A stretch of 64,000 nt of DNA from Gracilibacillus salitolerans (GTDB lineage Bacteria; Bacillota; Bacilli; Bacillales; Amphibacillaceae): the NCBI RefSeq assembly GCF_009650095.1, contig NZ_CP045915.1:4402001-4466000 (forward strand). The letters run 5' to 3'. The notes beneath the pieces are model-generated. The model saw only the letters and a program-made list of their open reading frames with translations. It made no database searches and had not been told where the DNA came from. Position 1 is the first letter of the stretch. Each line of letters opens with the position of its first letter. Below are positions 1 through 64,000 of the stretch, one piece after another. The position numbers were made by a program, and so were the translations under genes.

Positions 1-815
1 TCCAGACGTTTCCTAGGCTTTCTTTTCACTTTTGGAATCGTTGCTTCATATTGCTTCAATACTTCCTCAGGCTCACCAATTGCCCGGATTTCACCTTGCT
101 CTAGCCAAATTAACCTATCACAATTTCTTTTCGCATAGCGGTGACTGTGGGTTACGATGATCACCATTTTCGCTTGTCCTAACAGTTCACGAATTTTCGT
201 AGCTGCTTTTTGTCCGAATGCTCGATCACCTGTATTTAACGCTTCATCTAAAATTAAAATTTCTGGTTCCAAGTGTGATGCTACACTAAATCCGAGTCTT
301 GCTTTCATCCCACTCGAATAGGTTTTCATTGGTCTATCAATGAACTCTCCAAGCTCTGAAAACTCATGGATCTCATCAAAAAATTCGTCTATTTTTGCTT
401 TACGGATACCTAGCATCATACCGTTTAAGTAAACATTTTCCCGTCCCGTTAGCTCCTTGTTAAATCCCATTCCTAATGAGAAAAGGGCAGATACTTTTCC
501 CTCGACTTGTAAATTTCCTTCATCTGGATGTAGTATGCCAGTTAAAGCTTTACATAACGTTGTTTTTCCGGAACCATTTGACCCAACAATTCCAAGTACC
601 TCACCTTTATAGCCTGTGAAATTAATATGGCGAAGAGGCCATGTTTTCTTTGGAGCCTTTTTCTTCTCCTTTTTCTCCTTTTTCGAGAGATACTTAATGG
701 CTATTGATTTATAATCATCTCTTGTATTTGAACTAAAGGCTACACCTAAATCATCTGCTTGAATGACGATTTCTTTTTGATTTTGTATTGCCTTATCTTC
801 ATTTGTTGTAACCAT
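1..815 (-). CDS. Teichoic acid/polysaccharide export ABC transporter, ATP-binding subunit (TagH/Wzt-like), C-terminus cut by window edge
   Basis: I translated this from the minus strand: an ATG opens about 271 codons that run off the left edge without a stop. Walker A (GSNGSGKT), the signature region (YSSGMKARLGFS) and Walker B (ILILDEALNTGD) are all present, followed by the switch His (VTHSH). The SSGM signature and the LGxGxG-like stretch 'ALFSLGMGFNKELTGREN' are typical of the TagH/Wzt group, which energises export of undecaprenyl-linked teichoic acid or polysaccharide. The permease gene ends 18 bp upstream, so the two subunits are probably co-transcribed. A charged N-terminal stretch rich in Lys precedes the ATPase core. 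Whether a C-terminal extension exists, as in TagH, lies outside the window. Substrate is not determined by sequence. Confidence 0.9.
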   Translation of the reverse strand, partial: MVTTNEDKAIQNQKEIVIQADDLGVAFSSNTRDDYKSIAIKYLSKKEKKEKKKAPKKTWPLRHINFTGYKGEVLGIVGSNGSGKTTLCKALTGILHPDEGNLQVEGKVSALFSLGMGFNKELTGRENVYLNGMMLGIRKAKIDEFFDEIHEFSELGEFIDRPMKTYSSGMKARLGFSVASHLEPEILILDEALNTGDRAFGQKAATKIRELLGQAKMVIIVTHSHRYAKRNCDRLIWLEQGEIRAIGEPEEVLKQYEATIPKVKRKPRKRL

Positions 816-832
816 GGTAAACAACCCTCTTT

Positions 833-1624
833 TTATAATACTTTAATGATCTTGTGCTCATTTTTGTTATAGTGATATAACATATATAGCACGGCGATAA
901 TGGATACTATCGTTAACACGAACAAGCCTAAAAATTGTGGTGTCTGCTGTTCCATTAGTATGGCTCGATAAGCATTTAATAAAATGGCTACAGGATTCAA
1001 ATCCAAAATTAAATGAAACTGTTCTGGTAAATTACTTTCCTTTAGTCTACTGCCTTCCCAAATAATCGGTGAAGAATAAAAGAATAAGCGCAGCACATGT
1101 GATAACACATTATCAATGTCTCGTACAAATACTGTGATGTATGATACAAATAAACTTAATGCTCCTAAGAAAATAAGCGTAATTAGGATAATGACAGGTA
1201 AAAAAATAATTTGCCATCCTGGAACATATCCAAACGCAGCCAAGAATATAGCTATAACAATTAAACCAAAACAAAAATTAAACAATTGTGTAATGGATAA
1301 AGATAGTGGGAATATCGCTTTAGGTAAATAAACTTGATTGATAATAGATGTATACTTCGTAATAGATTTCGCGGAAGAATTAACTGTAGTATTAATCCAA
1401 CGCCACACCACTAAACCAATCACTAAATAAACCGGATATCCTGGTCCGCCTCGTCCTAAAAGAACAACAACAAGGAAATAATAGACGATGACGTTTAATA
1501 ATGGATCTAATAACCACCAAAAGTATCCTAAGTAACTATTTCGATTTTCTGCTTTTAAACCTGATTTCACAAGATATATAAGTAAATCTTTTCTTTTTAA
1601 TATTTCCGATATATAATTCAACAT
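833..1624 (-). CDS. Teichoic acid/polysaccharide ABC transporter permease (TagG/Wzm-like, ABC-2 family)
   Basis: The 263-residue protein has about six hydrophobic segments and the ABC-2 permease features of the TagG/Wzm group: an N-terminal amphipathic region, 'YLGYFWWLLDPLLN' before the first membrane segment, and 'SPIIWEGSRL' and 'LNPVAILLNAYRAILM' near the C-terminus, which are hallmarks of this export family. It would form the membrane channel for the ATPase encoded just downstream, exporting lipid-linked wall polymer to the outer face. The three glycosyltransferase genes upstream on the same strand suggest the polymer is assembled by this cluster. It could serve wall teichoic acid or another surface polysaccharide; the sequence does not decide. 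Confidence 0.9.
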   Translation of the reverse strand: MLNYISEILKRKDLLIYLVKSGLKAENRNSYLGYFWWLLDPLLNVIVYYFLVVVLLGRGGPGYPVYLVIGLVVWRWINTTVNSSAKSITKYTSIINQVYLPKAIFPLSLSITQLFNFCFGLIVIAIFLAAFGYVPGWQIIFLPVIILITLIFLGALSLFVSYITVFVRDIDNVLSHVLRLFFYSSPIIWEGSRLKESNLPEQFHLILDLNPVAILLNAYRAILMEQQTPQFLGLFVLTIVSIIAVLYMLYHYNKNEHKIIKVL

Positions 1625-1647
1625 TTGCTCTTAGACACCACCAATTC

Positions 1648-2439
1648 TTACCTCATATAATTTAAATATGCCTTCACCTTTAAAAATACATAATGTGCAA
1701 AATACCATAAGCTTTTTAAAAGGCCCAGCTGCTCGACTTGCCTGTAAACGATCCAATTTTGTTTCGCCATTCTGATTTTGTTACTTGAAATCGAATTACT
1801 TCTCACACGATACGCTGCCAGTACTTCATGTAAACCATAAGCTGTATAACCACGTCTTGTTAAATTAAGCCACAATGCGTAATCCTGTCGTGAACGAATG
1901 TTAGCCATGCGAATCTCAGGTATCTTCTCTCGATCCAGCATAACGGTTAAGCATCCTATCAGACAGCTTTTCAACAGTTGTTTATATGTTGTATTTTCTG
2001 GCATTGTCACTTCTTTTTCTATCGTCTGACCTTCATCATTGATCTGGACTCGTTTATATCCTGTATAAGTAAAAGCATAATCATGCTCTTGCATAAAAGC
2101 TAATTGTCTTTCCAACTTTTTCGGCAACCATTTGTCATCACTATCCAAAAAAGCAATATATCTGCCTTGTGCATGTTCCATTGCTGTATTTCTAGCGACA
2201 GCTGCTCCTTGGTTTCTTTCAAGGGCAATCAGTCGTATTCTATCGTCTTCTTTCTGATATTCTTCAATGATCGAGATTGTTTGATCGGTTGAACCATCAT
2301 CAACTATTACCATTTCCCAATTTGGATAGGTTTGCTGTCGGACCGACTCTATCGTCTCTCGTATATACGTTTCTGAATTATAGGTTGGTGTAATTACAGA
2401 AACAAGATTGAGATCTTTTATTTCATTCATATTTTCCAT
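1648..2439 (-). CDS. Glycosyltransferase family 2
   Basis: This is a 263-residue GT-A fold enzyme. The N-terminal nucleotide-binding stretch reads 'VSVITPTYNSETYIRETI' followed by 'VIVDDGSTDQT', and the metal-binding DxD region is 'FLDSDDKW' near residue 100, all classic for family GT2. It would transfer a sugar from an NDP-sugar to a growing cell-surface glycan at the cytoplasmic face. The gene begins immediately after the stop of the upstream GT4 gene, and an in-frame ATG three codons in has better spacing from the AGGATGG ribosome site, so the true start may be nine bases later. Donor and acceptor sugars cannot be read from sequence. Confidence 0.88.
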   Translation of the reverse strand: MENMNEIKDLNLVSVITPTYNSETYIRETIESVRQQTYPNWEMVIVDDGSTDQTISIIEEYQKEDDRIRLIALERNQGAAVARNTAMEHAQGRYIAFLDSDDKWLPKKLERQLAFMQEHDYAFTYTGYKRVQINDEGQTIEKEVTMPENTTYKQLLKSCLIGCLTVMLDREKIPEIRMANIRSRQDYALWLNLTRRGYTAYGLHEVLAAYRVRSNSISSNKIRMAKQNWIVYRQVEQLGLLKSLWYFAHYVFLKVKAYLNYMR

Positions 2440-2440
2440 C

Positions 2441-3571
2441 CTATTTATTTAATAATTGCTCATACCATGCCATGAGCTTGCTCTCCTGGGATTTCCAGCT
2501 TAACTCTTGTAAAACTGCCTTTCTACCATTATAACCCATCGCCTCTGCTTCTATTGGATTATTCTTTAAGTATTCTACTGCATCCAGCCATTCTTGCGTA
2601 TTATCCGGGTTAACGGTGATTCCGCACTGGTGTTGATCGATAAATGCTTGCCATCTTGAAAAATTCGAGCAAATAATCGGTAACCCTGCACTCATATATT
2701 CAAAAAACTTCGTTAATTCTTTCTTCAAGTAATGATCGGTCGCTGGAAAAATTGCTAAACCAGCAATCCAATTTTCATTTGAATAATAATGATCAATCTC
2801 TTCTCGTTCAACAAAACGGTCAATCCCGTCAAAATGGAGGTAGTCTCGCTTATCACCAGCATGTACTTTCATTTGTTCTGCTAAGTCACTCGAGCATTTC
2901 CCAACTAAATAAACATGCTTGTCCATTATTTGCGGTATTTCAGCATGGTAAAACGCGCCTCTTTCCACCGATACATTTCCAGTGTACAACAACTTGTCGC
3001 TCACCTTACTTCGATCGATCTCTTGGTTGATTAATTTCTCATTCAAGATCGGATAATTGAGGATGCATGTTCCACGTTGATAACGCTCGAAGTAATATTT
3101 TTCTGCAAGACAAAGCGCCATTTTCTTTATTAATAAGCGTTCAATACCATTGTATAATTTACCAATGATTCGCTTGATTGGCTTTGGAAAGTATTCTTTT
3201 TGCATAATACTTGTATAGTAATCCTCATGTACATCATAGATGACTGTGTTATTTTTCTTTTTTAACAGCCAACCGATAAAGATTAATTCCGGATCATGAA
3301 AATGGTAGATGTCCGCCTTCACCTTTTTTGCTTTTTTATAGGCTTGGATTGGCCCAAAGAGCATTCGTTTCCATCGATTAGCATATTTCTTGAGTGGAAT
3401 GATTTCTACCTTATTTTGCTCGTCCTGACTATCATTCTGTTCATCGATTGGTGCCATTAACGTTACATCATATCCTGCCTTTTTCAAGGACACACATTCC
3501 TTATGATAAATTCTCGTATCATAGGGATGATGTACAGTCGTCATATGGACAATTTTACTTGATTGAGACAA
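2441..3571 (-). CDS. Glycosyltransferase family 4
   Basis: The 376-residue protein has the two-domain GT-B layout. An N-terminal acceptor domain starts 'KIVHMTTVHHPYDTRIYHKE' and contains 'YHFHDPELIFIG', a motif found in many capsule/exopolysaccharide GT4 enzymes. The C-terminal donor domain carries the retaining E-x7-E-like region 'LTKFFEYMSAGLPIICSN'. It lies head to tail with the GT2 gene, with essentially no gap, so the two are translationally close. A role in teichoic acid or polysaccharide assembly is inferred from the neighbouring exporter. Substrate unknown. Confidence 0.85.
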   Translation of the reverse strand: MSQSSKIVHMTTVHHPYDTRIYHKECVSLKKAGYDVTLMAPIDEQNDSQDEQNKVEIIPLKKYANRWKRMLFGPIQAYKKAKKVKADIYHFHDPELIFIGWLLKKKNNTVIYDVHEDYYTSIMQKEYFPKPIKRIIGKLYNGIERLLIKKMALCLAEKYYFERYQRGTCILNYPILNEKLINQEIDRSKVSDKLLYTGNVSVERGAFYHAEIPQIMDKHVYLVGKCSSDLAEQMKVHAGDKRDYLHFDGIDRFVEREEIDHYYSNENWIAGLAIFPATDHYLKKELTKFFEYMSAGLPIICSNFSRWQAFIDQHQCGITVNPDNTQEWLDAVEYLKNNPIEAEAMGYNGRKAVLQELSWKSQESKLMAWYEQLLNK

Positions 3572-3747
3572 ATAGATAAACCTCCACTTCTATAAAGAAA
3601 AACTTGGCTTATCGCCCAATTTCTGGCGATACCTTCGTTTTACTTATACTTTGTACATTCAAAATTCTCGCTACCTCGAATTACTAATCTACTAAAATTT
3701 ATACTTTCCTAACGTGCATCGAAAGACTGGATATAAACAACCATTAA

Positions 3748-4857
3748 TTATAACACATCAAGGAAGGTTTGTTCATATTGTCTGACGATCTTGTTTGAGT
3801 TGAAGAATGTAGCACGCTCGTATCCTTTTTCTGTGATCTCGTCCAGTTTTTCTGGCGTTACTTGTAAAACAGACAGCATATTCTCCGCAAGCTGCTTTCC
3901 ATCTCCTACAGGACTTAATAACCCATATTTGCCATTATCCAAGACCTCTGATGGACCTGATCGGCAGTTGGTCGATACAACAGCGGTTTTGGTTGCTAAT
4001 GCTTCTGCAATAACATGACTAAATCCTTCATGCTTGGATGACAAGACGAATAAGTCTGCATGGCGGAAATAGACATATGGATTTTGTTGAAAACCGAGAA
4101 AATGAACACGCTCTTCTATGTTTAATTCGTTTGATAGCTGTTTTAATTCATCATACAAATAACCTTCTCCAAGCATTACCAACTGACTAGCGCACTGTTC
4201 GTTAACCATTGCAAAAGCACGAAGCATCGTGTGATGATCCTTTTGAGGGACTAATCGTCCAGCGGTAATGATAATCTTGTCATCTGTATCAAATAGTGAC
4301 TGATGGTCAAAATCTTCTTCTTGATTAGCTAAATTCGTAATATCGGCCAAATCGACCGGGTTATAGATTACTTCAATCGATTTTCTTGGTACTTTATATC
4401 GTTCGACTAGATTGTCTTTTACCCCTTCGGAAAGTGAGATAATTTGGTTAGCCAATCGGTAGATAAGTCCAAATCCTAATAACTGTAGATTCTCTTTAAA
4501 CGTACCACCTAGATTATCCGCTTCTCTAATGACATTTTTAGCTTTTGTGAAAGAAGCTAGTTTTGCCAGAATCGCAATCGTGTTAACTCTTGGGATCGTA
4601 CTAAATACAATATCTACTTTTTGATCACGAATAATCTTTGCTAATTTAAAAATGGATCTGCTCAAACGTTTCGTGTCCAATTTAATAAAGGTTACATCAT
4701 CTTTTAGTGCATGCTCATATGACCCATCATAGTTTAACGTTACTAAGATGGGGGAAAATTTATTTCTATCTAAGTTATTGATAATGTTTAATAAGGTTCT
4801 GGCAGCTCCGCCGGCCCCCATTTGATAAATAAAGAACACGATGTTTACTTTTTTCAT
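3748..4857 (-). CDS. Glycosyltransferase family 4 (polysaccharide/teichoic acid assembly)
   Basis: This is a 369-residue GT-B enzyme. The N-terminus has the glycine-rich acceptor loop 'IYQMGAGGAARTLLNI', and the donor domain includes 'IITAGRLVPQKDHHTMLRAF' and the EX7E region 'SKHEGFSHVIAEALATKTAVVST'. This matches GT4 enzymes such as those adding GalNAc or Glc residues to surface glycans. A good ribosome site (CAGGAGGAAA) precedes the ATG. It is separated from the next GT4 gene by about 175 bp, so it may form its own transcription unit or be the first gene of the surface-polymer operon. Function assigned at family level only. Confidence 0.85.
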   Translation of the reverse strand: MKKVNIVFFIYQMGAGGAARTLLNIINNLDRNKFSPILVTLNYDGSYEHALKDDVTFIKLDTKRLSRSIFKLAKIIRDQKVDIVFSTIPRVNTIAILAKLASFTKAKNVIREADNLGGTFKENLQLLGFGLIYRLANQIISLSEGVKDNLVERYKVPRKSIEVIYNPVDLADITNLANQEEDFDHQSLFDTDDKIIITAGRLVPQKDHHTMLRAFAMVNEQCASQLVMLGEGYLYDELKQLSNELNIEERVHFLGFQQNPYVYFRHADLFVLSSKHEGFSHVIAEALATKTAVVSTNCRSGPSEVLDNGKYGLLSPVGDGKQLAENMLSVLQVTPEKLDEITEKGYERATFFNSNKIVRQYEQTFLDVL

Positions 4858-5147
4858 CTGTTTTCTTTCCTCCTGCTTACGATCAGGCTGCTTATATCTG
4901 TTCGATAAAAATGTATGTTTATGACTGTGCTGGGCCCAAAAACTGTTTTCTGCAAAATTTTACATTTTTATCACATATCTTTCTATTTTATACGATAATG
5001 GATAGAAACGAAAGAGTTATTAGCGAAATGTAACATAACCGAAATGCAACTGATATACCCATTAGCTCTTCTGGCCGATTAGACATTTTCTAATTGATGT
5101 AAGTTGGTGATTTTTGGAATGTTCTGCGTTAAGCTTTTGTAAATTCG

Positions 5148-5277
5148 GCGGACATATAATCACTTATTTGACAACTTTGGCTAGAAATCAGCTCTATTAT
5201 GGATGAATAACGGAACATATGTCCTCGAATATCAAAAAAACAGCATTTTTGTTACAAATAGAGGAACGAATGTCCGC
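5148..5277. repeat. 130-bp interspersed element with GCGGACAT boxes, copy 1
   Basis: The gap between the efflux gene and the glycosyltransferase gene holds a 130-bp element that begins GCGGACATAT and ends GAATGTCCGC. Three copies of a roughly 15-bp box (GGAACnnATGTCCGC, the first one inverted) sit at offsets 1, 65 and 116. A second element of exactly the same length and the same internal register lies at 33186-33315. The rest of this 500-bp gap shows no gene and no convincing promoter. Confidence 0.7.
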
Positions 5278-5351
5278 CCGCCTATCTGACTTATTATTTA
5301 CCAAAATGCATTGATATCAGGAATTTTATACACTCTTTTCTTTTAACTAAA

Positions 5352-5378
5352 ACAGCCTGGTGATGTTCACCAGGCTGT
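5352..5378 (-). terminator. Rho-independent terminator of the RND efflux operon
   Basis: A perfect 12-bp stem (ACAGCCTGGTGA/TCACCAGGCTGT) with a 3-nt loop sits just after the stop codon of the RND gene. The minus-strand tail is T-rich (TTTAGTTAAAA), though not a pure run. Confidence 0.75.
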
Positions 5379-5382
5379 CCAT

Positions 5383-8300
5383 TTACGCTTCTTTTTCTTT
5401 CTCTTTCTTATTCTTTCTCGTAAACCAACCTTTCATACGCTCGGATAGGTTATCAAAGTACGTATAAACGACTGGAATTAATACTAATGTAAAGATACTG
5501 GATGTCAATAAACCGAAAATTACGGTAATTGCCATTGGCTGTTGCATTTCTGCACCTTCGCCATATCCTAAGGCTAATGGGACCATTGCTAGGATCGTCG
5601 TTAAGGTTGTCATTAAAATAGGACGTAACCTTGTTTTTCCGGCTTCGACAATGGCTTCGTGTCGATCCATTCCACGATTTCTGAGAATATTAATATAATC
5701 GACAAGCACGATCGCATTGTTGACCACTATCCCGGCGAGCATAATCACCCCGATAAAGGCTGTGATCGATAATGGCTGACCAGTAATAAATAGACCACCA
5801 AACACCCCTACTGCTGTTGCAGGCATGGAGAACATAATAATTAACGGGTGCAGGAAGTTTTCAAACTGGATAGCCATAACGGCGTACACTAGGAAAATCG
5901 ATAATACTAACGCCAGACCTAAGTCAACGAAGGCTTCAGCCATATCTTCTGCCTGACCACCGATAGAATAGTCATAATCGTCAGGAAAGCCAATGGAATC
6001 TAATGCATTTTCCACATTTTGCGATACCGTACCTAAATCACTTCCAACAATACCGGATGTAATATTAACCTGGCGTTGTTGGTTTTGACGTGAGATTGTT
6101 GCGGCACTTTGCTCTTGTTCGAAATCAGCTATCGCCTGCAAAGGAATTGTTGTTCCTTGCTGGTTTTGAATTAGTAAATTTTCTAAATCATTAATTGTTG
6201 AACGCTGATCTTCCGGATATATTAATTTTACATTCATTTCTTCTCCGGCTTCACGATACTGCATAATCGTTTGACCGGTAAATCCAAGTTGGATCTGACT
6301 CATCACTTCCTGATAGCTTAAACCGTATTGCGCTGCCAAGTCACGATCGACTTGAACCGCCATTTCCGGCTGTGTATCAGATAAAGATGATGTTGGATTG
6401 TAAACACCTTCCACATCTTCTAACACCATCAGTACTTGATCTGAAAGTTCCTGTAATACTTCGGTTTCTGGACCTGAAATTTGAATTTGGATCGGATCTC
6501 CTAAACCAGCACCAGAACTTGCCTCACTAACGGTAATTTCCGCTCCGGCAATATCTTGTAACTCTTCGTCTAATTGTTGAGCAACTGATGCCGTTGTTTG
6601 ATCTCGTTCATCCGCTGGTAATAATTGAATTTGATAAGAGGCATCCGAACCTCCTGTCATCATTGCGTCTTCCGGATTGCCACCACCGACAGTTACATAG
6701 CTGACATCAATAACTTCATCGTATTCTGCCAGCTTTTCATTTACTTGTTCGGTGATTGCAAGTCGTTTCTCTTCATTTGTACCTGTTGGAGTTTCCACTG
6801 TGATACCTAACTGACCTTGATCACCTTCCGGAATAAAGGCAGTACCGATAAACGGAATTAAAGAAACACTTGCGATGATTGCGGCAATCGTAATCGCAAT
6901 CGTTGTTTTCCGTAGTTTCAAGGCTTTTTCAATCACTCGTTGATAGCCATTAATTACTTTCTGTAAGAAACGATCGAACCAGTAACGGCGACCGTTATTC
7001 TGCATCGCTTTTGTTAAAAGTTTGGATGATAACATCGGGATTAATGTGACTGAAACTGCGAGTGATGCAATTAATGCAAAAGAAACGGTTAATGCTAATG
7101 GTGTAAATAATTCCGACGCCATCCCTTCAACAAAAACAATTGGCAGAAATACTACTAATGTTGTCGTCGTTGACGCAATTACAGCTGGTGCAAGCTCTGA
7201 TGCACCCTTGATTGCTGCTTCTTTGATGTTATAGCCTTTTTGCCTGTAAGAGACAATATTTTCGAGTATAACAATTGAACTGTCGACCATCATCCCGATA
7301 CCGAGCGCGAGACCACCCATTGTTAGTACGTTCAACGTCTCACCGGTGAAATACAACAGTACAAACGTTGAAACAATTGCAATAGGGATCGATACCCCGA
7401 TAACAAGTGTCGCTCTTACACTTTTCAGGAATAACAGCAATACTAATAAGGCGAAAATTCCACCAAAAATCATATTCTGAATAACAGAATTAATCGATTG
7501 TTTAATAAAATCTGACGTATCTACTACTACATCAAGACTGACACCTTCCGGCAGATCTTCATTTAAGTCATCCATAGCAGCTAATACATTATCCGATACT
7601 TCCACAGTATTTCCGTCTGATTGTTTTAAAATACTTAATACAACGGCTGTTTCATTGTTTACAAGTGTTGTCCCATTTTTTTGTAAGGTATCCTTGACCT
7701 CCGCTACATCTTCGATAGTAATTTGTGCACCTTGTGGTGTTTGTATAATAGAATGGGCAATATCATCTACCGATTCAAATGTACCATCCACACGCAGTTG
7801 TAAATCTTGATCTCCTTGTTGAATGGCGCCTGCTGATCCGGACTGATTAGCTCCTTGTAACGCTTGTTGGATCGATTGCGTCGAAACACCATATTGCATC
7901 ATGGCTGACCGATTTAACTCTAATTCAATTATTCTTTCTTCGCCACCCTCAACACTGACAGAAGCCACACCGCTTTGTCGCTCAAAATACGGTTGAATGG
8001 TATCCTCTGCTACCGTTTGTAAGGTGGTGGTATCACTACCTGTTAAGCCTACCCACATAATTGGCATTTGATTTGGGTTAAAGCGCAGAACACTCGGGTC
8101 ATTGGCACCATCCGGCAGCATCGCTTTGACCTGGTCTACACTTTCCCTGACCTCGAGCAAGGCATTATCGAGGTTGGTTCCATTTTCGAACATAATAATC
8201 ACAAGGGAAGATCCTGTTTGCGATTGGGATTGAATCGTGTTCACCCCTTCAATCGAGCTAAGACCGCCCTCAATTGGTTCTGACACTAGTTTTTCGACCT

Positions 8301-8472
8301 CTTGAGGTGCTGCATCTGGATAGCTGGTCGCAACCACTGCAATTGGTAAATCAATTTCTGGGAAAAGATCTATCGCTAAATTTCGAACTGATATAACACC
8401 CATTGCAATAATAGCGAGGACAATCATGATGACCCCGACTGGCCGTTTAACTGATGTATTGACTAGTTTCAT
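5383..8472 (-). CDS. RND-family efflux transporter (SwrC/AcrB-like)
   Basis: A 1029-residue membrane transporter with the duplicated RND architecture: a membrane segment at residues 12-30 followed by a large extracellular porter domain, then six membrane helices, and the same again in the second half. 'GMMVDSSIVILENI' in helix 4 supplies the proton-relay Asp, and 'GIVVNNAIVLVDYIN' is its counterpart in the second half. The C-terminus is Lys/Glu-rich and cytoplasmic. In Gram-positives this is the SwrC (YerP) type, which exports amphiphiles such as surfactin-like lipopeptides or biocides; the substrate here is unknown. Start ATG lies 2 bp after the adaptor stop, so translation is coupled, and a strong hairpin terminator follows. 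Confidence 0.93.
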   Translation of the reverse strand: MKLVNTSVKRPVGVIMIVLAIIAMGVISVRNLAIDLFPEIDLPIAVVATSYPDAAPQEVEKLVSEPIEGGLSSIEGVNTIQSQSQTGSSLVIIMFENGTNLDNALLEVRESVDQVKAMLPDGANDPSVLRFNPNQMPIMWVGLTGSDTTTLQTVAEDTIQPYFERQSGVASVSVEGGEERIIELELNRSAMMQYGVSTQSIQQALQGANQSGSAGAIQQGDQDLQLRVDGTFESVDDIAHSIIQTPQGAQITIEDVAEVKDTLQKNGTTLVNNETAVVLSILKQSDGNTVEVSDNVLAAMDDLNEDLPEGVSLDVVVDTSDFIKQSINSVIQNMIFGGIFALLVLLLFLKSVRATLVIGVSIPIAIVSTFVLLYFTGETLNVLTMGGLALGIGMMVDSSIVILENIVSYRQKGYNIKEAAIKGASELAPAVIASTTTTLVVFLPIVFVEGMASELFTPLALTVSFALIASLAVSVTLIPMLSSKLLTKAMQNNGRRYWFDRFLQKVINGYQRVIEKALKLRKTTIAITIAAIIASVSLIPFIGTAFIPEGDQGQLGITVETPTGTNEEKRLAITEQVNEKLAEYDEVIDVSYVTVGGGNPEDAMMTGGSDASYQIQLLPADERDQTTASVAQQLDEELQDIAGAEITVSEASSGAGLGDPIQIQISGPETEVLQELSDQVLMVLEDVEGVYNPTSSLSDTQPEMAVQVDRDLAAQYGLSYQEVMSQIQLGFTGQTIMQYREAGEEMNVKLIYPEDQRSTINDLENLLIQNQQGTTIPLQAIADFEQEQSAATISRQNQQRQVNITSGIVGSDLGTVSQNVENALDSIGFPDDYDYSIGGQAEDMAEAFVDLGLALVLSIFLVYAVMAIQFENFLHPLIIMFSMPATAVGVFGGLFITGQPLSITAFIGVIMLAGIVVNNAIVLVDYINILRNRGMDRHEAIVEAGKTRLRPILMTTLTTILAMVPLALGYGEGAEMQQPMAITVIFGLLTSSIFTLVLIPVVYTYFDNLSERMKGWFTRKNKKEKEKEA

Positions 8473-8474
8473 GA

Positions 8475-9335
8475 TTAATCCTCCTCTACTACACTAATTT
8501 TGCTGCCATCTACAAGTGTCAATTGCCCACTTGTAATGATTTGATCTCCTTCGTTAAGCTCAGCTTGAATAGCTGTTACCTCTGATTGTGTCGCCTGAAC
8601 AGTAACTTCTATCTTTTTTGCTGTATCTTCTTCCACAACGTACACATATGTTTCATCATTTTCTTCGACTAATGCCGCCGTTGGGATTAACAGTGAATCT
8701 TCAATTACCGTATCTTCTAAAACAACGGTAGCGATAACTCCTGCTTTGTAATGTGTTGTTTCATTATCGAATGAAAGATCGATTGGGAATAGTCCCGCTT
8801 CATTGGCGGAGTCTGCTACATATTCAATCTCTGCTTCGTGTGTTTCTTCCTCTGCGCTTTGTAATAGAAGAGTTACTTCTTTCCCTTTTTCAAATAAGTC
8901 TAGTTGTACGTCAGGTACTTGTAATTGCACGGTTAACTGCTCCAAATCTATGACCATTGCTAATGGATCCTGATTGGAAACCATGGAGCCTTCTTTTGCT
9001 TCCATTTGAGAGATAGTCCCTGTTGCTGGTGCTTCTACTTTGATGCTCCCTTGTGGACTGGAAATCGTCGCAATTTCATCATCTTCTTCTACTTTGTCTC
9101 CATTTTCCACTTCTAGTTCATCGATTTCACCTGCTACCGAAGGAATTACCGGAGATGTTTGATTTGGCATTGTACGACCATAGAAGGTACGTTCCATGAC
9201 AAGATCTCCTGTCGTAACTTCTCCTGTTTCTACTGGTGTGACGCGTTCTACTTGGTCTTCTTCTTCCTCGCTGTTTTCCGAACACGCAACTAATGTGATG
9301 ATCACAATCATTAGTAATAATAATAAACGCTTCAT
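8475..9335 (-). CDS. RND efflux adaptor (membrane fusion protein), lipoprotein
   Basis: The 286-residue protein begins with a lipoprotein signal (LLLLLMIVIITLVACS; lipobox ending in Cys18), so it should be lipid-anchored on the outer face of the membrane. A biotinyl-lipoyl-like hairpin follows ('SVAGEIDELEVENGDKVEEDDEIATISS', 'APATGTISQMEAKEGSMV'), then a beta-barrel and a membrane-proximal domain ending in 'ALVEENDETYVYVVEED'. This is the periplasmic adaptor (HlyD/AcrA) fold, shortened as expected for an organism with no outer membrane. It sits between the TetR regulator and the RND pump and is presumably the pump's accessory subunit. Confidence 0.9.
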   Translation of the reverse strand: MKRLLLLLMIVIITLVACSENSEEEEDQVERVTPVETGEVTTGDLVMERTFYGRTMPNQTSPVIPSVAGEIDELEVENGDKVEEDDEIATISSPQGSIKVEAPATGTISQMEAKEGSMVSNQDPLAMVIDLEQLTVQLQVPDVQLDLFEKGKEVTLLLQSAEEETHEAEIEYVADSANEAGLFPIDLSFDNETTHYKAGVIATVVLEDTVIEDSLLIPTAALVEENDETYVYVVEEDTAKKIEVTVQATQSEVTAIQAELNEGDQIITSGQLTLVDGSKISVVEED

Positions 9336-9358
9336 CTTCTTGTCCCCTCTCGATTTTT

Positions 9359-10201
9359 TTATAGATATGTTTTTAGCGTTTGAACGGTTGATTTAATAGT
9401 TGTATAAGTTTCTAAATGCTCGATCATACTTTGAATAATAATGTCTTTTGGTTCTTGTTTTTGCCATTCTTCTTCGAGCACATGTAATGCTTCTGTTATC
9501 TTTTCTCTTTCACCTCTTTCCATTTCTGTGATTTGATTTTTTATTTGCTTGATAACGGCTTGAATTGTCTGGTCATTTCTTTGTTTGAACCGGTGTAAAT
9601 CCTGATATTGAAAAAACGGAGGTGCAGACGCTGTTAAAATCGATCGCACCAGGACATCTATATTTTTTGTGATGTAAGCAGCTAGTTGACCAGGATCGAA
9701 TGTAAGATCATGAATGGCAATCCATTTGAAATACCCACTTATCATCCCATCTATTTGGATAATGATGTCCACCAAATAGCACTTCACTTCTTCACCGTAA
9801 ATATTGATTATCCGGTCTTCCATCCAATCATAAGACTGTTTATGTAGGTTAAAAATCAAATCATCCATCCTTTCACCAAGGTGGATATTGTCACGGAAAT
9901 GCATCATGAGATATTCCCTGTGTTCTTTAAACAATCGAAGAAATGCTTCAATCTGTTTGGTGAATTGATCAAAAGGATTACTTGTATCGTGTTGAATTTT
10001 ATTTATCTTTTGTAGTACTGTTTCTGAATAATATTTAAAAATCTCCACGAGCAAATCATCTTTTGATTCAAAATGTAAGTAGAATGCTCCTTTAGAAACA
10101 TCACTTCGATCAGCAATTTCCTGAATAGAAGTAGAGTGAAATCCCTTTTCCGAGAAGAGTTTTAAACTCACTTCTATCATCCGCTTCTTTTTAATGTCCA
10201 T
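9359..10201 (-). CDS. TetR-family repressor of the RND operon (YerO-like)
   Basis: The N-terminal HTH is clear ('IEVSLKLFSEKGFHSTSIQEIADRSDVSKGAFYLHFESKDDLLVEIF'), followed by a long ligand-binding domain and a helical C-terminal extension, giving about 280 residues. That is longer than a standard TetR protein but similar to B. subtilis YerO, which lies next to the RND gene swrC (yerP). I chose the ATG at MDIKKKRM because a GTGAGG ribosome site precedes it; a GTG six codons upstream is the alternative. The adaptor starts 23 bp downstream, so regulator, adaptor and pump form one operon. A palindrome in its promoter suggests it represses itself and the pump; the inducer is unknown. Confidence 0.9.
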   Translation of the reverse strand: MDIKKKRMIEVSLKLFSEKGFHSTSIQEIADRSDVSKGAFYLHFESKDDLLVEIFKYYSETVLQKINKIQHDTSNPFDQFTKQIEAFLRLFKEHREYLMMHFRDNIHLGERMDDLIFNLHKQSYDWMEDRIINIYGEEVKCYLVDIIIQIDGMISGYFKWIAIHDLTFDPGQLAAYITKNIDVLVRSILTASAPPFFQYQDLHRFKQRNDQTIQAVIKQIKNQITEMERGEREKITEALHVLEEEWQKQEPKDIIIQSMIEHLETYTTIKSTVQTLKTYL

Positions 10202-10274
10202 ATCTCGGCAGCGCCTCACTTTCTCTAATACGGTTTACGCATCATTAATGTTTCACTTTTTTGCATGTTATGAA

Positions 10275-10324
10275 TGACTGGTCAGTCAGAAATATACTAT
10301 ACCAGTAATATCCTAGAATTTCAA
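10275..10324 (-). promoter_or_regulatory. SigA promoter with TetR-type operator for the efflux operon
   Basis: On the minus strand there is TTGAAA, a 17-bp spacer and TATAGT (-10 at 10296-10301, -35 at 10319-10324). Immediately downstream, at the expected transcription start, is the inverted repeat TGACTG-N2-CAGTCA (10275-10288), a typical TetR-family operator. Its placement would let the repressor block the whole regulator-adaptor-pump operon. Confidence 0.8.
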
Positions 10325-10389
10325 TGAAAATGGGGCAGAAGATCAAGGGGAAACGTCCGAAAATGCGATCGATGGATTAAAACCTTAAA

Positions 10390-10420
10390 TAAACCCTGCT
10401 TCGTATTGAAACAGGGTTTT
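10390..10420 (-). terminator. Terminator after the small acidic lipoprotein gene
   Basis: An 8-bp stem (AAACCCTG/CAGGGTTT) with a 13-nt loop lies downstream of the lipoprotein gene. The trailing T tract is short on both strands, so it may act weakly in either direction. Confidence 0.55.
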
Positions 10421-10451
10421 AACTTTCCATGTTAGGTTTTCAGACGAGCCA

Positions 10452-10757
10452 TTATTCTTGTGGATTATCTTCGTCTTTCATCGGTCCTTCACCATTCTCA
10501 ATGGCATCTTCCATATTTTCTTCTGCTTCGTCTAAGTTTTCTTCCGCATTTTCACCAATATCTTCGCCTGTTCCACCATCAGTGCCACCATTACCTTCGT
10601 TTCCACCATCTGGAGCCTCATCGGTTGGAGCTTGCTCATCTTGTTGTGGTTGCTCTTCTTCCAGTGGTGGCTCTTCTTCTTCATTTTGTGCACAACCAGC
10701 TAACAGAGCTAGCGATAATAACAAAGCTGAAAGATACTTAACGTATTTTAATTCCAT
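10452..10757 (-). CDS. Small acidic lipoprotein of unknown function
   Basis: A 101-residue protein with a lipoprotein signal peptide (LSALLLSLALLAGC, Cys22) and a mature part made almost entirely of Glu, Asp, Gln, Pro, Gly and Asn. The mature chain looks unfolded and strongly negative, with stretches such as EEEEPPLEEE and a Gly/Asn-rich middle followed by a helical acidic tail. A good AAGGAGG site precedes the ATG, and a hairpin follows the stop, so it is monocistronic. I do not recognise a family. Such acidic tethered tails are common in salt-tolerant Bacillaceae, but no function can be assigned. Confidence 0.75.
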   Translation of the reverse strand: MELKYVKYLSALLLSLALLAGCAQNEEEEPPLEEEQPQQDEQAPTDEAPDGGNEGNGGTDGGTGEDIGENAEENLDEAEENMEDAIENGEGPMKDEDNPQE

Positions 10758-10892
10758 GTGATATCCTCCTTTTAAGTCGTGTTCAATGCTAGGTTAACCA
10801 AATAATCTACAAAATATGCCATAATTTTAATTAATATTTTTGTTGAATGTGAATTTTTAACAACAAGGAGGTTAATTTAGTGTGGAAATTAA

Positions 10893-10922
10893 AAAAAGAG
10901 AAGCTCAACAAAGCTTCCCTTT
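10893..10922 (-). terminator. Rho-independent terminator of fabZ
   Basis: The hairpin GGAAGCT-TTGTTG-AGCTTCT followed by CTTTTTTTAATT on the minus strand starts a few bases after the fabZ stop. Confidence 0.75.
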
Positions 10923-10925
10923 CAC

Positions 10926-11342
10926 TTATTTTACTGCAAATGTAATTTCCGCTTCGCAAGCTAATTCTCCGTCTACAGTTGCAACGGCTTTTCCTTTGCC
11001 AATTGGTCCTTTAATACGGATAATCTCGACTTCAAGAAGGAGTTGATCTCCTGGTTTTACCTGACGTTTAAAACGGCATTTGTCAATCCCCGCAAGGAAA
11101 CCGATTTTTCCTTTGTTTTCTTCTTTACTCAAAATCGCAACCGCACCGACCTGTGCTAGAGCTTCCACAATTAATACACCTGGCATAACAGGATAGTCTG
11201 GGAAATGCCCTTGAAAAAATGGTTCATTAATCGTTACATTCTTTTTCCCGACAATTCGTTTGTCATCTTGTTCTGTGATCGCGTCCACTAATAGAAATGG
11301 ATAACGATGTGGAATCGTTTCTTTGATTTGTTCAATATCCAT
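10926..11342 (-). CDS. fabZ: 3-hydroxyacyl-[acyl-carrier-protein] dehydratase FabZ
   Basis: FabZ removes water from 3-hydroxyacyl-ACP in fatty acid elongation in the cytoplasm. The hot-dog domain fills all 138 residues. '[11 protein letters not shown]' opens it, and the catalytic stretch is '[20 protein letters not shown]', with the active His and Glu. I placed the start at the ATG of MDIEQIKE because AAGGAG lies 8 bases before it; the 13 codons upstream have no ribosome site. The length equals other FabZ proteins. It follows flhP and the EpuA-like gene as in B. subtilis, but a strong terminator between means it has its own promoter, which I could not place securely. Confidence 0.95.
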
Positions 11343-11513
11343 ATGTATAACTCCTTTCCTCATTCCATTAAAGTATATCAAAAAGCATGAAAAAAAGCAT
11401 AGCTTGAGAAAGAAGCCGTCTATCCCTTTAATGGAATCTAAATATAATTGGTGCTACTACAATTCCTCTATAATGCTTCTTTCTCTTTGATAAGTCTTCT
11501 GCCTAGCATACCA

Positions 11514-11551
11514 ATAAAAAAACACGTGAATTCGATGGAGAAATCACGTGT
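11514..11551 (-). terminator. Rho-independent terminator after the EpuA-like gene
   Basis: The stem ACACGTGA/TCACGTGT is followed on the minus strand by TTTTTTT. It closes the mbl-flhO-flhP-EpuA unit and separates it from fabZ. Confidence 0.8.
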
Positions 11552-11615
11552 GTAATCAAATGTGTGTTTAATTATTCACAGCCTCATAAACGAACACATT
11601 GAGTGATAAGCTGTG

Positions 11616-11912
11616 TTAGTCTTCTTTAACATAATCAATAATATGTTGCCAGGTTTCCCATTTCAAGACGTCTAATGGGCTGCCATCGCCAAGTATGCTA
11701 AAACCTATAATGAGACCGATCATTAAAGCAAATAAACTTAACAAGACAACAATCATAACTTTTGCCCAAATGGGAATGAGACGGCGGACATATTTTCTCT
11801 CTTCTTGTTTTTGTTTCTTCCTGTCCGCTCTTTTTTCCTTATTGGTCTTTGTTTGAGCTTGTTTTTTTTCATTTACTTTTTTTGTATTGTTACTTTTTGT
11901 TTCCTGTGACAT
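11616..11912 (-). CDS. EpuA-like small membrane protein (often mislabelled 'RNA polymerase subunit beta')
   Basis: A 98-residue protein: a very basic, Lys/Gln/Thr-rich cytoplasmic half, one membrane helix near residues 50-72 ('IWAKVMIVVLLSLFALMIGLIIGF'), then a short outside tail with 'GDGSPLDVLKWETWQHIIDYV'. This tail (GDGxPxDVFxxxTWxHIxD) is the signature of the EpuA family, named from a Streptococcus gene and found after flhP in many Bacillaceae. Database names calling it an RNA polymerase subunit have no support in this sequence. It starts 28 bp after flhP and shares its operon. Function is unknown; a cell-envelope role is my inference. Confidence 0.8.
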   Translation of the reverse strand: MSQETKSNNTKKVNEKKQAQTKTNKEKRADRKKQKQEERKYVRRLIPIWAKVMIVVLLSLFALMIGLIIGFSILGDGSPLDVLKWETWQHIIDYVKED

Positions 11913-11940
11913 AGGGGATGACTCCTTATTAAAAACTACA

Positions 11941-12771
11941 CTATCTCAACTGATTAATTAGACCTTTCATTTGGTCATGCATTGAGATTGTTCGTGCATT
12001 AAATTGATATGCTCGCTGCGTTTCAATCATTTCTGTCGTTTGTTTTGCCAAGTCTACATTGGAAGCTTCTAACGAACCACTTTCCATGCTTACATCTGCT
12101 AATTCAACCCCATTGATGATTTCTTCAAAAGGATAATTTTCAAGCGATTGTTCAGATAAACGGAATAAACTGTTACCAGCAGCCTCTAACAATCGCGGGC
12201 GTACGGCTTCAACAATTTCTAATTGTCCTTCTACAGCTTGCACACCATTACGCGTTACATTAATCGTACCATTTCTCTCAATTTTCAGGTCTTCCATATC
12301 ATCATCTAACACAATCGGTGCTCCACCAGCTCCAAGGACAGGATGCCCATCAGAATTAACAAGCATCACCTGTTCATCCTCTAACGGTGTCAAATAAAAA
12401 TTCCCTGCTCTTGTATAACGGACTTCCTCTTCACCATTTTCATTGACTGCTACCTGAAAAAGGTGGTTGTCTTCTAATAAAGCGACATCAAGGTTTCGAT
12501 CCGTTTCCTGTAACGATCCTTGTGAAAAATTAAAATTAGTATGACCAAGTTTTGCCCCTGTCCCAACACGCAATCCGTCCGGTGTTAATCGACCTTCTGG
12601 ATTTGTAGGGTCCGGCTCGGTATTGATTTGCTGTGACAGCAAGGAAGAGAAAGTCGCGTCACGATTCTTATAACCTGCTGTATTGACATTCGCAATATTA
12701 TTTCCGATATTATCTAATCGTTTTTGTAATTGGCCCATCGTTACGGCAGCTTGGAAGGTCATTCTTGTCAT
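11941..12771 (-). CDS. flhP: Flagellar rod/hook-basal body protein FlhP (FlgG-like)
   Basis: A 276-residue member of the FlgF/FlgG rod-hook family. The N-terminal rod motif reads 'LDNIGNNIANVNTAGYKNRDATF', the middle has the beta-rich domain ('YTRAGNFYLTP'), and the C-terminal coil is 'EASNVDLAKQTTEMIETQRAYQFNARTISMHDQM'. Both terminal helices assemble as a coiled coil in the flagellar rod. No cleaved signal is expected because export uses the flagellar type III system. In B. subtilis flhO-flhP follow mbl as here and encode distal/proximal rod parts. Genes are 18 bp apart. Confidence 0.92.
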   Translation of the reverse strand: MTRMTFQAAVTMGQLQKRLDNIGNNIANVNTAGYKNRDATFSSLLSQQINTEPDPTNPEGRLTPDGLRVGTGAKLGHTNFNFSQGSLQETDRNLDVALLEDNHLFQVAVNENGEEEVRYTRAGNFYLTPLEDEQVMLVNSDGHPVLGAGGAPIVLDDDMEDLKIERNGTINVTRNGVQAVEGQLEIVEAVRPRLLEAAGNSLFRLSEQSLENYPFEEIINGVELADVSMESGSLEASNVDLAKQTTEMIETQRAYQFNARTISMHDQMKGLINQLR

Positions 12772-12789
12772 TTGCTTCTACCCCTTTTA

Positions 12790-13614
12790 TCATCCGAGTC
12801 GCGCAATTTCATTAACAGCTTTGTCTAAACTGCGATCGTATTGTTGGACTACTTTTTGATTTGCTTCAAAACTTCGGTACGCTTGCATCATATCTGTCAT
12901 CGTTTGTGCTTCGTCCACATTAGCGTTTTCTAAATGGTTTTGCTGGATATTAAATTGCAATCCAGCTACACCTCTGGCATCAGCTAATGCTGCACCATCT
13001 TCTGCAAGTTCAAATAAGTCTTGTCCGTTCTTTACTAAATCGTTCGAATTTGCACTATAAGAAATCCCCAGTGGAACCTCTTCTCCGTCTAACTGTACCA
13101 TTCCTTCTGGTGTCACCGTAAATGCTAAGTTATCCGTATTAATCGTGTTCCCTGTATCATCTAAGACATAATAGCCATTATTAGTTGTTAAATTCCCTTC
13201 ACCATCAACAGTGAAATTGCCGTTTCTTGTATAACGAACATCCCCTTCACCATTTTGCACGGTAAAAAAGATAGAACCTTCCTCATCCGGTGTTTCACCT
13301 TGAACTAACGCCATATCTGTTGAAACACCTGTTTCCCTAAGGCTTCCCTGTATGAAATCCGGGATTGTTTCATGTACATATACCCCCGTGTTAATAGCAC
13401 CGATTTCGGTCATTGATGGTACGGTGGTACCCTGCGAATTTGGAATATCACGGTTTTCCATACGCTGAATTAACAATTCCGGGAATGCTCTTAGTGGTGT
13501 TTGATCTTGTTTATATCCAGGTGTCTGTGCATTCGTCATATTATTGGACAACACTTCTTGTCTACGTTGTTGTGCCATCATTCCATTTGTAGCCGTGTAA
13601 AAACCTCTAAGCAT
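12790..13614 (-). CDS. flhO: Flagellar rod/hook-basal body protein FlhO (FlgG/FlgF-like)
   Basis: A 274-residue paralogue of the downstream gene. It begins 'MLRGFYTATNGMMAQQRRQEVLSNNMTNAQTPGYKQD', the rod-protein N-terminal motif, and ends 'LENANVDEAQTMTDMMQAYRSFEANQKVVQQYDRSLDKAVNEI', the matching C-terminal helix. The central domain contains 'YTRNGNFTVDGEGNLTT'. It is exported by the flagellar type III apparatus and forms part of the axial rod. Position between mbl and flhP identifies it as FlhO rather than FlhP. Ribosome site GAGGAG is 8 bases before the ATG. Confidence 0.92.
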   Translation of the reverse strand: MLRGFYTATNGMMAQQRRQEVLSNNMTNAQTPGYKQDQTPLRAFPELLIQRMENRDIPNSQGTTVPSMTEIGAINTGVYVHETIPDFIQGSLRETGVSTDMALVQGETPDEEGSIFFTVQNGEGDVRYTRNGNFTVDGEGNLTTNNGYYVLDDTGNTINTDNLAFTVTPEGMVQLDGEEVPLGISYSANSNDLVKNGQDLFELAEDGAALADARGVAGLQFNIQQNHLENANVDEAQTMTDMMQAYRSFEANQKVVQQYDRSLDKAVNEIARLG

Positions 13615-13696
13615 GAGTCGAACTCCTCTCCAAGTGACGCAAAGGTTGTTTATGTATTAAGATAGTATTCGGGAAGTACGAAACTTTTCTTATGTA

Positions 13697-14695
13697 TTAA
13701 ACAATCGACCGTTCTAATTTATCGATGTTATCCAACATAATGCCTGTACCTTTTGCCACACAATTCATTGGTTCTTCTGCTAATAGAACTGGTACTTTCA
13801 ATTCTTCTGCCAGTAATTGATCTAATCCATTCAACAGCGCACCGCCACCTGTTAGAATAACACCTCTGTCGATAATATCTGCGGATAATTCTGGTGGAGT
13901 TTTTTCTAAAACGGTCTTCGCTGATTGGACAATTAATGCGATCGATTCTCTGAGAGCTTCTTCCACTTCGTCCGAACGGATTGTGATTGTTCTTGGTAAA
14001 CCAGTTACCATATCACGTCCGCGGATATCGATTTCTTCGTTGCGAGCACCTTGAAAAACTGTCGCCACGTTAACTTTAATATCTTCTGCAGTTCTTTCAC
14101 CGATTAATAATTTATATTTACGCTTTACATGTTGAAGAATTTCACCATCGAATTTGTCCCCGGCCATTTTAATCGATTGTGCTGTTACGATATCTCCCAT
14201 AGACAAGACAGCGATATCTGTTGTTCCACCACCGATATCAACGACCATATTTCCACTCGGTTGGAAAATATCCATCCCTGCACCAATTGCTGCTACTTTT
14301 GGTTCTTCTTCTAAGTAGACTTTTTTACCGCCAGATTTTTCCGCCGCTTCTTTAATCGCTTTTTGTTCTACCTTCGTAATGTTAGTTGGGCAACAAATTA
14401 GCATTCTTGGTTTCGATAAAAATCCTTTGACATTAATTTTATTAATAAAATATTTAAGCATCGATTCTGTGACATCGAAATCTGCGATGACTCCATCCTT
14501 TAGTGGACGAATTGCTTCGATATTACCTGGTGTACGCCCAACCATACGTCGTGCTTCTTCACCAACTTCTAACACTTTTCCCGTATTGCGGTCCATCGCA
14601 ACAACGGACGGTTCATCCAGTACAATACCTTTTCCTTTTACATGAATAAGTACATTCGCAGTTCCTAAATCTATTCCAATATCTCTTGAAAACAT
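13697..14695 (-). CDS. mbl: Rod-shape determining actin homologue Mbl
   Basis: A 332-residue MreB-family actin that assembles on the inner membrane face and guides lateral wall synthesis. Actin phosphate loops are visible: 'DIGIDLGTANVLIH' near the start and 'MVVDIGGGTTDIAVLS' near residue 155, with the adenosine loop 'GVILTGGGALLNGL' near 280. The N-terminus 'MFSRDIGIDLGTANV' and placement between spoIIID and flhO identify Mbl rather than MreB or MreBH. A 290-bp upstream gap follows spoIIID; it is very AT-rich and must hold the promoter, but I see no strong consensus. Confidence 0.95.
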   Translation of the reverse strand: MFSRDIGIDLGTANVLIHVKGKGIVLDEPSVVAMDRNTGKVLEVGEEARRMVGRTPGNIEAIRPLKDGVIADFDVTESMLKYFINKINVKGFLSKPRMLICCPTNITKVEQKAIKEAAEKSGGKKVYLEEEPKVAAIGAGMDIFQPSGNMVVDIGGGTTDIAVLSMGDIVTAQSIKMAGDKFDGEILQHVKRKYKLLIGERTAEDIKVNVATVFQGARNEEIDIRGRDMVTGLPRTITIRSDEVEEALRESIALIVQSAKTVLEKTPPELSADIIDRGVILTGGGALLNGLDQLLAEELKVPVLLAEEPMNCVAKGTGIMLDNIDKLERSIV

Positions 14696-14986
14696 GTACG
14701 GTTATCCTCCCTATTTCATTACCTTACTTGAGTTTTATGTCGATCAATTTATGATGTTTATATCGTCTGCTAGTAGATGTCGTTTCTCCATTATGGTACA
14801 TAATACCTCTAATTATATATAATATCATAAAATGATGGATATCGTTATATCTTTCCATAAAAAATGTCGTTTATTTTATTATTTTTATTGAATTTGACGA
14901 AATATACATAATAGTAAGGAGTATCTGTTATTAGTATGGTTGTTCACATGAAGGTATATGTATGAATTAGAGAGGATATCATTGAG

Positions 14987-15277
14987 TTATTTTGTTAATA
15001 ATTCTTCTGTTTCGAGTGGTTCTTTATTACCATGAAGTTGATATTTCATTTTGGTTGCTTCTCCACCCCGTAGGTGTCGAATTGCTTTATGGTGGCTTAA
15101 TACGTCTTTGACTTCATTAGCTAGTTCGGGATGTATTTCTGGTAAGCGCTCTGTTAGGTCTTTGTGTACTGTACTTTTTGAAACTCCAAATTCCTTGGCG
15201 ATAACTCGAACCGTTTTCTTCGTTTCGACAATGTACCTTCCAATCCTTAATGTTCTCTCTTTGATGTAGTCATGCAC
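14987..15277 (-). CDS. spoIIID: Sporulation transcription regulator SpoIIID
   Basis: A 96-residue DNA-binding protein active in the mother cell, where it tunes SigE genes and sigK. The HTH is 'TVRVIAKEFGVSKSTVHKDLTERL' and a basic C-terminal region 'KAIRHLRGGEATKMKYQ' gives the second DNA contact. It matches B. subtilis SpoIIID almost residue for residue over the first 80 positions. The start is GTG (GTG-CAT-GAC-TAC), set by GGGAGG eight bases upstream; an overlapping ATG is in another frame. The C-terminal 15 residues diverge from other species, which is usual. Confidence 0.96.
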   Translation of the reverse strand: MHDYIKERTLRIGRYIVETKKTVRVIAKEFGVSKSTVHKDLTERLPEIHPELANEVKDVLSHHKAIRHLRGGEATKMKYQLHGNKEPLETEELLTK

Positions 15278-15592
15278 ATCACTCGCCTCCCAAAAGTTGT
15301 CAGTCTAAGGTGTGAACAGAGACAAGTACTACCATATAAAATTATCCACAATACCTAAAATAACTGCATCCTCACCTTAGACAAATAAAACATAATTTGT
15401 ACCATCATATTAAACAGCACATCCCAATATGACTGTAAATTTTGGGTCTGCACGCAAGTGAGTGGCTTTTGAACCGTATCGGATAGAGTTGTCCAGGTCA
15501 AGTTGGTTCTGCAATTGGACTGGACTGATATGGGTTTAACACTGCATCAATATCTTGGCGAGATATGACTTTCTCTTCATGTGAAGAGGATT
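15278..15592. other. spoIIID upstream region: long inverted repeat and one DnaA box
   Basis: No gene is visible. Two perfect 10-bp arms (GTCTAAGGTG at 15303-15312 and CACCTTAGAC at 15373-15382) face each other across 60 bp that must include the spoIIID promoter. A perfect DnaA box TTATCCACA (15342-15350) lies between the arms. Farther left-to-right are two short palindromes, ATATCT-N5-AGATAT (15549-15565) and CTCTTC-N4-GAAGAG (15574-15589). A SigE promoter is expected here, but I could not identify one confidently. Confidence 0.5.
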
Positions 15593-15624
15593 AAAAAAGT
15601 GATGACTCTCGTCATCACTTTTTT
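15593..15624 (-). terminator. Strong bidirectional terminator after the AimR-like gene
   Basis: A perfect 14-bp stem (AAAAAAGTGATGAC/GTCATCACTTTTTT) with loop TCTC; the A and T runs make it functional in both directions. It directly follows the candidate micro-ORF. Confidence 0.9.
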
Positions 15625-15671
15625 CAACCAATATCACCGTAATCTGGATCAACCTTTTTTACAAACTTCAT
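15624..15671 (-). CDS. Candidate 15-residue micro-ORF downstream of the AimR-like gene (possible signal peptide gene)
   Basis: On the minus strand, 28 bp after the stop of the AimR-like gene, ATG opens MKFVKKVDPDYGDIG and then TGA. GGGAG lies eight bases before this ATG, a normal ribosome-binding distance; an in-frame ATG seven codons earlier would make 22 residues. The stop merges into the terminator hairpin, so the peptide would be the last thing translated on the receptor mRNA. In phages, aimP (the arbitrium peptide precursor) lies directly downstream of aimR. Against that role, this peptide has no obvious Sec signal and does not end in the Gly-Ala of known arbitrium peptides. It may be a chance ORF. 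Confidence 0.35.
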   Translation of the reverse strand: MKFVKKVDPDYGDIG

Positions 15672-15699
15672 AGACTTTTCTCCCACTCCCATATTTTCG

Positions 15700-16731
15700 T
15701 TATATTCCTAAACCTTCGGAAGCCTTAAGTGGCAATCTTGCAAAAAAGTGATCACTCCTTTTCTCCATAAAGTATTGATAAGAATATATGAAAAAATGTT
15801 GCTTTCTTGTTGCCAATCCTAAATAATATTGTGTAAATGGAGTTGTAATATCTAGATTTTCTAACATATCCTTCGCCAATTGAAAGTTTCCTTTCGCAAT
15901 CTCTAGGTGGGCTTGTTCTATTGGATTCTTTGTTGATACCCCATTTATCTTCCCAAAGTGAGCACAAATAAATGGATACGTATGATTCTCAATATGTTCT
16001 AATGTTTCCTGATCGTCTAAGCAATTAGCTATGTACTTTGCCTCTTCGATATGATAAACACTAGATTCAAAATCTTCGTATATATAACTGAGTGCCAAGT
16101 CTAGGTGGAGTTGTGCTTTTTGTTTAACGTGGTGAGGCATTTGTAACGCTTCATAGGCGTGCTTTCTAGCTAAAATTAACTCATTCCTCTTCCAATAGTA
16201 GTTAAATAATAAGATTTGCATTCTAATCTGAAAGAATGTAATAAATAGTGGATTGTCTAGATGACGTAGATGTTTTTGAATTTTGTTCAAATAGTAACCT
16301 ATTCGTTCATAATTGTAAACTTTTATGTTTATTTCTATATTTAAAAAGTATTTTAAACATCTCAATTCAGGATGATGAATGGAAACCGATTTCGCGAGAG
16401 TCCTTATTTTATGAACAGGTTTTCCATTTTCTAAATCTAGCATGAATTGATATAGTAGAGCTAACTCTCGATTTAATTCATTCATACTTTCTTTGTTTAC
16501 TTCTATAAAATATTGTAATTCTTGATAGCATTGGTTGATATAAAAATATTCTAGAGCTAATCGTTTATCTACGTCAGAGTTGCTTTGATACAGAAAGTCT
16601 TTTGTCAGTTCTAACTGTGCAGCTTCGTCGCTATCTATGCTGATCATTGTTAAAAATTGTGGTAGTTGCATTTGCTTTTCAGATTCAAAATATTCGCGCA
16701 TTGTCCCAATCCTCTTTTTTGTTTGTACCAT
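15700..16731 (-). CDS. AimR-like TPR receptor without DNA-binding domain
   Basis: A 343-residue all-helical protein. I recognise it as a relative of the phage arbitrium receptor AimR from its C-terminal region: 'IEQAHLEIAKGNFQLAKDMLENLDI', then 'YYLGLATRKQHFFIYSYQYFMEKRSDHFFARLPL', which parallels the phi3T AimR ending (QAH...AKEVLDKLD...HYYLKGRLEQNKACFYSSIEYF...RLPL). The middle follows the same TPR-like helical pattern. Phage AimR starts with a helix-turn-helix of roughly 40 residues; here the protein begins 'MVQTKKRIGTMREYFESE', so that domain seems absent. The start is well supported by AAAGGAG seven bases upstream. No phage genes adjoin it. It has its own unit, bounded by the spoIIQ terminator upstream and another downstream. 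Binding of a peptide is inferred; the target is unknown. Confidence 0.7.
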   Translation of the reverse strand: MVQTKKRIGTMREYFESEKQMQLPQFLTMISIDSDEAAQLELTKDFLYQSNSDVDKRLALEYFYINQCYQELQYFIEVNKESMNELNRELALLYQFMLDLENGKPVHKIRTLAKSVSIHHPELRCLKYFLNIEINIKVYNYERIGYYLNKIQKHLRHLDNPLFITFFQIRMQILLFNYYWKRNELILARKHAYEALQMPHHVKQKAQLHLDLALSYIYEDFESSVYHIEEAKYIANCLDDQETLEHIENHTYPFICAHFGKINGVSTKNPIEQAHLEIAKGNFQLAKDMLENLDITTPFTQYYLGLATRKQHFFIYSYQYFMEKRSDHFFARLPLKASEGLGI

Positions 16732-16890
16732 AACTAATCTCCTTTCACAGTTACTTATTATTTCACATTCAAGAAATTATGCAATAGGTTTTTTGATAGA
16801 ATCGTTCGTCAAATAGTTGGCGATATCGACAGTTTTTTATTAATTTTCATAGCTTGTGAGTAGAAAATATCAGAATAGCGTTGAAAAATG

Positions 16891-16928
16891 AAAAATCTCC
16901 CTACCTTTTTCACAGGTAAGGAGATTTT
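16891..16928 (-). terminator. Rho-independent terminator of spoIIQ
   Basis: The stem AAATCTCC(T)TACCT/AGGTA(G)GGAGATTT with loop GTGAAAA is followed by TTTCATTTTTC on the minus strand, three bases after the spoIIQ stop. Confidence 0.8.
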
Positions 16929-16930
16929 GT

Positions 16931-17836
16931 TTACGCATGTTCCATAGCTCTTGATGATTCAGTTTCATTTTCTGAATTGGCATTGTCTTCTGATTCCGTT
17001 GAGCTGTCTTCTGTTGTGTTCTCATCATCCGTTGCGTTTTCTTCTTCCGTTGAGCTATCGTTTTCCTCTGAACTCTCGTCTTCTTTGTCTTCACCTTCTG
17101 TAGCAGGTTCCTTATCTTCTTCCTTGTTTTGATCAGGTGCTACAATCTTATTAATTGGTTGATTAATAAAATCCTCTGGGTTGACTGGTTCTCCGTCTTT
17201 TCTTACTTCAAAATGAACGTGTACACCATTATCTTGACCAAATGTATTCTGTCCAGCTGTTCCGATGGTTTGCCCTTGCTCTAGCTTATTGCCCTCTTCG
17301 GCAAATACTTCGTCTAAACTAGCATAGTATGTGGAAATACCCTGCTCATGCTCCATCTTCACCACATTACCTAGTAATGGATCTTGCTTCACTTCTGTAA
17401 CTGTTCCAGACAAAGATGCTTTTACATCAAATGCCTGATGGTCAGAAGTAGAGATGGCAATCCCATCACTTTGATAGTATTTGTTTTGGTGTAGAATAAG
17501 CGCCTGTTCTTGTTCTTCTGCATCTGCTCCATAATCATAAAATTTGGTCACGATTTCCGCTTGCAAGTCTTCTGAAACTGGCATCTCTAATACTTCCTGT
17601 TGTTGCATGACAGTAGTTGCGTCTTCTTCATCTTGTGCTTCTTGATCAGTTGCAAGATCATCTAATTGATTCTCCATGTCCTCAGCTAAGTCTGGTCCTT
17701 CATTAATAGCATTTTGGTACCATAGAACCCCTGTTAAAAGTAGAGCAGCTACCGCTAGATATACAGCAGGAAAAAACCATCTTTTCTTGAAGATACGTTT
17801 CCAACTATTTTTTGAAACGTTCTTGTTTTCCTCCAT
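16931..17836 (-). CDS. spoIIQ: Forespore engulfment/channel protein SpoIIQ (degenerate LytM domain)
   Basis: A 301-residue forespore membrane protein with one membrane helix at residues 20-40, a helical linker and a LytM/M23 domain at about 110-215. SpoIIQ binds mother-cell SpoIIIAH across the intermembrane space. The domain is catalytically degenerate. The first zinc motif HxGxD is replaced by Ser-Asp-Gly-Ile-Ala ('YYQSDGIAIS'), while the second, 'NGVHVHFEVR', keeps both His. The fold markers 'DVKASLSGTVTEV' and 'LLGNVVKMEHEQGISTYYASL' match SpoIIQ. An unusual acidic tail of about 70 residues (EEDKEPATEGEDKEDESSEE...) ends the protein. A SigF-type promoter precedes it, as in B. subtilis. Confidence 0.93.
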   Translation of the reverse strand: MEENKNVSKNSWKRIFKKRWFFPAVYLAVAALLLTGVLWYQNAINEGPDLAEDMENQLDDLATDQEAQDEEDATTVMQQQEVLEMPVSEDLQAEIVTKFYDYGADAEEQEQALILHQNKYYQSDGIAISTSDHQAFDVKASLSGTVTEVKQDPLLGNVVKMEHEQGISTYYASLDEVFAEEGNKLEQGQTIGTAGQNTFGQDNGVHVHFEVRKDGEPVNPEDFINQPINKIVAPDQNKEEDKEPATEGEDKEDESSEENDSSTEEENATDDENTTEDSSTESEDNANSENETESSRAMEHA

Positions 17837-17856
17837 TATGCATCACCTCAGCAACC

Positions 17857-17885
17857 ATTGTGATCATAAAGAGGAAGAATTATAC
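17857..17885 (-). promoter_or_regulatory. SigF-type promoter of spoIIQ
   Basis: GTATA, a 15-bp spacer and GATCACAAT match the forespore SigF/SigG pattern GYWTA-N15-GGNNANANT at all but one informative position. spoIIQ is a known SigF gene in B. subtilis. Confidence 0.7.
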
Positions 17886-17894
17886 ATGTTTTTT

Positions 17895-18956
17895 TTATTT
17901 TTTTGCTAAAAGCGTCGGAGTTGCTTGTTCTAGCGTACTTACTTGCACTCCTTGATAATAATGTTCGATGATCTCTTGATATGTTTTTCCGTCTTGCGCC
18001 ATCCCATTTGCGCCGTATTGACTCATTCCAACACCATGCCCATATCCTTTCGTTGTAAAGACATAATGATCATCTTTGCTAGTAATCGTGAAATCACTTG
18101 ATGGAAGCTGGAGGTGATCACGAATATCACGTCCAGAGAAGGTCTTTCCACCAATTGTTGCAGTCTCTACCCTTTTACTCTCTGTTCTTGTCAGTTGAAA
18201 ATCTTCTACCGAGTTTGATAGATCGATATTTAATTTATCTTCCAAGTCAGCTACAGTGAATATTTTTTGGTCAAAAAATTTAGGGGATATTTCTTCATCC
18301 CACGGACTTTCAACAGATCGTAAATAAGGCAGTTCACCTTCCCAATAATCTTCGGAGTTTTCCGTATAGCCATTACTTGTCGAAAAAAAGGATGCGGTGA
18401 TTGGTTCATTACTATACGTAATAATCTGTCCTTGGGTTGCAGCTACTGCTTCTGTGATTTTATCGATTTTCCAATGGTAATCACTACCCCATACTTGTCT
18501 TAGTTCATCTGTATTTTTATATACTTGATGTTCGATGGTGTCATACACATCAGCGCCACCAGCAAGTTCTTCTTTATTCTCTTGCATCAGAAATCGAACA
18601 ATAAAGGTTCTTGCTGCCAATGCCTGTGCTTTTAATGCTTCAATTTCAAAATCTGCAGGCATTTCGGAGGCAACCACATGCGTTACATACTCTTCTAATG
18701 GGATCTCTTCCACTTGATTTGTTTCCGTTCTTAATACCTGGACATCAAAAGGAGATTCTAATGAAATGGGCGTTTCCGTTGTTGTATTGCTGCTGACGGT
18801 TTCTGATTCTATGGATGCTTGTGTTGATTCATCCCCAGTAAAAGGTATAACAATAAGGGTTGGGATGACAAACATTAATGTAAGTAAAATGGTGATGGTG
18901 ATGATAGTTGGTAATTTCCAGTTTATTGGTGATTGTTTATTCTGCCACCTGGCCAT
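17895..18956 (-). CDS. spoIID: Stage II sporulation protein D (lytic transglycosylase)
   Basis: A 353-residue membrane-anchored peptidoglycan hydrolase of engulfment. One membrane helix (about residues 14-38) anchors it; the SpoIID domain follows. Diagnostic stretches are 'EEYVTHVVASEMPADFEIEALKAQALAARTFIVR', which contains the catalytic Glu, 'NEPITASFFSTSNGYTENSEDYW', and 'KGYGHGVGMSQYGANGMAQDGKTYQEIIEHYYQGV'. It cleaves denuded glycan together with SpoIIP and SpoIIM. GGAGG stands six bases before the ATG. spoIIQ begins 58 bp downstream but has its own SigF promoter, consistent with the two acting in different cells. Confidence 0.95.
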   Translation of the reverse strand: MARWQNKQSPINWKLPTIITITILLTLMFVIPTLIVIPFTGDESTQASIESETVSSNTTTETPISLESPFDVQVLRTETNQVEEIPLEEYVTHVVASEMPADFEIEALKAQALAARTFIVRFLMQENKEELAGGADVYDTIEHQVYKNTDELRQVWGSDYHWKIDKITEAVAATQGQIITYSNEPITASFFSTSNGYTENSEDYWEGELPYLRSVESPWDEEISPKFFDQKIFTVADLEDKLNIDLSNSVEDFQLTRTESKRVETATIGGKTFSGRDIRDHLQLPSSDFTITSKDDHYVFTTKGYGHGVGMSQYGANGMAQDGKTYQEIIEHYYQGVQVSTLEQATPTLLAKK

Positions 18957-19201
18957 GGATAACCTCCTCTGTGTTTCTTGTGTTTCTACTCTATCTTATT
19001 CATAAGAATAGGAGATTAGAACAAAGAAAAGCTCAAAAACGCTCTATAGAATGTAGGGCTTGGACTAACAACACAGTAAGATAAACATGTGATCATAAGT
19101 AGGTGAGAGAAAATTCTAATGGAAGCTAGATTATTCCTAGTAATGAGAAAAGAGGACTAGCTTTCAATGAACTGACCTAGTAATATGAGACAAGAAAGCA
19201 C

Positions 19202-20081
19202 CTAGGCTGCCTTTGCCCTGAATTGAACAGGAGAAAGGCAGTTTAATTTTGAAAATGGTCGTATATAGTTGTAATAATACATGTACAATTCCACTTTTTC
19301 TAGTACAATGGAATTTGTAAGACGCATCTTTTGATGTGTGTAGAATTCTTCCGACTTTATGGTGGAGTGGAAGGATTCAATGACGGCATTATCAAAGCAA
19401 TTACCTTTCCGGGACATGCTTGTGATAATGCCTTTTTCTTCAGCTAATTCTTGAAAAGCGTAGGATGTGTATTGAGCCCTTGATCACTATGAAGAATTAA
19501 TCCCTTTGTTTCACGTCCATTACAAGCTGCTTTCAGTGTTTCTAGCACTAATTCTTCTTCTTGGTTATGACTCACTCGATAAGCGACAATTTCGTTATTA
19601 TACAAATCCATAATGGTTGATAAATACATCATTGATTCCCCAAAAGGCAAGTAAGTAATATCAGTAACCCACTTTTGATTTGGTCTATCTGCCTTGAAAT
19701 TTTGTTCCAATAAATTAGGAACGACGCATTTACTTTCACCGGCGATGTTCGATTTTCTCTTTGGTTTTACCCGACATTGGATTTTATATTTTTGCATGAT
19801 CCTTTGTGCAGTAAGTCTGTTCACAGAAATGTTGTGTTCCTCTTTAAGTAACTTTTTAACCATTCGGTGTCCTACTCTGTAATGTAGGGATTTACAAATA
19901 TCAATAATAAGTTGTTCTAGTTCTGTTGGCTCCACGACTTTTGAGCCCAACGATAGTAAGTGGACCTAGGAACTCTGATACAATCACAAATCATCGATAC
20001 AGTATAAACTTCCTTTAACGACTCTACTAGTTCTATAACTATCTCTGGTACCAACTCCTTTCGATTTCCTGGTACTTTTTT
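19202..20081 (-). pseudogene. IS3 transposase orfB (DDE integrase), frameshifted
   Basis: Starting from the A6G slippage site, orfB reads KKVPGNRKELVPEIVIELVESL in the -1 frame and continues to 'RSTYYRWAQK'. Near 19935 the frame must shift by -1 to continue 'VVEPTELEQLIIDICKSLHYRVGHRMV'. Near 19470 it shifts again to pass from 'ILHSDQG' to 'QYTSYAFQELAEEKGIITSMSRKGNCFDNAVIESF'. The catalytic triad is still readable in pieces: Asp in 'WVTDITYLPF', Asp in 'HSDQG' and Glu in 'NAVIESFHS'. Two independent frameshifts and no intact full-length frame make this a decayed gene. Confidence 0.9.
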
Positions 20082-20362
20082 AAGATTTCATTTTGGATTT
20101 CTAGATGTCTGATTTGCCTTTTTAACTGATCTACTTCGTTTAGTTCTTCAGGCCCTTTTCCAAAGGAATATTGTTTACCGATGGGTTGTGACAACCGATG
20201 TTCTTCTCCATCTCGAAACCATTTCATCCATCTTTTAATTTGACTTACGCTACGGATTCCAAACTTTTTCATAATCTGTTTATTTGTATATTTTTTAGAC
20301 AACTTCATTTCAATGACTCTACGTTTCACTTCTTCAGAATAAACATTTTTCTTTTCCCCCAT
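20039..20362 (-). CDS. IS3 transposase orfA (HTH and leucine-zipper subunit)
   Basis: A 107-residue protein, apparently intact. The N-terminal half has a helix-turn-helix ('KKYTNKQIMKKFGIRSVSQIKRWMKWFRDGE') and the C-terminal half a coiled coil ('LNEVDQLKRQIRHLEIQNEILKKYQEIE'). Together these match the InsE/OrfA protein of IS150-group elements, which binds the terminal repeats. In a live element, -1 slippage near the end of this gene makes the OrfAB fusion; with orfB broken, only OrfA could still be made. Confidence 0.88.
   Translation of the reverse strand: MGEKKNVYSEEVKRRVIEMKLSKKYTNKQIMKKFGIRSVSQIKRWMKWFRDGEEHRLSQPIGKQYSFGKGPEELNEVDQLKRQIRHLEIQNEILKKYQEIERSWYQR
20075..20081 (-). other. 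Programmed -1 frameshift heptamer (A6G) between orfA and orfB
   Basis: The minus strand reads TTAAAAAAGTACC at the end of orfA. A-AAA-AAG in the orfA frame is the standard slippery heptamer of the IS3 family, and the -1 frame enters orfB without a stop. Confidence 0.75.
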
Positions 20363-20471
20363 GAGAAAAGCACCTCCTAAAAGTCGTTAATTTTTATATA
20401 CGACTCTGGGGGTGCTTTTTCCTCTGTCTCATTTAATTAGGTCTCCTCACAATAAAGCTGTCCTCTTTCTA

Positions 20472-21776
20472 TTATTGTACTTCTACTTGTTGTACTTCAG
20501 TTATAATAGTAGTTTCTCCTTGAATTACTCGTTCAATATCTGCTCCTAAGTTAGCAAATTTCTCTGTAATATCCACATATCCTCTGTCGATGTGGTGTAG
20601 AGAAGTTACACGAGTGCGTCCTTCAGCTACTAATCCTGCTAAAATTAAGGCTGCTCCGGCACGTAGATCAGTCGCAGCTACTTCTGCCCCTTGAAGGTTA
20701 ACAGGGCCTTCTACGATGACACTACGCCCTTCTATTTTCAATTTAGCGTTCATTCTGCGGAATTCCTCGACATGCATAAAACGATTTTCAAAAACAGTTT
20801 CAGTAATCACTCCAGTACCTGATGCCTGTAACATCAAAGCCATCATTTGTGATTGCATATCTGTCGGAAATCCTGGATGTGGCAATGTTTTGATATCAGT
20901 AGACTTTAATCTTCTTGGTCCGATAACACGGATACCATTCTTCTCTTCGATAACTTTAACGCCCATCTCTTCTATTTTGGAAACAAGGGCACGAATATGC
21001 TCAATTTCAGCATTTTCTATTAACACATTACCACCTGTAATTGCTGCTGCTACCATAAATGTTCCTGCTTCAATACGGTCTGGAATAATCGTATGCTCTA
21101 CTCCCTGAAGCTTGTCGACACCTTCAATTTTAATTGTCTCTGTGCCCGCACCTACAACTTTAGCACCCATTTTGTTCAGATAATTAGCTAAGTCTACTAT
21201 CTCTGGTTCTTTTGCGGCATTTTCGATAATAGTTTTTCCTTTTGCAAGGGCCGCTGCCATCATAATGTTTTCTGTTGCACCAACACTAGGCATATCTAAA
21301 TAAATCTTTGCCCCTTTTAATCTATCTCTGGTAGAGACTTCGACAAAGCCATTACCAACATGGACTTCTGCCCCCATAGCTTCAAATCCTTTTAGGTGCA
21401 GATCAATTGGTCGTGATCCAATTGCACAGCCACCTGGTAATGCTACCTTCGCATGGCCATATCGTGCTAAAAGAGGTCCTAATACAAGGACAGATGCACG
21501 CATTTTTCTTACATATTCAAATGGTGCCTCTGTTAATAATGGTTGGGTTGCATCAACTACTACTGTATTCCCTTGATAGTCAACTTCTGCGTTCATATGT
21601 GTTAATACTTGATTTATCGTGTGTACATCTGCCAATGCAGGTACTTCGTGTATAATGCTTTTTCCTTCACTTGCGATTATGCTTGCGGCGATGACAGGCA
21701 GTACGGCATTCTTTGCTCCTTCAACTCTTACAGTACCATTTAACTGCCTACCACCACGTACGATGATATTTTCCAA
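20472..21776 (-). CDS. murAA: UDP-N-acetylglucosamine 1-carboxyvinyltransferase MurAA
   Basis: The 434-residue enzyme transfers enolpyruvate from PEP to UDP-GlcNAc, the first committed step of peptidoglycan synthesis. The start is '[33 protein letters not shown]'. The catalytic loop '[26 protein letters not shown]' holds the Cys that fosfomycin alkylates. '[14 protein letters not shown]' and '[17 protein letters not shown]' are further family signatures. Position after ywzB-ywmB and before spoIID shows this is the primary copy (MurAA). A second MurA, at 46.7-48 kb, is the paralogue. The original terminator is interrupted by an IS. Confidence 0.96.
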
Positions 21777-21811
21777 GGCTCATTCTCCTCTGTAGACCAT
21801 ATTCATTATTA

Positions 21812-22543
21812 TTAGTATTCATGTATCAGGATAGGTGTTCCTATAGTGATAGTTGTCCGATCTCCTATCCGCTCTCTGACAGCGATTTGCACGTTAATTT
21901 CTTCATCATTTTGCTTCAATTTATTTTCCCAATTTGGTGTGAAGCCTGTCCATGTATTAAAATGCGGTTCTTTCACTTCGTCGATTATTGTCATTTTTAG
22001 TCTTGATTTTACAAAATCTATAAAACGAACAATATCTATAATACCATCTTCCCACGCTTCAACACAAGAAAAATATTGCGCATCCTCTGTAAATAATTCA
22101 TTAGTAATTGAATTAACCTTTTCTTTGTATACTTCTAGTACTTCCGGTGTTGTTTTATTCGTTGTTTCTGTCATGTTAATAGTATAAATGACTTGGTACC
22201 GGTTTTGTTGTTGATTTGTGCGCACTAATAAGATTGATTCGGTAATACCTTTGTTTTCTTGTCGGTCCGAATCGAATTTTAGACGATTATGTTCTTTATC
22301 GTCTTCTTGCATATTTAGGTGATACCCGTTGATTTTAGAAATAAAACTTTGCAAGTCTGAAATTTCTCTTGATTCTTTAATAGTAGTTTGCAATTTTGAT
22401 AGATTAAGATTTTGTTCTTCCACTATTTCTATCATATCGTCTAATTTATTTTGGCTTTCTATATTTGTTTTTGTCTCTATGAGTAATTGATCTATAAAAA
22501 ACATCATTCCAACTGTTGCAAGCGATAAAAATAAATACTTCAT
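21812..22543 (-). CDS. ywmB: YwmB family protein (TATA-box-binding-like fold)
   Basis: A 243-residue protein encoded between ywzB and murAA, the position of B. subtilis ywmB. It has an N-terminal signal or anchor ('MKYLFLSLATVGMMFFIDQ') and a mixed alpha/beta body ending 'NVQIAVRERIGDRTTITIGTPILIHEY', the conserved C-terminal pattern of the family. I placed the start at MKYLF because AAAAGGAG lies eight bases before it; the 17 upstream codons lack a site. It is probably on the outer face of the membrane. Function is unknown; the link to murAA is only by position. Confidence 0.82.
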   Translation of the reverse strand: MKYLFLSLATVGMMFFIDQLLIETKTNIESQNKLDDMIEIVEEQNLNLSKLQTTIKESREISDLQSFISKINGYHLNMQEDDKEHNRLKFDSDRQENKGITESILLVRTNQQQNRYQVIYTINMTETTNKTTPEVLEVYKEKVNSITNELFTEDAQYFSCVEAWEDGIIDIVRFIDFVKSRLKMTIIDEVKEPHFNTWTGFTPNWENKLKQNDEEINVQIAVRERIGDRTTITIGTPILIHEY

Positions 22544-22634
22544 TTCCCGCACTCCTTTTTTATTAGAAGTATTGGCAGGAAACAAAGTATTCATACTTTA
22601 TATTATTATTTTATTATGGAAATGTTCGATGAAC

Positions 22635-22868
22635 CTAAAATAGGTAAATTAATTGTTGTGACCATTGTAAGAAGTCTAAGAAAAAATTACTCACGGTAGA
22701 ACCTATGGCAATAGTGATGAAGATAACTAAAATTCGTGCTTCATACACTTTATTTTTTCTAAATAATTCATCGAAATTAAGTGCTTGAAGAACTTGCCAT
22801 GTAATTACGATAAAGATGAGGTGTGACAACATCCCGATCAAGCCTTCTTGCGCTAAACTTTGCATCAT
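22635..22868 (-). CDS. ywzB: YwzB family membrane protein (DUF1146)
   Basis: A 77-residue protein with two membrane helices ('GMLSHLIFIVITWQVLQAL' and 'ARILVIFITIAIGSTVSNFFLDFL'), the DUF1146 pattern. It sits between the ATP synthase operon and ywmB, exactly the ywzB position in B. subtilis. GCGAGGG precedes the tandem ATG-ATG start. Function unknown. Confidence 0.82.
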   Translation of the reverse strand: MMQSLAQEGLIGMLSHLIFIVITWQVLQALNFDELFRKNKVYEARILVIFITIAIGSTVSNFFLDFLQWSQQLIYLF

Positions 22869-22994
22869 AATATATCCCTCGCTTACTTGTTTTTTTCTAT
22901 TCTAACATATCTATCAATGATTCGCCTTTATAGGATATAGTTCGATATTTCCCGGGAAATTTAGATAAAATATTATTATATTGGTGCTGAAGTT

Positions 22995-23105
22995 ATGAAG
23001 TTAAACCATTTTATTCCATTTATGAGTTTTGGAGCGGGATTCGATTGGAGTATGGGCAAAGGGACAAGAGGAGATGATAGAAGCGAAAAAGTTGAAGAAT
23101 CATGA
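22995..23105 (+). CDS. Possible 36-residue plus-strand ORF
   Basis: ATG opens a 36-codon frame (MKLNHFIPFMSFGAGFD... ending EKVEES) on the strand opposite its neighbours. There is no strong ribosome site. An AT-rich stretch and a perfect palindrome ATTTCCCGGGAAAT (22947-22960) lie 35 bp upstream. The N-terminus is mildly hydrophobic and the tail is charged. I do not recognise a family and it may be chance. Confidence 0.25.
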   Translation: MKLNHFIPFMSFGAGFDWSMGKGTRGDDRSEKVEES

Positions 23106-23157
23106 CGAAATCGTTTTCTGACCAACTTATGCTTTATCGTAAGGTGAGTGAGGGTGG

Positions 23158-23187
23158 TGATTGATTGATTGATTGATTGATTGAATG
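23158..23187. repeat. Tetranucleotide tandem repeat (TGAT)n
   Basis: About six TGAT units run without interruption, followed by two TGAA units. It lies in non-coding DNA between the two terminator-proximal features and the small plus-strand ORF. Confidence 0.8.
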
Positions 23188-23207
23188 AATGAAATGACTT
23201 ACTTCAG

Positions 23208-23242
23208 ATTTACTATCAACTTTCGGGGATTTACTATCAACT
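23208..23242. repeat. TTTACTATCAAC repeat, two units, beside the atpC terminator
   Basis: Two units of TTTACTATCAACTTTCGGGGA-type sequence lie directly next to the atp terminator hairpin. A six-unit array of the same repeat sits beside the fbaA terminator at 48164-48285. Confidence 0.75.
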
Positions 23243-23243
23243 T

Positions 23244-23288
23244 GAAAAAGGGCTGCGCTCAACCTGAACGGTTGAGGCAGCCCCTTTT
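23244..23288 (-). terminator. Terminator of the ATP synthase operon
   Basis: On the minus strand AAGGGGCTGCCTCAACC pairs with GGTTGAGCGCAGCCCTT (one bulged position), followed by TTTTC. It begins about 10 bp after the atpC stop. Confidence 0.88.
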
Positions 23289-23294
23289 CTTCAT

Positions 23295-23705
<411 letters not shown>

Positions 23706-23721
23706 TTAGGCTGAAATGAAG

Positions 23722-23757
23722 TGGGAAAGTGGGACAGATCTACTGTCCCCTGACCCA
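23722..23757 (-). repeat. GGGACA-N7-TGTCCC hairpin element, copy A (atpD-atpC gap)
   Basis: The minus strand reads GGGTCAGGGGACAGTAGATC then TGTCCCAC: a 6-bp stem with 7-nt loop inside a motif that recurs at 30961-31005 and 39155-39190 in the same orientation. It fills most of the gap between the atpD stop and atpC. Confidence 0.6.
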
Positions 23758-25176
<1,419 letters not shown>

Positions 25177-25203
25177 CTAAAGATTTACTACCGTACGATT
25201 GTA

Positions 25204-26073
<870 letters not shown>

Positions 26074-26148
26074 TCACCGCCCTTTCCTAAGAGGTTGACG
26101 CTATTACTTACGAAATGTGACTAACCGGACACTTTCGCTTTTCTATCA

Positions 26149-27663
<1,515 letters not shown>

Positions 27664-27678
27664 TCACCCCTATCGTCC

Positions 27679-28760
<1,082 letters not shown>

Positions 28761-28819
28761 TTAGTCATCTATTTCGCTCTAACATTACATTCTTTTTTGT
28801 GTTGCTTTTTCGCTCCGTG

Positions 28820-28998
28820 CGTTTATACCCGGCGCTCTTTGCTTTTCTTTTGTCTAGCTATAAGCGCCAGAAACTAGTGCCCTTCCCTCAGCTCTGTACG
28901 ATAAGTCATCATCCGTTCCTTCGTCACGGTGATTCCTTTATCTCCTACGCTTCAGTCCAGGTCATACGTTTCTACCCGGCGCTCTTTGCTTTTCTTTT
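28820..28998. repeat. Intergenic repeat element inside the atp operon, with 32-bp direct repeats
   Basis: Two 32-bp direct repeats (28820-28851 and 28967-28998) differ at one position; both contain ACCCGGCGCTCTTTGC. Between them the minus strand contains TTTCTGGCGCTTATAGCTAG, reminiscent of an intergenic repeat family I recall from other Bacillaceae. No reading frame or promoter is evident. The element lies between atpE and atpF and is co-transcribed with them. Confidence 0.6.
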
Positions 28999-29005
28999 TA
29001 CAAAG

Positions 29006-29042
29006 GAATGGCGAAGGTTGTCTTAGACGAACTTCGCCATTC
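29006..29042 (-). other. Intercistronic hairpin between atpE and atpF
   Basis: A perfect 11-bp stem GAATGGCGAAG/CTTCGCCATTC with a 15-nt loop lies 18 bp after the atpE stop. It is not followed by a T run, so it looks like a stability or attenuation hairpin rather than a full terminator. The c subunit is needed in about ten copies against two b, so a barrier here would help stoichiometry. Confidence 0.6.
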
Positions 29043-29059
29043 TATCAGATTAAGTATAA

Positions 29060-29281
<222 letters not shown>

Positions 29282-29314
29282 TTAAAATGTATAGATAAAT
29301 AAGATTTTATTATT

Positions 29315-30429
<1,115 letters not shown>

Positions 30430-30431
30430 GG

Positions 30432-30653
30432 TTATTCGTCTCCCGTTAAATCTCGTACGTAATGAATGGTTCCGTATAAACCGGCTCCTAGACCCAAAAG
30501 TAGTCCGATCACTAAAAAAAGTGGTGTTGTGGATAGGTACTTGTCCATACTTCTACCTATGAGTAAGCCAATTAATGGAGCACCGACAATTTGTGACAAA
30601 ATAGCACTATAAACCGCCAGACCATGGTAAGGGCTCTTTTTTGGTGGTGACAT
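30432..30653 (-). CDS. atpZ: AtpZ/AtpI-family small membrane protein
   Basis: A 73-residue protein with two membrane helices ('AVYSAILSQIVGAPLIGLLIGRSMDKYL' and 'TPLFLVIGLLLGLGAGLYGTIHYVRDL'), the AtpZ pattern, first gene of the atp operon. AtpZ works with AtpI in ion supply or assembly. I put the start at MSPPKK because AGGAG lies seven bases before that ATG; nine further codons upstream lack a site. Confidence 0.85.
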   Translation of the reverse strand: MSPPKKSPYHGLAVYSAILSQIVGAPLIGLLIGRSMDKYLSTTPLFLVIGLLLGLGAGLYGTIHYVRDLTGDE

Positions 30654-30783
30654 TTGCTCACTCCTATATATACAAAACATGTTACTTATGTATGAAGGAA
30701 GAAAATCTCACATATACACATGTCATTTTCTTCTGCAGTGATTTTCGTCACACCTCTGTAACCCTTATCATCCACACTAAATT

Positions 30784-30812
30784 AGCATACAATAGGGGTC
30801 ACTTATTGTCAA
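30784..30812 (-). promoter_or_regulatory. SigA promoter of the ATP synthase operon
   Basis: The minus strand has a consensus -35 TTGACA, a 17-bp spacer and -10 TATGCT. The start would lie about 120 bp before atpZ. No other promoter-like pair is better in the gap. Confidence 0.75.
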
Positions 30813-30926
30813 TCGATTTAACAGACAAAAACCAAAAATAAACGGACAAGTTTCCACACTATTCGGCAGATCCCTATTCCTGCTAGTCATCGCGTAACAT
30901 TCGTTATTTTTTGAAAATATTGTGAA

Positions 30927-30951
30927 AATTCCTTCGAGTTTCGAAGGAATT
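30927..30951 (-). terminator. Hairpin terminator downstream of the S8 protease gene
   Basis: A perfect 11-bp stem AATTCCTTCGA/TCGAAGGAATT with a 3-nt loop, followed by TTCAC on the minus strand. The short T tract makes its strength uncertain. Confidence 0.65.
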
Positions 30952-30960
30952 GATTTAAAG

Positions 30961-31005
30961 CGGGTTTAAGGGACATTTATCCAGTCCCCTCGACCGCTTA
31001 AACTA
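30961..31005 (-). repeat. GGGACA hairpin element, copy C (after the S8 protease)
   Basis: The minus strand reads GGTCGAGGGGACTGGATAAA then TGTCCC, related to the copies at 23722 and 39155. GGGAC/GTCCC can pair. Confidence 0.5.
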
Positions 31006-31011
31006 GAAAAA

Positions 31012-33096
31012 TCATCCTGTTCCACCTTCCCAAACTGTCTGGTATTGGTAGGTTTGATTTTCGTTGGTTTTGATCGTTATGTTTGCGATATATTGGTTTT
31101 GAAGTTGCTCTTGTTGTTCAATCTCTCCTTCAATAACGCCTGGTTTTAGTTCTGTTCGTTCAACTAGAGTAGTGACAAATTCCAATGTTTTGGCATCGTA
31201 TAGATCTATCGTTAGTTTATCGGCTTCTTCTACTAAATATAATTGATAATGATACGTATCTTCGAGTGGCGTTATTGTTAATTCCAAGCCCATTGCTTTC
31301 GGTATATCATGCGCTTCTGTTAAAAACATATACGGAATCGGGGTATCATTTAAATATAGATAGCCTTGTTTGATACCTTCCTCCATTTGACCGGATCTGA
31401 TCGTTGCTTTTACTTCAATTTCTTTCCTTTCGCCTGGTTGTAATGTAAAGCTTTGGGGTAGCTGAAAACGAATGTCTTGATCTTGTACGGGTAAGTCAAA
31501 TGCATATTGCTGTGCTTGATCAGAGATATTCTCGACGGTAAGTTTGCTCACTTTATGTTCACTGTTATCTGTTATCTTACCAAATTGCAATAATGATTGA
31601 TGGATTAATGTATCTGTTTCCAACGCTGCTTTCGGATCGATTTTACCTGCCCCTTGTTCTATTGGCAGGAAGTTTTCTAAGGGATTTGCCGTTGTGAGAA
31701 TTGCTGCTTTTAATTGAGCTGGTGTCCAATCCGGATGGGCTTCTTTTAGCAACGCGAGAACACCTGCCACATGTGGTGCCGCCATACTTGTTCCGCTTAA
31801 CGCCTGATATCCACCTGGGACCGTGCTTAAAATACTGGCACCTGGCGCAACTATTTCTGGTTTTATTGCCCAATTAACAGTAACAGGTCCTCGTGAACTA
31901 AATTCTGTAACCGTATCTTGAATCTCTTCATAATCGATCGATAAATAACCTGGATTCTCTTTTAACCATTTTCCGTCCTCTTGGCTAATCGCTGCAACAG
32001 GTATCGAAGTATTCGGATCTACTGCACCTTGAAAAACTCCTTCTTCATTGTTCGCAATCAGTAGTGCTGCTGCTCCTTTTTTCTCTGCTTCTAATGCTAA
32101 TTGGGCAAAAGGTATCTCGCTGCGATCCATAATCAATATCGTATCATTTTGAATTTCTTCCTGCTTATCTGTTACTTCCAGATCGCGGGGGAAATCCCAA
32201 TTAGAAGAGCCTTGCATCGGTATCATCTCAATTTTTTCGTCATGAAATCGATCGTACAAAAAAGGAAGTTCTAACCTAGGGGTAGATGCTCCGACTGAAA
32301 TGACCTGATTCGCTGTTGCAGGTGAACCGACCGTCCATAAATCGGGACCTGTATTACCATTGGCGATGACCACTGTGACACCTTGCTCTGTTGCCCGGTT
32401 CACTGCGACACTTGTTGGCCAATCTGGACCATTAATGGCATTCCCTAATGACAGATTGATGATGTCCATTCCATCTTTTACTGCCTTTTCGATGGCCGCC
32501 ATCACCTGTACCGATGTCCCAGTTCCACCTGGACCAAGTGCACGGTAAGCATAGAGCTCTGCTTCTGGAGCAACTCCTTTCATCTGACCGTTCGCACCTA
32601 TCACTCCTGCGACATGGGATCCATGCAAAGTAGGCATGCCTTGTTCGGCGGTTGATTCCATCGGGTCATCATCAAAATCAACAAGGTCATATCCGCCACT
32701 GTAATTCACTTGCAAGTCGGGGTGCGTATAGTCTATTCCTGTATCAACAATTCCCACTTTGACACCTTTTCCTGTAAAGGAGAGTGGTTCAGGTATTAAA
32801 AATGGGACGCTCTCATTGATATTGGTCTGTGATAGTTGTGTTTGATATTCCTGAACGGAGTAAGTTTGCTGAAAGTTTGTGCGTCTTTTGATTTTTTCGA
32901 GGTTATGCTGGTCCGTTTTGATCGCAACGCCATTGAAGATCGTGTCATAGATAGCAAGGATTTCTACATTGTGATGATATGTTTCTATTTCTTCGGCGAA
33001 CTCATTTGGATCACCTTCTACTTCGATAATAAAGGAGTATTCAGTTGGATCTACAATTGCTGAGGTAAATAAGAAAAGGGATAAGATCAATGACAC
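31012..33096 (-). CDS. Secreted subtilisin-like serine protease (S8 family, Vpr-like with PA insert)
   Basis: An extracellular protease of about 694 residues. A signal peptide (SLILSLFLFTSAIV) is followed by an I9-type propeptide (to about 95) and the S8 domain. The triad is Asp in 'VGIVDTGIDYTHPD', His in 'LHGSHVAGVIG' and Ser in 'ALSGTSMAAPHVAGVLALL'. A PA domain is inserted between His and Ser, as in Vpr. A C-terminal beta domain ('LTVENISDQAQQYAF...') follows. The start is the GTG of VSLIL, eight bases after AAAGGAG. It lies between upp and atp, where B. subtilis has no protease, so it is an accessory insertion. Likely substrate: extracellular protein. Confidence 0.92.
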   Translation of the reverse strand: MSLILSLFLFTSAIVDPTEYSFIIEVEGDPNEFAEEIETYHHNVEILAIYDTIFNGVAIKTDQHNLEKIKRRTNFQQTYSVQEYQTQLSQTNINESVPFLIPEPLSFTGKGVKVGIVDTGIDYTHPDLQVNYSGGYDLVDFDDDPMESTAEQGMPTLHGSHVAGVIGANGQMKGVAPEAELYAYRALGPGGTGTSVQVMAAIEKAVKDGMDIINLSLGNAINGPDWPTSVAVNRATEQGVTVVIANGNTGPDLWTVGSPATANQVISVGASTPRLELPFLYDRFHDEKIEMIPMQGSSNWDFPRDLEVTDKQEEIQNDTILIMDRSEIPFAQLALEAEKKGAAALLIANNEEGVFQGAVDPNTSIPVAAISQEDGKWLKENPGYLSIDYEEIQDTVTEFSSRGPVTVNWAIKPEIVAPGASILSTVPGGYQALSGTSMAAPHVAGVLALLKEAHPDWTPAQLKAAILTTANPLENFLPIEQGAGKIDPKAALETDTLIHQSLLQFGKITDNSEHKVSKLTVENISDQAQQYAFDLPVQDQDIRFQLPQSFTLQPGERKEIEVKATIRSGQMEEGIKQGYLYLNDTPIPYMFLTEAHDIPKAMGLELTITPLEDTYHYQLYLVEEADKLTIDLYDAKTLEFVTTLVERTELKPGVIEGEIEQQEQLQNQYIANITIKTNENQTYQYQTVWEGGTG

Positions 33097-33185
33097 AAGA
33101 AGCACTCCTTTTAATTGGATAGGAGTATTGTTTACGATTGGAAGGGAAGATATGTATGATGAAGAGCAAGATTTTCTGAGACGTT

Positions 33186-33315
33186 GCGGACGTCTATTCC
33201 TTTATTTCAGGAAAATTGGGTTAAATTGTATACTTTTTGTTGGAATAACGGAACCGATGTCCGCCAGTACTCGAAAAACACTATTTTTGACTCATTTAGC
33301 GGAATAGATGTCCGC
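33186..33315. repeat. 130-bp interspersed element with GCGGACAT boxes, copy 2
   Basis: Same length and register as the element at 5148-5277: GCGGAC at its start, TAACGGAAC at offset 61, and GATGTCCGC at its end. Sequence between the boxes is poorly conserved. It lies between upp and the protease gene, with no gene in it. Confidence 0.7.
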
Positions 33316-33331
33316 TCATAAGCTCTAAATC

Positions 33332-33364
33332 AAAAATAGCATACAAGTAAATGCATGCTATTTC
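33332..33364 (-). terminator. Rho-independent terminator of upp
   Basis: The stem AAATAGCAT/ATGCTATTT followed by TTGATTT on the minus strand starts just after the upp stop. Confidence 0.8.
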
Positions 33365-33372
33365 TTATAACT

Positions 33373-34002
33373 TTATTTTGTTCCAAACAAGCGATCTCCG
33401 GCGTCTCCCAGGCCTGGAACAATATATCCTTTTTCATTAAGTTTCTCATCAAGAGCTCCAAGGTAAATATCTACGTCAGGGTGTTCTTTTCGAAGCATTT
33501 CTACACCCTCAGGTGCTGCGATCAGACACATTAATTTAATGTTAGTCGCACCACGTTTCTTCAATGAATGAATCGCATCATTGGCAGAACCGCCAGTTGC
33601 TAACATGGGATCAATCACGATCAATTCACGTTCTTCGATATCAGAAGGAAGTTTGATATAATATTCAACCGGTTGTAATGTCTCCGGATCACGATAAAGA
33701 CCTACATGTCCCACTTTTGCCGCTGGAATTAACTTAAGCATCCCGTCAACCATGCCTAGACCTGCTCTTAAAATAGGAATAAGCCCAATTTTCTTACCAC
33801 TGATCACTTTCGTTGTAGCTTCCATCACTGGTGTCTCAATCGTCTTATCTTCAAGTGGAAGATCTCTCGTAATTTCAAAAGCCATTAATGTTGAAACTTC
33901 ATCTACTAAAGCTCGGAATTCTTTCGTCCCTGTATTTTTATTACGTATGTACGTCAATTTGTGCTGAATTAACGGATGATCTAATACAAACACATTACTC
34001 AT
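33373..34002 (-). CDS. upp: Uracil phosphoribosyltransferase
   Basis: A 209-residue cytoplasmic enzyme making UMP from uracil and PRPP. The PRPP loop is '[19 protein letters not shown]', the uracil site is the C-terminal '[17 protein letters not shown]', and '[15 protein letters not shown]' holds the conserved Arg. Length and position downstream of glyA match B. subtilis. AGGAG-type site before the ATG. A terminator between glyA and upp shows it has its own promoter. Confidence 0.97.
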
Positions 34003-34145
34003 GAGGAAAACTCTCCTTTTTTACAAATTATTATCCCAAGAACCCACAATATTCATCCTTAAAATTGTACAGAAAAACAAACAAGCATGCAAGCATAATT
34101 TAGAAAAGCTTGAGAGCTTGTTATATCGGGCGCTTTACCAATACA

Positions 34146-34174
34146 AACAAAAAAGCTAGACGCATGTCTAGCTT
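34146..34174 (-). terminator. Rho-independent terminator of glyA
   Basis: The stem AAAGCTAGAC/GTCTAGCTTT with 3-nt loop, followed by TTTTTGTTTG on the minus strand. Confidence 0.88.
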
Positions 34175-34179
34175 TCGCT

Positions 34180-35415
34180 TTATTGATATAATGGGAACTT
34201 TGCAGTCAAGGCTGTTACGCGTTCACGAGCTTCTTTTAGCGTTGCTTCATCTTCTGGGTTTTTCAATGTTAGAGCAATGATTTTTGCTATTTCTTCCATT
34301 TCTGTTTCACCAAAGCCGCGAGATGTTACTGCTGCCGTACCGACACGGATACCGCTAGTTACAAACGGGCTTTCCGGATCAAAAGGAATCGTGTTTTTGT
34401 TTGTAGTGATACCTACTTCATCCAGCGCTGCTTCTGCGACTTTTCCAGTTAGGTTTAAACCGCGAACATCTAATAATAACAGATGGTTGTCTGTCCCGCC
34501 TGATACAGTGCGGATACCTTCTGATTCTAATACTTCCCCGAATTTCTTTGCATTTTTAATAATATTTTGACCGTACTCTTTAAAAGATGGCTGCAATGCT
34601 TCTTTTAAGGCTACCGCTTTTGCTGCGATCACGTGCATTAACGGACCACCTTGCATACCTGGGAATACTGTTTTATCAATTTTCTTAGCAAATTCTTCTT
34701 TACATAACACCATACCACCACGTGGACCGCGTAAGGTTTTGTGCGTTGTTGTCGTTACAAAATGTGCGTGTGGTACCGGATCTGGGTGTAAACCTGTTGC
34801 CACAAGTCCTGCGATGTGTGCCATATCTACCATTAAATATGCACCCACTTCATCGGCAATTTCACGGAATTTCGCAAAATCAATTTGGCGTGGGTAGGCA
34901 CTTGCACCGGCAACGATCAATTTCGGTTGTACTTCTTTCGCCTTTGCCAAGACATCTTCATAATCGATTTGTTCGGATTCCTGATCAACACCATAATCAA
35001 CGAAATCGAATAGTTTACCACTAAAGTTAACCGGACTTCCGTGTGTTAAGTGTCCACCATGACTTAGATTCATTCCAAGTACCTTATCTCCTGGCTCTAA
35101 AATAGTAAAATAAACAGCCATGTTAGCCTGTGCACCAGAGTGTGTCTGTACATTGACATGCTCTGCACCAAACAGTTCTTTGGCACGATCGCGCGCTAAA
35201 TCCTCAGCAACATCGACATGCTCACATCCACCATAGTAGCGACGACCTGGATAGCCTTCTGCATACTTATTGGTTAATACCGATCCTTGTGCTTCCATTA
35301 CCGCCTCTGAGACAAAGTTTTCTGAAGCAATCAATTCAATCTTATCGTTTTGGCGCTTTCTTTCATCTTCCATCGCTTGAAAAAGTTCTGCATCAAAATT
35401 TTTTACGTGATCCAT
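34180..35415 (-). CDS. glyA: Serine hydroxymethyltransferase
   Basis: A 411-residue PLP enzyme that interconverts serine and glycine, giving methylene-tetrahydrofolate for purines and thymidylate. The PLP Lys is in '[18 protein letters not shown]', and '[36 protein letters not shown]' is the N-terminal signature. Length is typical. A pair of PurR boxes overlaps its promoter, so purine repression is likely, as known for B. subtilis glyA. A terminator separates it from upp. Confidence 0.97.
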
Positions 35416-35505
35416 TTTTGCTCCCCCTAAAATTTTTTGGTAGGTGTTTGTACATCATTCGTCATTTGTATGATCTTATTCTAAAATAACATCATTTTTG
35501 AAATA

Positions 35506-35562
35506 ATTCTATACCTTTTTACGAATAAAAACAAGAAAACATGCACCTTTTATTCGTAAAAA
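35506..35562 (-). promoter_or_regulatory. glyA promoter overlapped by a PurR-type double operator
   Basis: Two perfect inverted 15-bp arms (TTTTTACGAATAAAA at 35516-35530, its complement at 35548-35562) are separated by 17 bp. Each contains the PurBox core CGAA flanked by A/T, and the 16-17 bp spacing is that of B. subtilis PurR sites. The promoter (TTGTTT, 17 bp, TAGAAT; -35 at 35529-35534, -10 at 35506-35511) overlaps the nearer arm, so bound PurR would block it. Confidence 0.7.
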
Positions 35563-35578
35563 ATAAAAAAAGGTGCAT
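35541..35578 (-). terminator. Terminator of ywlG, embedded in the PurR site
   Basis: A perfect 11-bp stem ATGCACCTTTT/AAAAGGTGCAT is followed by GTTTTCTTGTTTTTATT on the minus strand. It overlaps one PurR arm, so terminator and operator share bases. Confidence 0.75.
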
Positions 35579-35592
35579 ATTTTGTTCCCTCG

Positions 35593-36138
35593 TTAGTCCG
35601 GATACACAGCTCTTGGACCGCCAATTAATTTTGGTCTTGTTCGTGCATAAGTTGTTCTTGCGTTGCCAACGTAACGCTTCTCCAATCGTAGAGGAATTGC
35701 TACAGGTCTCAGTTGCATACCAATCATGGTTTCGCCAATGTCGATACCAGCATCAGCTTGAATTGACTCGACCACAACCGCGTCTTCTAAATGATCATAT
35801 GCGTATGCTGCCATGGAGCCGCCAGCTTTACGAACCGGCCTTACAGATACCTGGTCAAGACTCTTTTCTCGCATTATTTTCTTTTCTAACACGATCGCTC
35901 GATTTAAGTGTTCACAGCATTGAAAACATAAATGAACACCTGTTTTTTCTTTTAAGCGGCTTAATTCCTGAAAAATCATTGCTGCAACTTCTTCGCTGCC
36001 TGCTGTACCGATCCGTTCACCTGCTACTTCACTCGTCGAACAACCAACGACAAAGAGGTCACCTTCTGATAGGAGATGAAGTGAAATCCATTCATCCACA
36101 ATTGCTCTTAGATCTAATCCCCATTGATCCAATTTCAT
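35593..36138 (-). CDS. ywlG: YwlG family protein (TIGR01440, DUF436)
   Basis: A 181-residue cytoplasmic protein between glyA and rpiB as in B. subtilis. The family pattern is visible: 'DLFVVGCSTSEVAGERIGTAGSEEVA', 'GVHLCFQCCEHLNRAIVLEKK' with two adjacent Cys, and 'AGIDIGETMIGMQLRPVAIPLRL'. No enzymatic activity is established for the family, and I will not guess one. It starts 20 bp after rpiB and is in its operon. Confidence 0.9.
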   Translation of the reverse strand: MKLDQWGLDLRAIVDEWISLHLLSEGDLFVVGCSTSEVAGERIGTAGSEEVAAMIFQELSRLKEKTGVHLCFQCCEHLNRAIVLEKKIMREKSLDQVSVRPVRKAGGSMAAYAYDHLEDAVVVESIQADAGIDIGETMIGMQLRPVAIPLRLEKRYVGNARTTYARTRPKLIGGPRAVYPD

Positions 36139-36157
36139 GGATTTTCCCCTCTTTCCT

Positions 36158-36598
36158 TTATTTATTCTCGTAATCTGTTAATTTACCAACACGGTTCGCG
36201 TGACGGCCGCCCTGGAACTCTGTACCTAACCATTCTTTAACTATTTCTCGTGCCAGACCAGCTCCAATGACACGTTCACCCATTGTGATCATGTTCGAAT
36301 CATTATGCTCACGAGTTGCTCTTGCACTAAATACATCATGTACTAGCGCAGCACGTATCCCTTTTACTTTGTTCGCTGCGATGGACATACCGATTCCAGT
36401 TCCGCAAATCAAAATACCACGATCAAATTCTCCGCTTGCTACTCGTTCAGCCGCCGGAATTCCGTAATCCGGGTAATCAACAGAATCTTCACAACCACAG
36501 CCAATGTCTTCATATTCAATGTTCAATTCTTCTAATAGAGATATAATTTCCTTTGACAGATTAATACCGCCATGATCAGATGCTAAAATGACTTTCAT
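36158..36598 (-). CDS. rpiB: Ribose 5-phosphate isomerase B (YwlF)
   Basis: A 146-residue RpiB-type isomerase. Signature stretches: 'ILASDHGGINLSKEI', 'YPDYGIPAAERVASGEFDRGILICGTGIGMSIAANKVKGIRAAL' with the catalytic Cys, and 'TREHNDSNMITMGERVIG'. It interconverts ribose 5-P and ribulose 5-P. Position before ywlG marks it as the housekeeping YwlF copy; a second, 43% similar-looking RpiB is in the polyol island at 55.7 kb (similarity judged by eye). Confidence 0.93.
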   Translation of the reverse strand: MKVILASDHGGINLSKEIISLLEELNIEYEDIGCGCEDSVDYPDYGIPAAERVASGEFDRGILICGTGIGMSIAANKVKGIRAALVHDVFSARATREHNDSNMITMGERVIGAGLAREIVKEWLGTEFQGGRHANRVGKLTDYENK

Positions 36599-36633
36599 AG
36601 CAATAATTGCTCCTTTTTTAGTAAATGTGTTGT

Positions 36634-37935
36634 TTAGCTTAGCTTAAATTGCTCGATCTTTATTTTCAAGTTTTGTGCTTGTTGTTCGAGCGAAATTGCC
36701 AATTCTTCTAAATTTTCGGCAAAATCTGCCTGTTCTTCAACAGTGGCACGCATTTCCTCTGCACCAGTAGATGTTTCTTCCGCGATAGCAGCCACATTTT
36801 GTGACTTTGCTTGTGTTGCTTCGATTTCTTGCAATTGATTATCAACGAGCTGTGATATTTCTCCGATAGCGGATGCTACCTGATGAACAGAGTCAGACAT
36901 GTTATCAATGACTTCGTTCGTTTGCTCGCCTTTTTTCACTTCTCCTCGCGTTTCATCCACTTGTGTTCGCATATTACCCACTACCAGTGCAACATCTTTT
37001 TGCATGTCTTGAATTAAGTTAGAGATTGTTTGCACGGCGTTCGAACTTTGGTCCGCTAATTTCCTTACCTCTTCGGCGACAACCGCGAACCCTTTCCCTT
37101 CTTCCCCAGCACGAGAAGCCTCAATCGATGCATTCAATGCTAAAAGGTTGGTCTGTTCACTGATGTCTCCTACAAGAGAGATAACATTTTCAACTTCTTT
37201 CGCTTTTTGGGATAATCGATTCACGTCATGAAGCGCATGATCCTGATTATCTGCCAACTGCATAATACCAGTAAGTAATTGACTGATGACATCTTTAGAT
37301 TCATTTAACTGCTGAACCATTTCATTTGATTTACCCTGTGAATCCTCAGCCTTTTGATCTACTTGTGTGGCAAGGCGAGTGGAATTCTCCACTGCTTCTG
37401 CTGTTTGTTGAATGGCTTCTGAAGTCTCCTCGGCTCCTGTTGAAATTTGACCGATTGTGTCTCCTAAGACAACTGTTTGTTGTTTTGATATAGATGCAGC
37501 GTCTTTCATTTTATGTACGGATTGTGATGTTTCTGTCGCATGCTGTTCAATTTCCGTTAGAACTGTTTTTAAATGGTGGACCATTTTTTGAAAAGCGAGG
37601 GTTAACGCACCAATCTCGTCATCCGTCGATTTTGGCGATTCAATCTCTTGATTCAAGTCACCTTCAGCCACTTTTATTGCAATATTTTTCAAGCGGTTAA
37701 GTGATTTGGTGATAAACCCCGCAGCAGCAAAAGCCAAAATACCAGACCAAATAATCCCTAATATTAATGTACCAAGTACATACCATAATTCTGATATTTG
37801 AATATACGGTCTGATCAGTTCCTGTAAAAAATAAATAAAAAACCCACTGGTAGAGTAGGTGATAATGGCTAGTAAAGTAGTAAATACTACTAGCTTAATT
37901 CTGAGACTTACCCCTTTTTTTGTTTTTCCCTCCAT
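36634..37935 (-). CDS. Methyl-accepting chemotaxis protein lacking a large sensory domain
   Basis: A 433-residue chemoreceptor. Two closely spaced membrane helices (about 14-32 and 45-70) leave almost no outside domain, so it senses inside the membrane or cytoplasm. A HAMP domain (about 72-125, '[23 protein letters not shown]') and the methylation/signalling coiled coil follow, with the hairpin tip '[47 protein letters not shown]'. B. subtilis has no gene here between ywlE and ywlF, so this is an accessory insertion. Signal unknown. GAGGAGG precedes the ATG. Confidence 0.9.
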
Positions 37936-37964
37936 TTGACGTCCTCCTCAAAAAACATGACTTT

Positions 37965-38525
37965 TTATCTATCTTTATTCTCTATCTTTTTGACTAATAG
38001 TGCAAGATAAATATCCAATTCTTGATAAGTTTTTTGATAAGTCATGTAATTTCCGCCAAAGGGATCAATAATATCAACATTTTGAACAGTTTTCTCTAAC
38101 TGATTAATTTGATCCGTTAAATTTGCATCAACTTCGCTTCCTGCTAGTTTCGCTTCTTCTAAATGAGCATAGGATTCTTTTAACTTATTCCAAGCATGTT
38201 CATACTGAGGGTCAGCATATTCTTTTAATGTGTAGATTTTATCAGCATCTGCTGGATAGCTTTGCTTCAGCAGATCTCGGTGATTTTTGGTCATGGTGAT
38301 AATTAAATCAGCCCATTTCATCAAATCGTCCGTAACAGGCTGGGATTTATGGTCAGATGAAATCCCTTGTTGTTTTAATACCTCCGTTGTCCCCATTGAC
38401 GCCGGCATTCCTTCACCTGCGAATATCCCGGCAGATTGAACGTGATGTTTTGTTTTATGTTGAAATATCGCTTGAGCCATTGGACTGCGACATGTATTAC
38501 CCGTACAAACGAATAAAATATTCAT
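37965..38525 (-). CDS. ywlE: Low-molecular-weight protein-arginine phosphatase YwlE-like
   Basis: A 186-residue phosphatase of the LMW-PTP fold. The catalytic loop 'VCTGNTCRSPMAQ' near the N-terminus carries the nucleophilic Cys and the Thr that favours phosphoarginine over phosphotyrosine; the acid is in 'IIDPFGG'. In B. subtilis YwlE reverses McsB arginine phosphorylation. It is longer than YwlE (150 residues) by an inserted helical stretch around 115-150. Start at MNILF follows GGAGG; six upstream codons lack a site. Confidence 0.85.
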   Translation of the reverse strand: MNILFVCTGNTCRSPMAQAIFQHKTKHHVQSAGIFAGEGMPASMGTTEVLKQQGISSDHKSQPVTDDLMKWADLIITMTKNHRDLLKQSYPADADKIYTLKEYADPQYEHAWNKLKESYAHLEEAKLAGSEVDANLTDQINQLEKTVQNVDIIDPFGGNYMTYQKTYQELDIYLALLVKKIENKDR

Positions 38526-38578
38526 GTATGTGCTTGCCTCCATTTTTTCATGATACTATTGCTTATTATATCACATTA

Positions 38579-39127
38579 TCAGAATAGTACATGCAGTCCA
38601 AATCCAAAGAGGATCGTGCCCCCTATTAGTTCACTATAGGTGCCTAATAGATGATGCGTTCGTCTGCCAATTAGTAATGCAAACCATGTCAATACCGTGC
38701 TAAAAAGGCCAAACATGGAAATCGCAAATACAGTTGCCGCACCGGATAAACCAAGTGATATTCCTATCGAAAAGCTGTCTAAACTTACGCTAAAAGCAAA
38801 CATGATTAAGCCAAAACCTACTGGTGCTAATATTTGTGTATCTTTTTGCCAAAAGGTTTGAAATATCATTTGGGAACCTATCGCACATAATAATAAACCT
38901 GCAGCTAGAATGGCAATTCCCTCTATTTTATTGGATAGTATCGAACCTAACAGCAAACCTATGAAAGGCATGATCATATGAAAAATACCAACTACAAGTC
39001 CGATCAAAAATATTCGTTTCAAACGGATTGCTTGCATACCAATACCCAATCCAACGGAAAAAGCATCCATTCCTAATGCAAAAGCCATACATATAATGGA
39101 GATAACTTCACCTATTGATGCCACCAT
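38579..39127 (-). CDS. mntP: Manganese exporter MntP (YwlD)
   Basis: A 182-residue membrane protein with six helices in two repeats. Each repeat has the conserved acidic pattern: 'FALGMDAFSVGLGIGM' and 'VSLDSFSIGISLG'. MntP pumps Mn(II) out of the cell. It occupies the ywlD slot between ywlC and ywlE. Start ATG of MVASIG follows AAGGGGG; upstream codons overlap a repeat hairpin. Confidence 0.87.
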   Translation of the reverse strand: MVASIGEVISIICMAFALGMDAFSVGLGIGMQAIRLKRIFLIGLVVGIFHMIMPFIGLLLGSILSNKIEGIAILAAGLLLCAIGSQMIFQTFWQKDTQILAPVGFGLIMFAFSVSLDSFSIGISLGLSGAATVFAISMFGLFSTVLTWFALLIGRRTHHLLGTYSELIGGTILFGFGLHVLF

Positions 39128-39154
39128 AAAAAAGCCCCCTTCGCCCTCGAACAA

Positions 39155-39190
39155 AACAGGTGGGACAAATCCCCTGTCCCCTTGTCCCAT
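39155..39190 (-). repeat. GGGACA-N7-TGTCCC hairpin element, copy B (ywlC-mntP gap)
   Basis: The minus strand reads GGGACAAGGGGACAGGGGAT then TTGTCCCACC, matching copies at 23722 and 30961 in orientation and hairpin layout. Confidence 0.6.
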
Positions 39191-39210
39191 TCTTATGCGT
39201 GGGGGTATCG

Positions 39211-40230
39211 TTATATGTTTGTGTTTTGGATATGGCGGTGGGTGGCGGCTTTGGTAAGTCGGTTCATAATAGCATCACCGATTCCTTCCTGCGGGTAGGT
39301 TTCAGCTAAAATGATGTCGACATTGGTATCATTAAAGTATCTTAGTGCGAAGTATAAGTTGGCGGCTACTTCTGATAAATTATCTTTGCTGCCACAGTTA
39401 TAGCTAATGTCTGCCTGGAGCTGATCAACTATCGGTTTACTAGCGATGATGCCTACTTTTTTTCCTGCCTGTTGATAGGTTTTGATATGATTTTGAAAAA
39501 AAGTTTGATCGCCATCTATTAATACAAGTGGAGCATCGGGTTCATAATGATTATATTTCATCCCCGGTGATTTCGGCTGCTTTTCCTTTAGTGATCCTGT
39601 TAATTCGACTGTGCCAGCTACTTTCTCTATTTGCTGTTTTGTCACACCACCAGGTCTTAAAATAACCGGGATATCACCTGTTGCATCCACCACCGTTGAT
39701 TCCAAGCCAACTCCCGTGGCGCCTCCATCAATAATTCCGGCGATTCTACCATATAAATCTTGATAGACATGCTCTGCCGTCGTTGGACTCGGTTTTCCTG
39801 ATAGATTAGCACTTGGTGCAGCAAGCGGCAGATTAGCTTCTTGAATAAGAGCTCTGCCAATTTCATGATCAGGAATACGAATCGCCACGGTATCCAAGTT
39901 AGCCGTAACTGTATCTGCGACAATTCCATTACTTTTTAAAATAATGGTAAAAGGTCCTGGCATAAAATGGTCAATTAGCTTTTGAGCCATTGTGGATATC
40001 TCTCTTACATAATGTTTTATTTGATTTGGTTCATGCACATGGACTATTAACGGATTATCGGATGGGCGTCCTTTTGCTTTAAAAATCTTGGAGACAGCCA
40101 CTTCGCTTGTTGCATCTGCGCCCAATCCGTAAACTGTTTCCGTGGGAAATGCCACTACTTCTTGATCGTTCAATAATTGAGCGGCTTTTATTAATGACTG
40201 TTTGCTTGCATCCCATTTTTCTGTTTTCAT
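39211..40230 (-). CDS. ywlC: L-threonylcarbamoyladenylate synthase (Sua5/YwlC)
   Basis: A 339-residue enzyme making threonylcarbamoyl-AMP for tRNA t6A. The YrdC domain runs to about 200 ('GGVVAFPTETVYGLGA'-like 'VVAFPTETVYGLGADATSEVAVSKIFKAKGRPSDNPLIVHV', 'APSANLSGKPSPTTAEHVYQDL', 'LESTVVDATGDIPVILRPGGVT'), followed by the Sua5 domain ('SPGMKYNHYEPDAPLVLI'). Length marks the long Sua5 form, as in B. subtilis YwlC. Cytoplasmic and essential in many bacteria. Confidence 0.95.
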   Translation of the reverse strand: MKTEKWDASKQSLIKAAQLLNDQEVVAFPTETVYGLGADATSEVAVSKIFKAKGRPSDNPLIVHVHEPNQIKHYVREISTMAQKLIDHFMPGPFTIILKSNGIVADTVTANLDTVAIRIPDHEIGRALIQEANLPLAAPSANLSGKPSPTTAEHVYQDLYGRIAGIIDGGATGVGLESTVVDATGDIPVILRPGGVTKQQIEKVAGTVELTGSLKEKQPKSPGMKYNHYEPDAPLVLIDGDQTFFQNHIKTYQQAGKKVGIIASKPIVDQLQADISYNCGSKDNLSEVAANLYFALRYFNDTNVDIILAETYPQEGIGDAIMNRLTKAATHRHIQNTNI

Positions 40231-40301
40231 GTTATCCCTCGATCTAGATATATTCTACTGTAATTATGAAGTTATCAAGAAAATTGTGCAAGCATACTTC
40301 C

Positions 40302-40585
40302 TTATCCACACCCTTTTCCACAAAAATCATGATAAATGTGCATAAATTAGATATTTATACACACTTCATTAACAAAATATGATTTTATAGGCCAACTTCT
40401 TTTGTTTATACACAGGATTTTACACAATTAGTTAAAATTTTGTGTATAACCGCTGTTTTTATCCACATCTTCCAGTCTAGTTATCCACCATGAAGCTTGT
40501 AACGATTCTTCTAAAGCCTGATCTGTCAAGTGATAGCCCAATTGTGTTAATAACTGCTCGAGAACAGTTGTTTTGCTGTGGATAA
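40302..40585. promoter_or_regulatory. DnaA-box cluster (ten sites in 284 bp)
   Basis: Three perfect TTATCCACA boxes (40302 +, 40459 +, 40577 -) and seven one- or two-mismatch sites lie here: TTTTCCACA 40314, TTATGCACA 40337 (-), TTATACACA 40355, 40406 and 40441 (-), TTTTACACA 40418, TTATCCACC 40481. The left half is the gap between ywlB and ywlC; the right half is inside ywlB's 3' end. This density is far above chance and resembles the DnaA-box clusters that titrate DnaA in B. subtilis. Confidence 0.7.
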
Positions 40586-40862
40586 TTAGGGATGTGGCCC
40601 CATAGCTTTGTGTTAGCTGTTCCGCTGTTTGAATAATCGTGACTGGCAGTAAAACAGGTGCACTTCGTTTCATGATTAAACTCCGTAACCAATAAGTATC
40701 ACGATCAACAGGCATAAGGGAAAAAAAAGCAGTCGGTGTTCCTTGTTTATAAATAAAATACCCATATTTCTTCATTTCTATTTCATTGAATGGCGGCACC
40801 TTTTCGTCAAAAAAATCTTCAAATTCCTCTTGTTCCAATTCTTTCGTCGGTTTTAATTGCAT
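40428..40862 (-). CDS. Acetyltransferase-like protein (GNAT fold), ywlB position
   Basis: A 144-residue cytoplasmic protein between spoIIR and ywlC, where B. subtilis has the GNAT gene ywlB. The pattern 'YGYFIYKQGTPTAFFSLMPVDRDTYWLRSLIMKRSAPVLLPVTIIQTAEQLTQSYGATSLIIHSKTTVLEQLLTQLGYHL' follows the GNAT order (beta4, acetyl-CoA helix, C-terminal beta), but the R/Q-x-x-G-x-G/A loop is not clear, so activity is uncertain. Its last 50 codons overlap the DnaA-box cluster, which may constrain them. Not recognised beyond this. Confidence 0.55.
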   Translation of the reverse strand: MQLKPTKELEQEEFEDFFDEKVPPFNEIEMKKYGYFIYKQGTPTAFFSLMPVDRDTYWLRSLIMKRSAPVLLPVTIIQTAEQLTQSYGATSLIIHSKTTVLEQLLTQLGYHLTDQALEESLQASWWITRLEDVDKNSGYTQNFN

Positions 40863-40921
40863 CCTCTCACCTCTATCATTTCGTCTTGCTATTAATCTAT
40901 GACAAAATGATAGATTTATGA

Positions 40922-41515
40922 TTAATTAAACCATTTTAAGAAGAAAAAAGTGTATTCTACTTCCTCTTCTTCCTTTTCTTTTTCCTCTTGTTCTTCCTCT
41001 TGATCTTCTTCATCTTCAGCCGCTTCTACTGTTGTACCAAATGAAAAATCTAAAAAACATAACGGTGGGAAAACGACACACCACCAATTGGAGCCTTCTG
41101 CTTCCCCTAACGTAATCAAGATCGCCTCATATTCACCAGCCGGATAAAGATAGTTATCATATAGTTTAGTTGGAAATTTTACATCTTTGCGATATTCCAC
41201 CGTATATTCGGTTGCTTCTTCTGCAACGGTATCTTTAACGATTTGATCGATATCATCAATGCGAGAGGAAATAAGTTGTCTCGCTTCATCAATATCATCC
41301 ATTTCCTCCACCCATCTTGTCACCTCTTCATTCACCGCATCCCTAACCGCGTGTTTCGTCGCTTGATCTTTTTCATCCTCGCTGTTTGCTAAAATCCTCA
41401 AACGGATCGCTTCATCAGGAATGACTTGATAGGACTGTTCATTACTTGTTACCTTTTGTGGAAAAAAACCTATAATTAAAAAAATGAGTACAAAAAATAA
41501 AATAAGCTTTCGCAT
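40922..41515 (-). CDS. spoIIR: Stage II sporulation protein R
   Basis: A 197-residue secreted signalling protein that leaves the forespore and triggers SpoIIGA to process pro-SigE. A signal peptide (LILFFVLIFLIIGFF) is followed by 'IPDEAIRLRILANSEDEKDQATKHAVRDAVNEEV', the SpoIIR core, and 'FPTKLYDNYLYPAGEYEAILITLGEAEGSNWWCVVFPPLCFLDFS'. A Glu-rich insert precedes a hydrophobic tail. A SigF-like promoter lies upstream. Position next to prmC is as in B. subtilis. Confidence 0.94.
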   Translation of the reverse strand: MRKLILFFVLIFLIIGFFPQKVTSNEQSYQVIPDEAIRLRILANSEDEKDQATKHAVRDAVNEEVTRWVEEMDDIDEARQLISSRIDDIDQIVKDTVAEEATEYTVEYRKDVKFPTKLYDNYLYPAGEYEAILITLGEAEGSNWWCVVFPPLCFLDFSFGTTVEAAEDEEDQEEEQEEKEKEEEEVEYTFFFLKWFN

Positions 41516-41551
41516 TTTTAAATCCCCCTGTAATTAGCGTTTGCTAGTCAC

Positions 41552-41580
41552 AGTGTGGACAACAACGAAAGCTTTTAAAC
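41552..41580 (-). promoter_or_regulatory. SigF-type promoter of spoIIR
   Basis: GTTTA, 15 bp, GTCCACACT: same layout as the spoIIQ promoter, one mismatch in the -10. spoIIR is SigF-controlled in B. subtilis. Confidence 0.5.
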
Positions 41581-41692
41581 TTTTAATCTATTATTTTTTG
41601 TTTGGGGGAGATAATGCCCTATAAAAACTCTGATTAAGCATGAGTGCTCGAATCGCTTTTTCTAAGTATTTTGTGATTGAATAATGAGAAAT

Positions 41693-41782
41693 CCATGAGA
41701 GGCGTTCTCATGGACAAATGAGAGCAATTTCCATGAAAAGTGTCCGTGAGAGGTTGTTCATGCTTACTGAGATCTCGTGAAC
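41693..41782. repeat. Cluster of short inverted repeats after prmC
   Basis: A perfect CCATGAGA-N5-TCTCATGG hairpin (41693-41713) is followed by near-inverted pairs CATGGACA/TGTCCGTG and TGTTCATG/CGTGAACA. The last pair starts within a few bases of the prmC stop and could act as its terminator, though no T run follows. Confidence 0.5.
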
Positions 41783-41785
41783 AGA

Positions 41786-42640
41786 TTACATTATCCCGCG
41801 GACGATTCGATCTTTGCCATTAATATCTTGGAAAACGGTCACTTTACTCTCGGGAAATTGCTGTTTAATCAGTTTGGTAACAGCTTCTGCTTGCATGTGA
41901 CCAATTTCGAAAAAGATCATCCCGTGTCTCTTTAACACTTGACTCGCCTGGTGGATAATTTGTTGATAAGCTGCAAGTCCATGTTCATCCGCAAACAACG
42001 CCATGTCCGGATCAAAATTTTTTACGGTTTCCGATAGACTGTCCGCTTCCTCATAAGCTATATACGGTGGATTGGAGACAATAATATCTACTCGTTTCCC
42101 CTGTTCGATCAATGGTTCTAAAAAATTCCCTTGATAAAAGTCAATCTTTGCTTCGTGTTTAGCAGCATTTTTTCCGGCGACTTTTAAAGCATCTTCGGAA
42201 AGATCTGTTGCAAGCATTTCTACCTGTCTATGTTCCCATTCTTTTGCTAAGCTTACCGCTATTACACCACTGCCGGTACCGACATCCACGCAAGTAACAT
42301 TGGCTTTATCCACAACTTCTGTCACTCGTTGTACAAGCTCTTCCGTTTCCGGTCTTGGTATCAGAACATGCTGATTGACATGGAAACTGTGGCCATAGAA
42401 TGCTTCGACACCCGTTAAATGCTGGACAGGGATTTTTGTTTTGGCATGCTGTTCAACCTTTTGTTGAAAATGCTCTAATTTCTCTGAGGCAATCGGATCG
42501 CGCAATTGAATGAGCAAGTCTGTTTTGGTCCAATCTAATTCATGTAAAAGGAGTATTTCAGCTACTTTCGGTTCGCAGTTATGTTTTTGTAAAAAAGAAG
42601 AAGCCCACTCCAGGGCCTCATAGACAGTCGTTATCTGCAT
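41786..42640 (-). CDS. prmC: Release factor glutamine methyltransferase PrmC
   Basis: A 284-residue SAM-dependent enzyme that methylates the GGQ Gln of release factors. The SAM motif is 'CVDVGTGSGVIAVSLA', and the catalytic NPPY is in 'DIIVSNPPYIAYEEADSL'. An N-terminal helical domain holds the substrate. The start is MQITTV, four bases after the prfA stop with GGTGAG before it; the upstream reading would lie inside prfA. prfA-prmC pairing confirms the role. Confidence 0.95.
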   Translation of the reverse strand: MQITTVYEALEWASSFLQKHNCEPKVAEILLLHELDWTKTDLLIQLRDPIASEKLEHFQQKVEQHAKTKIPVQHLTGVEAFYGHSFHVNQHVLIPRPETEELVQRVTEVVDKANVTCVDVGTGSGVIAVSLAKEWEHRQVEMLATDLSEDALKVAGKNAAKHEAKIDFYQGNFLEPLIEQGKRVDIIVSNPPYIAYEEADSLSETVKNFDPDMALFADEHGLAAYQQIIHQASQVLKRHGMIFFEIGHMQAEAVTKLIKQQFPESKVTVFQDINGKDRIVRGIM

Positions 42641-42641
42641 G

Positions 42642-43721
42642 TTACTCACCGATTTCTTCCATTTTCTTCGCTTGTTCTTCGATGATAAGTGCATCAATTA
42701 CTTCTTCCAGCTTACCTTCTAAGATCTGATCAAGCTTTTGAATCGTCAGACCGATACGGTGGTCTGTCACACGGTTTTGCGGGAAATTATACGTTCTGAT
42801 ACGCTCTGAACGGTCACCAGAACCGACGGCAGATTTACGAGTTTGATCATATTCTGCTTGTGCTTCCTGTTGGAATTTATCATAAATACGAGCACGTAAA
42901 ACTTTCATTGCTTTTTCTTTATTTTTGATTTGTGATTTTTCGTCTTGAATCGATACAACAGTTCCCGTTGGCTCGTGCGTTAAACGAACAGCAGACATCG
43001 TTGTGTTTACCGATTGTCCACCAGGGCCACTTGACGCAAAGGTATCGACGCGAATATCTTTTTCATTTATATCGATTTCAACTTCCTCTGCTTCCGGCAT
43101 TACGACTACCGTTGCCGTTGAAGTATGAATACGTCCACCTGATTCGGTTTCCGGTACACGTTGTACACGGTGAGCACCATTTTCAAACTTTAATTTGGAA
43201 TAGGCGCCATTCCCATTAATCATGAAGATCACTTCTTTAAAACCGCCAACACCTGTTGTATTGGAGTCCATCACATCAATCTTCCAGCCTTGTGATTCAG
43301 CATAGCGGGAATACATTCTGAATAAATCCCCGGCAAAAAGGGCTGCTTCGTCCCCACCTGCCGCACCGCGAACTTCCATGATAACGTTCTTGTCATCGTT
43401 TGGATCTTTCGGTAGTAGTAAAATCCTCAGACGTTCTTCCAGTTCTTCTTTTTGCTCGGAAAGCTCTGATATTTCCATCTTGGTCATCTCGCGCATTTCC
43501 TCATCAAGATCGTCCTCGAGCATTTCCTTTGCATCATCTAACTGTGTGGCTACGTCTTTATATTCACGATAGGCTGTTATAAGATCCTGAAGGTCTGATT
43601 GTTCTTTCGAATATTCTCTTAATTTTTTCGAATCATTAATAACTTCAGGGTCACTTAATAATTCATTTAATTTATCATAACGTGCTTCTAACGACTCTAA
43701 ACGATCTAACACGTTCTTCAC
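42642..43721 (-). CDS. prfA: Peptide chain release factor 1
   Basis: A 359-residue factor that terminates translation at UAA and UAG. The catalytic GGQ is in '[20 protein letters not shown]', and the codon-reading tripeptide region is near '[21 protein letters not shown]'. The N-terminal coil and full length are typical. It is followed immediately by its modifying enzyme prmC. Confidence 0.97.
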
Positions 43722-43782
43722 CTCTTTCTCCGATTAGCAAAACTTCACTATGATACAGTATATTACAAAATAACGAAGACCG

Positions 43783-44394
43783 TCAAAGTCTACTATGTGC
43801 TTTTAATTTACTTTTCGGGTGATTAGGTACATCATGGTGATGTCTGCATCTCGGTTCATATGCTTCTTTGGCACCGACTAAAATAACGGGATCATCATAG
43901 GAAGCTGGACTTCCATTAATCAAACGCTGGGTTCTGCTTGCCGGAGAACCACAAACAGGGCATACCGCATTTAGTTTTGTAACAAATTCACTGATCGCCA
44001 ATAGCTGTGGCATCGGTCCAAATGGTTCTCCGCGAAAATCAGTATCCAATCCTGCAAGGACCACACGATGACCTCTATCAGCCAGTTCTGAGACGACGTG
44101 GATGATGTCATCGTCAAAAAATTGTACTTCATCAATTCCGATCAGATCGACATCGTCGGTGATGTCTTCTAATATGTCGACTGCTCGATCGACTGGTTTC
44201 GCTATTACTTCTGACCCGTTATGCGAAACGACACAATCATCTTTATAACGATTGTCTAATTGTGGTTTATAAACAGCAACAGAGAGGTTTCCATATGTTG
44301 CGCGTCGTACTCTGCGAATTAATTCTTCTGATTTACCTGAAAACATGCTTCCGCATATTAGTTCAATCCAACCGGCATGCTTCATAATGTGCAT
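43783..44394 (-). CDS. tdk: Thymidine kinase
   Basis: A 203-residue type II thymidine kinase. P-loop '[17 protein letters not shown]', Asp-Glu pair in '[14 protein letters not shown]', and the zinc/lasso region '[43 protein letters not shown]', where a Cys of the usual CxxC...CxxC set is replaced by His residues near the C-terminus, as in other Bacilli. It salvages thymidine to TMP. Position between rpmE and prfA is conserved. Confidence 0.94.
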
Positions 44395-44502
44395 GATATG
44401 TTGCCCCTTCCAGCAGTTATTGTTTCTCTATATTTAAACATTTTATCACGTTTGTCGTATTAATATGTAGCTAAGAGTGTTCCTCTTTAGCGTCAACATC
44501 AA

Positions 44503-44541
44503 ATAAAAAACAGGCAAATTTTTGGTGCATTTGCCTGTTTC
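44503..44541 (-). terminator. Rho-independent terminator of rpmE2
   Basis: AAACAGGCAAA pairs with TTTGCCTGTTT, followed by TTTATTTG on the minus strand. Confidence 0.88.
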
Positions 44542-44587
44542 AAGGATTAGTATCCTATTATATCTTCGTACAATGAAAAAATACCGA

Positions 44588-44833
44588 TTAGCTAAGGTTG
44601 TATTTTTTCTTGAATCGGTCAACACGACCGCCGACTTTGTCAGCTTTTTGCTTACCAGTATAGAACGGGTGAGAAGCTGAGCTGATTTCCACACGGATTA
44701 ATGGGTAAGTGTTGCCATCTTCCCATTCAATTGTCTCTTCAGATGAAGTAGTAGATCCGCCTAGAAATTTGTAGTCAGAGCTTGTATCAAGAAATACAAC
44801 TTTGTGGTATTCTGGATGAATTCCTTTTTTCAT
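44588..44833 (-). CDS. rpmE2: 50S ribosomal protein L31 type B (zinc-independent)
   Basis: An 81-residue protein '[18 protein letters not shown]...' ending '[15 protein letters not shown]'. It has no cysteine, so it is the zinc-free (C-minus) L31 paralogue, not the zinc-ribbon RpmE. In B. subtilis the zinc form lies at this rho-tdk locus and the zinc-free YtiA is elsewhere under Zur. Start at MKKGIH follows AAGGAG nine bases upstream. Confidence 0.95.
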
Positions 44834-44965
44834 GTCTGTCCACTCCTTTTGCCCTGAATCCTTAGGAAACAGAGTTAGATTCATGCTTGTTGAGCATTTT
44901 CGTCATACAGAAGAATTATAACAACCCAAAGCACTGTTTGCAAGATAATTTTATAATTTCTATCA

Positions 44966-46249
44966 TTAACTTGTTTTCTTCGTACCTTTACGCTTCATTT
45001 CTTCTTCTAGTACGGATAAAAATTCCTCATTATTTTTCGTTGAACGTAACTTACGTAAGAAGCGCTCTAAGAAATCAGGTGAATCCTGCATGCTTTTTCG
45101 AATCGCCCACATTTTTTCCAGATGGTTTTTCGATACAAGCAATTCTTCTTTTCTTGTACTGGAGCGTAAAATATCAATCGCAGGGAAAATACGACGTTGT
45201 GCCAAATTACGATCCAAGTGTAATTCCATATTACCTGTACCTTTAAATTCTTCATAGATTACATCATCCATACGTGAACCTGTCTCTACTAGGGCTGTTG
45301 CTAGAATAGTGAAGCTTCCGCCGTCTTCAATATTTCTTGCAGCACCGAAGAAGCGTTTTGGTCTATGGAAGGCAGCCGGGTCAATACCACCGGATAACGT
45401 TCGACCACTTGGTGGGATCACAAGGTTATATGCACGTGCAAGGCGTGTAATACTATCCATAAGGACTACTACATCCTTTTTGTGTTCGACAAGTCGCATC
45501 GCACGTTCTAAAACTAATTCTGCTACTTTAATATGATTTTCCGGCACTTCGTCAAACGTAGAGCTGACAACATCAACATCCTCATCAACGGAGCGCTCAA
45601 TATCGGTTACTTCCTCTGGGCGTTCGTCCACTAAGAGGATAATCAACTTCGCGTTCGGATGTTTTTTGGTAATACTATTTGCGATTTGCTTAAGAAGCAT
45701 CGTTTTACCTGCTTTAGGCGGTGCGACAATTAAGCCACGCTGACCATAACCAACAGGAGTTAGCAAATCCATTATTCTTGTCGAAATTAGTTTTGTATCC
45801 GTTTCTAAATTCATCAAACGATCAGGATATAATGGGGTTAAAGCCGGGAAGTGAACACGTTCTTTCGCTGCTTCTGGATCCTCACCATTGACGGCATCAA
45901 CATGTAATAATCCGTAATAACGTTCATTTTCTTTTGGTGGACGTACTTTACCGGACACTTTATCACCATTACGTAAATCAAAACGACGGATTTGTGATGC
46001 AGAAATATAAATATCCTCTGCACTTGGCGAGTAGTTGATCGGACGCAAGAAACCGAAGCCTTCTGTCGGGATGATTTCTAAAATACCATCCATAAATAAA
46101 TAACCGCTTTTTTCTGCTTGTGCTTTTAATATGGAAAATATTAGTTCTTTTTTTGTTAATTTTGCGTAATAAGATACTTTAAATTCTTTTGCTTTAGCAT
46201 AGAGTTCCTTTAATGTCATTTGTTCTAGTTCTGAAATTGTTACTTCACT
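44966..46249 (-). CDS. rho: Transcription termination factor Rho
   Basis: A 427-residue hexameric RNA helicase that ends transcription. The N-terminal helix bundle '[35 protein letters not shown]' and the RNA-binding cold-shock fold ('[37 protein letters not shown]') precede the ATPase: P-loop '[17 protein letters not shown]', Q/R loops including 'GFLRP' and '[16 protein letters not shown]'. The start is GTG of VSEVTIS, preceded by AGGTGTGGTGATT; 15 upstream codons lack a site and do not match other Rho proteins. Confidence 0.95.
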
Positions 46250-46414
46250 CACAAAATCACCACACCTATTTTTTATTATATATTCCATCTTCAATTAATT
46301 TTCGAGATTAACAGTTTGTAGATTTTTTAAACGTGGGGAATCTAATCAATGTGACGAATTGATCTTTCGTTTTATATTATACATTTGTAATATCTATCAA
46401 GGGTCAATCAATAT

Positions 46415-46582
46415 ATGGAAACTCAATGGGAGCACCGAGATCGCTTGAAATCTCAAGAAGAGTATGAGATGGAAGCACCTTCATCCAAACCGTTTGCACG
46501 TTTTCAGGATGATATTGGAAGAACTCACTTACTTGGTATAAATGAGTTAATTATATTCTTTCTATATAGTACATGGTTATAA
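46415..46582 (+). CDS. Possible 55-residue plus-strand small protein between rho and murAB
   Basis: ATG opens METQWEHRDRLKSQEEYEME... on the strand opposite to all neighbours. AAGGG lies nine bases upstream. A plausible promoter (GTGACG, 18 bp, TATTAT) lies about 55 bp before. Charged N-terminal half, and a hydrophobic C-terminal half 'LLGINELIIFFLYSTWL' that could sit in a membrane. B. subtilis has glpX in this interval; there is no trace of glpX here. I do not recognise a family. Confidence 0.45.
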   Translation: METQWEHRDRLKSQEEYEMEAPSSKPFARFQDDIGRTHLLGINELIIFFLYSTWL

Positions 46583-46650
46583 CTATATATTCAACTAATT
46601 TTTATGAAAAAGTGATTTTTTTGTAAATTTAATGTGAATTTTATATTTTC

Positions 46651-46684
46651 AAAAAAAAAGAGAGACTTCACGGTCTCTCTTACT
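46651..46684 (-). terminator. Rho-independent terminator of murAB
   Basis: AAGAGAGAC pairs with GTCTCTCTT around a 6-nt loop, followed by a run of nine T on the minus strand. Starts one base after the stop codon. Confidence 0.92.
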
Positions 46685-47971
46685 TTAGGAATTTTGAAAT
46701 TGTTGTATCTCTTTTTCTGTCATTTCTTCCCGCCAAACTCGTGCACCGAGTTCTGCTAATTTTTCGGTTAGGTTCGCATAACCTCTATCAATATGCTCTA
46801 ATCCTGTAATTTCTGTTATGCCCTTCGCCATCAGACCTGCAACAATAAGCGAAGCACCCGCTCGCAAATCACTTGCTTTTACTTTTGCCCCTTCCAATGT
46901 GGTGGGGCCTTGGATAATGGCAGAACTTCCTTCTACTTTAATTTGAGCATTCATTCTTCGGAGTTCATCGATATGTTTAAACCGCGCTTGGTAAATGGTA
47001 TCTGTGACAACCCCTGTACCTTCTGCTTTTGTTAATAATGCTGTAAAAGGTTGCTGCAAATCCGTCGGAAAACCAGGATGTACAAGGGTTTTGATATCAA
47101 CACTTTTAAGTCCTTCTCCTCTATGGATGAGCAATTGCTCTTCCCCTTCTTCAATATGTACACCCATTTCTCTTAATTTGGCCAAGAGTGGTTCAAGGTG
47201 TTGGGGAATAACGTTATCAATTAATACCTTTTCTCCCTGAGCAGCGGCCATTATCGTATAGGTACCCGCTTCAATACGATCGGGAATAATTGTATGCATG
47301 CATCCAGTTAACTGCTCTACACCATCAATACGAATAACGTCCGTTCCTGCACCTTTAATTTTCGCACCCATACTAGTTAGTAAGGTGGCTACATCGATAA
47401 TTTCCGGCTCTCGCGCTGCGTTTTCAATAACCGTACGTCCTTTTGCTTTCACAGCTGCAAGCATAATATTGATGGTTGCACCGACACTGATAACATCAAG
47501 ATAAATCCGGGCACCTTTTAGTTCTTTTGCTCGTAAATAAATTGCTCCTTGTTCATTCGTAACAGTTGCACCAAGGGCCTCAAAGCCTTTGATATGCTGA
47601 TCGATTGGTCTCGGCCCCAAATAACAGCCACCAGGCAAACCGATTACCGCTTCTTTAAAACGTCCCAGCATAGCACCCATAAAATAATAAGATGCTCTCA
47701 ATTTTTTGACTCGTCCATTCGGCAGTGGCATAGCTGTCATCTCTGCAGGATCAATATGTACTGTATGTCCTTTGCGCTCTACCTCACCGCCTATTTCCTC
47801 CAATAGATAGCTTAGTGTTTCTACATCCGAGATATCTGGTAAACCTTCAATAATCACTTTTGTATCCGCTAATATAGCTGCTGGTAATAATGCTACCGCA
47901 CTATTCTTCGCACCACTAATTCGAACTTTTCCGTTTAATAAATGACCGCCCTCTACAAGCAACTTCTGCAT
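46685..47971 (-). CDS. murAB: UDP-N-acetylglucosamine 1-carboxyvinyltransferase, second copy (MurAB/MurZ)
   Basis: The 428-residue paralogue of the gene at 20.5 kb. The catalytic loop is '[24 protein letters not shown]' with Cys, and the structure '[20 protein letters not shown]' fits the MurZ branch. Low-GC Gram-positives normally keep two MurA enzymes. It lies between rho and fbaA as in B. subtilis. A strong terminator follows. Confidence 0.95.
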
Positions 47972-48163
47972 ATTTTTATTCCCTCACTTTCAAGGATTCC
48001 TGTAACCACTCGCATCATTTAATATCATAATATAGTCTGCACAATACCTGCCAAAATTATGTAATCAAATTCAAACTTAAAACCATTATATCTCATTTCC
48101 AACCGATTTAAAACAGAAGATTAGGACAGAGGAAGAACAAGGGAGTATTCCACTTTTGTATTC

Positions 48164-48285
48164 TTTACTATCAACTAGGGGATTTTATTATCAACTTTTG
48201 GAGATTTACTATCAACTCCGGGTACTTTACTATCAACTTTCGAGATTCACTATCAACTCCGGGACTTTACTATCCACTTCTTCCT
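48164..48285. repeat. Array of six ~20-bp TTTACTATCAAC repeats beside the fbaA terminator
   Basis: Six imperfect units (consensus TTTACTATCAACTnnnGGGAn) run head to tail with a period of 20-22 bp; the last reads TTTACTATCCACTTC. The array lies 10 bp beyond the fbaA terminator, away from the gene. Two units of the same repeat stand beside the atp terminator at 23208-23242. The rest of the murAB-fbaA gap has no gene. Confidence 0.85.
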
Positions 48286-48295
48286 TTTTACTGCA

Positions 48296-48326
48296 GAAAA
48301 AAACCATACTCACTTAAGAGTATGGC
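48296..48326 (-). terminator. Rho-independent terminator of fbaA
   Basis: CCATACTC pairs with GAGTATGG around a 6-nt loop; T7 follows on the minus strand. Confidence 0.9.
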
Positions 48327-48338
48327 TTGCAATTGATT

Positions 48339-49193
48339 TTATGCTTTACCTGAAGAACCGAATTCGCGCATTTTTCCGATTACTGTATCTTTAATCGCGT
48401 CACGACCTGGTCCTAAGTATTTACGTGGATCGATCATTTCTGGGTTCGCTTCTAATACTTCACGAACTACTTTTGTTTGTTGGATTTGGTTTTCTGTATT
48501 TACATTGATTTTAGATGTACCATAAGAAATTGCTTTTTGGATATCTTTAATCGGAATACCAGTTCCACCGTGAAGTACTAATGGAATACCAGCTACTGTA
48601 TTGATTTCTTCCATTTCTTTGAATCCTAAGTTTGGTTCCCCTTGATAAGGACCGTGTACAGAACCTAACGCTGGTGCAAGACAGTCAATTCCAGTACGTT
48701 CCACTAGCTCTTTACATTCGTTAGTATCTGCGTACATAATACCACCTTGTACACCGTCTTCATTACCTCCAACGGTACCAAGTTCTGCTTCAACAGACAC
48801 ACCATGGAAGTGTGCAAGTTCTACTACTTTAGAAGTTTTTTCTATGTTTTCCTCAAATGGATCATGTGAAGCGTCAATCATAACAGAAGTGAAACCTGCA
48901 TGAATTGCTTTTGCACAAGACTCAAAGCTTGAACCGTGATCTAAGTGAATAGCTACAGGCACTGTTGTACCTTGTGCTTCCATTGTCGCTTCTACCATTG
49001 CTACTACTACGTTGAACCCACCCATGTATTTCCCTGCGCCTTCAGATACACCAAGAATTACTGGTGACTTTTCTTCTTCTGCTGCTTGAAGAATAGCTTG
49101 TACATACTCTAGGTTATTAAGATTAAATTGACCTACAGCATAACGATTTTTATTGGCTGTTTCAAGCATTTCTTTCATTGAAACTAATGGCAT
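48339..49193 (-). CDS. fbaA: Class II fructose-bisphosphate aldolase
   Basis: A 285-residue zinc aldolase of glycolysis and gluconeogenesis. Zinc ligands: '[14 protein letters not shown]', '[10 protein letters not shown]' region and '[11 protein letters not shown]'. The catalytic Asp is in the first. Start is [10 protein letters not shown], seven bases after AAAGGAGG; 23 upstream codons lack a site. Full length for FbaA. In the order murAB-fbaA-spo0F, though the B. subtilis tal (ywjH) is absent between murAB and fbaA. Confidence 0.97.
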
Positions 49194-49374
49194 AATTGCT
49201 CCTCCTTTAAGGTATGTATATACAATTGATTCAACAATCGATCTTCTTACGAAAGATTGCACCCATTAATAGAATACCAATTCCGACAAAAAGGTGCAAC
49301 AAAACAATCGACAGAAAACGCTTACCTCGTCAAATTTCTGAAAATTACTCAAGGACTATTGAAAAATTAATCAT

Positions 49375-49734
49375 CTATTCCAAAATATTCTTCACCAATT
49401 GTCTAATGTCATTTAATTGAAATGGTTTCCCGATTGTTTTCTTAACAGATTTTAAATTTTGTACATCATCTTCTGCTTTTTCTGGCAAACCACTCATCAT
49501 AATAGTTGGGATAATAAGATTATCCTTTTCCAATTCTTTAACTAAAGTAGGTCCATCAATTATTGGTAACTTATAATCTAACATGATTAGATCAGGCTTA
49601 TTAGTCGTAATTTTGTCTAATGCTTCTTTTCCATTCAAAGCTAACTCTACTTTATACCCCTCTTGCTGAATGACTTCTTCTAGTAACAGTCGAATACCAA
49701 TTTGATCATCAACTACTAATACTGTTTTGTCCAT
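49375..49734 (-). CDS. spo0F: Sporulation phosphorelay response regulator Spo0F
   Basis: A 119-residue single-domain receiver carrying phosphate from sporulation kinases to Spo0B. 'VLVVDDQIGIRLLLEEV' gives the acidic pocket, 'DLIMLDYKLPIIDG' the phosphorylated Asp54, 'TIMMSGL' the Thr/Ser position, and 'KKTIGKPFQLNDI' the Lys. No output domain, as expected. A SigH-type promoter lies upstream. Confidence 0.95.
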   Translation of the reverse strand: MDKTVLVVDDQIGIRLLLEEVIQQEGYKVELALNGKEALDKITTNKPDLIMLDYKLPIIDGPTLVKELEKDNLIIPTIMMSGLPEKAEDDVQNLKSVKKTIGKPFQLNDIRQLVKNILE

Positions 49735-49841
49735 GTTCTGCCAGCTCCTTTATGTTTTTCTAATTATATTTATAGCTGCTTGGTTATAATGTCATAAATT
49801 GCGAATTGGCGTCCGTTTTTTAATAAGCCCTTTTTCTTATA

Positions 49842-49868
49842 GTTCGATATGATAGACGAAAATCCTGC
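49842..49868 (-). promoter_or_regulatory. Candidate SigH promoter of spo0F
   Basis: GCAGGATTT, an 11-bp spacer and ATCGAAC fit the SigH pattern RnAGGAWWW-N11/12-RnnGAAT with one mismatch. spo0F is SigH-controlled in B. subtilis. Confidence 0.55.
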
Positions 49869-49941
49869 AATATTCGTAGTATTTTTATAAAATTTGTTCT
49901 TTTTTTGAGCTGAAAAGTAGAAAATTCACTCTTTTTTTATG

Positions 49942-49974
49942 AAAAAAAACCGCCATAGTTAAGTACTATGACGA
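49942..49974 (-). terminator. Rho-independent terminator of pyrG
   Basis: CGTCATAGT pairs with ACTATGGCG (one G-U type mismatch), then a run of eight T on the minus strand. Confidence 0.88.
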
Positions 49975-49988
49975 TTTCTCTTCCTCTA

Positions 49989-51608
<1,620 letters not shown>

Positions 51609-51625
51609 TTATTGTTCTATCTTTT

Positions 51626-51664
51626 GCTTAGTATTCTGTTTTTATGGTAGTAGTCATACTAAGC
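51626..51664 (-). other. Inverted repeat in the pyrG leader
   Basis: Perfect 9-bp arms GCTTAGTAT/ATACTAAGC enclose 21 nt about 40 bp before pyrG. No T run follows, so it is not a terminator; it might fold in the leader mRNA. Confidence 0.5.
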
Positions 51665-51689
51665 TTGATGAAAAATTTGGTTCACTCCA

Positions 51690-51835
51690 ATAAAGTGAGA
51701 CTTCCATCAGTTGGGGTTTTCGGACGATTAGCACCGTGATAAAATGCTTAACCGACATCAGGGAATTCACTCGCTTTCCCGCAGGAATCTCGCATATCCC
51801 CCCCTTTGGAAAAGAATTTCATTGAAAGATAATAA
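51690..51835. repeat. Possible interspersed element at the pyrG/island junction
   Basis: The non-coding stretch contains, on the minus strand, GGGGGGGATATGCGAGATTC, then CTGCGGGAAAGCGAGTGAAT, and at its other end AACTGATGGAAGTCTCACTT. These phrases look like intergenic repeats I recall from Bacillaceae genomes, but only one copy is in the window. No gene is visible. Confidence 0.4.
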
Positions 51836-51854
51836 ATCATAATTGCTTTTAAAA

Positions 51855-51888
51855 AATAAAAAGCGCTCCCCTTAAGCAGGGGAACGCT
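51855..51888 (-). terminator. Rho-independent terminator of the rpiB-glpX-tal-tkt unit
   Basis: AGCG(TT)CCCCT pairs with AGGGG(A)GCGCT, followed by TTTTATTTTTT on the minus strand, about 85 bp after tkt. Confidence 0.85.
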
Positions 51889-51973
51889 GTGTATTTTCCA
51901 TTAAATTATGGAGCCCAATAAAAATTTTACTCAGAAGCTTGTGGAAAGTCAAGTATACTTTAATAGATATTTT

Positions 51974-53974
51974 TTATTTCATGATTGCCTTAAATCGATC
52001 GACTATATTTTCTACAGTAAATCCGTACTCTTTTACTACTATTTCACCTTCTCCTGAAGCGCCAAATTCTTCAATACTTACCACATCTCCATTATCTCCA
52101 ACATATTTATGCCAACCTAAAGAAGAGCCCATTTCAACTGCTAATCGTACCCTTAAATGATCAGGTAAAACTTCTTTCTTATACTCTTCAGGTTGTTGTT
52201 CGAATCGATCCCAAGAAGGCATACTGAGGACGGAAGCATAAATATTATCTTTGGCAAGAGCTTTTTGCACCATGATTGCTAAAGAAACTTCTGAACCTGT
52301 TGCTAACAATATCCCATCAGGTGATTCCTGTTCAGAAATTATATATGCCCCTTTACATACTCCTTCTTCCGCTTGTTCCCATGATTTCGTTAAAGTTGGC
52401 AGCTTTTGTCTAGTTAATACTAATGCATGTGGTCCATCAGTACTTTCTATTGCTAATTTCCATGCTGCTCTCACTTCATTTCCATCTGCAGGGCGGATAA
52501 CCGATAGATTTGGCATAGCTCTGAAAGAAGCTAAGTGTTCTACAGGTTCATGTGTCGGTCCATCTTCCCCCACTGCGATACTATCATGGGTCAATACATA
52601 AGTAACAGGCACTTTCATTAAGGCAGAAGTTCTTATCGCTGAACGAAAATAGTCCGAGAATACAAAGAATGTACCACCATACACATTTACTCCACCATGC
52701 AAAGCCATCCCATTTAATGCAGCCCCCATCGCAAACTCTCTAACACCAAACCAAATGTTACGACCAGTATAACTATTTGCTGAAAAATCTTGTTCATTAT
52801 TTATTTTAGTTTTATTTGATCCGGATAAATCGGCAGAACCCCCAATAAAATATGGTATTTGTTGAGCAATTTCATTTAGTACTTTGCCAGATGCATCTCT
52901 AGTTGAAATAACATCAGAATAGAAGAATGATGGCAGGGGCTTATTCCAATTCTCCGGAAGTTGACCATTCATTGCATTTTTTAGTTCATTAGCTAATACT
53001 GGATAAGCTGTCTGATAGGCTTCCCATAATCTGTTCCACTCTTCCTCTTTTTCTCGTGCTTCTTCTTTCTGTTGTTGGTAAAATTCTTTTACTTCATTTG
53101 GTATTGTAAAAGGATCATTATACTTCCAATCATAGTTTTCTTTAACCAATTTCATTTCACTTTTTCCTAACGGGACACCATGTGCTTGTGAAGTACCACC
53201 TTTGTTTGGAGAACCAAACCCTATTGTTGTTTTGACTTCAATTAATGTTGGTTTTCTTCTATTTTGTTTGGCTAATAATATTGCTTCGTTTATTTCTTCT
53301 AGATCATTACCATCTTCCACATTTAATACTTGCCAATTATATGCTTTATACCTGGCTCCTACATTTTCCGAAAAAGAGCGGTCTAAATCACCATCCAACG
53401 AAATATCATTTGAATCATAAAATACAATTAATTTCCCTAGTTTTAAGTGTCCTGCTAAAGAAGCGGATTCCTGTGAAACACCTTCCATCAAGTCTCCATC
53501 ACTACATAGACAATACGTAAAATGATCAATGACCGAATAGCTTTGTTTGTTATATTTCTCAGCAAGGAATCTTTCAGCCATAGCCATTCCAGTTGCCATA
53601 GATATTCCTTGACCCAGTGGACCTGTTGTAGCCTCCACACCTAAAGTGTGCCCATATTCCGGATGTCCTGGAGTTTTACTTCCCCATTGCCTGAAATTTT
53701 TAAGTTCAGCTAAGGAAAGGCCATACCCGTAAAGGTGTAACAAGCTATAAAGCAAAGCAGATCCATGTCCTGCAGATAGGATAAATCGGTCACGATTGAA
53801 CCAATTTGGATTTTCTGGATTGTGTTTTAACTGCTTAGACCATAAAACATGTGCCATTGGTGCTGCTCCCATCGGCAAACCAGGATGGCCAGAATTTGCT
53901 TTTTCTATCATATCAATCGAAAGCATTCTGATTGTATTAATCGTAAGTTGATCGATATCAATAGTCGACGCCAT
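51974..53974 (-). CDS. tkt: Transketolase
   Basis: A 666-residue thiamine-diphosphate enzyme with all three domains. '[32 protein letters not shown]' opens the pyrophosphate domain, '[43 protein letters not shown]' is the ThDP/metal motif, and '[19 protein letters not shown]' belongs to the pyrimidine domain. It moves two-carbon units among sugar phosphates, and can use erythrose 4-P. The start is ATG of MASTIDID, eight bases after AAGGAG. Full-length tkt within a catabolic operon suggests a dedicated copy; the housekeeping tkt is expected elsewhere. Confidence 0.95.
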
Positions 53975-53986
53975 TGTTTTCACTCC

Positions 53987-54631
53987 TTATTTAGGAACAT
54001 TTTCCCAATCAGCTAAAAACTTCTTAATACCTATATCTGTTAATGGATGGGTCCATAGCTTAGGGAATAAAGAACCTGGAATTGTTGCAATATCTGCACC
54101 AGCAACAGCAGCATCTTGTAAATGGTTGATATTACGAACACTAGCAGTTATAATTTCTGTTTCATATTTGTATTCCGTTAATATTGTTTTTAATTCTTTC
54201 ACTAAAGCAATCCCTTCTGTTCCAATATCATCTATCCTTCCGACAAACGGACTGATATATGTCGCGCCAGCTTTTGATGCCATTAAACCCTGAGCTGCAG
54301 AAAATATTAAAGTAACATTTGTTTTGATTCCCTCCTCAGATAACTTGTTCACTGCACGCAAACCTGCTTCTGTCATCGGAATTTTAACTACTACATTAGG
54401 AGACCATTTTGCAATTTCCCTTGCTTCTTTCAACATATCCTCCGTTTCTAACCCAATAACTTCAGCACTGACCGGCCCATCTACAAGACCACATATTTCT
54501 TTTATTACTTCTTCAAAATCTCTACCTTCTTTTGCAATAATAGATGGATTAGTAGTGATACCATCCACAAGTCCCAACTCATTTACTCTTTTTATCTCTT
54601 CTATATTTGCAGTATCAAGAAAAAATTTCAT
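53987..54631 (-). CDS. tal: Transaldolase (TalC/MipB type)
   Basis: A 214-residue single-barrel transaldolase. '[36 protein letters not shown]' and the Schiff-base Lys in '[15 protein letters not shown]' are diagnostic, as is '[33 protein letters not shown]'. It links F6P + erythrose 4-P to S7P + GAP. In B. subtilis this type (YwjH) lies between murAB and fbaA; here that place is empty and the gene is in the island. It is 12 bp before tkt. Confidence 0.95.
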
Positions 54632-54687
54632 TATACTCCTCCTCGAATGCTATAATTTCAAATAAATCATGAGAAAGTTAAAGGTTT

Positions 54688-55638
54688 TCAAGCTACGTGT
54701 GGATTAGGGTGTTTGCATTTCACATATCTTAACTGTTTACTTTCACCATTTAAAATTAAAGAGTGCGTAGTATAATTTGATTCAGCGTCCGTTTTAATAC
54801 CATCAAGCAAAATATTTTCTGTAATACCCGTTGCAGTAAATACACATTCTTCTGATTTCACTAAATCGGAAAGCCTTAAGGCAATTTCGGGATATTCTAG
54901 TCCCATTTCAACACATCTATCGTATTCTTTTCTCGATCGCGGTAATAACCGGGCCTGCATATCGCCATTTAAACATTTCACTGCAACAGCAGCTACTACA
55001 CCTTCTGGAGCACCGCCAATTCCATAGAATAAATCTATTTCTTGATCTTTTATACAAGTAGCAACAGCATACGTGATATCTCCTTCATCAAACAAATGGA
55101 CCTTGGCGCCAATATTTCTTATTTCTTCAATCCATTTATTATGACGTTCTCTTTTTTGAATTAATACTTTAACATCGTTTATATTTTTACCATTTGCTTT
55201 TGCCACCGTATGAACATTTTCAGTTAATGAGGCGTTAATATCTACTTTATCTTTCGCTTTTGCACCTACCACTAACTTCTCCATATACATATCCGGCGCA
55301 TGCAACAATGCCCCCCTCGGTGCTGCGGCAATTACAGTAAACGCATTATCCTGACCATTTACGGTTGAAGTGGTACCTTCAATAGGGTCAACAGCAATAT
55401 CCACTTTGGTTCCGAAGCCAGTACCTACTTGTTCTCCGATATACAACATGGGAGCATCATCTAGTTCACCTTCGCCTATAACAATTCTGCCATTAAAATT
55501 AATTTGATTCAGTGTATCTCGCATTGCATTTGTTGCAGCTCCATCCGCTTTTAATTTATCTCCGCTTCCTACCCAAGGATAAGAAGCTATAGCAGCCTGT
55601 TCCGTCACCTTCAGAAAATCAAATGTTAAATTTTTCAA
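54688..55638 (-). CDS. glpX: Class II fructose-1,6-bisphosphatase GlpX
   Basis: A 316-residue metal-dependent phosphatase that makes F6P from FBP. 'ALGSGDKLKADGAATNAMR'-type region 'WVGSGDKLKADGAATNAMRDTLNQINFNGRIVIGEGELDDAPML' and 'DIAVDPIEGTTSTVNGQDNAFTVIAAAPRG' are the catalytic signatures, and 'GIGGAPEGVVAAVAVKCLNGDMQARL' follows. The start is TTG, nine bases after GGGAG. In B. subtilis the GlpX gene (ywjI) lies between rho and murAB; here that slot is occupied by an unrelated small ORF, so this may be the only GlpX. Confidence 0.95.
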   Translation of the reverse strand: MKNLTFDFLKVTEQAAIASYPWVGSGDKLKADGAATNAMRDTLNQINFNGRIVIGEGELDDAPMLYIGEQVGTGFGTKVDIAVDPIEGTTSTVNGQDNAFTVIAAAPRGALLHAPDMYMEKLVVGAKAKDKVDINASLTENVHTVAKANGKNINDVKVLIQKRERHNKWIEEIRNIGAKVHLFDEGDITYAVATCIKDQEIDLFYGIGGAPEGVVAAVAVKCLNGDMQARLLPRSRKEYDRCVEMGLEYPEIALRLSDLVKSEECVFTATGITENILLDGIKTDAESNYTTHSLILNGESKQLRYVKCKHPNPHVA

Positions 55639-55675
55639 GATATTACTCTCCCTTTCCTGCTTAAGCTACAGAAGG

Positions 55676-56134
55676 TTATTTTGAAGATTTGGCAATAAAC
55701 TCATTTTCTCTATTTGTAATTTTGTTTACTTTTCTCTCTGATCCCCCACCCCAAAACGAATTTAGATATGCTGCTACAACTTTTTTACCAACCTCCGGCC
55801 CTATGATTTGCGCACCCATTGTCAAAATCTGCGCGTTATTACTTAGCTGAGCTCTTTCAGCAGAGTAAGTATCATGGCAAAGCGCAGCTCGGATACCAGG
55901 GTATTTACAAGCAGCAATGGCCACCCCAATACCCGTGCCGCAAATTAAAATACCTCGATCCACTTTATTTTCACTTACATCTTCAGCAACTTGAAAAGCT
56001 ACATCTGGATAATCAACCGCGTCACATGAATAACATCCATAGTCTATAAATTCATATTTTTCACTATCTAAATACTTTTTAATTTCTTCTTTCAAATCGA
56101 ATCCATTATGATCACTACCAACCGCTATTTTCAT
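55676..56134 (-). CDS. RpiB-family sugar-phosphate isomerase of the polyol island
   Basis: A 152-residue RpiB-fold isomerase. It keeps 'IAVGSDHNGFDLKEEIKKYL', 'DYPDVAFQVAEDVSENKVDRGILICGTGIGVAIAACKYPGIRAALCHDTYSAERAQLSNNAQILTMGAQIIG', with the catalytic Cys. It could isomerise ribose 5-P, but another RpiB (ywlF) is present at 36 kb. RpiB-fold enzymes (e.g. DerI) also convert erythrulose 4-P to erythrose 4-P, which fits the kinase, dehydrogenase, tkt and tal genes around it. First gene of its operon, with operators upstream. Confidence 0.88.
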   Translation of the reverse strand: MKIAVGSDHNGFDLKEEIKKYLDSEKYEFIDYGCYSCDAVDYPDVAFQVAEDVSENKVDRGILICGTGIGVAIAACKYPGIRAALCHDTYSAERAQLSNNAQILTMGAQIIGPEVGKKVVAAYLNSFWGGGSERKVNKITNRENEFIAKSSK

Positions 56135-56179
56135 TATCTTTCTTCTCCTTTCGTTTTTAATTGTTTATGAATTTATTCT

Positions 56180-56356
56180 ATTATACTTTTTGTTATTTTT
56201 CAATGTTATTTTTTATTTATTTTCGTTTATTAACGAATAGTTTTATTGAATAGATAGTAATCAATCTAAACTTCAAAAAATATTAATTTTTCCCTTCAAA
56301 TGCATAAATAACGAAACTTGTTATTAATTTCGTTTACTTTCATTATGTGATACAAT
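56180..56356. promoter_or_regulatory. Divergent control region with TTTCGTT-type operators (DeoR)
   Basis: The -10 TATAAT of the rpiB operon (minus strand) is at 56180-56185; its -35 is poor. A perfect inverted repeat TTCGTT-N4-AACGAA is at 56222-56237, and AACGAAA-N11-TTTCGTT at 56310-56334. The latter overlaps the likely -35 of the regulator gene (TTTCGT, 17 bp, TACAAT at 56351-56356, plus strand). Repeated TTTCGTT motifs are usual for DeoR-family repressors. Confidence 0.65.
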
Positions 56357-56401
56357 TATGGAAGACTTGAATAACTTTAGAATTAAATAAGGGTGATGAT
56401 A

Positions 56402-57172
56402 TTGAGTAAAATGTTTGCTACTGAACGAAGAAATGCTATCCTAGAGATTTTACAAGATAAAAAAAGAGTCACTGTAAAAGATCTATCTAAAATATTAAAC
56501 GTATCAGAAGCCACCTTGAGAAGTGACCTGTCAAATATGGAAAAGAAAGGGTTACTCACAAGAACACATGGTGGTGCTGTTCTTGATTCTCCTATAAATG
56601 CAGAAAATACATTTTCTGCTCGAGAAAAGAAAAATAAAGAAAGTAAAATTGCCATAGCAAAAACAGCAATGACTTTCATCAATGATAAGGACTGTATCCT
56701 TTTGGACGCTAGCACAACTGCATTGGAAATTGCCCGTTTATTAAAAGACCAAAATATTCGTCTGACGGTACTAACAAACGGGATTTCAGCGGCTATCGAA
56801 ATGCGGGATAACCCTGCAATCACAGTGATTCTTTTAGGGGGGATGCTAAGAAATGGATCTATGGCATTAGAAGGTCCTTTTGGAACTAGTATCTTAAACC
56901 AGATTCACGTCGATACTATGTTTACATCCGCTAGAGGGTTCACTATAGAGGAAGGATTAACAGATTTCAGTGTATACGAAGTGGAATTAAAAAAGGCGTT
57001 AATTAGTAAAGTTGAAAAAGTTGTCGCTATAATAGATCATTCGAAAATTGGGGATAACTCCATTGCATCCTTCGCCAATATACAAGATATTGATGTCTTT
57101 ATTTCTGACCAGGATATCGACGACACACTTAAGGAAACTTTCCATAATAACGGTATCGATTTTATTGCTTAA
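56402..57172 (+). CDS. DeoR-family transcriptional regulator of the polyol island
   Basis: A regulator of about 256 residues, the only long plus-strand gene in the window. N-terminal HTH 'RRNAILEILQDKKRVTVKDLSKILNVSEATLRSDLSNMEKKGLLTRTHGGAV' is the DeoR signature, and the DeoRC sensor domain ('LLDASTTALEIARLLKDQNIRLTVLTNG', 'LLGGMLRNGSMALEGPF') binds a sugar phosphate. I prefer the TTG start of LSKMFATERR, after AAGGGTGAT; a GTG and an ATG three codons up are alternatives. Its own promoter is crossed by an operator, so autoregulation is likely. Confidence 0.9.
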   Translation: MSKMFATERRNAILEILQDKKRVTVKDLSKILNVSEATLRSDLSNMEKKGLLTRTHGGAVLDSPINAENTFSAREKKNKESKIAIAKTAMTFINDKDCILLDASTTALEIARLLKDQNIRLTVLTNGISAAIEMRDNPAITVILLGGMLRNGSMALEGPFGTSILNQIHVDTMFTSARGFTIEEGLTDFSVYEVELKKALISKVEKVVAIIDHSKIGDNSIASFANIQDIDVFISDQDIDDTLKETFHNNGIDFIA

Positions 57173-57278
57173 TCTTTTAGGTACATGAAATTATTATTCC
57201 AAAGTGATTTTTAAAGAATACTGGAAAGAACCAACACTGCGTGAAGTTGCGTCACAATATATACTTTTTTGTTAATTT

Positions 57279-57317
57279 AAAACAGAAGGACAAAATTAAT
57301 GTTCCTTCTGTTTTTCT
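57279..57317. terminator. Bidirectional terminator between the regulator and dhaL
   Basis: AAACAGAAGGA pairs with TCCTTCTGTTT; TTTTTC follows on the plus strand and TTTTAAATT on the minus. It serves both converging genes. Confidence 0.85.
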
Positions 57318-57334
57318 TAGTTTTGGTACATTAT

Positions 57335-57976
57335 TTATTTTACACCAGAAAGACTTTTCTGAAAGCATTTCATAATTGCATAGGCAGATGTAGCCCCTGG
57401 ATCTTGGAATCCTTTCGAGCGATTCCCTAACCTACTCGATCTCCCTTTATTAGATACCATATCTTTCGTAGACAGCATTCCCCTTTCAGCTTCTTTCAAT
57501 GCTTTATCCATTGCTTGTAAAAAAGACTGAGTATTTTTTTGAGCCCTCAAAGATTGTACTAATGGGTCAATAGAATCAATCATCGTCTTATCACCAACTT
57601 CTGCTTGACCGCGTTCTTTAATACCCTCACCAAAGGCGATCCAGAAGTCAAATAAGTCTTGATCCTCAAGTTCTGATTTACCCTTTAAAATTTTGCTGCC
57701 CCTCAAAAATCCGGTGGCATAAAGCGGACCCACAGAAGAACCAACAGCATTGAGAAAAGTTTTCGCCACTACTTTATTGATTTCTCCTCCATCTGTTTCA
57801 TCTTTTAATTCTTTATCTAACTTTTTCTTTACAGCCTGCCAACCAATTGACATCGTTACACCATGATCACCATCACCTAGTTTTCGATCCAAATCAGACA
57901 GATAATCTTTTTCGTTTTCGATCATCTCAATAACATCGTATAAGTATTGTTTATACTGATCTGTTGTATATGTCAT
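57335..57976 (-). CDS. DhaL-type kinase subunit (ATP-binding)
   Basis: A 213-residue DhaL protein. 'LYDVIEMIENEKDYLSDLDRKLGDGDHGVTMSIGW' holds the nucleotide/Mg residues and 'AVGSSVGPLYATGFLRGSK' plus 'GRSSRLGNRSKGFQDPGATSAYAIM' the second half. It phosphorylates the ketose bound by DhaK. No DhaM (PTS phosphotransfer) is nearby, so it may use ATP, or a DhaM elsewhere. Start MTYTTD is 20 bp after dhaK. With DhaK it probably acts on a ketotetrose rather than dihydroxyacetone; this is inferred from context. Confidence 0.88.
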   Translation of the reverse strand: MTYTTDQYKQYLYDVIEMIENEKDYLSDLDRKLGDGDHGVTMSIGWQAVKKKLDKELKDETDGGEINKVVAKTFLNAVGSSVGPLYATGFLRGSKILKGKSELEDQDLFDFWIAFGEGIKERGQAEVGDKTMIDSIDPLVQSLRAQKNTQSFLQAMDKALKEAERGMLSTKDMVSNKGRSSRLGNRSKGFQDPGATSAYAIMKCFQKSLSGVK

Positions 57977-57996
57977 AATATCATTTCCCCCGTTCC

Positions 57997-59001
57997 TTAT
58001 AATTGTGCATACATTGGGCAATCTGCTTCTGCATCAATCAACTTCATTAATTCATCATCCAACTTTGTGAAGGTAACAGAACAGCCTCCCATCTCTAATG
58101 ACGTACTGTAATTTCCTACAAAGGAACGATAAATTCCAATACCTTTTTCTGTCAGGATTTGTTCAACTCTTCTAAATATGATGTATAATTCCATTTTAGT
58201 AGTGGAACCAAGTCCATTTATAAGTACAGCAACTTTATCACCTTTTGAAATAGTAATATCATTTAATATATCTTGGACTAACCTGTCTGCTACTTTATCG
58301 GCTTCTTGTAATTCACCTTTTTCCACACCAGGTTCACCATGGTGACCCAGGCCAATTTCCATTTCATTATCTTCTAATATAAAACTAGGTTCATTTGTTT
58401 GCGGTAAATAACATGGACTCAAACCTACCCCCATTGTTCGCGTAACATCGTTTGTCTTTCTTGCTACTTCCGCTACCTCTTTTAAGCTGTATCCCATTTC
58501 CGCTGCAGCGCCGGAAGCCTTCGTAACGAAGAATTCCCCTGCGATACCTCGTCTTTTTTCCTTTTCATTATTTGGAGCAGAGGCTACATCATCATTTACT
58601 ACAACAAGCTCTACATCAATATCTTCTTCTAACTCTGCTAGTTCTGCAGCCATTCCAAAATTCATAATATCACCAGCGTAGTTCCCGTAGATATATACAA
58701 CACCATTCCCTTTATCTATTGCTTTGGTTGCTTCTACAATTGGAGCCGGTGGTGGGGAAGCAAAAATATTCCCTACAGCTACACCATCTGCCATACCTTT
58801 ACCTACATACCCCATAAAAGCTGGTTCATGACCTGAACCTCCTCCTATTAGCACACCTACCTTATTTGCACGAGTTTGACTTGCAATAACAATCGAACGC
58901 TTATTTTCTTTTAATCGTCGTACTTGTTTTGGATGTGCCTTCACATAACCATCAATCATTTCATCAACTACATCGTTTGGATTATTTATTAACTTTTTCA
59001 T
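57997..59001 (-). CDS. DhaK-type ketose-binding kinase subunit
   Basis: A 334-residue DhaK. 'KKLINNPNDVVDEMIDGYVKAHP', 'VGVLIGGGSGHEPAFMGYVGKGMADGVAVGNIFASPP' and the substrate-binding His in 'EIGLGHHGEPGV' (the His forms a hemiaminal with the keto sugar). The start is MKKLIN, nine bases after GGGAGGG; a closer ATG sits on the ribosome site. DhaK with DhaL phosphorylates dihydroxyacetone in classical systems and erythrulose in tetritol pathways. Neighbouring dehydrogenase supports the latter. Confidence 0.88.
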   Translation of the reverse strand: MKKLINNPNDVVDEMIDGYVKAHPKQVRRLKENKRSIVIASQTRANKVGVLIGGGSGHEPAFMGYVGKGMADGVAVGNIFASPPPAPIVEATKAIDKGNGVVYIYGNYAGDIMNFGMAAELAELEEDIDVELVVVNDDVASAPNNEKEKRRGIAGEFFVTKASGAAAEMGYSLKEVAEVARKTNDVTRTMGVGLSPCYLPQTNEPSFILEDNEMEIGLGHHGEPGVEKGELQEADKVADRLVQDILNDITISKGDKVAVLINGLGSTTKMELYIIFRRVEQILTEKGIGIYRSFVGNYSTSLEMGGCSVTFTKLDDELMKLIDAEADCPMYAQL

Positions 59002-59037
59002 TTTTGACATCCCTCCCTAAAATATAAACGCAAGAAA

Positions 59038-59070
59038 TATTTGCAGATCCTTTTAATGGAATCTGCAAAT
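59038..59070 (-). other. Intercistronic hairpin between the dehydrogenase and dhaK
   Basis: ATTTGCAGATCC pairs with GGAATCTGCAAAT (one bulged base). It lies just after the dehydrogenase stop, with ATTTCTT following on the minus strand. It may partly terminate or protect mRNA. Confidence 0.55.
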
Positions 59071-59074
59071 AGTT

Positions 59075-60160
59075 TTAAGGTACAAGGACTACTTTGAGTG
59101 AATCTTTACCGTTTTTTACCATTTCAAAACCTTTTTCAAAGTCTTCTAATACTAGTTGATGTGTGACAACACCTTCTGTCGGAAAATCTCCATTTGCAAT
59201 CCCGTCAATAACAATAGGATAGCAATACGGTCCTAGATGTGAACCTAATATGTCCAGTTCTTTACGATCTCCAATAATACTCCAGTCAATTGTAACCGGA
59301 TCTTTAAATACACTGAATTCTACAAATCTGCCTAATTTCCTAACCGCAGATAAACCTTGTTCTACCGATTTCGGATGTCCAGTAGCTTCAATATAAATAT
59401 CACATCCATATCCTTCTGTCAGGTCTTTAATAATTTGTACTGCATCTTCCCTGGAAGGGTTAATCGTTAAATCAGCTCCAAACTTCTTTGCAAGTTCCAG
59501 TCTATCATCAAGCAAATCCAATACTACTAACTTTCCAGCCCCTGCTTTTTTAGCTGCTCCAACCATACCAAGACCTAGCGTACCTGCTCCGGCAATTACA
59601 ACCGTATCTCCAATTTGAATCTGCGCTCTTTGAACAGCATGTAATGAACAAGCATACGGTTCTATTAAAATAGCTTTTTCAATTGGCATATCTTCTGGCA
59701 CTTTATAATTTATCGCTTCTTTTGTGAATTTCATATATTCTGCCATACCGCCATGGACATTATACTGAAAACCATACAGGTCATGTTTTTCGCACATCCA
59801 ATATTGGCCACGTTTACAAAAGCGGCAATCCCAACATGGAACTATCTGCTCGGATATAATTCGATCACCTACTTCAAAGTCTCTAACAGCATCTCCAAGT
59901 GCTACTACTCGACCAATGAATTCATGACCTGGTATTACAGGGGCCTTTATATAAGCTGGTTGATAACCGTCTCCCCAAAATGAAACCGCACCTGCATGAG
60001 CTTTTGCATCACCGGCACAAATCCCACATGCTTCTACTTCAACAATGATTTCTTGGTCATTTTCAAGTTTTGGAGTATCCACTTCTTCTAAGCGATAATC
60101 CCCTGGCTGATAAGCTACAATCGCTTTCATTTTCTCTGGTATCGTTTGTTTATTTGTCAT
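59075..60160 (-). CDS. Zinc-dependent polyol dehydrogenase (erythritol/L-threitol dehydrogenase-like)
   Basis: A 361-residue medium-chain dehydrogenase. Catalytic zinc: Cys in 'VEACGICAGDAKAHAG' and His-Glu in 'VIPGHEFIGRVV'. Structural zinc: 'CWDCRFCKRGQYWMC'. NAD-binding: 'VVIAGAGTLGLGMVGAAKKAGAGKLVVLD'. The phrases 'FWGDGYQPAYIKAPVIPGHEF', 'EATGHPKSVEQGL' and 'DWSIIGDRKELDILGSHLGPYCYP' are what I recall for erythritol/L-threitol dehydrogenases of Mycobacterium type. Start MTNKQT is nine bases after GGGGAGG. It would oxidise a polyol to a ketose, feeding DhaK/DhaL. Confidence 0.82.
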   Translation of the reverse strand: MTNKQTIPEKMKAIVAYQPGDYRLEEVDTPKLENDQEIIVEVEACGICAGDAKAHAGAVSFWGDGYQPAYIKAPVIPGHEFIGRVVALGDAVRDFEVGDRIISEQIVPCWDCRFCKRGQYWMCEKHDLYGFQYNVHGGMAEYMKFTKEAINYKVPEDMPIEKAILIEPYACSLHAVQRAQIQIGDTVVIAGAGTLGLGMVGAAKKAGAGKLVVLDLLDDRLELAKKFGADLTINPSREDAVQIIKDLTEGYGCDIYIEATGHPKSVEQGLSAVRKLGRFVEFSVFKDPVTIDWSIIGDRKELDILGSHLGPYCYPIVIDGIANGDFPTEGVVTHQLVLEDFEKGFEMVKNGKDSLKVVLVP

Positions 60161-60176
60161 GTTCATTTTCCTCCCC

Positions 60177-61307
60177 TTAAATTAATGTTGCTGTTACTTT
60201 TTTATTCTCAATACGTTCACCTGTATCAACATCAAAGATATGAATACGATCCGTATCAAATTTTATCTTTATATGATCACCTGTATCAAAGGAATAAATT
60301 TCTTCGGAAACTATACTTAAGATGTTATCTTCTTCTATCTTAATATGAATCCTGCATTCCTCACCTAAATTCTCAAAAACTGTCACATTCGTGTCGATCG
60401 AATAAGACTGATCATTAGTTATGACCGCTATATCAGTAGGTCGAATTCCAAAATGATATTCTTTACCTTCTTGAACAAATTCCACGTATTTATCAGGGAC
60501 TTTAAATTCTATCTTTCCATTTTTGGAAGTGAAATATATGTTTCCATCTATAAATTTGGTGAAAACACTGAAAATATTCATAGGCGGTTCTCCTATAAAA
60601 CCAGCTACAAATTCATTCGCGGGATGATTAAAAACCTCGACCGGTGAGCCAAATTGTTGTAATACACCATCTTTAATAATTGCAATCCGATCCGCCAAAG
60701 CCATTGCTTCCAGTTGATCGTGTGTTACGATAATGGTCGTACATTTAATTTCATTATGCAGATGCTTAATTTCAGTTCTCATTTTTTGCCGAACTTTTCC
60801 ATCAAGGTGTGAAAGTGGTTCATCTAGCAAAAGTACTTCTGGTCTTCTTATTAATGCTCTTGCGATGTTTACTCTTTGTTTTTGCCCTCCGGATAATGCA
60901 CTAGGGCTCATATGCAACAAATCTTTTATGTCTAGTAATTCTGAAATTTTTTCTACTTCTTTCTTAATTTTGTGTCTTGATACATTTTTAGCTCTCATAT
61001 TAAAACTAATATTTTGATAAACTGATAATGGTGGATACATGGCATAATTCTCAAACGCCAGCCCAATATTCCTGTCCTTTGGATGTAAATCATTTATCTT
61101 ACGATCACCAATCCATATATCTCCACCGGTAATATCCTCTAAACCAGCAATCATTCTTAAAGTCGTTGATTTACCACAACCAGACGGCCCTAGTAATGCA
61201 ACAAATTCTCCATCAATTGTTTCAATATTTAAATCGCTAACGGCATGTATTGGCTCTTTATTTTTATAATACGTTTTGTATAAATTATCTAATTTTAGCT
61301 TTGCCAT
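60177..61307 (-). CDS. Carbohydrate/polyol ABC transporter ATP-binding protein 1 (UgpC/MalK type)
   Basis: A 376-residue ATPase with C-terminal TOBE regulatory domain. Walker A 'LGPSGCGKSTTLRMIAGL', signature 'LSGGQKQRVNIARAL', Walker B 'VLLLDEPLSHLDGK' and switch 'VTHDQLEAM'. Its start overlaps the end of the second ATPase by 13 bp, so both are translated together. Two different ATPases in one operon suggest a heterodimer, as in rhizobial GlpS/GlpT polyol transporters. Confidence 0.93.
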   Translation of the reverse strand: MAKLKLDNLYKTYYKNKEPIHAVSDLNIETIDGEFVALLGPSGCGKSTTLRMIAGLEDITGGDIWIGDRKINDLHPKDRNIGLAFENYAMYPPLSVYQNISFNMRAKNVSRHKIKKEVEKISELLDIKDLLHMSPSALSGGQKQRVNIARALIRRPEVLLLDEPLSHLDGKVRQKMRTEIKHLHNEIKCTTIIVTHDQLEAMALADRIAIIKDGVLQQFGSPVEVFNHPANEFVAGFIGEPPMNIFSVFTKFIDGNIYFTSKNGKIEFKVPDKYVEFVQEGKEYHFGIRPTDIAVITNDQSYSIDTNVTVFENLGEECRIHIKIEEDNILSIVSEEIYSFDTGDHIKIKFDTDRIHIFDVDTGERIENKKVTATLI

Positions 61308-62431
61308 ACTACCTCTCCCTTAGCATCTTTGATAAATTTAGAAAGAAAGTTAATTTCATCAGTTCCAAAGAACATCGCTTTATTAATATCTAATTCAATA
61401 TATACAGGCTGATCCATATCAATTTGCAAAACAGACGGTACGACTAACCTTATCTGATTTCCATCTTTTTCAACCGTAAAAACTGCCTTTGCCCCCAAAG
61501 GCTCAAAGCTGTAGACAGAACACTCCACACTATAATCATTTTCTTTCGTGAAGCTATATTTAATATCTTTAGGTCTTATTCCCACCCTCACGGATCGAAC
61601 ACTTTCGTCCAATTTGCTCTTTACCTTTTCTGGAATGTCTTGGATTTCAGCTTCTTCAAAAATCGATAGTTGCTTATCTTCTGTTATAATTGCATCGAAA
61701 AAATTAATTTCCGGTTCCCCAAAGGAACTTGCAACAAATTCATTATGCGGATAATAATAGATATCATCCGGTGTTCCAATCTGTTCTATTTTTCCTTCAT
61801 TAAGGATCGCTATTTTATCCCCTAAACTTAATGCTTCCAAATAATCATGTGTAACATATATAGTAGTCGTATCGAGGTTCTTCTGCATTTCTTTAAGTTC
61901 TGCTCTCATCTGATGGCGCAGTTTAGCATCTAGGTGTGTTATTGGTTCATCCATAAGAAACACATTAGGAGTTCTAACTAATGCTCTTCCTAACCCAACA
62001 CGTTGCCGTTGCCCATTTGATAATTCGGAAATATTTCTTTCTAACAAATGATCAATCTTTAATATTCTGGCAACTCTTGTCACTTCTTTTTCTATGATTT
62101 CATTTAACTCTTTGTATTTTGGACTTCTAAGAGGTGATGCAATATTTTCAAAAACTGTTAAATGCGGATATAACGCATAATCTTCAAAAACCATGGCAAT
62201 GTTTCGATCTTCCGGTTCAACGTGATTAAAATATTCACCATTTAAGTAGACATTTCCGTAATCCGGCAAATATAGTCCTGCTATCACATTCAACAATGTT
62301 GTTTTTCCAGCCCCAGCCGGGCCAAAAATCACAAAGAATTCTTTATCTCTTACTGTTAAATTTATATTGTCTAGAGCTATATCTTTTTTAAATTTTTTGG
62401 AGATTGACTTCAATGTAATGTCTGCCATCAT
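61295..62431 (-). CDS. Carbohydrate/polyol ABC transporter ATP-binding protein 2
   Basis: A 378-residue paralogue of the first ATPase. Walker A is 'FGPAGAGKTTLLNVIAGL' and Walker B 'VFLMDEPITHLDAK', but the signature reads 'ISELSNGQRQRVGLGRAL' (LSNGQ instead of LSGGQ), hinting that the two sites of a heterodimer differ. TOBE domain after residue 240. It ends inside the start of the first ATPase gene. Substrate specificity comes from the binding protein, outside the window. Confidence 0.93.
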   Translation of the reverse strand: MMADITLKSISKKFKKDIALDNINLTVRDKEFFVIFGPAGAGKTTLLNVIAGLYLPDYGNVYLNGEYFNHVEPEDRNIAMVFEDYALYPHLTVFENIASPLRSPKYKELNEIIEKEVTRVARILKIDHLLERNISELSNGQRQRVGLGRALVRTPNVFLMDEPITHLDAKLRHQMRAELKEMQKNLDTTTIYVTHDYLEALSLGDKIAILNEGKIEQIGTPDDIYYYPHNEFVASSFGEPEINFFDAIITEDKQLSIFEEAEIQDIPEKVKSKLDESVRSVRVGIRPKDIKYSFTKENDYSVECSVYSFEPLGAKAVFTVEKDGNQIRLVVPSVLQIDMDQPVYIELDINKAMFFGTDEINFLSKFIKDAKGEVVWQS

Positions 62432-62446
62432 TTTTCCTCCTTTCTA

Positions 62447-63262
62447 TTAACCTTTCACTGATCCCATACTCAAACCACGCACAAGGTGCTTCTGGATAGA
62501 TAGTGCCAAAATAATAATTGGCAACGACGAAATTAATACTGCACCTGCCATTTGACCATAATGCACAGTATCAGATGCGACATATTGCAACATTGCTACT
62601 GTGGTGGTGGTAACATCCTGCCCCGCTAACAATAACGAGAATGTGAAATTGTTCCATACAAATATCAGCGACAACAATGCTGAGGCAACTAATCCTGGAC
62701 GAATTAACGGCATCACTATTTTCATAAACACTTGCCACCATGAATAACCATCAAGTCTGGCTGCATTTTCTACTTCTACTGAAATATCCTCGAAGTATCC
62801 TCTTAGAATCCAAATCAATAATGGTAAGGACAAAACTTGGAATACCCAAATTAATCCTACGTAAGTATCATATAGTCCTAATTCCTGGTAAAGAAGGAAT
62901 AAAGGCAAAACAACTAATATCTCTGGTGCAAAACGAAAAGATAAGAATGTAAATGCAATTCCGTCTCTCCCTTTAAAATCAAACCGAGCAAGCGCATAAG
63001 CTGCTGGTACACCTACAACTATGGACAGAGCGATGGCCCCAAAACTAACAATAATATTATCTAAGAAATATCCTATATATTCTCCATCGGAAAATAGCGC
63101 TCGATAGTTTTCTAATGTCGGTGTGAATATAAAGGTGGTATTAAACATATCTCTATCATGTTTAAAAGAAAGTATTATCAGCCACACCAGGGGAAATATC
63201 GCATAGAAAGCATACAAAAGAAGTGCTACATTTTGCAGAATCGCTATAATTTTCTTTTTCAT
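62447..63262 (-). CDS. ABC transporter permease (UgpE/MalG type)
   Basis: A 271-residue protein with six membrane helices. The cytoplasmic EAA loop, which docks the ATPase, is 'VENAARLDGYSWWQVFMKIVMPLIRPGL'. N-terminal 'MKKKIIAILQNVALLLYAFYAIFPLVWLIILSFK' is typical of CUT1 second permeases. Start chosen at MKKKII after AGGGAG. It pairs with the permease encoded upstream and the two ATPases downstream. Confidence 0.92.
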   Translation of the reverse strand: MKKKIIAILQNVALLLYAFYAIFPLVWLIILSFKHDRDMFNTTFIFTPTLENYRALFSDGEYIGYFLDNIIVSFGAIALSIVVGVPAAYALARFDFKGRDGIAFTFLSFRFAPEILVVLPLFLLYQELGLYDTYVGLIWVFQVLSLPLLIWILRGYFEDISVEVENAARLDGYSWWQVFMKIVMPLIRPGLVASALLSLIFVWNNFTFSLLLAGQDVTTTTVAMLQYVASDTVHYGQMAGAVLISSLPIIILALSIQKHLVRGLSMGSVKG

Positions 63263-63269
63263 ATTCTCC

Positions 63270-64000
63270 CTACTTTCCTGAAGCTTTATTTTGCGTATAT
63301 GTCCAATATTTAACAATGTAATGACTTAAGAAGTATACAAACACCCACAGAATTAGCATAAATGGTAAAGATACACCTAATTCTTTATACGTAAATGCTT
63401 CGGTATAAGCTGTTAAAGGTAATGTCATTAAAGTGTCACCTGGTCCCCCACGAGTTAATGCAAAAATGATATCAAACATTTGCAATGACAACATCAATCG
63501 GAACAATACCGCAATAATTAACATTGGCATAATCATTGGCAAGGTTAAATTTTTGAAAGTAAACCAAGCTGAACCGCCGTCAATCATAGCCGATTCAAAT
63601 GGTGCTTTGGGTAATGAACGTAAACCTGCTAATACCAGAATGGTTACAAATGGTGTAAAAACCCAAGCATCAATAAGTAATACAGTAAATAGTGCCGTTG
63701 AGGGATCTGCTCCCCAATTAAAGTTTGAAATCCCGAGTTGTCGTAACCAGTCACTGTATATACCTACTGAATTATTCGTCATTAACTGCCATATAATTGT
63801 CGCGATAACCGGAGCAATAACTAGTGGAAAAATTAAAACAATACGTAGAGATCTTGATATGAAATTCTCTCGATTTAACAGTAGTGCTATCCCGATTCCC
63901 AGTAATGTTTCGATTAATGTCGCTAAACCTGCATATGTTAAGGTAACACCCACACTATGCCAGAAATTTGCAGAGGTAAACATCGACAGCCAATTTTCCA
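63270..64000 (-). CDS. ABC transporter permease (UgpA/MalF type), N-terminus beyond window
   Basis: At least 242 residues; the frame stays open to the right edge ('ENWLSMFTSANFWHSVGVTLTYAGLATLIETLLG...'), so the true start is outside. EAA loop 'PFESAMIDGGSAWFTFKNLTLPMIMPMLI'. Five or more membrane helices are visible. It is the first permease of the CUT1 transporter; a substrate-binding protein gene is expected just past the edge. Confidence 0.9.
   Translation of the reverse strand, partial: ENWLSMFTSANFWHSVGVTLTYAGLATLIETLLGIGIALLLNRENFISRSLRIVLIFPLVIAPVIATIIWQLMTNNSVGIYSDWLRQLGISNFNWGADPSTALFTVLLIDAWVFTPFVTILVLAGLRSLPKAPFESAMIDGGSAWFTFKNLTLPMIMPMLIIAVLFRLMLSLQMFDIIFALTRGGPGDTLMTLPLTAYTEAFTYKELGVSLPFMLILWVFVYFLSHYIVKYWTYTQNKASGK

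Follow-up and report, generated by a model that had tools for sequence, protein, structure and literature searches.

A gene island at the right end of a 64,000-nucleotide stretch of the Gracilibacillus salitolerans genome (the window, to which unqualified coordinates refer) is, with a probability that we put at roughly 0.68, an inducible and self-contained erythritol utilization locus, in which erythritol would be taken up and converted through D-erythrulose and D-erythrulose 4-phosphate to erythrose 4-phosphate (E4P), with transketolase and transaldolase/GlpX as the outlet. In the proposed mechanism, an ABC transporter composed of a binding protein, two permeases, and two ATPases would import the polyol, a Zn-dehydrogenase would oxidize erythritol with NAD+ to D-erythrulose, a two-chain, ATP-using DhaK+DhaL kinase would yield D-erythrulose 4-phosphate, and an RpiB-fold enzyme would isomerize this product to D-erythrose 4-phosphate. 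E4P would then be consumed by transketolase with transaldolase and/or a bypass formed by aldolase and GlpX acting as a sedoheptulose-bisphosphatase, and one or both of two DeoR regulators may repress the two units until an inducer arrives. The substrate, the cofactor, ATP as donor, the sedoheptulose-bisphosphatase activity of GlpX, and the regulation are what we infer from the sequence.

An earlier sequence-only reading of this DNA had suggested tetritol catabolism by way of erythrulose, and this suggestion is largely supported by the names of dehydrogenase homologues, an active site unlike that of RpiB, and a linkage of kinase and isomerase genes across related loci. Between the substrates that it named, erythritol via D-erythrulose is favored as the putative substrate and D- or L-threitol is less favored. 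A search of the open-licence literature found no paper on the present locus or gene set, only papers on related pathways, and the novelty appears to lie in a new combination of known enzyme types, in a set that recurs in many Bacillales.

Organization, regulation, and distribution of the island

All of the named genes were open frames whose families were confirmed by profile or model matches, such that the gene content listed previously is real. The island is complete once the right flank is added, which supplies the rest of permease 1, the solute-binding protein, and a second DeoR-family gene. The transporter genes lie on the minus strand and encode MalK/UgpC-type ATPases B (60177..61307) and A (61295..62431), assigned by family match, permease 2 (62447..63316; conserved in G. 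orientalis and G. dipsosauri), and permease 1 (63270..64000), which is cut by the window edge and complete at L003 15270-16199. Both permeases matched BPD_transp_1 (PF00528), and the binding-protein gene sought to the right of the window was found beyond its edge as an SBP_bac_1/8 gene (L003 16260-17675). The two ATPases are indeed different proteins, being 36% identical over 365 amino acids; the 15 plasmid matches listed for ATPase A (39-46% identical) had generic ATPase names, UgpC names, or no name at all.

The placement of a DeoR regulator between two units was confirmed: DeoR/GlpR-family regulator 1 (56393..57172, plus strand; DeoR-family NCBIfam models) runs divergently to the isomerase unit and converges on the transporter/kinase unit. 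The second DeoR-family gene lies upstream, beyond the window edge (L004 1839-2657). In the intergenic control region (56135..56392; 20% GC), the motif AACGAAA occurs four times, compared with a mean of 0.08 and a maximum of 2 in 2000 base shuffles, but among relatives a copy was present upstream of only 38 of 61 DeoR genes, a set that includes three weaker DeoRs. AACGAAA is a candidate DeoR operator, as a lead only. An Rfam search of window positions 49000-64000 gave no matches, and the promoter scan (49 hits versus 47.2 in shuffles, no better than chance) and terminator scan (9 versus 6.6, barely better) were left unused.

Related loci were compared as the best 80 of 124, among which 67 had a DhaK at least 54% identical to that of the island and 49 had one at least 60% identical; L150 is the same DNA as the G. 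orientalis locus (L020) and was not a separate case. The island is not a chance assembly, because its gene order recurs in G. orientalis and G. dipsosauri (L021) and its gene set across Bacillales. A CUT1 transporter together with a two-part kinase lacking DhaM, previously considered a new combination, is present here but is not unique to this genome, since a transporter with both ATPases accompanied DhaK/DhaL in 6 of the 49 closest loci (L020, L021, L041, L048, L049, and L061). The kinase-isomerase core can, by its gene neighborhoods, serve other inputs, because 8 of these 49 loci pair it with IolE-like and 3-hydroxyisobutyrate-dehydrogenase-like genes, and none of the 8 has an EltD-like dehydrogenase. 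A parallel assembly on an E. coli plasmid comprised tkt, tal, an RpiB with the same four active-site residues as the island isomerase (see below), an EltD-like dehydrogenase, an MFS gene, DhaK, and DhaL.

The dehydrogenase and the choice of tetritol

The Zn-dehydrogenase (59075..60166, minus strand), which matched MDR families, shares 76-81% identity with proteins that have been called erythritol/L-threitol dehydrogenase on the basis of similarity. At least 10 of the 120 matches listed bore this name, and most others had generic or different ones, iditol, sorbitol, and threonine dehydrogenase among them. Relatives at 55-56% identity (Caballeronia and Providencia) adjoin transporters, and the stretch shown around them contains neither a kinase nor an isomerase. 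By family match, the island enzyme is proposed to be an EltD-type, NAD-dependent tetritol dehydrogenase; EltD with LerK is described as converting erythritol to D-erythrulose 4-phosphate (PMC10733421).

The same chemistry might instead act on L-threitol, free L-erythrulose, or several tetritols, with the housekeeping TpiA carrying out the LerI step. According to PMC10733421, L-threitol is likewise processed by EltD and LerK, and TpiA is a homologue of LerI with which it may share activity; furthermore, in marine alphaproteobacterial loci (L075, L077, L078, L080, and L081) DhaK is accompanied by RpiB and a TPI-like gene. We consider this alternative unlikely, as a TPI-like gene is absent from the locus and was found in only 1 of the 49 closest loci (L047). 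Since the genome holds a single copy of triosephosphate isomerase, it would have no separate LerI. No GolD/DthD-type short-chain dehydrogenase (SDR) scored above the cut-off in the genome, the cut-off being so strict that 0 of 14 control genomes pass. Taken together, the single TPI, the lack of such an SDR match, the isomerase site, and the kinase linkage point to erythritol via D-erythrulose and the three-step Mycolicibacterium route.

The kinase and its phosphoryl donor

The ketose-binding subunit DhaK (57997..59010, minus strand) scored just below cut-off with both PRK14479 (460.8 bits) and the PTS-type DhaK model TIGR02363 (390.6 versus 406.25 bits needed). The DhaK of a separate glycerol locus in the same genome, which is 52% identical to it, passes the latter model at 514.8 bits. 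The nucleotide-binding subunit DhaL (57335..58021, minus strand; TIGR02365, 176 bits; PF02734) passes the PTS-type DhaL model too; an in-frame ATG at 57976 may be its likelier start. His61 and His224 were conserved in all 81 aligned DhaKs and Asp140 in 80 of them. The DhaK tree, whose inner support is weak, was used for conserved residues only, and in it the DhaKs of the E. coli plasmid and of Listeria gol lay outside the main group.

The pairing of DhaK and DhaL without DhaM stands for the island locus and not for the genome, whose separate glycerol locus encodes a MIP channel, GlpK, a glycerol-3-phosphate dehydrogenase/oxidase-like protein, DhaK, DhaL, and DhaM. No DhaM was found at the island or in the 67 loci whose DhaK reaches 54% identity. 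Of the 34 genomes searched that have related loci, 17 gave no match to TIGR02364 (DhaM), so that DhaK+DhaL probably use ATP as the donor. The isomerase gene co-occurred with DhaK in 66 of the 67 loci at or above 54% identity and in 1 of 13 below it, a line drawn after the data were seen.

DhaK/DhaL are annotated as dihydroxyacetone kinase. A glycerol or dihydroxyacetone locus could therefore be envisaged, in which glycerol passes through dihydroxyacetone to DHAP and tkt, tal, and GlpX serve gluconeogenesis; the Listeria innocua gol operon has reportedly been interpreted in this way, and that plasmid locus (L105) holds a related set including DhaM, TPI, RpiB, SDR, fsa, and tkt. It is, however, improbable here, given that the genome's glycerol locus lies elsewhere and that an RpiB-fold isomerase would be superfluous for DHAP, yet its modified-site form is found in 66 of the 67 loci.

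An isomerase with a non-RpiB active site

Assignment of the isomerase (55676..56134, minus strand), the proposed D-erythrulose-4-phosphate isomerase, to the RpiB/LacAB family was confirmed, with an active site that is not that of RpiB. In alignments, Ser98 occupies the position of the ring-opening His of true RpiB, accompanied by Arg94, Ser132, and Lys135. Because a tetrose 4-phosphate cannot form a furanose ring, the ring-opening His would be dispensable for such a substrate. In true RpiB, this conserved His (EcRpiB His99) is described as opening the ring (PMC3755991). All four residues were present in 66 of the 67 RpiB-like genes of related loci (64 of 65 of L020-L099, plus L037 and L051); the one exception, L053, has Arg and Ser98, and its match stops before the other two positions. 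The genome's housekeeping-type RpiB (36158-36598), 45% identical to the island isomerase, has Ala/His/His/Arg at these positions and a third copy has Gln/His/Asp/Arg. In a comparison that took in all 27 relatives' loci, the His was retained in 21 housekeeping-type copies from 19 relatives.

The fungal structures 3qd5 and 3sdw, of the Coccidioides immitis RpiB-like protein, have the same four residues, and the island residues align with phosphate-contact residues of this enzyme. For this fungal protein, the authors of PMC3212906 suspected shorter-chain substrates. The Ser form also occurs outside tetritol loci, in a Streptomyces plasmid RpiB (Cys/Ser/Ser/Lys) beside aminotransferase and radical-SAM genes. 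The island isomerase missed the cut-off of 240 for the rhizobial DerI equivalog (NCBIfam NF051858) with 148.5 bits, the housekeeping-type RpiB scoring 125.9 bits. A pentose or other C5/C6 route with a real ribose-5-phosphate or similar isomerase would fit the rpiB equivalog cut-off that the island protein passes (TIGR01120; 154.2 versus 138.65 bits) but is improbable, as neither this protein nor any of the 67 RpiB-like genes in related loci has the ring-opening His, which both further RpiB copies of the genome retain, and small ketoses are the substrates of DAK kinases. The island isomerase, of a kind usually labeled a ribose enzyme, looks like a four-carbon-sugar enzyme instead.

The proposed pentose phosphate outlet

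The remaining minus-strand genes encode transketolase (51974..53983; TIGR00232, 954.6 bits), a TalC/FSA-type transaldolase (53987..54631; TIGR00875, 310.1 bits), and GlpX, a class II fructose-1,6- and perhaps sedoheptulose-1,7-bisphosphatase (54688..55638; TIGR00330, 400.6 bits). A second full-length transketolase frame is present outside the island, Tal is one of two TAL_FSA matches genome-wide, and GlpX is the sole GlpX match. That GlpX might be a displaced housekeeping gene is spoken against by the lack of any GlpX match in 10 of 16 congeners. In two congeners, the stretch read had DeoR-GlpX-Tal-Tkt but neither DhaK nor DhaL. Growth of Brucella on erythritol is reported to require transaldolase or an aldolase/bisphosphatase bypass, and Brucella GlpX to prefer fructose 1,6-bisphosphate over sedoheptulose 1,7-bisphosphate (PMC11005471).

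Comparison with known pathways

The erythritol/threitol pathway of Mycolicibacterium smegmatis employs EltD, DerK/LerK, DerI, and LerI (Huang 2015, as cited in PMC10733421, PMC10190533, and PMC12780249) and is described as three steps with E4P as end product (PMC10190533). The island would share its sequence of oxidation first, a DAK-type kinase next, and an RpiB-fold isomerase to E4P last. DerK belongs to the DAK-type kinase family and DerI to the RpiB-fold family. DerK and LerK are single chains, whereas the island kinase is split into DhaK and DhaL; the island also differs in having no LerI or DthD-like gene, in adding transketolase, transaldolase, and GlpX at the same locus, and in its ABC transporter with two different ATPases.

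The Brucella ery pathway (EryA, EryB, EryC, EryH, and EryI) likewise ends with an RpiB-fold isomerase yielding E4P (PMC5992420), but there erythritol is phosphorylated at the outset and three isomerases take part, and neither the EryA kinase nor the EryB dehydrogenase is among the island's genes. The Listeria innocua gol operon shares DhaK (46% identical to that of the island), DhaL, an RpiB with the same four residues, fsa, tkt, and DeoR; it differs in having DhaM, TPI, and a DthD-like SDR, and the gol stretch contains neither an EltD-like dehydrogenase nor GlpX. Halanaerobium polyolivorans is described as growing on erythritol without ery genes or a known kinase (PMC10536098).

Implications

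More broadly, the chances seem even that Arg-Ser-Ser-Lys marks a functional class of tetrulose-4-phosphate isomerases that now go by the name RpiB and occur across many Firmicutes, in some Proteobacteria, and in one or more fungi, that these enzymes together with DhaM-free DhaK/DhaL pairs constitute an unrecognized, widespread erythritol/erythrulose economy in Bacillales, and that Listeria gol-like glycerol/dihydroxyacetone operons are tetritol operons. If true, many genes annotated as rpiB or dhaK/dhaL would carry the wrong name, in Bacillales, staphylococci, and Listeria as well as on some enterobacterial plasmids, and checking a few residues in the sequence could help correct this. Tetritol-catabolizing microorganisms have been regarded as a broad pool in which to look for improved EryC, LerI, and DerI isomerases (PMC10733421). 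The G. salitolerans island would itself offer metabolic engineering a compact module from erythritol to E4P, probably driven by ATP and equipped with a pentose phosphate outlet of its own.

Results

The island at window positions 51974 to 64000 and its right flank lie in a 5.09-Mb genome assembled as one contig (window, 4402001-4466000). Frame calling and family profile matches showed that every gene named in the sequence-only reading is an open frame of the stated family, and the binding-protein gene sought right of the window is present: past the edge come the remainder of permease 1, a solute-binding protein (SBP) gene, and a second DeoR-family regulator (DeoR 2). The transporter/kinase unit (minus strand) comprises SBP, permease 1, permease 2, ATPase A, ATPase B, Zn-dehydrogenase, DhaK, and DhaL; DeoR 1 (plus strand) lies between DhaL and the isomerase unit (minus strand), consisting of an RpiB-fold isomerase, GlpX, transaldolase, and transketolase. 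The other flank carries frames that we take to be pyrG, a response regulator, and fba. Gene order is identical in Gracilibacillus orientalis (L020) and Gracilibacillus dipsosauri (L021), the closest named loci by DhaK identity (91% and 87%, respectively) among the best 80 of 124. Between the dehydrogenase and DhaK genes (59038-59071), a hairpin of 13 pairs carries a weak T-rich tail; it is near chance by the scan's control and is perhaps an attenuator or processing site. Elsewhere in the window, a 168-amino-acid frame (19444-19950) near a SpoIID gene and murA matches HTH_21 and part of an integrase core; it is IS3-type and probably a fragment.

DeoR 1 and DeoR 2 are 44% identical. Four copies of AACGAAA (shuffle mean, 0.08) fall in the 258 bases that separate DeoR 1 from the isomerase gene, and one more lies upstream of SBP; these copies are candidate operators.

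A gene-neighbourhood search, as the sequence-only reading had proposed, found an RpiB-like gene in 66 of 67 DhaK-related loci at DhaK identity of at least 54%, a line chosen post hoc, once the data were known. With 124 loci ranked on DhaK, the top 80 were all counted by tblastn, up to 10 kb per side. Among the 49 of these with DhaK of at least 60%, DhaL was present in 49, the RpiB-like gene in 48, an EltD-like dehydrogenase in 38, GlpX in 36, an MFS transporter in 31, transketolase in 18, both ABC ATPases in 6, and transaldolase in 4. At 54 to 60%, RpiB was found in 18/18 and the dehydrogenase in 11/18; below 54%, RpiB was found in 1/13. The sole RpiB-less locus of the closer 67, L025, shares a contig with L026, where the gene is present. 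Eight of the 49 loci (L034, L042, L043, L044, L047, L050, L065, and L066) combine the DhaK/DhaL/RpiB core with an IolE-like barrel and a 3-hydroxyisobutyrate-dehydrogenase-like gene, and none has the EltD-like gene; these perhaps encode an acid-sugar route ending in erythrulose. In five loci from uncultured marine alphaproteobacteria (L075, L077, L078, L080, and L081), dhaK-TPI-like-dhaL is oriented divergently to an rpiB whose site is of the Ser type.

Discussion

Curated family matches describe the island isomerase as a generic RpiB, and it falls below the rhizobial DerI model cut-off in a profile search. Its predicted active site differs from that of RpiB. The residue with which the E. coli enzyme opens the furanose ring is His99, according to excerpts of PMC3755991, whereas the island isomerase has Ser98 at this position, together with Arg94, Ser132, and Lys135. 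In alignment, this Arg/Ser/Ser/Lys set occurs in 66 of 67 RpiB-like genes of L020-L099, including L037 and L051; the odd one, L053, has the Arg and Ser98, and its match stops after 118 residues. The fungal structures 3qd5 and 3sdw, presumably the same protein, share the four residues. For the C. immitis enzyme, excerpts of PMC3212906, which names 3QD5 in a figure legend, describe phosphate binding by Ser109, Ser145, and Lys148, with Arg105 behind Ser109, and note the His-to-Ser change, the authors suspecting shorter substrates.

Among 20 relatives and the window's genome, where 27 new loci were read, housekeeping-type RpiB kept the His in 21/21 copies from 19 relatives, and both other copies in the window's genome retain it; three loci had the Ser form (L137, L140, and L142) and three neither form (L141, L143, and L144, with identical sequence displayed for L141 and L143). 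The region L149 8515-14398 (G000:C1 about 4128500-4134400) holds the third RpiB-like gene of the window's genome, with Gln/His/Asp/Arg at the four positions; its neighbours are a gene for a LacI-type regulator, a set of ABC transporter genes that includes an SBP, and a gene resembling 3-hydroxyisobutyrate dehydrogenase. Arg/Ser/Ser/Asn is seen by alignment in 5ifz, which we take to be a Brucella protein, and in an R. etli RpiB-like gene beside 3-oxo-isoapionate-4-phosphate decarboxylase. A Streptomyces plasmid copy with Cys/Ser/Ser/Lys in unrelated gene context weakens a strict reading of the signature.

DhaK residues taken to be catalytic are conserved in alignment. As first noted from sequence, DhaM is missing at the locus, and tblastn up to 10 kb per side found it in 0/49 loci with DhaK of at least 60% and 0/18 at 54 to 60%. 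A DhaM model searched against 34 genomes holding related loci (drawn from 35 of the 80) gave no match in 17, a match above cut-off in 16, and a weak one in 1, genome completeness not being given. Thus, DhaM of that family is an unlikely donor in about half of these genomes, and ATP is the natural inference for the 17 without a match. In the window's own genome, whose glycerol locus encodes DhaM (126.2 bits versus a cut-off of 98.25), either donor may act. The island DhaK scored under the PTS-type cut-off (390.6 versus 406.25), which the glycerol-locus DhaK exceeded (514.8); both DhaL proteins exceeded theirs (138.3), at 176 for the island and 244.5 for the glycerol locus.

D-Threitol use would require a DthD-like SDR, and none of 29 matches in the window's genome passed the family cut-off. 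EltD with LerK converts erythritol to D-erythrulose 4-phosphate and L-threitol to L-erythrulose 1-phosphate (excerpts of PMC10733421); the latter product requires LerI, a TPI homologue. Since the genome has a single TPI and no SDR over the DthD-type cut-off, erythritol would rank first as substrate and L-threitol second. Transketolase, transaldolase, and GlpX supply genes for both outlets of erythrose 4-phosphate (E4P). In Brucella, growth on erythritol depends on transaldolase or on an aldolase/bisphosphatase bypass, but GlpX there preferred fructose bisphosphate (excerpts of PMC11005471). The island GlpX is the genome's only one; 10 of the 16 congeners searched had none, so the gene is not fixed in the genus. 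Two congeners (L145 and L146) carry a DeoR-GlpX-Tal-Tkt unit with DhaK/DhaL absent from the stretch read; the E4P outlet can therefore exist apart from the kinase unit.

A parallel cluster on an E. coli plasmid (L100 5158-14357), flanked on both sides by insertion sequences, carries tkt-tal-rpiB and dehydrogenase-MFS-dhaK-dhaL-regulator, with a sugar-binding regulator and identities to the island of 75% (dehydrogenase) and 48% (DhaK); Klebsiella, Raoultella, and Salmonella plasmids carry the dehydrogenase at 74-75%. A Listeria innocua plasmid (L105 2340-10939) encodes DeoR, DhaM, DhaK, DhaL, TPI, RpiB with the island's four residues, a DthD-like SDR, fsa, and tkt. Reportedly published as a dihydroxyacetone/glycerol operon, and so annotated, it looks like an erythrulose/tetritol operon.

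In sum, the finding is real and the proposed tetritol interpretation mostly right: the chemistry is probably the known three-step route, and the arrangement is new, and common among the Bacillales loci found. The four-residue sequence signature makes the isomerase claim testable.
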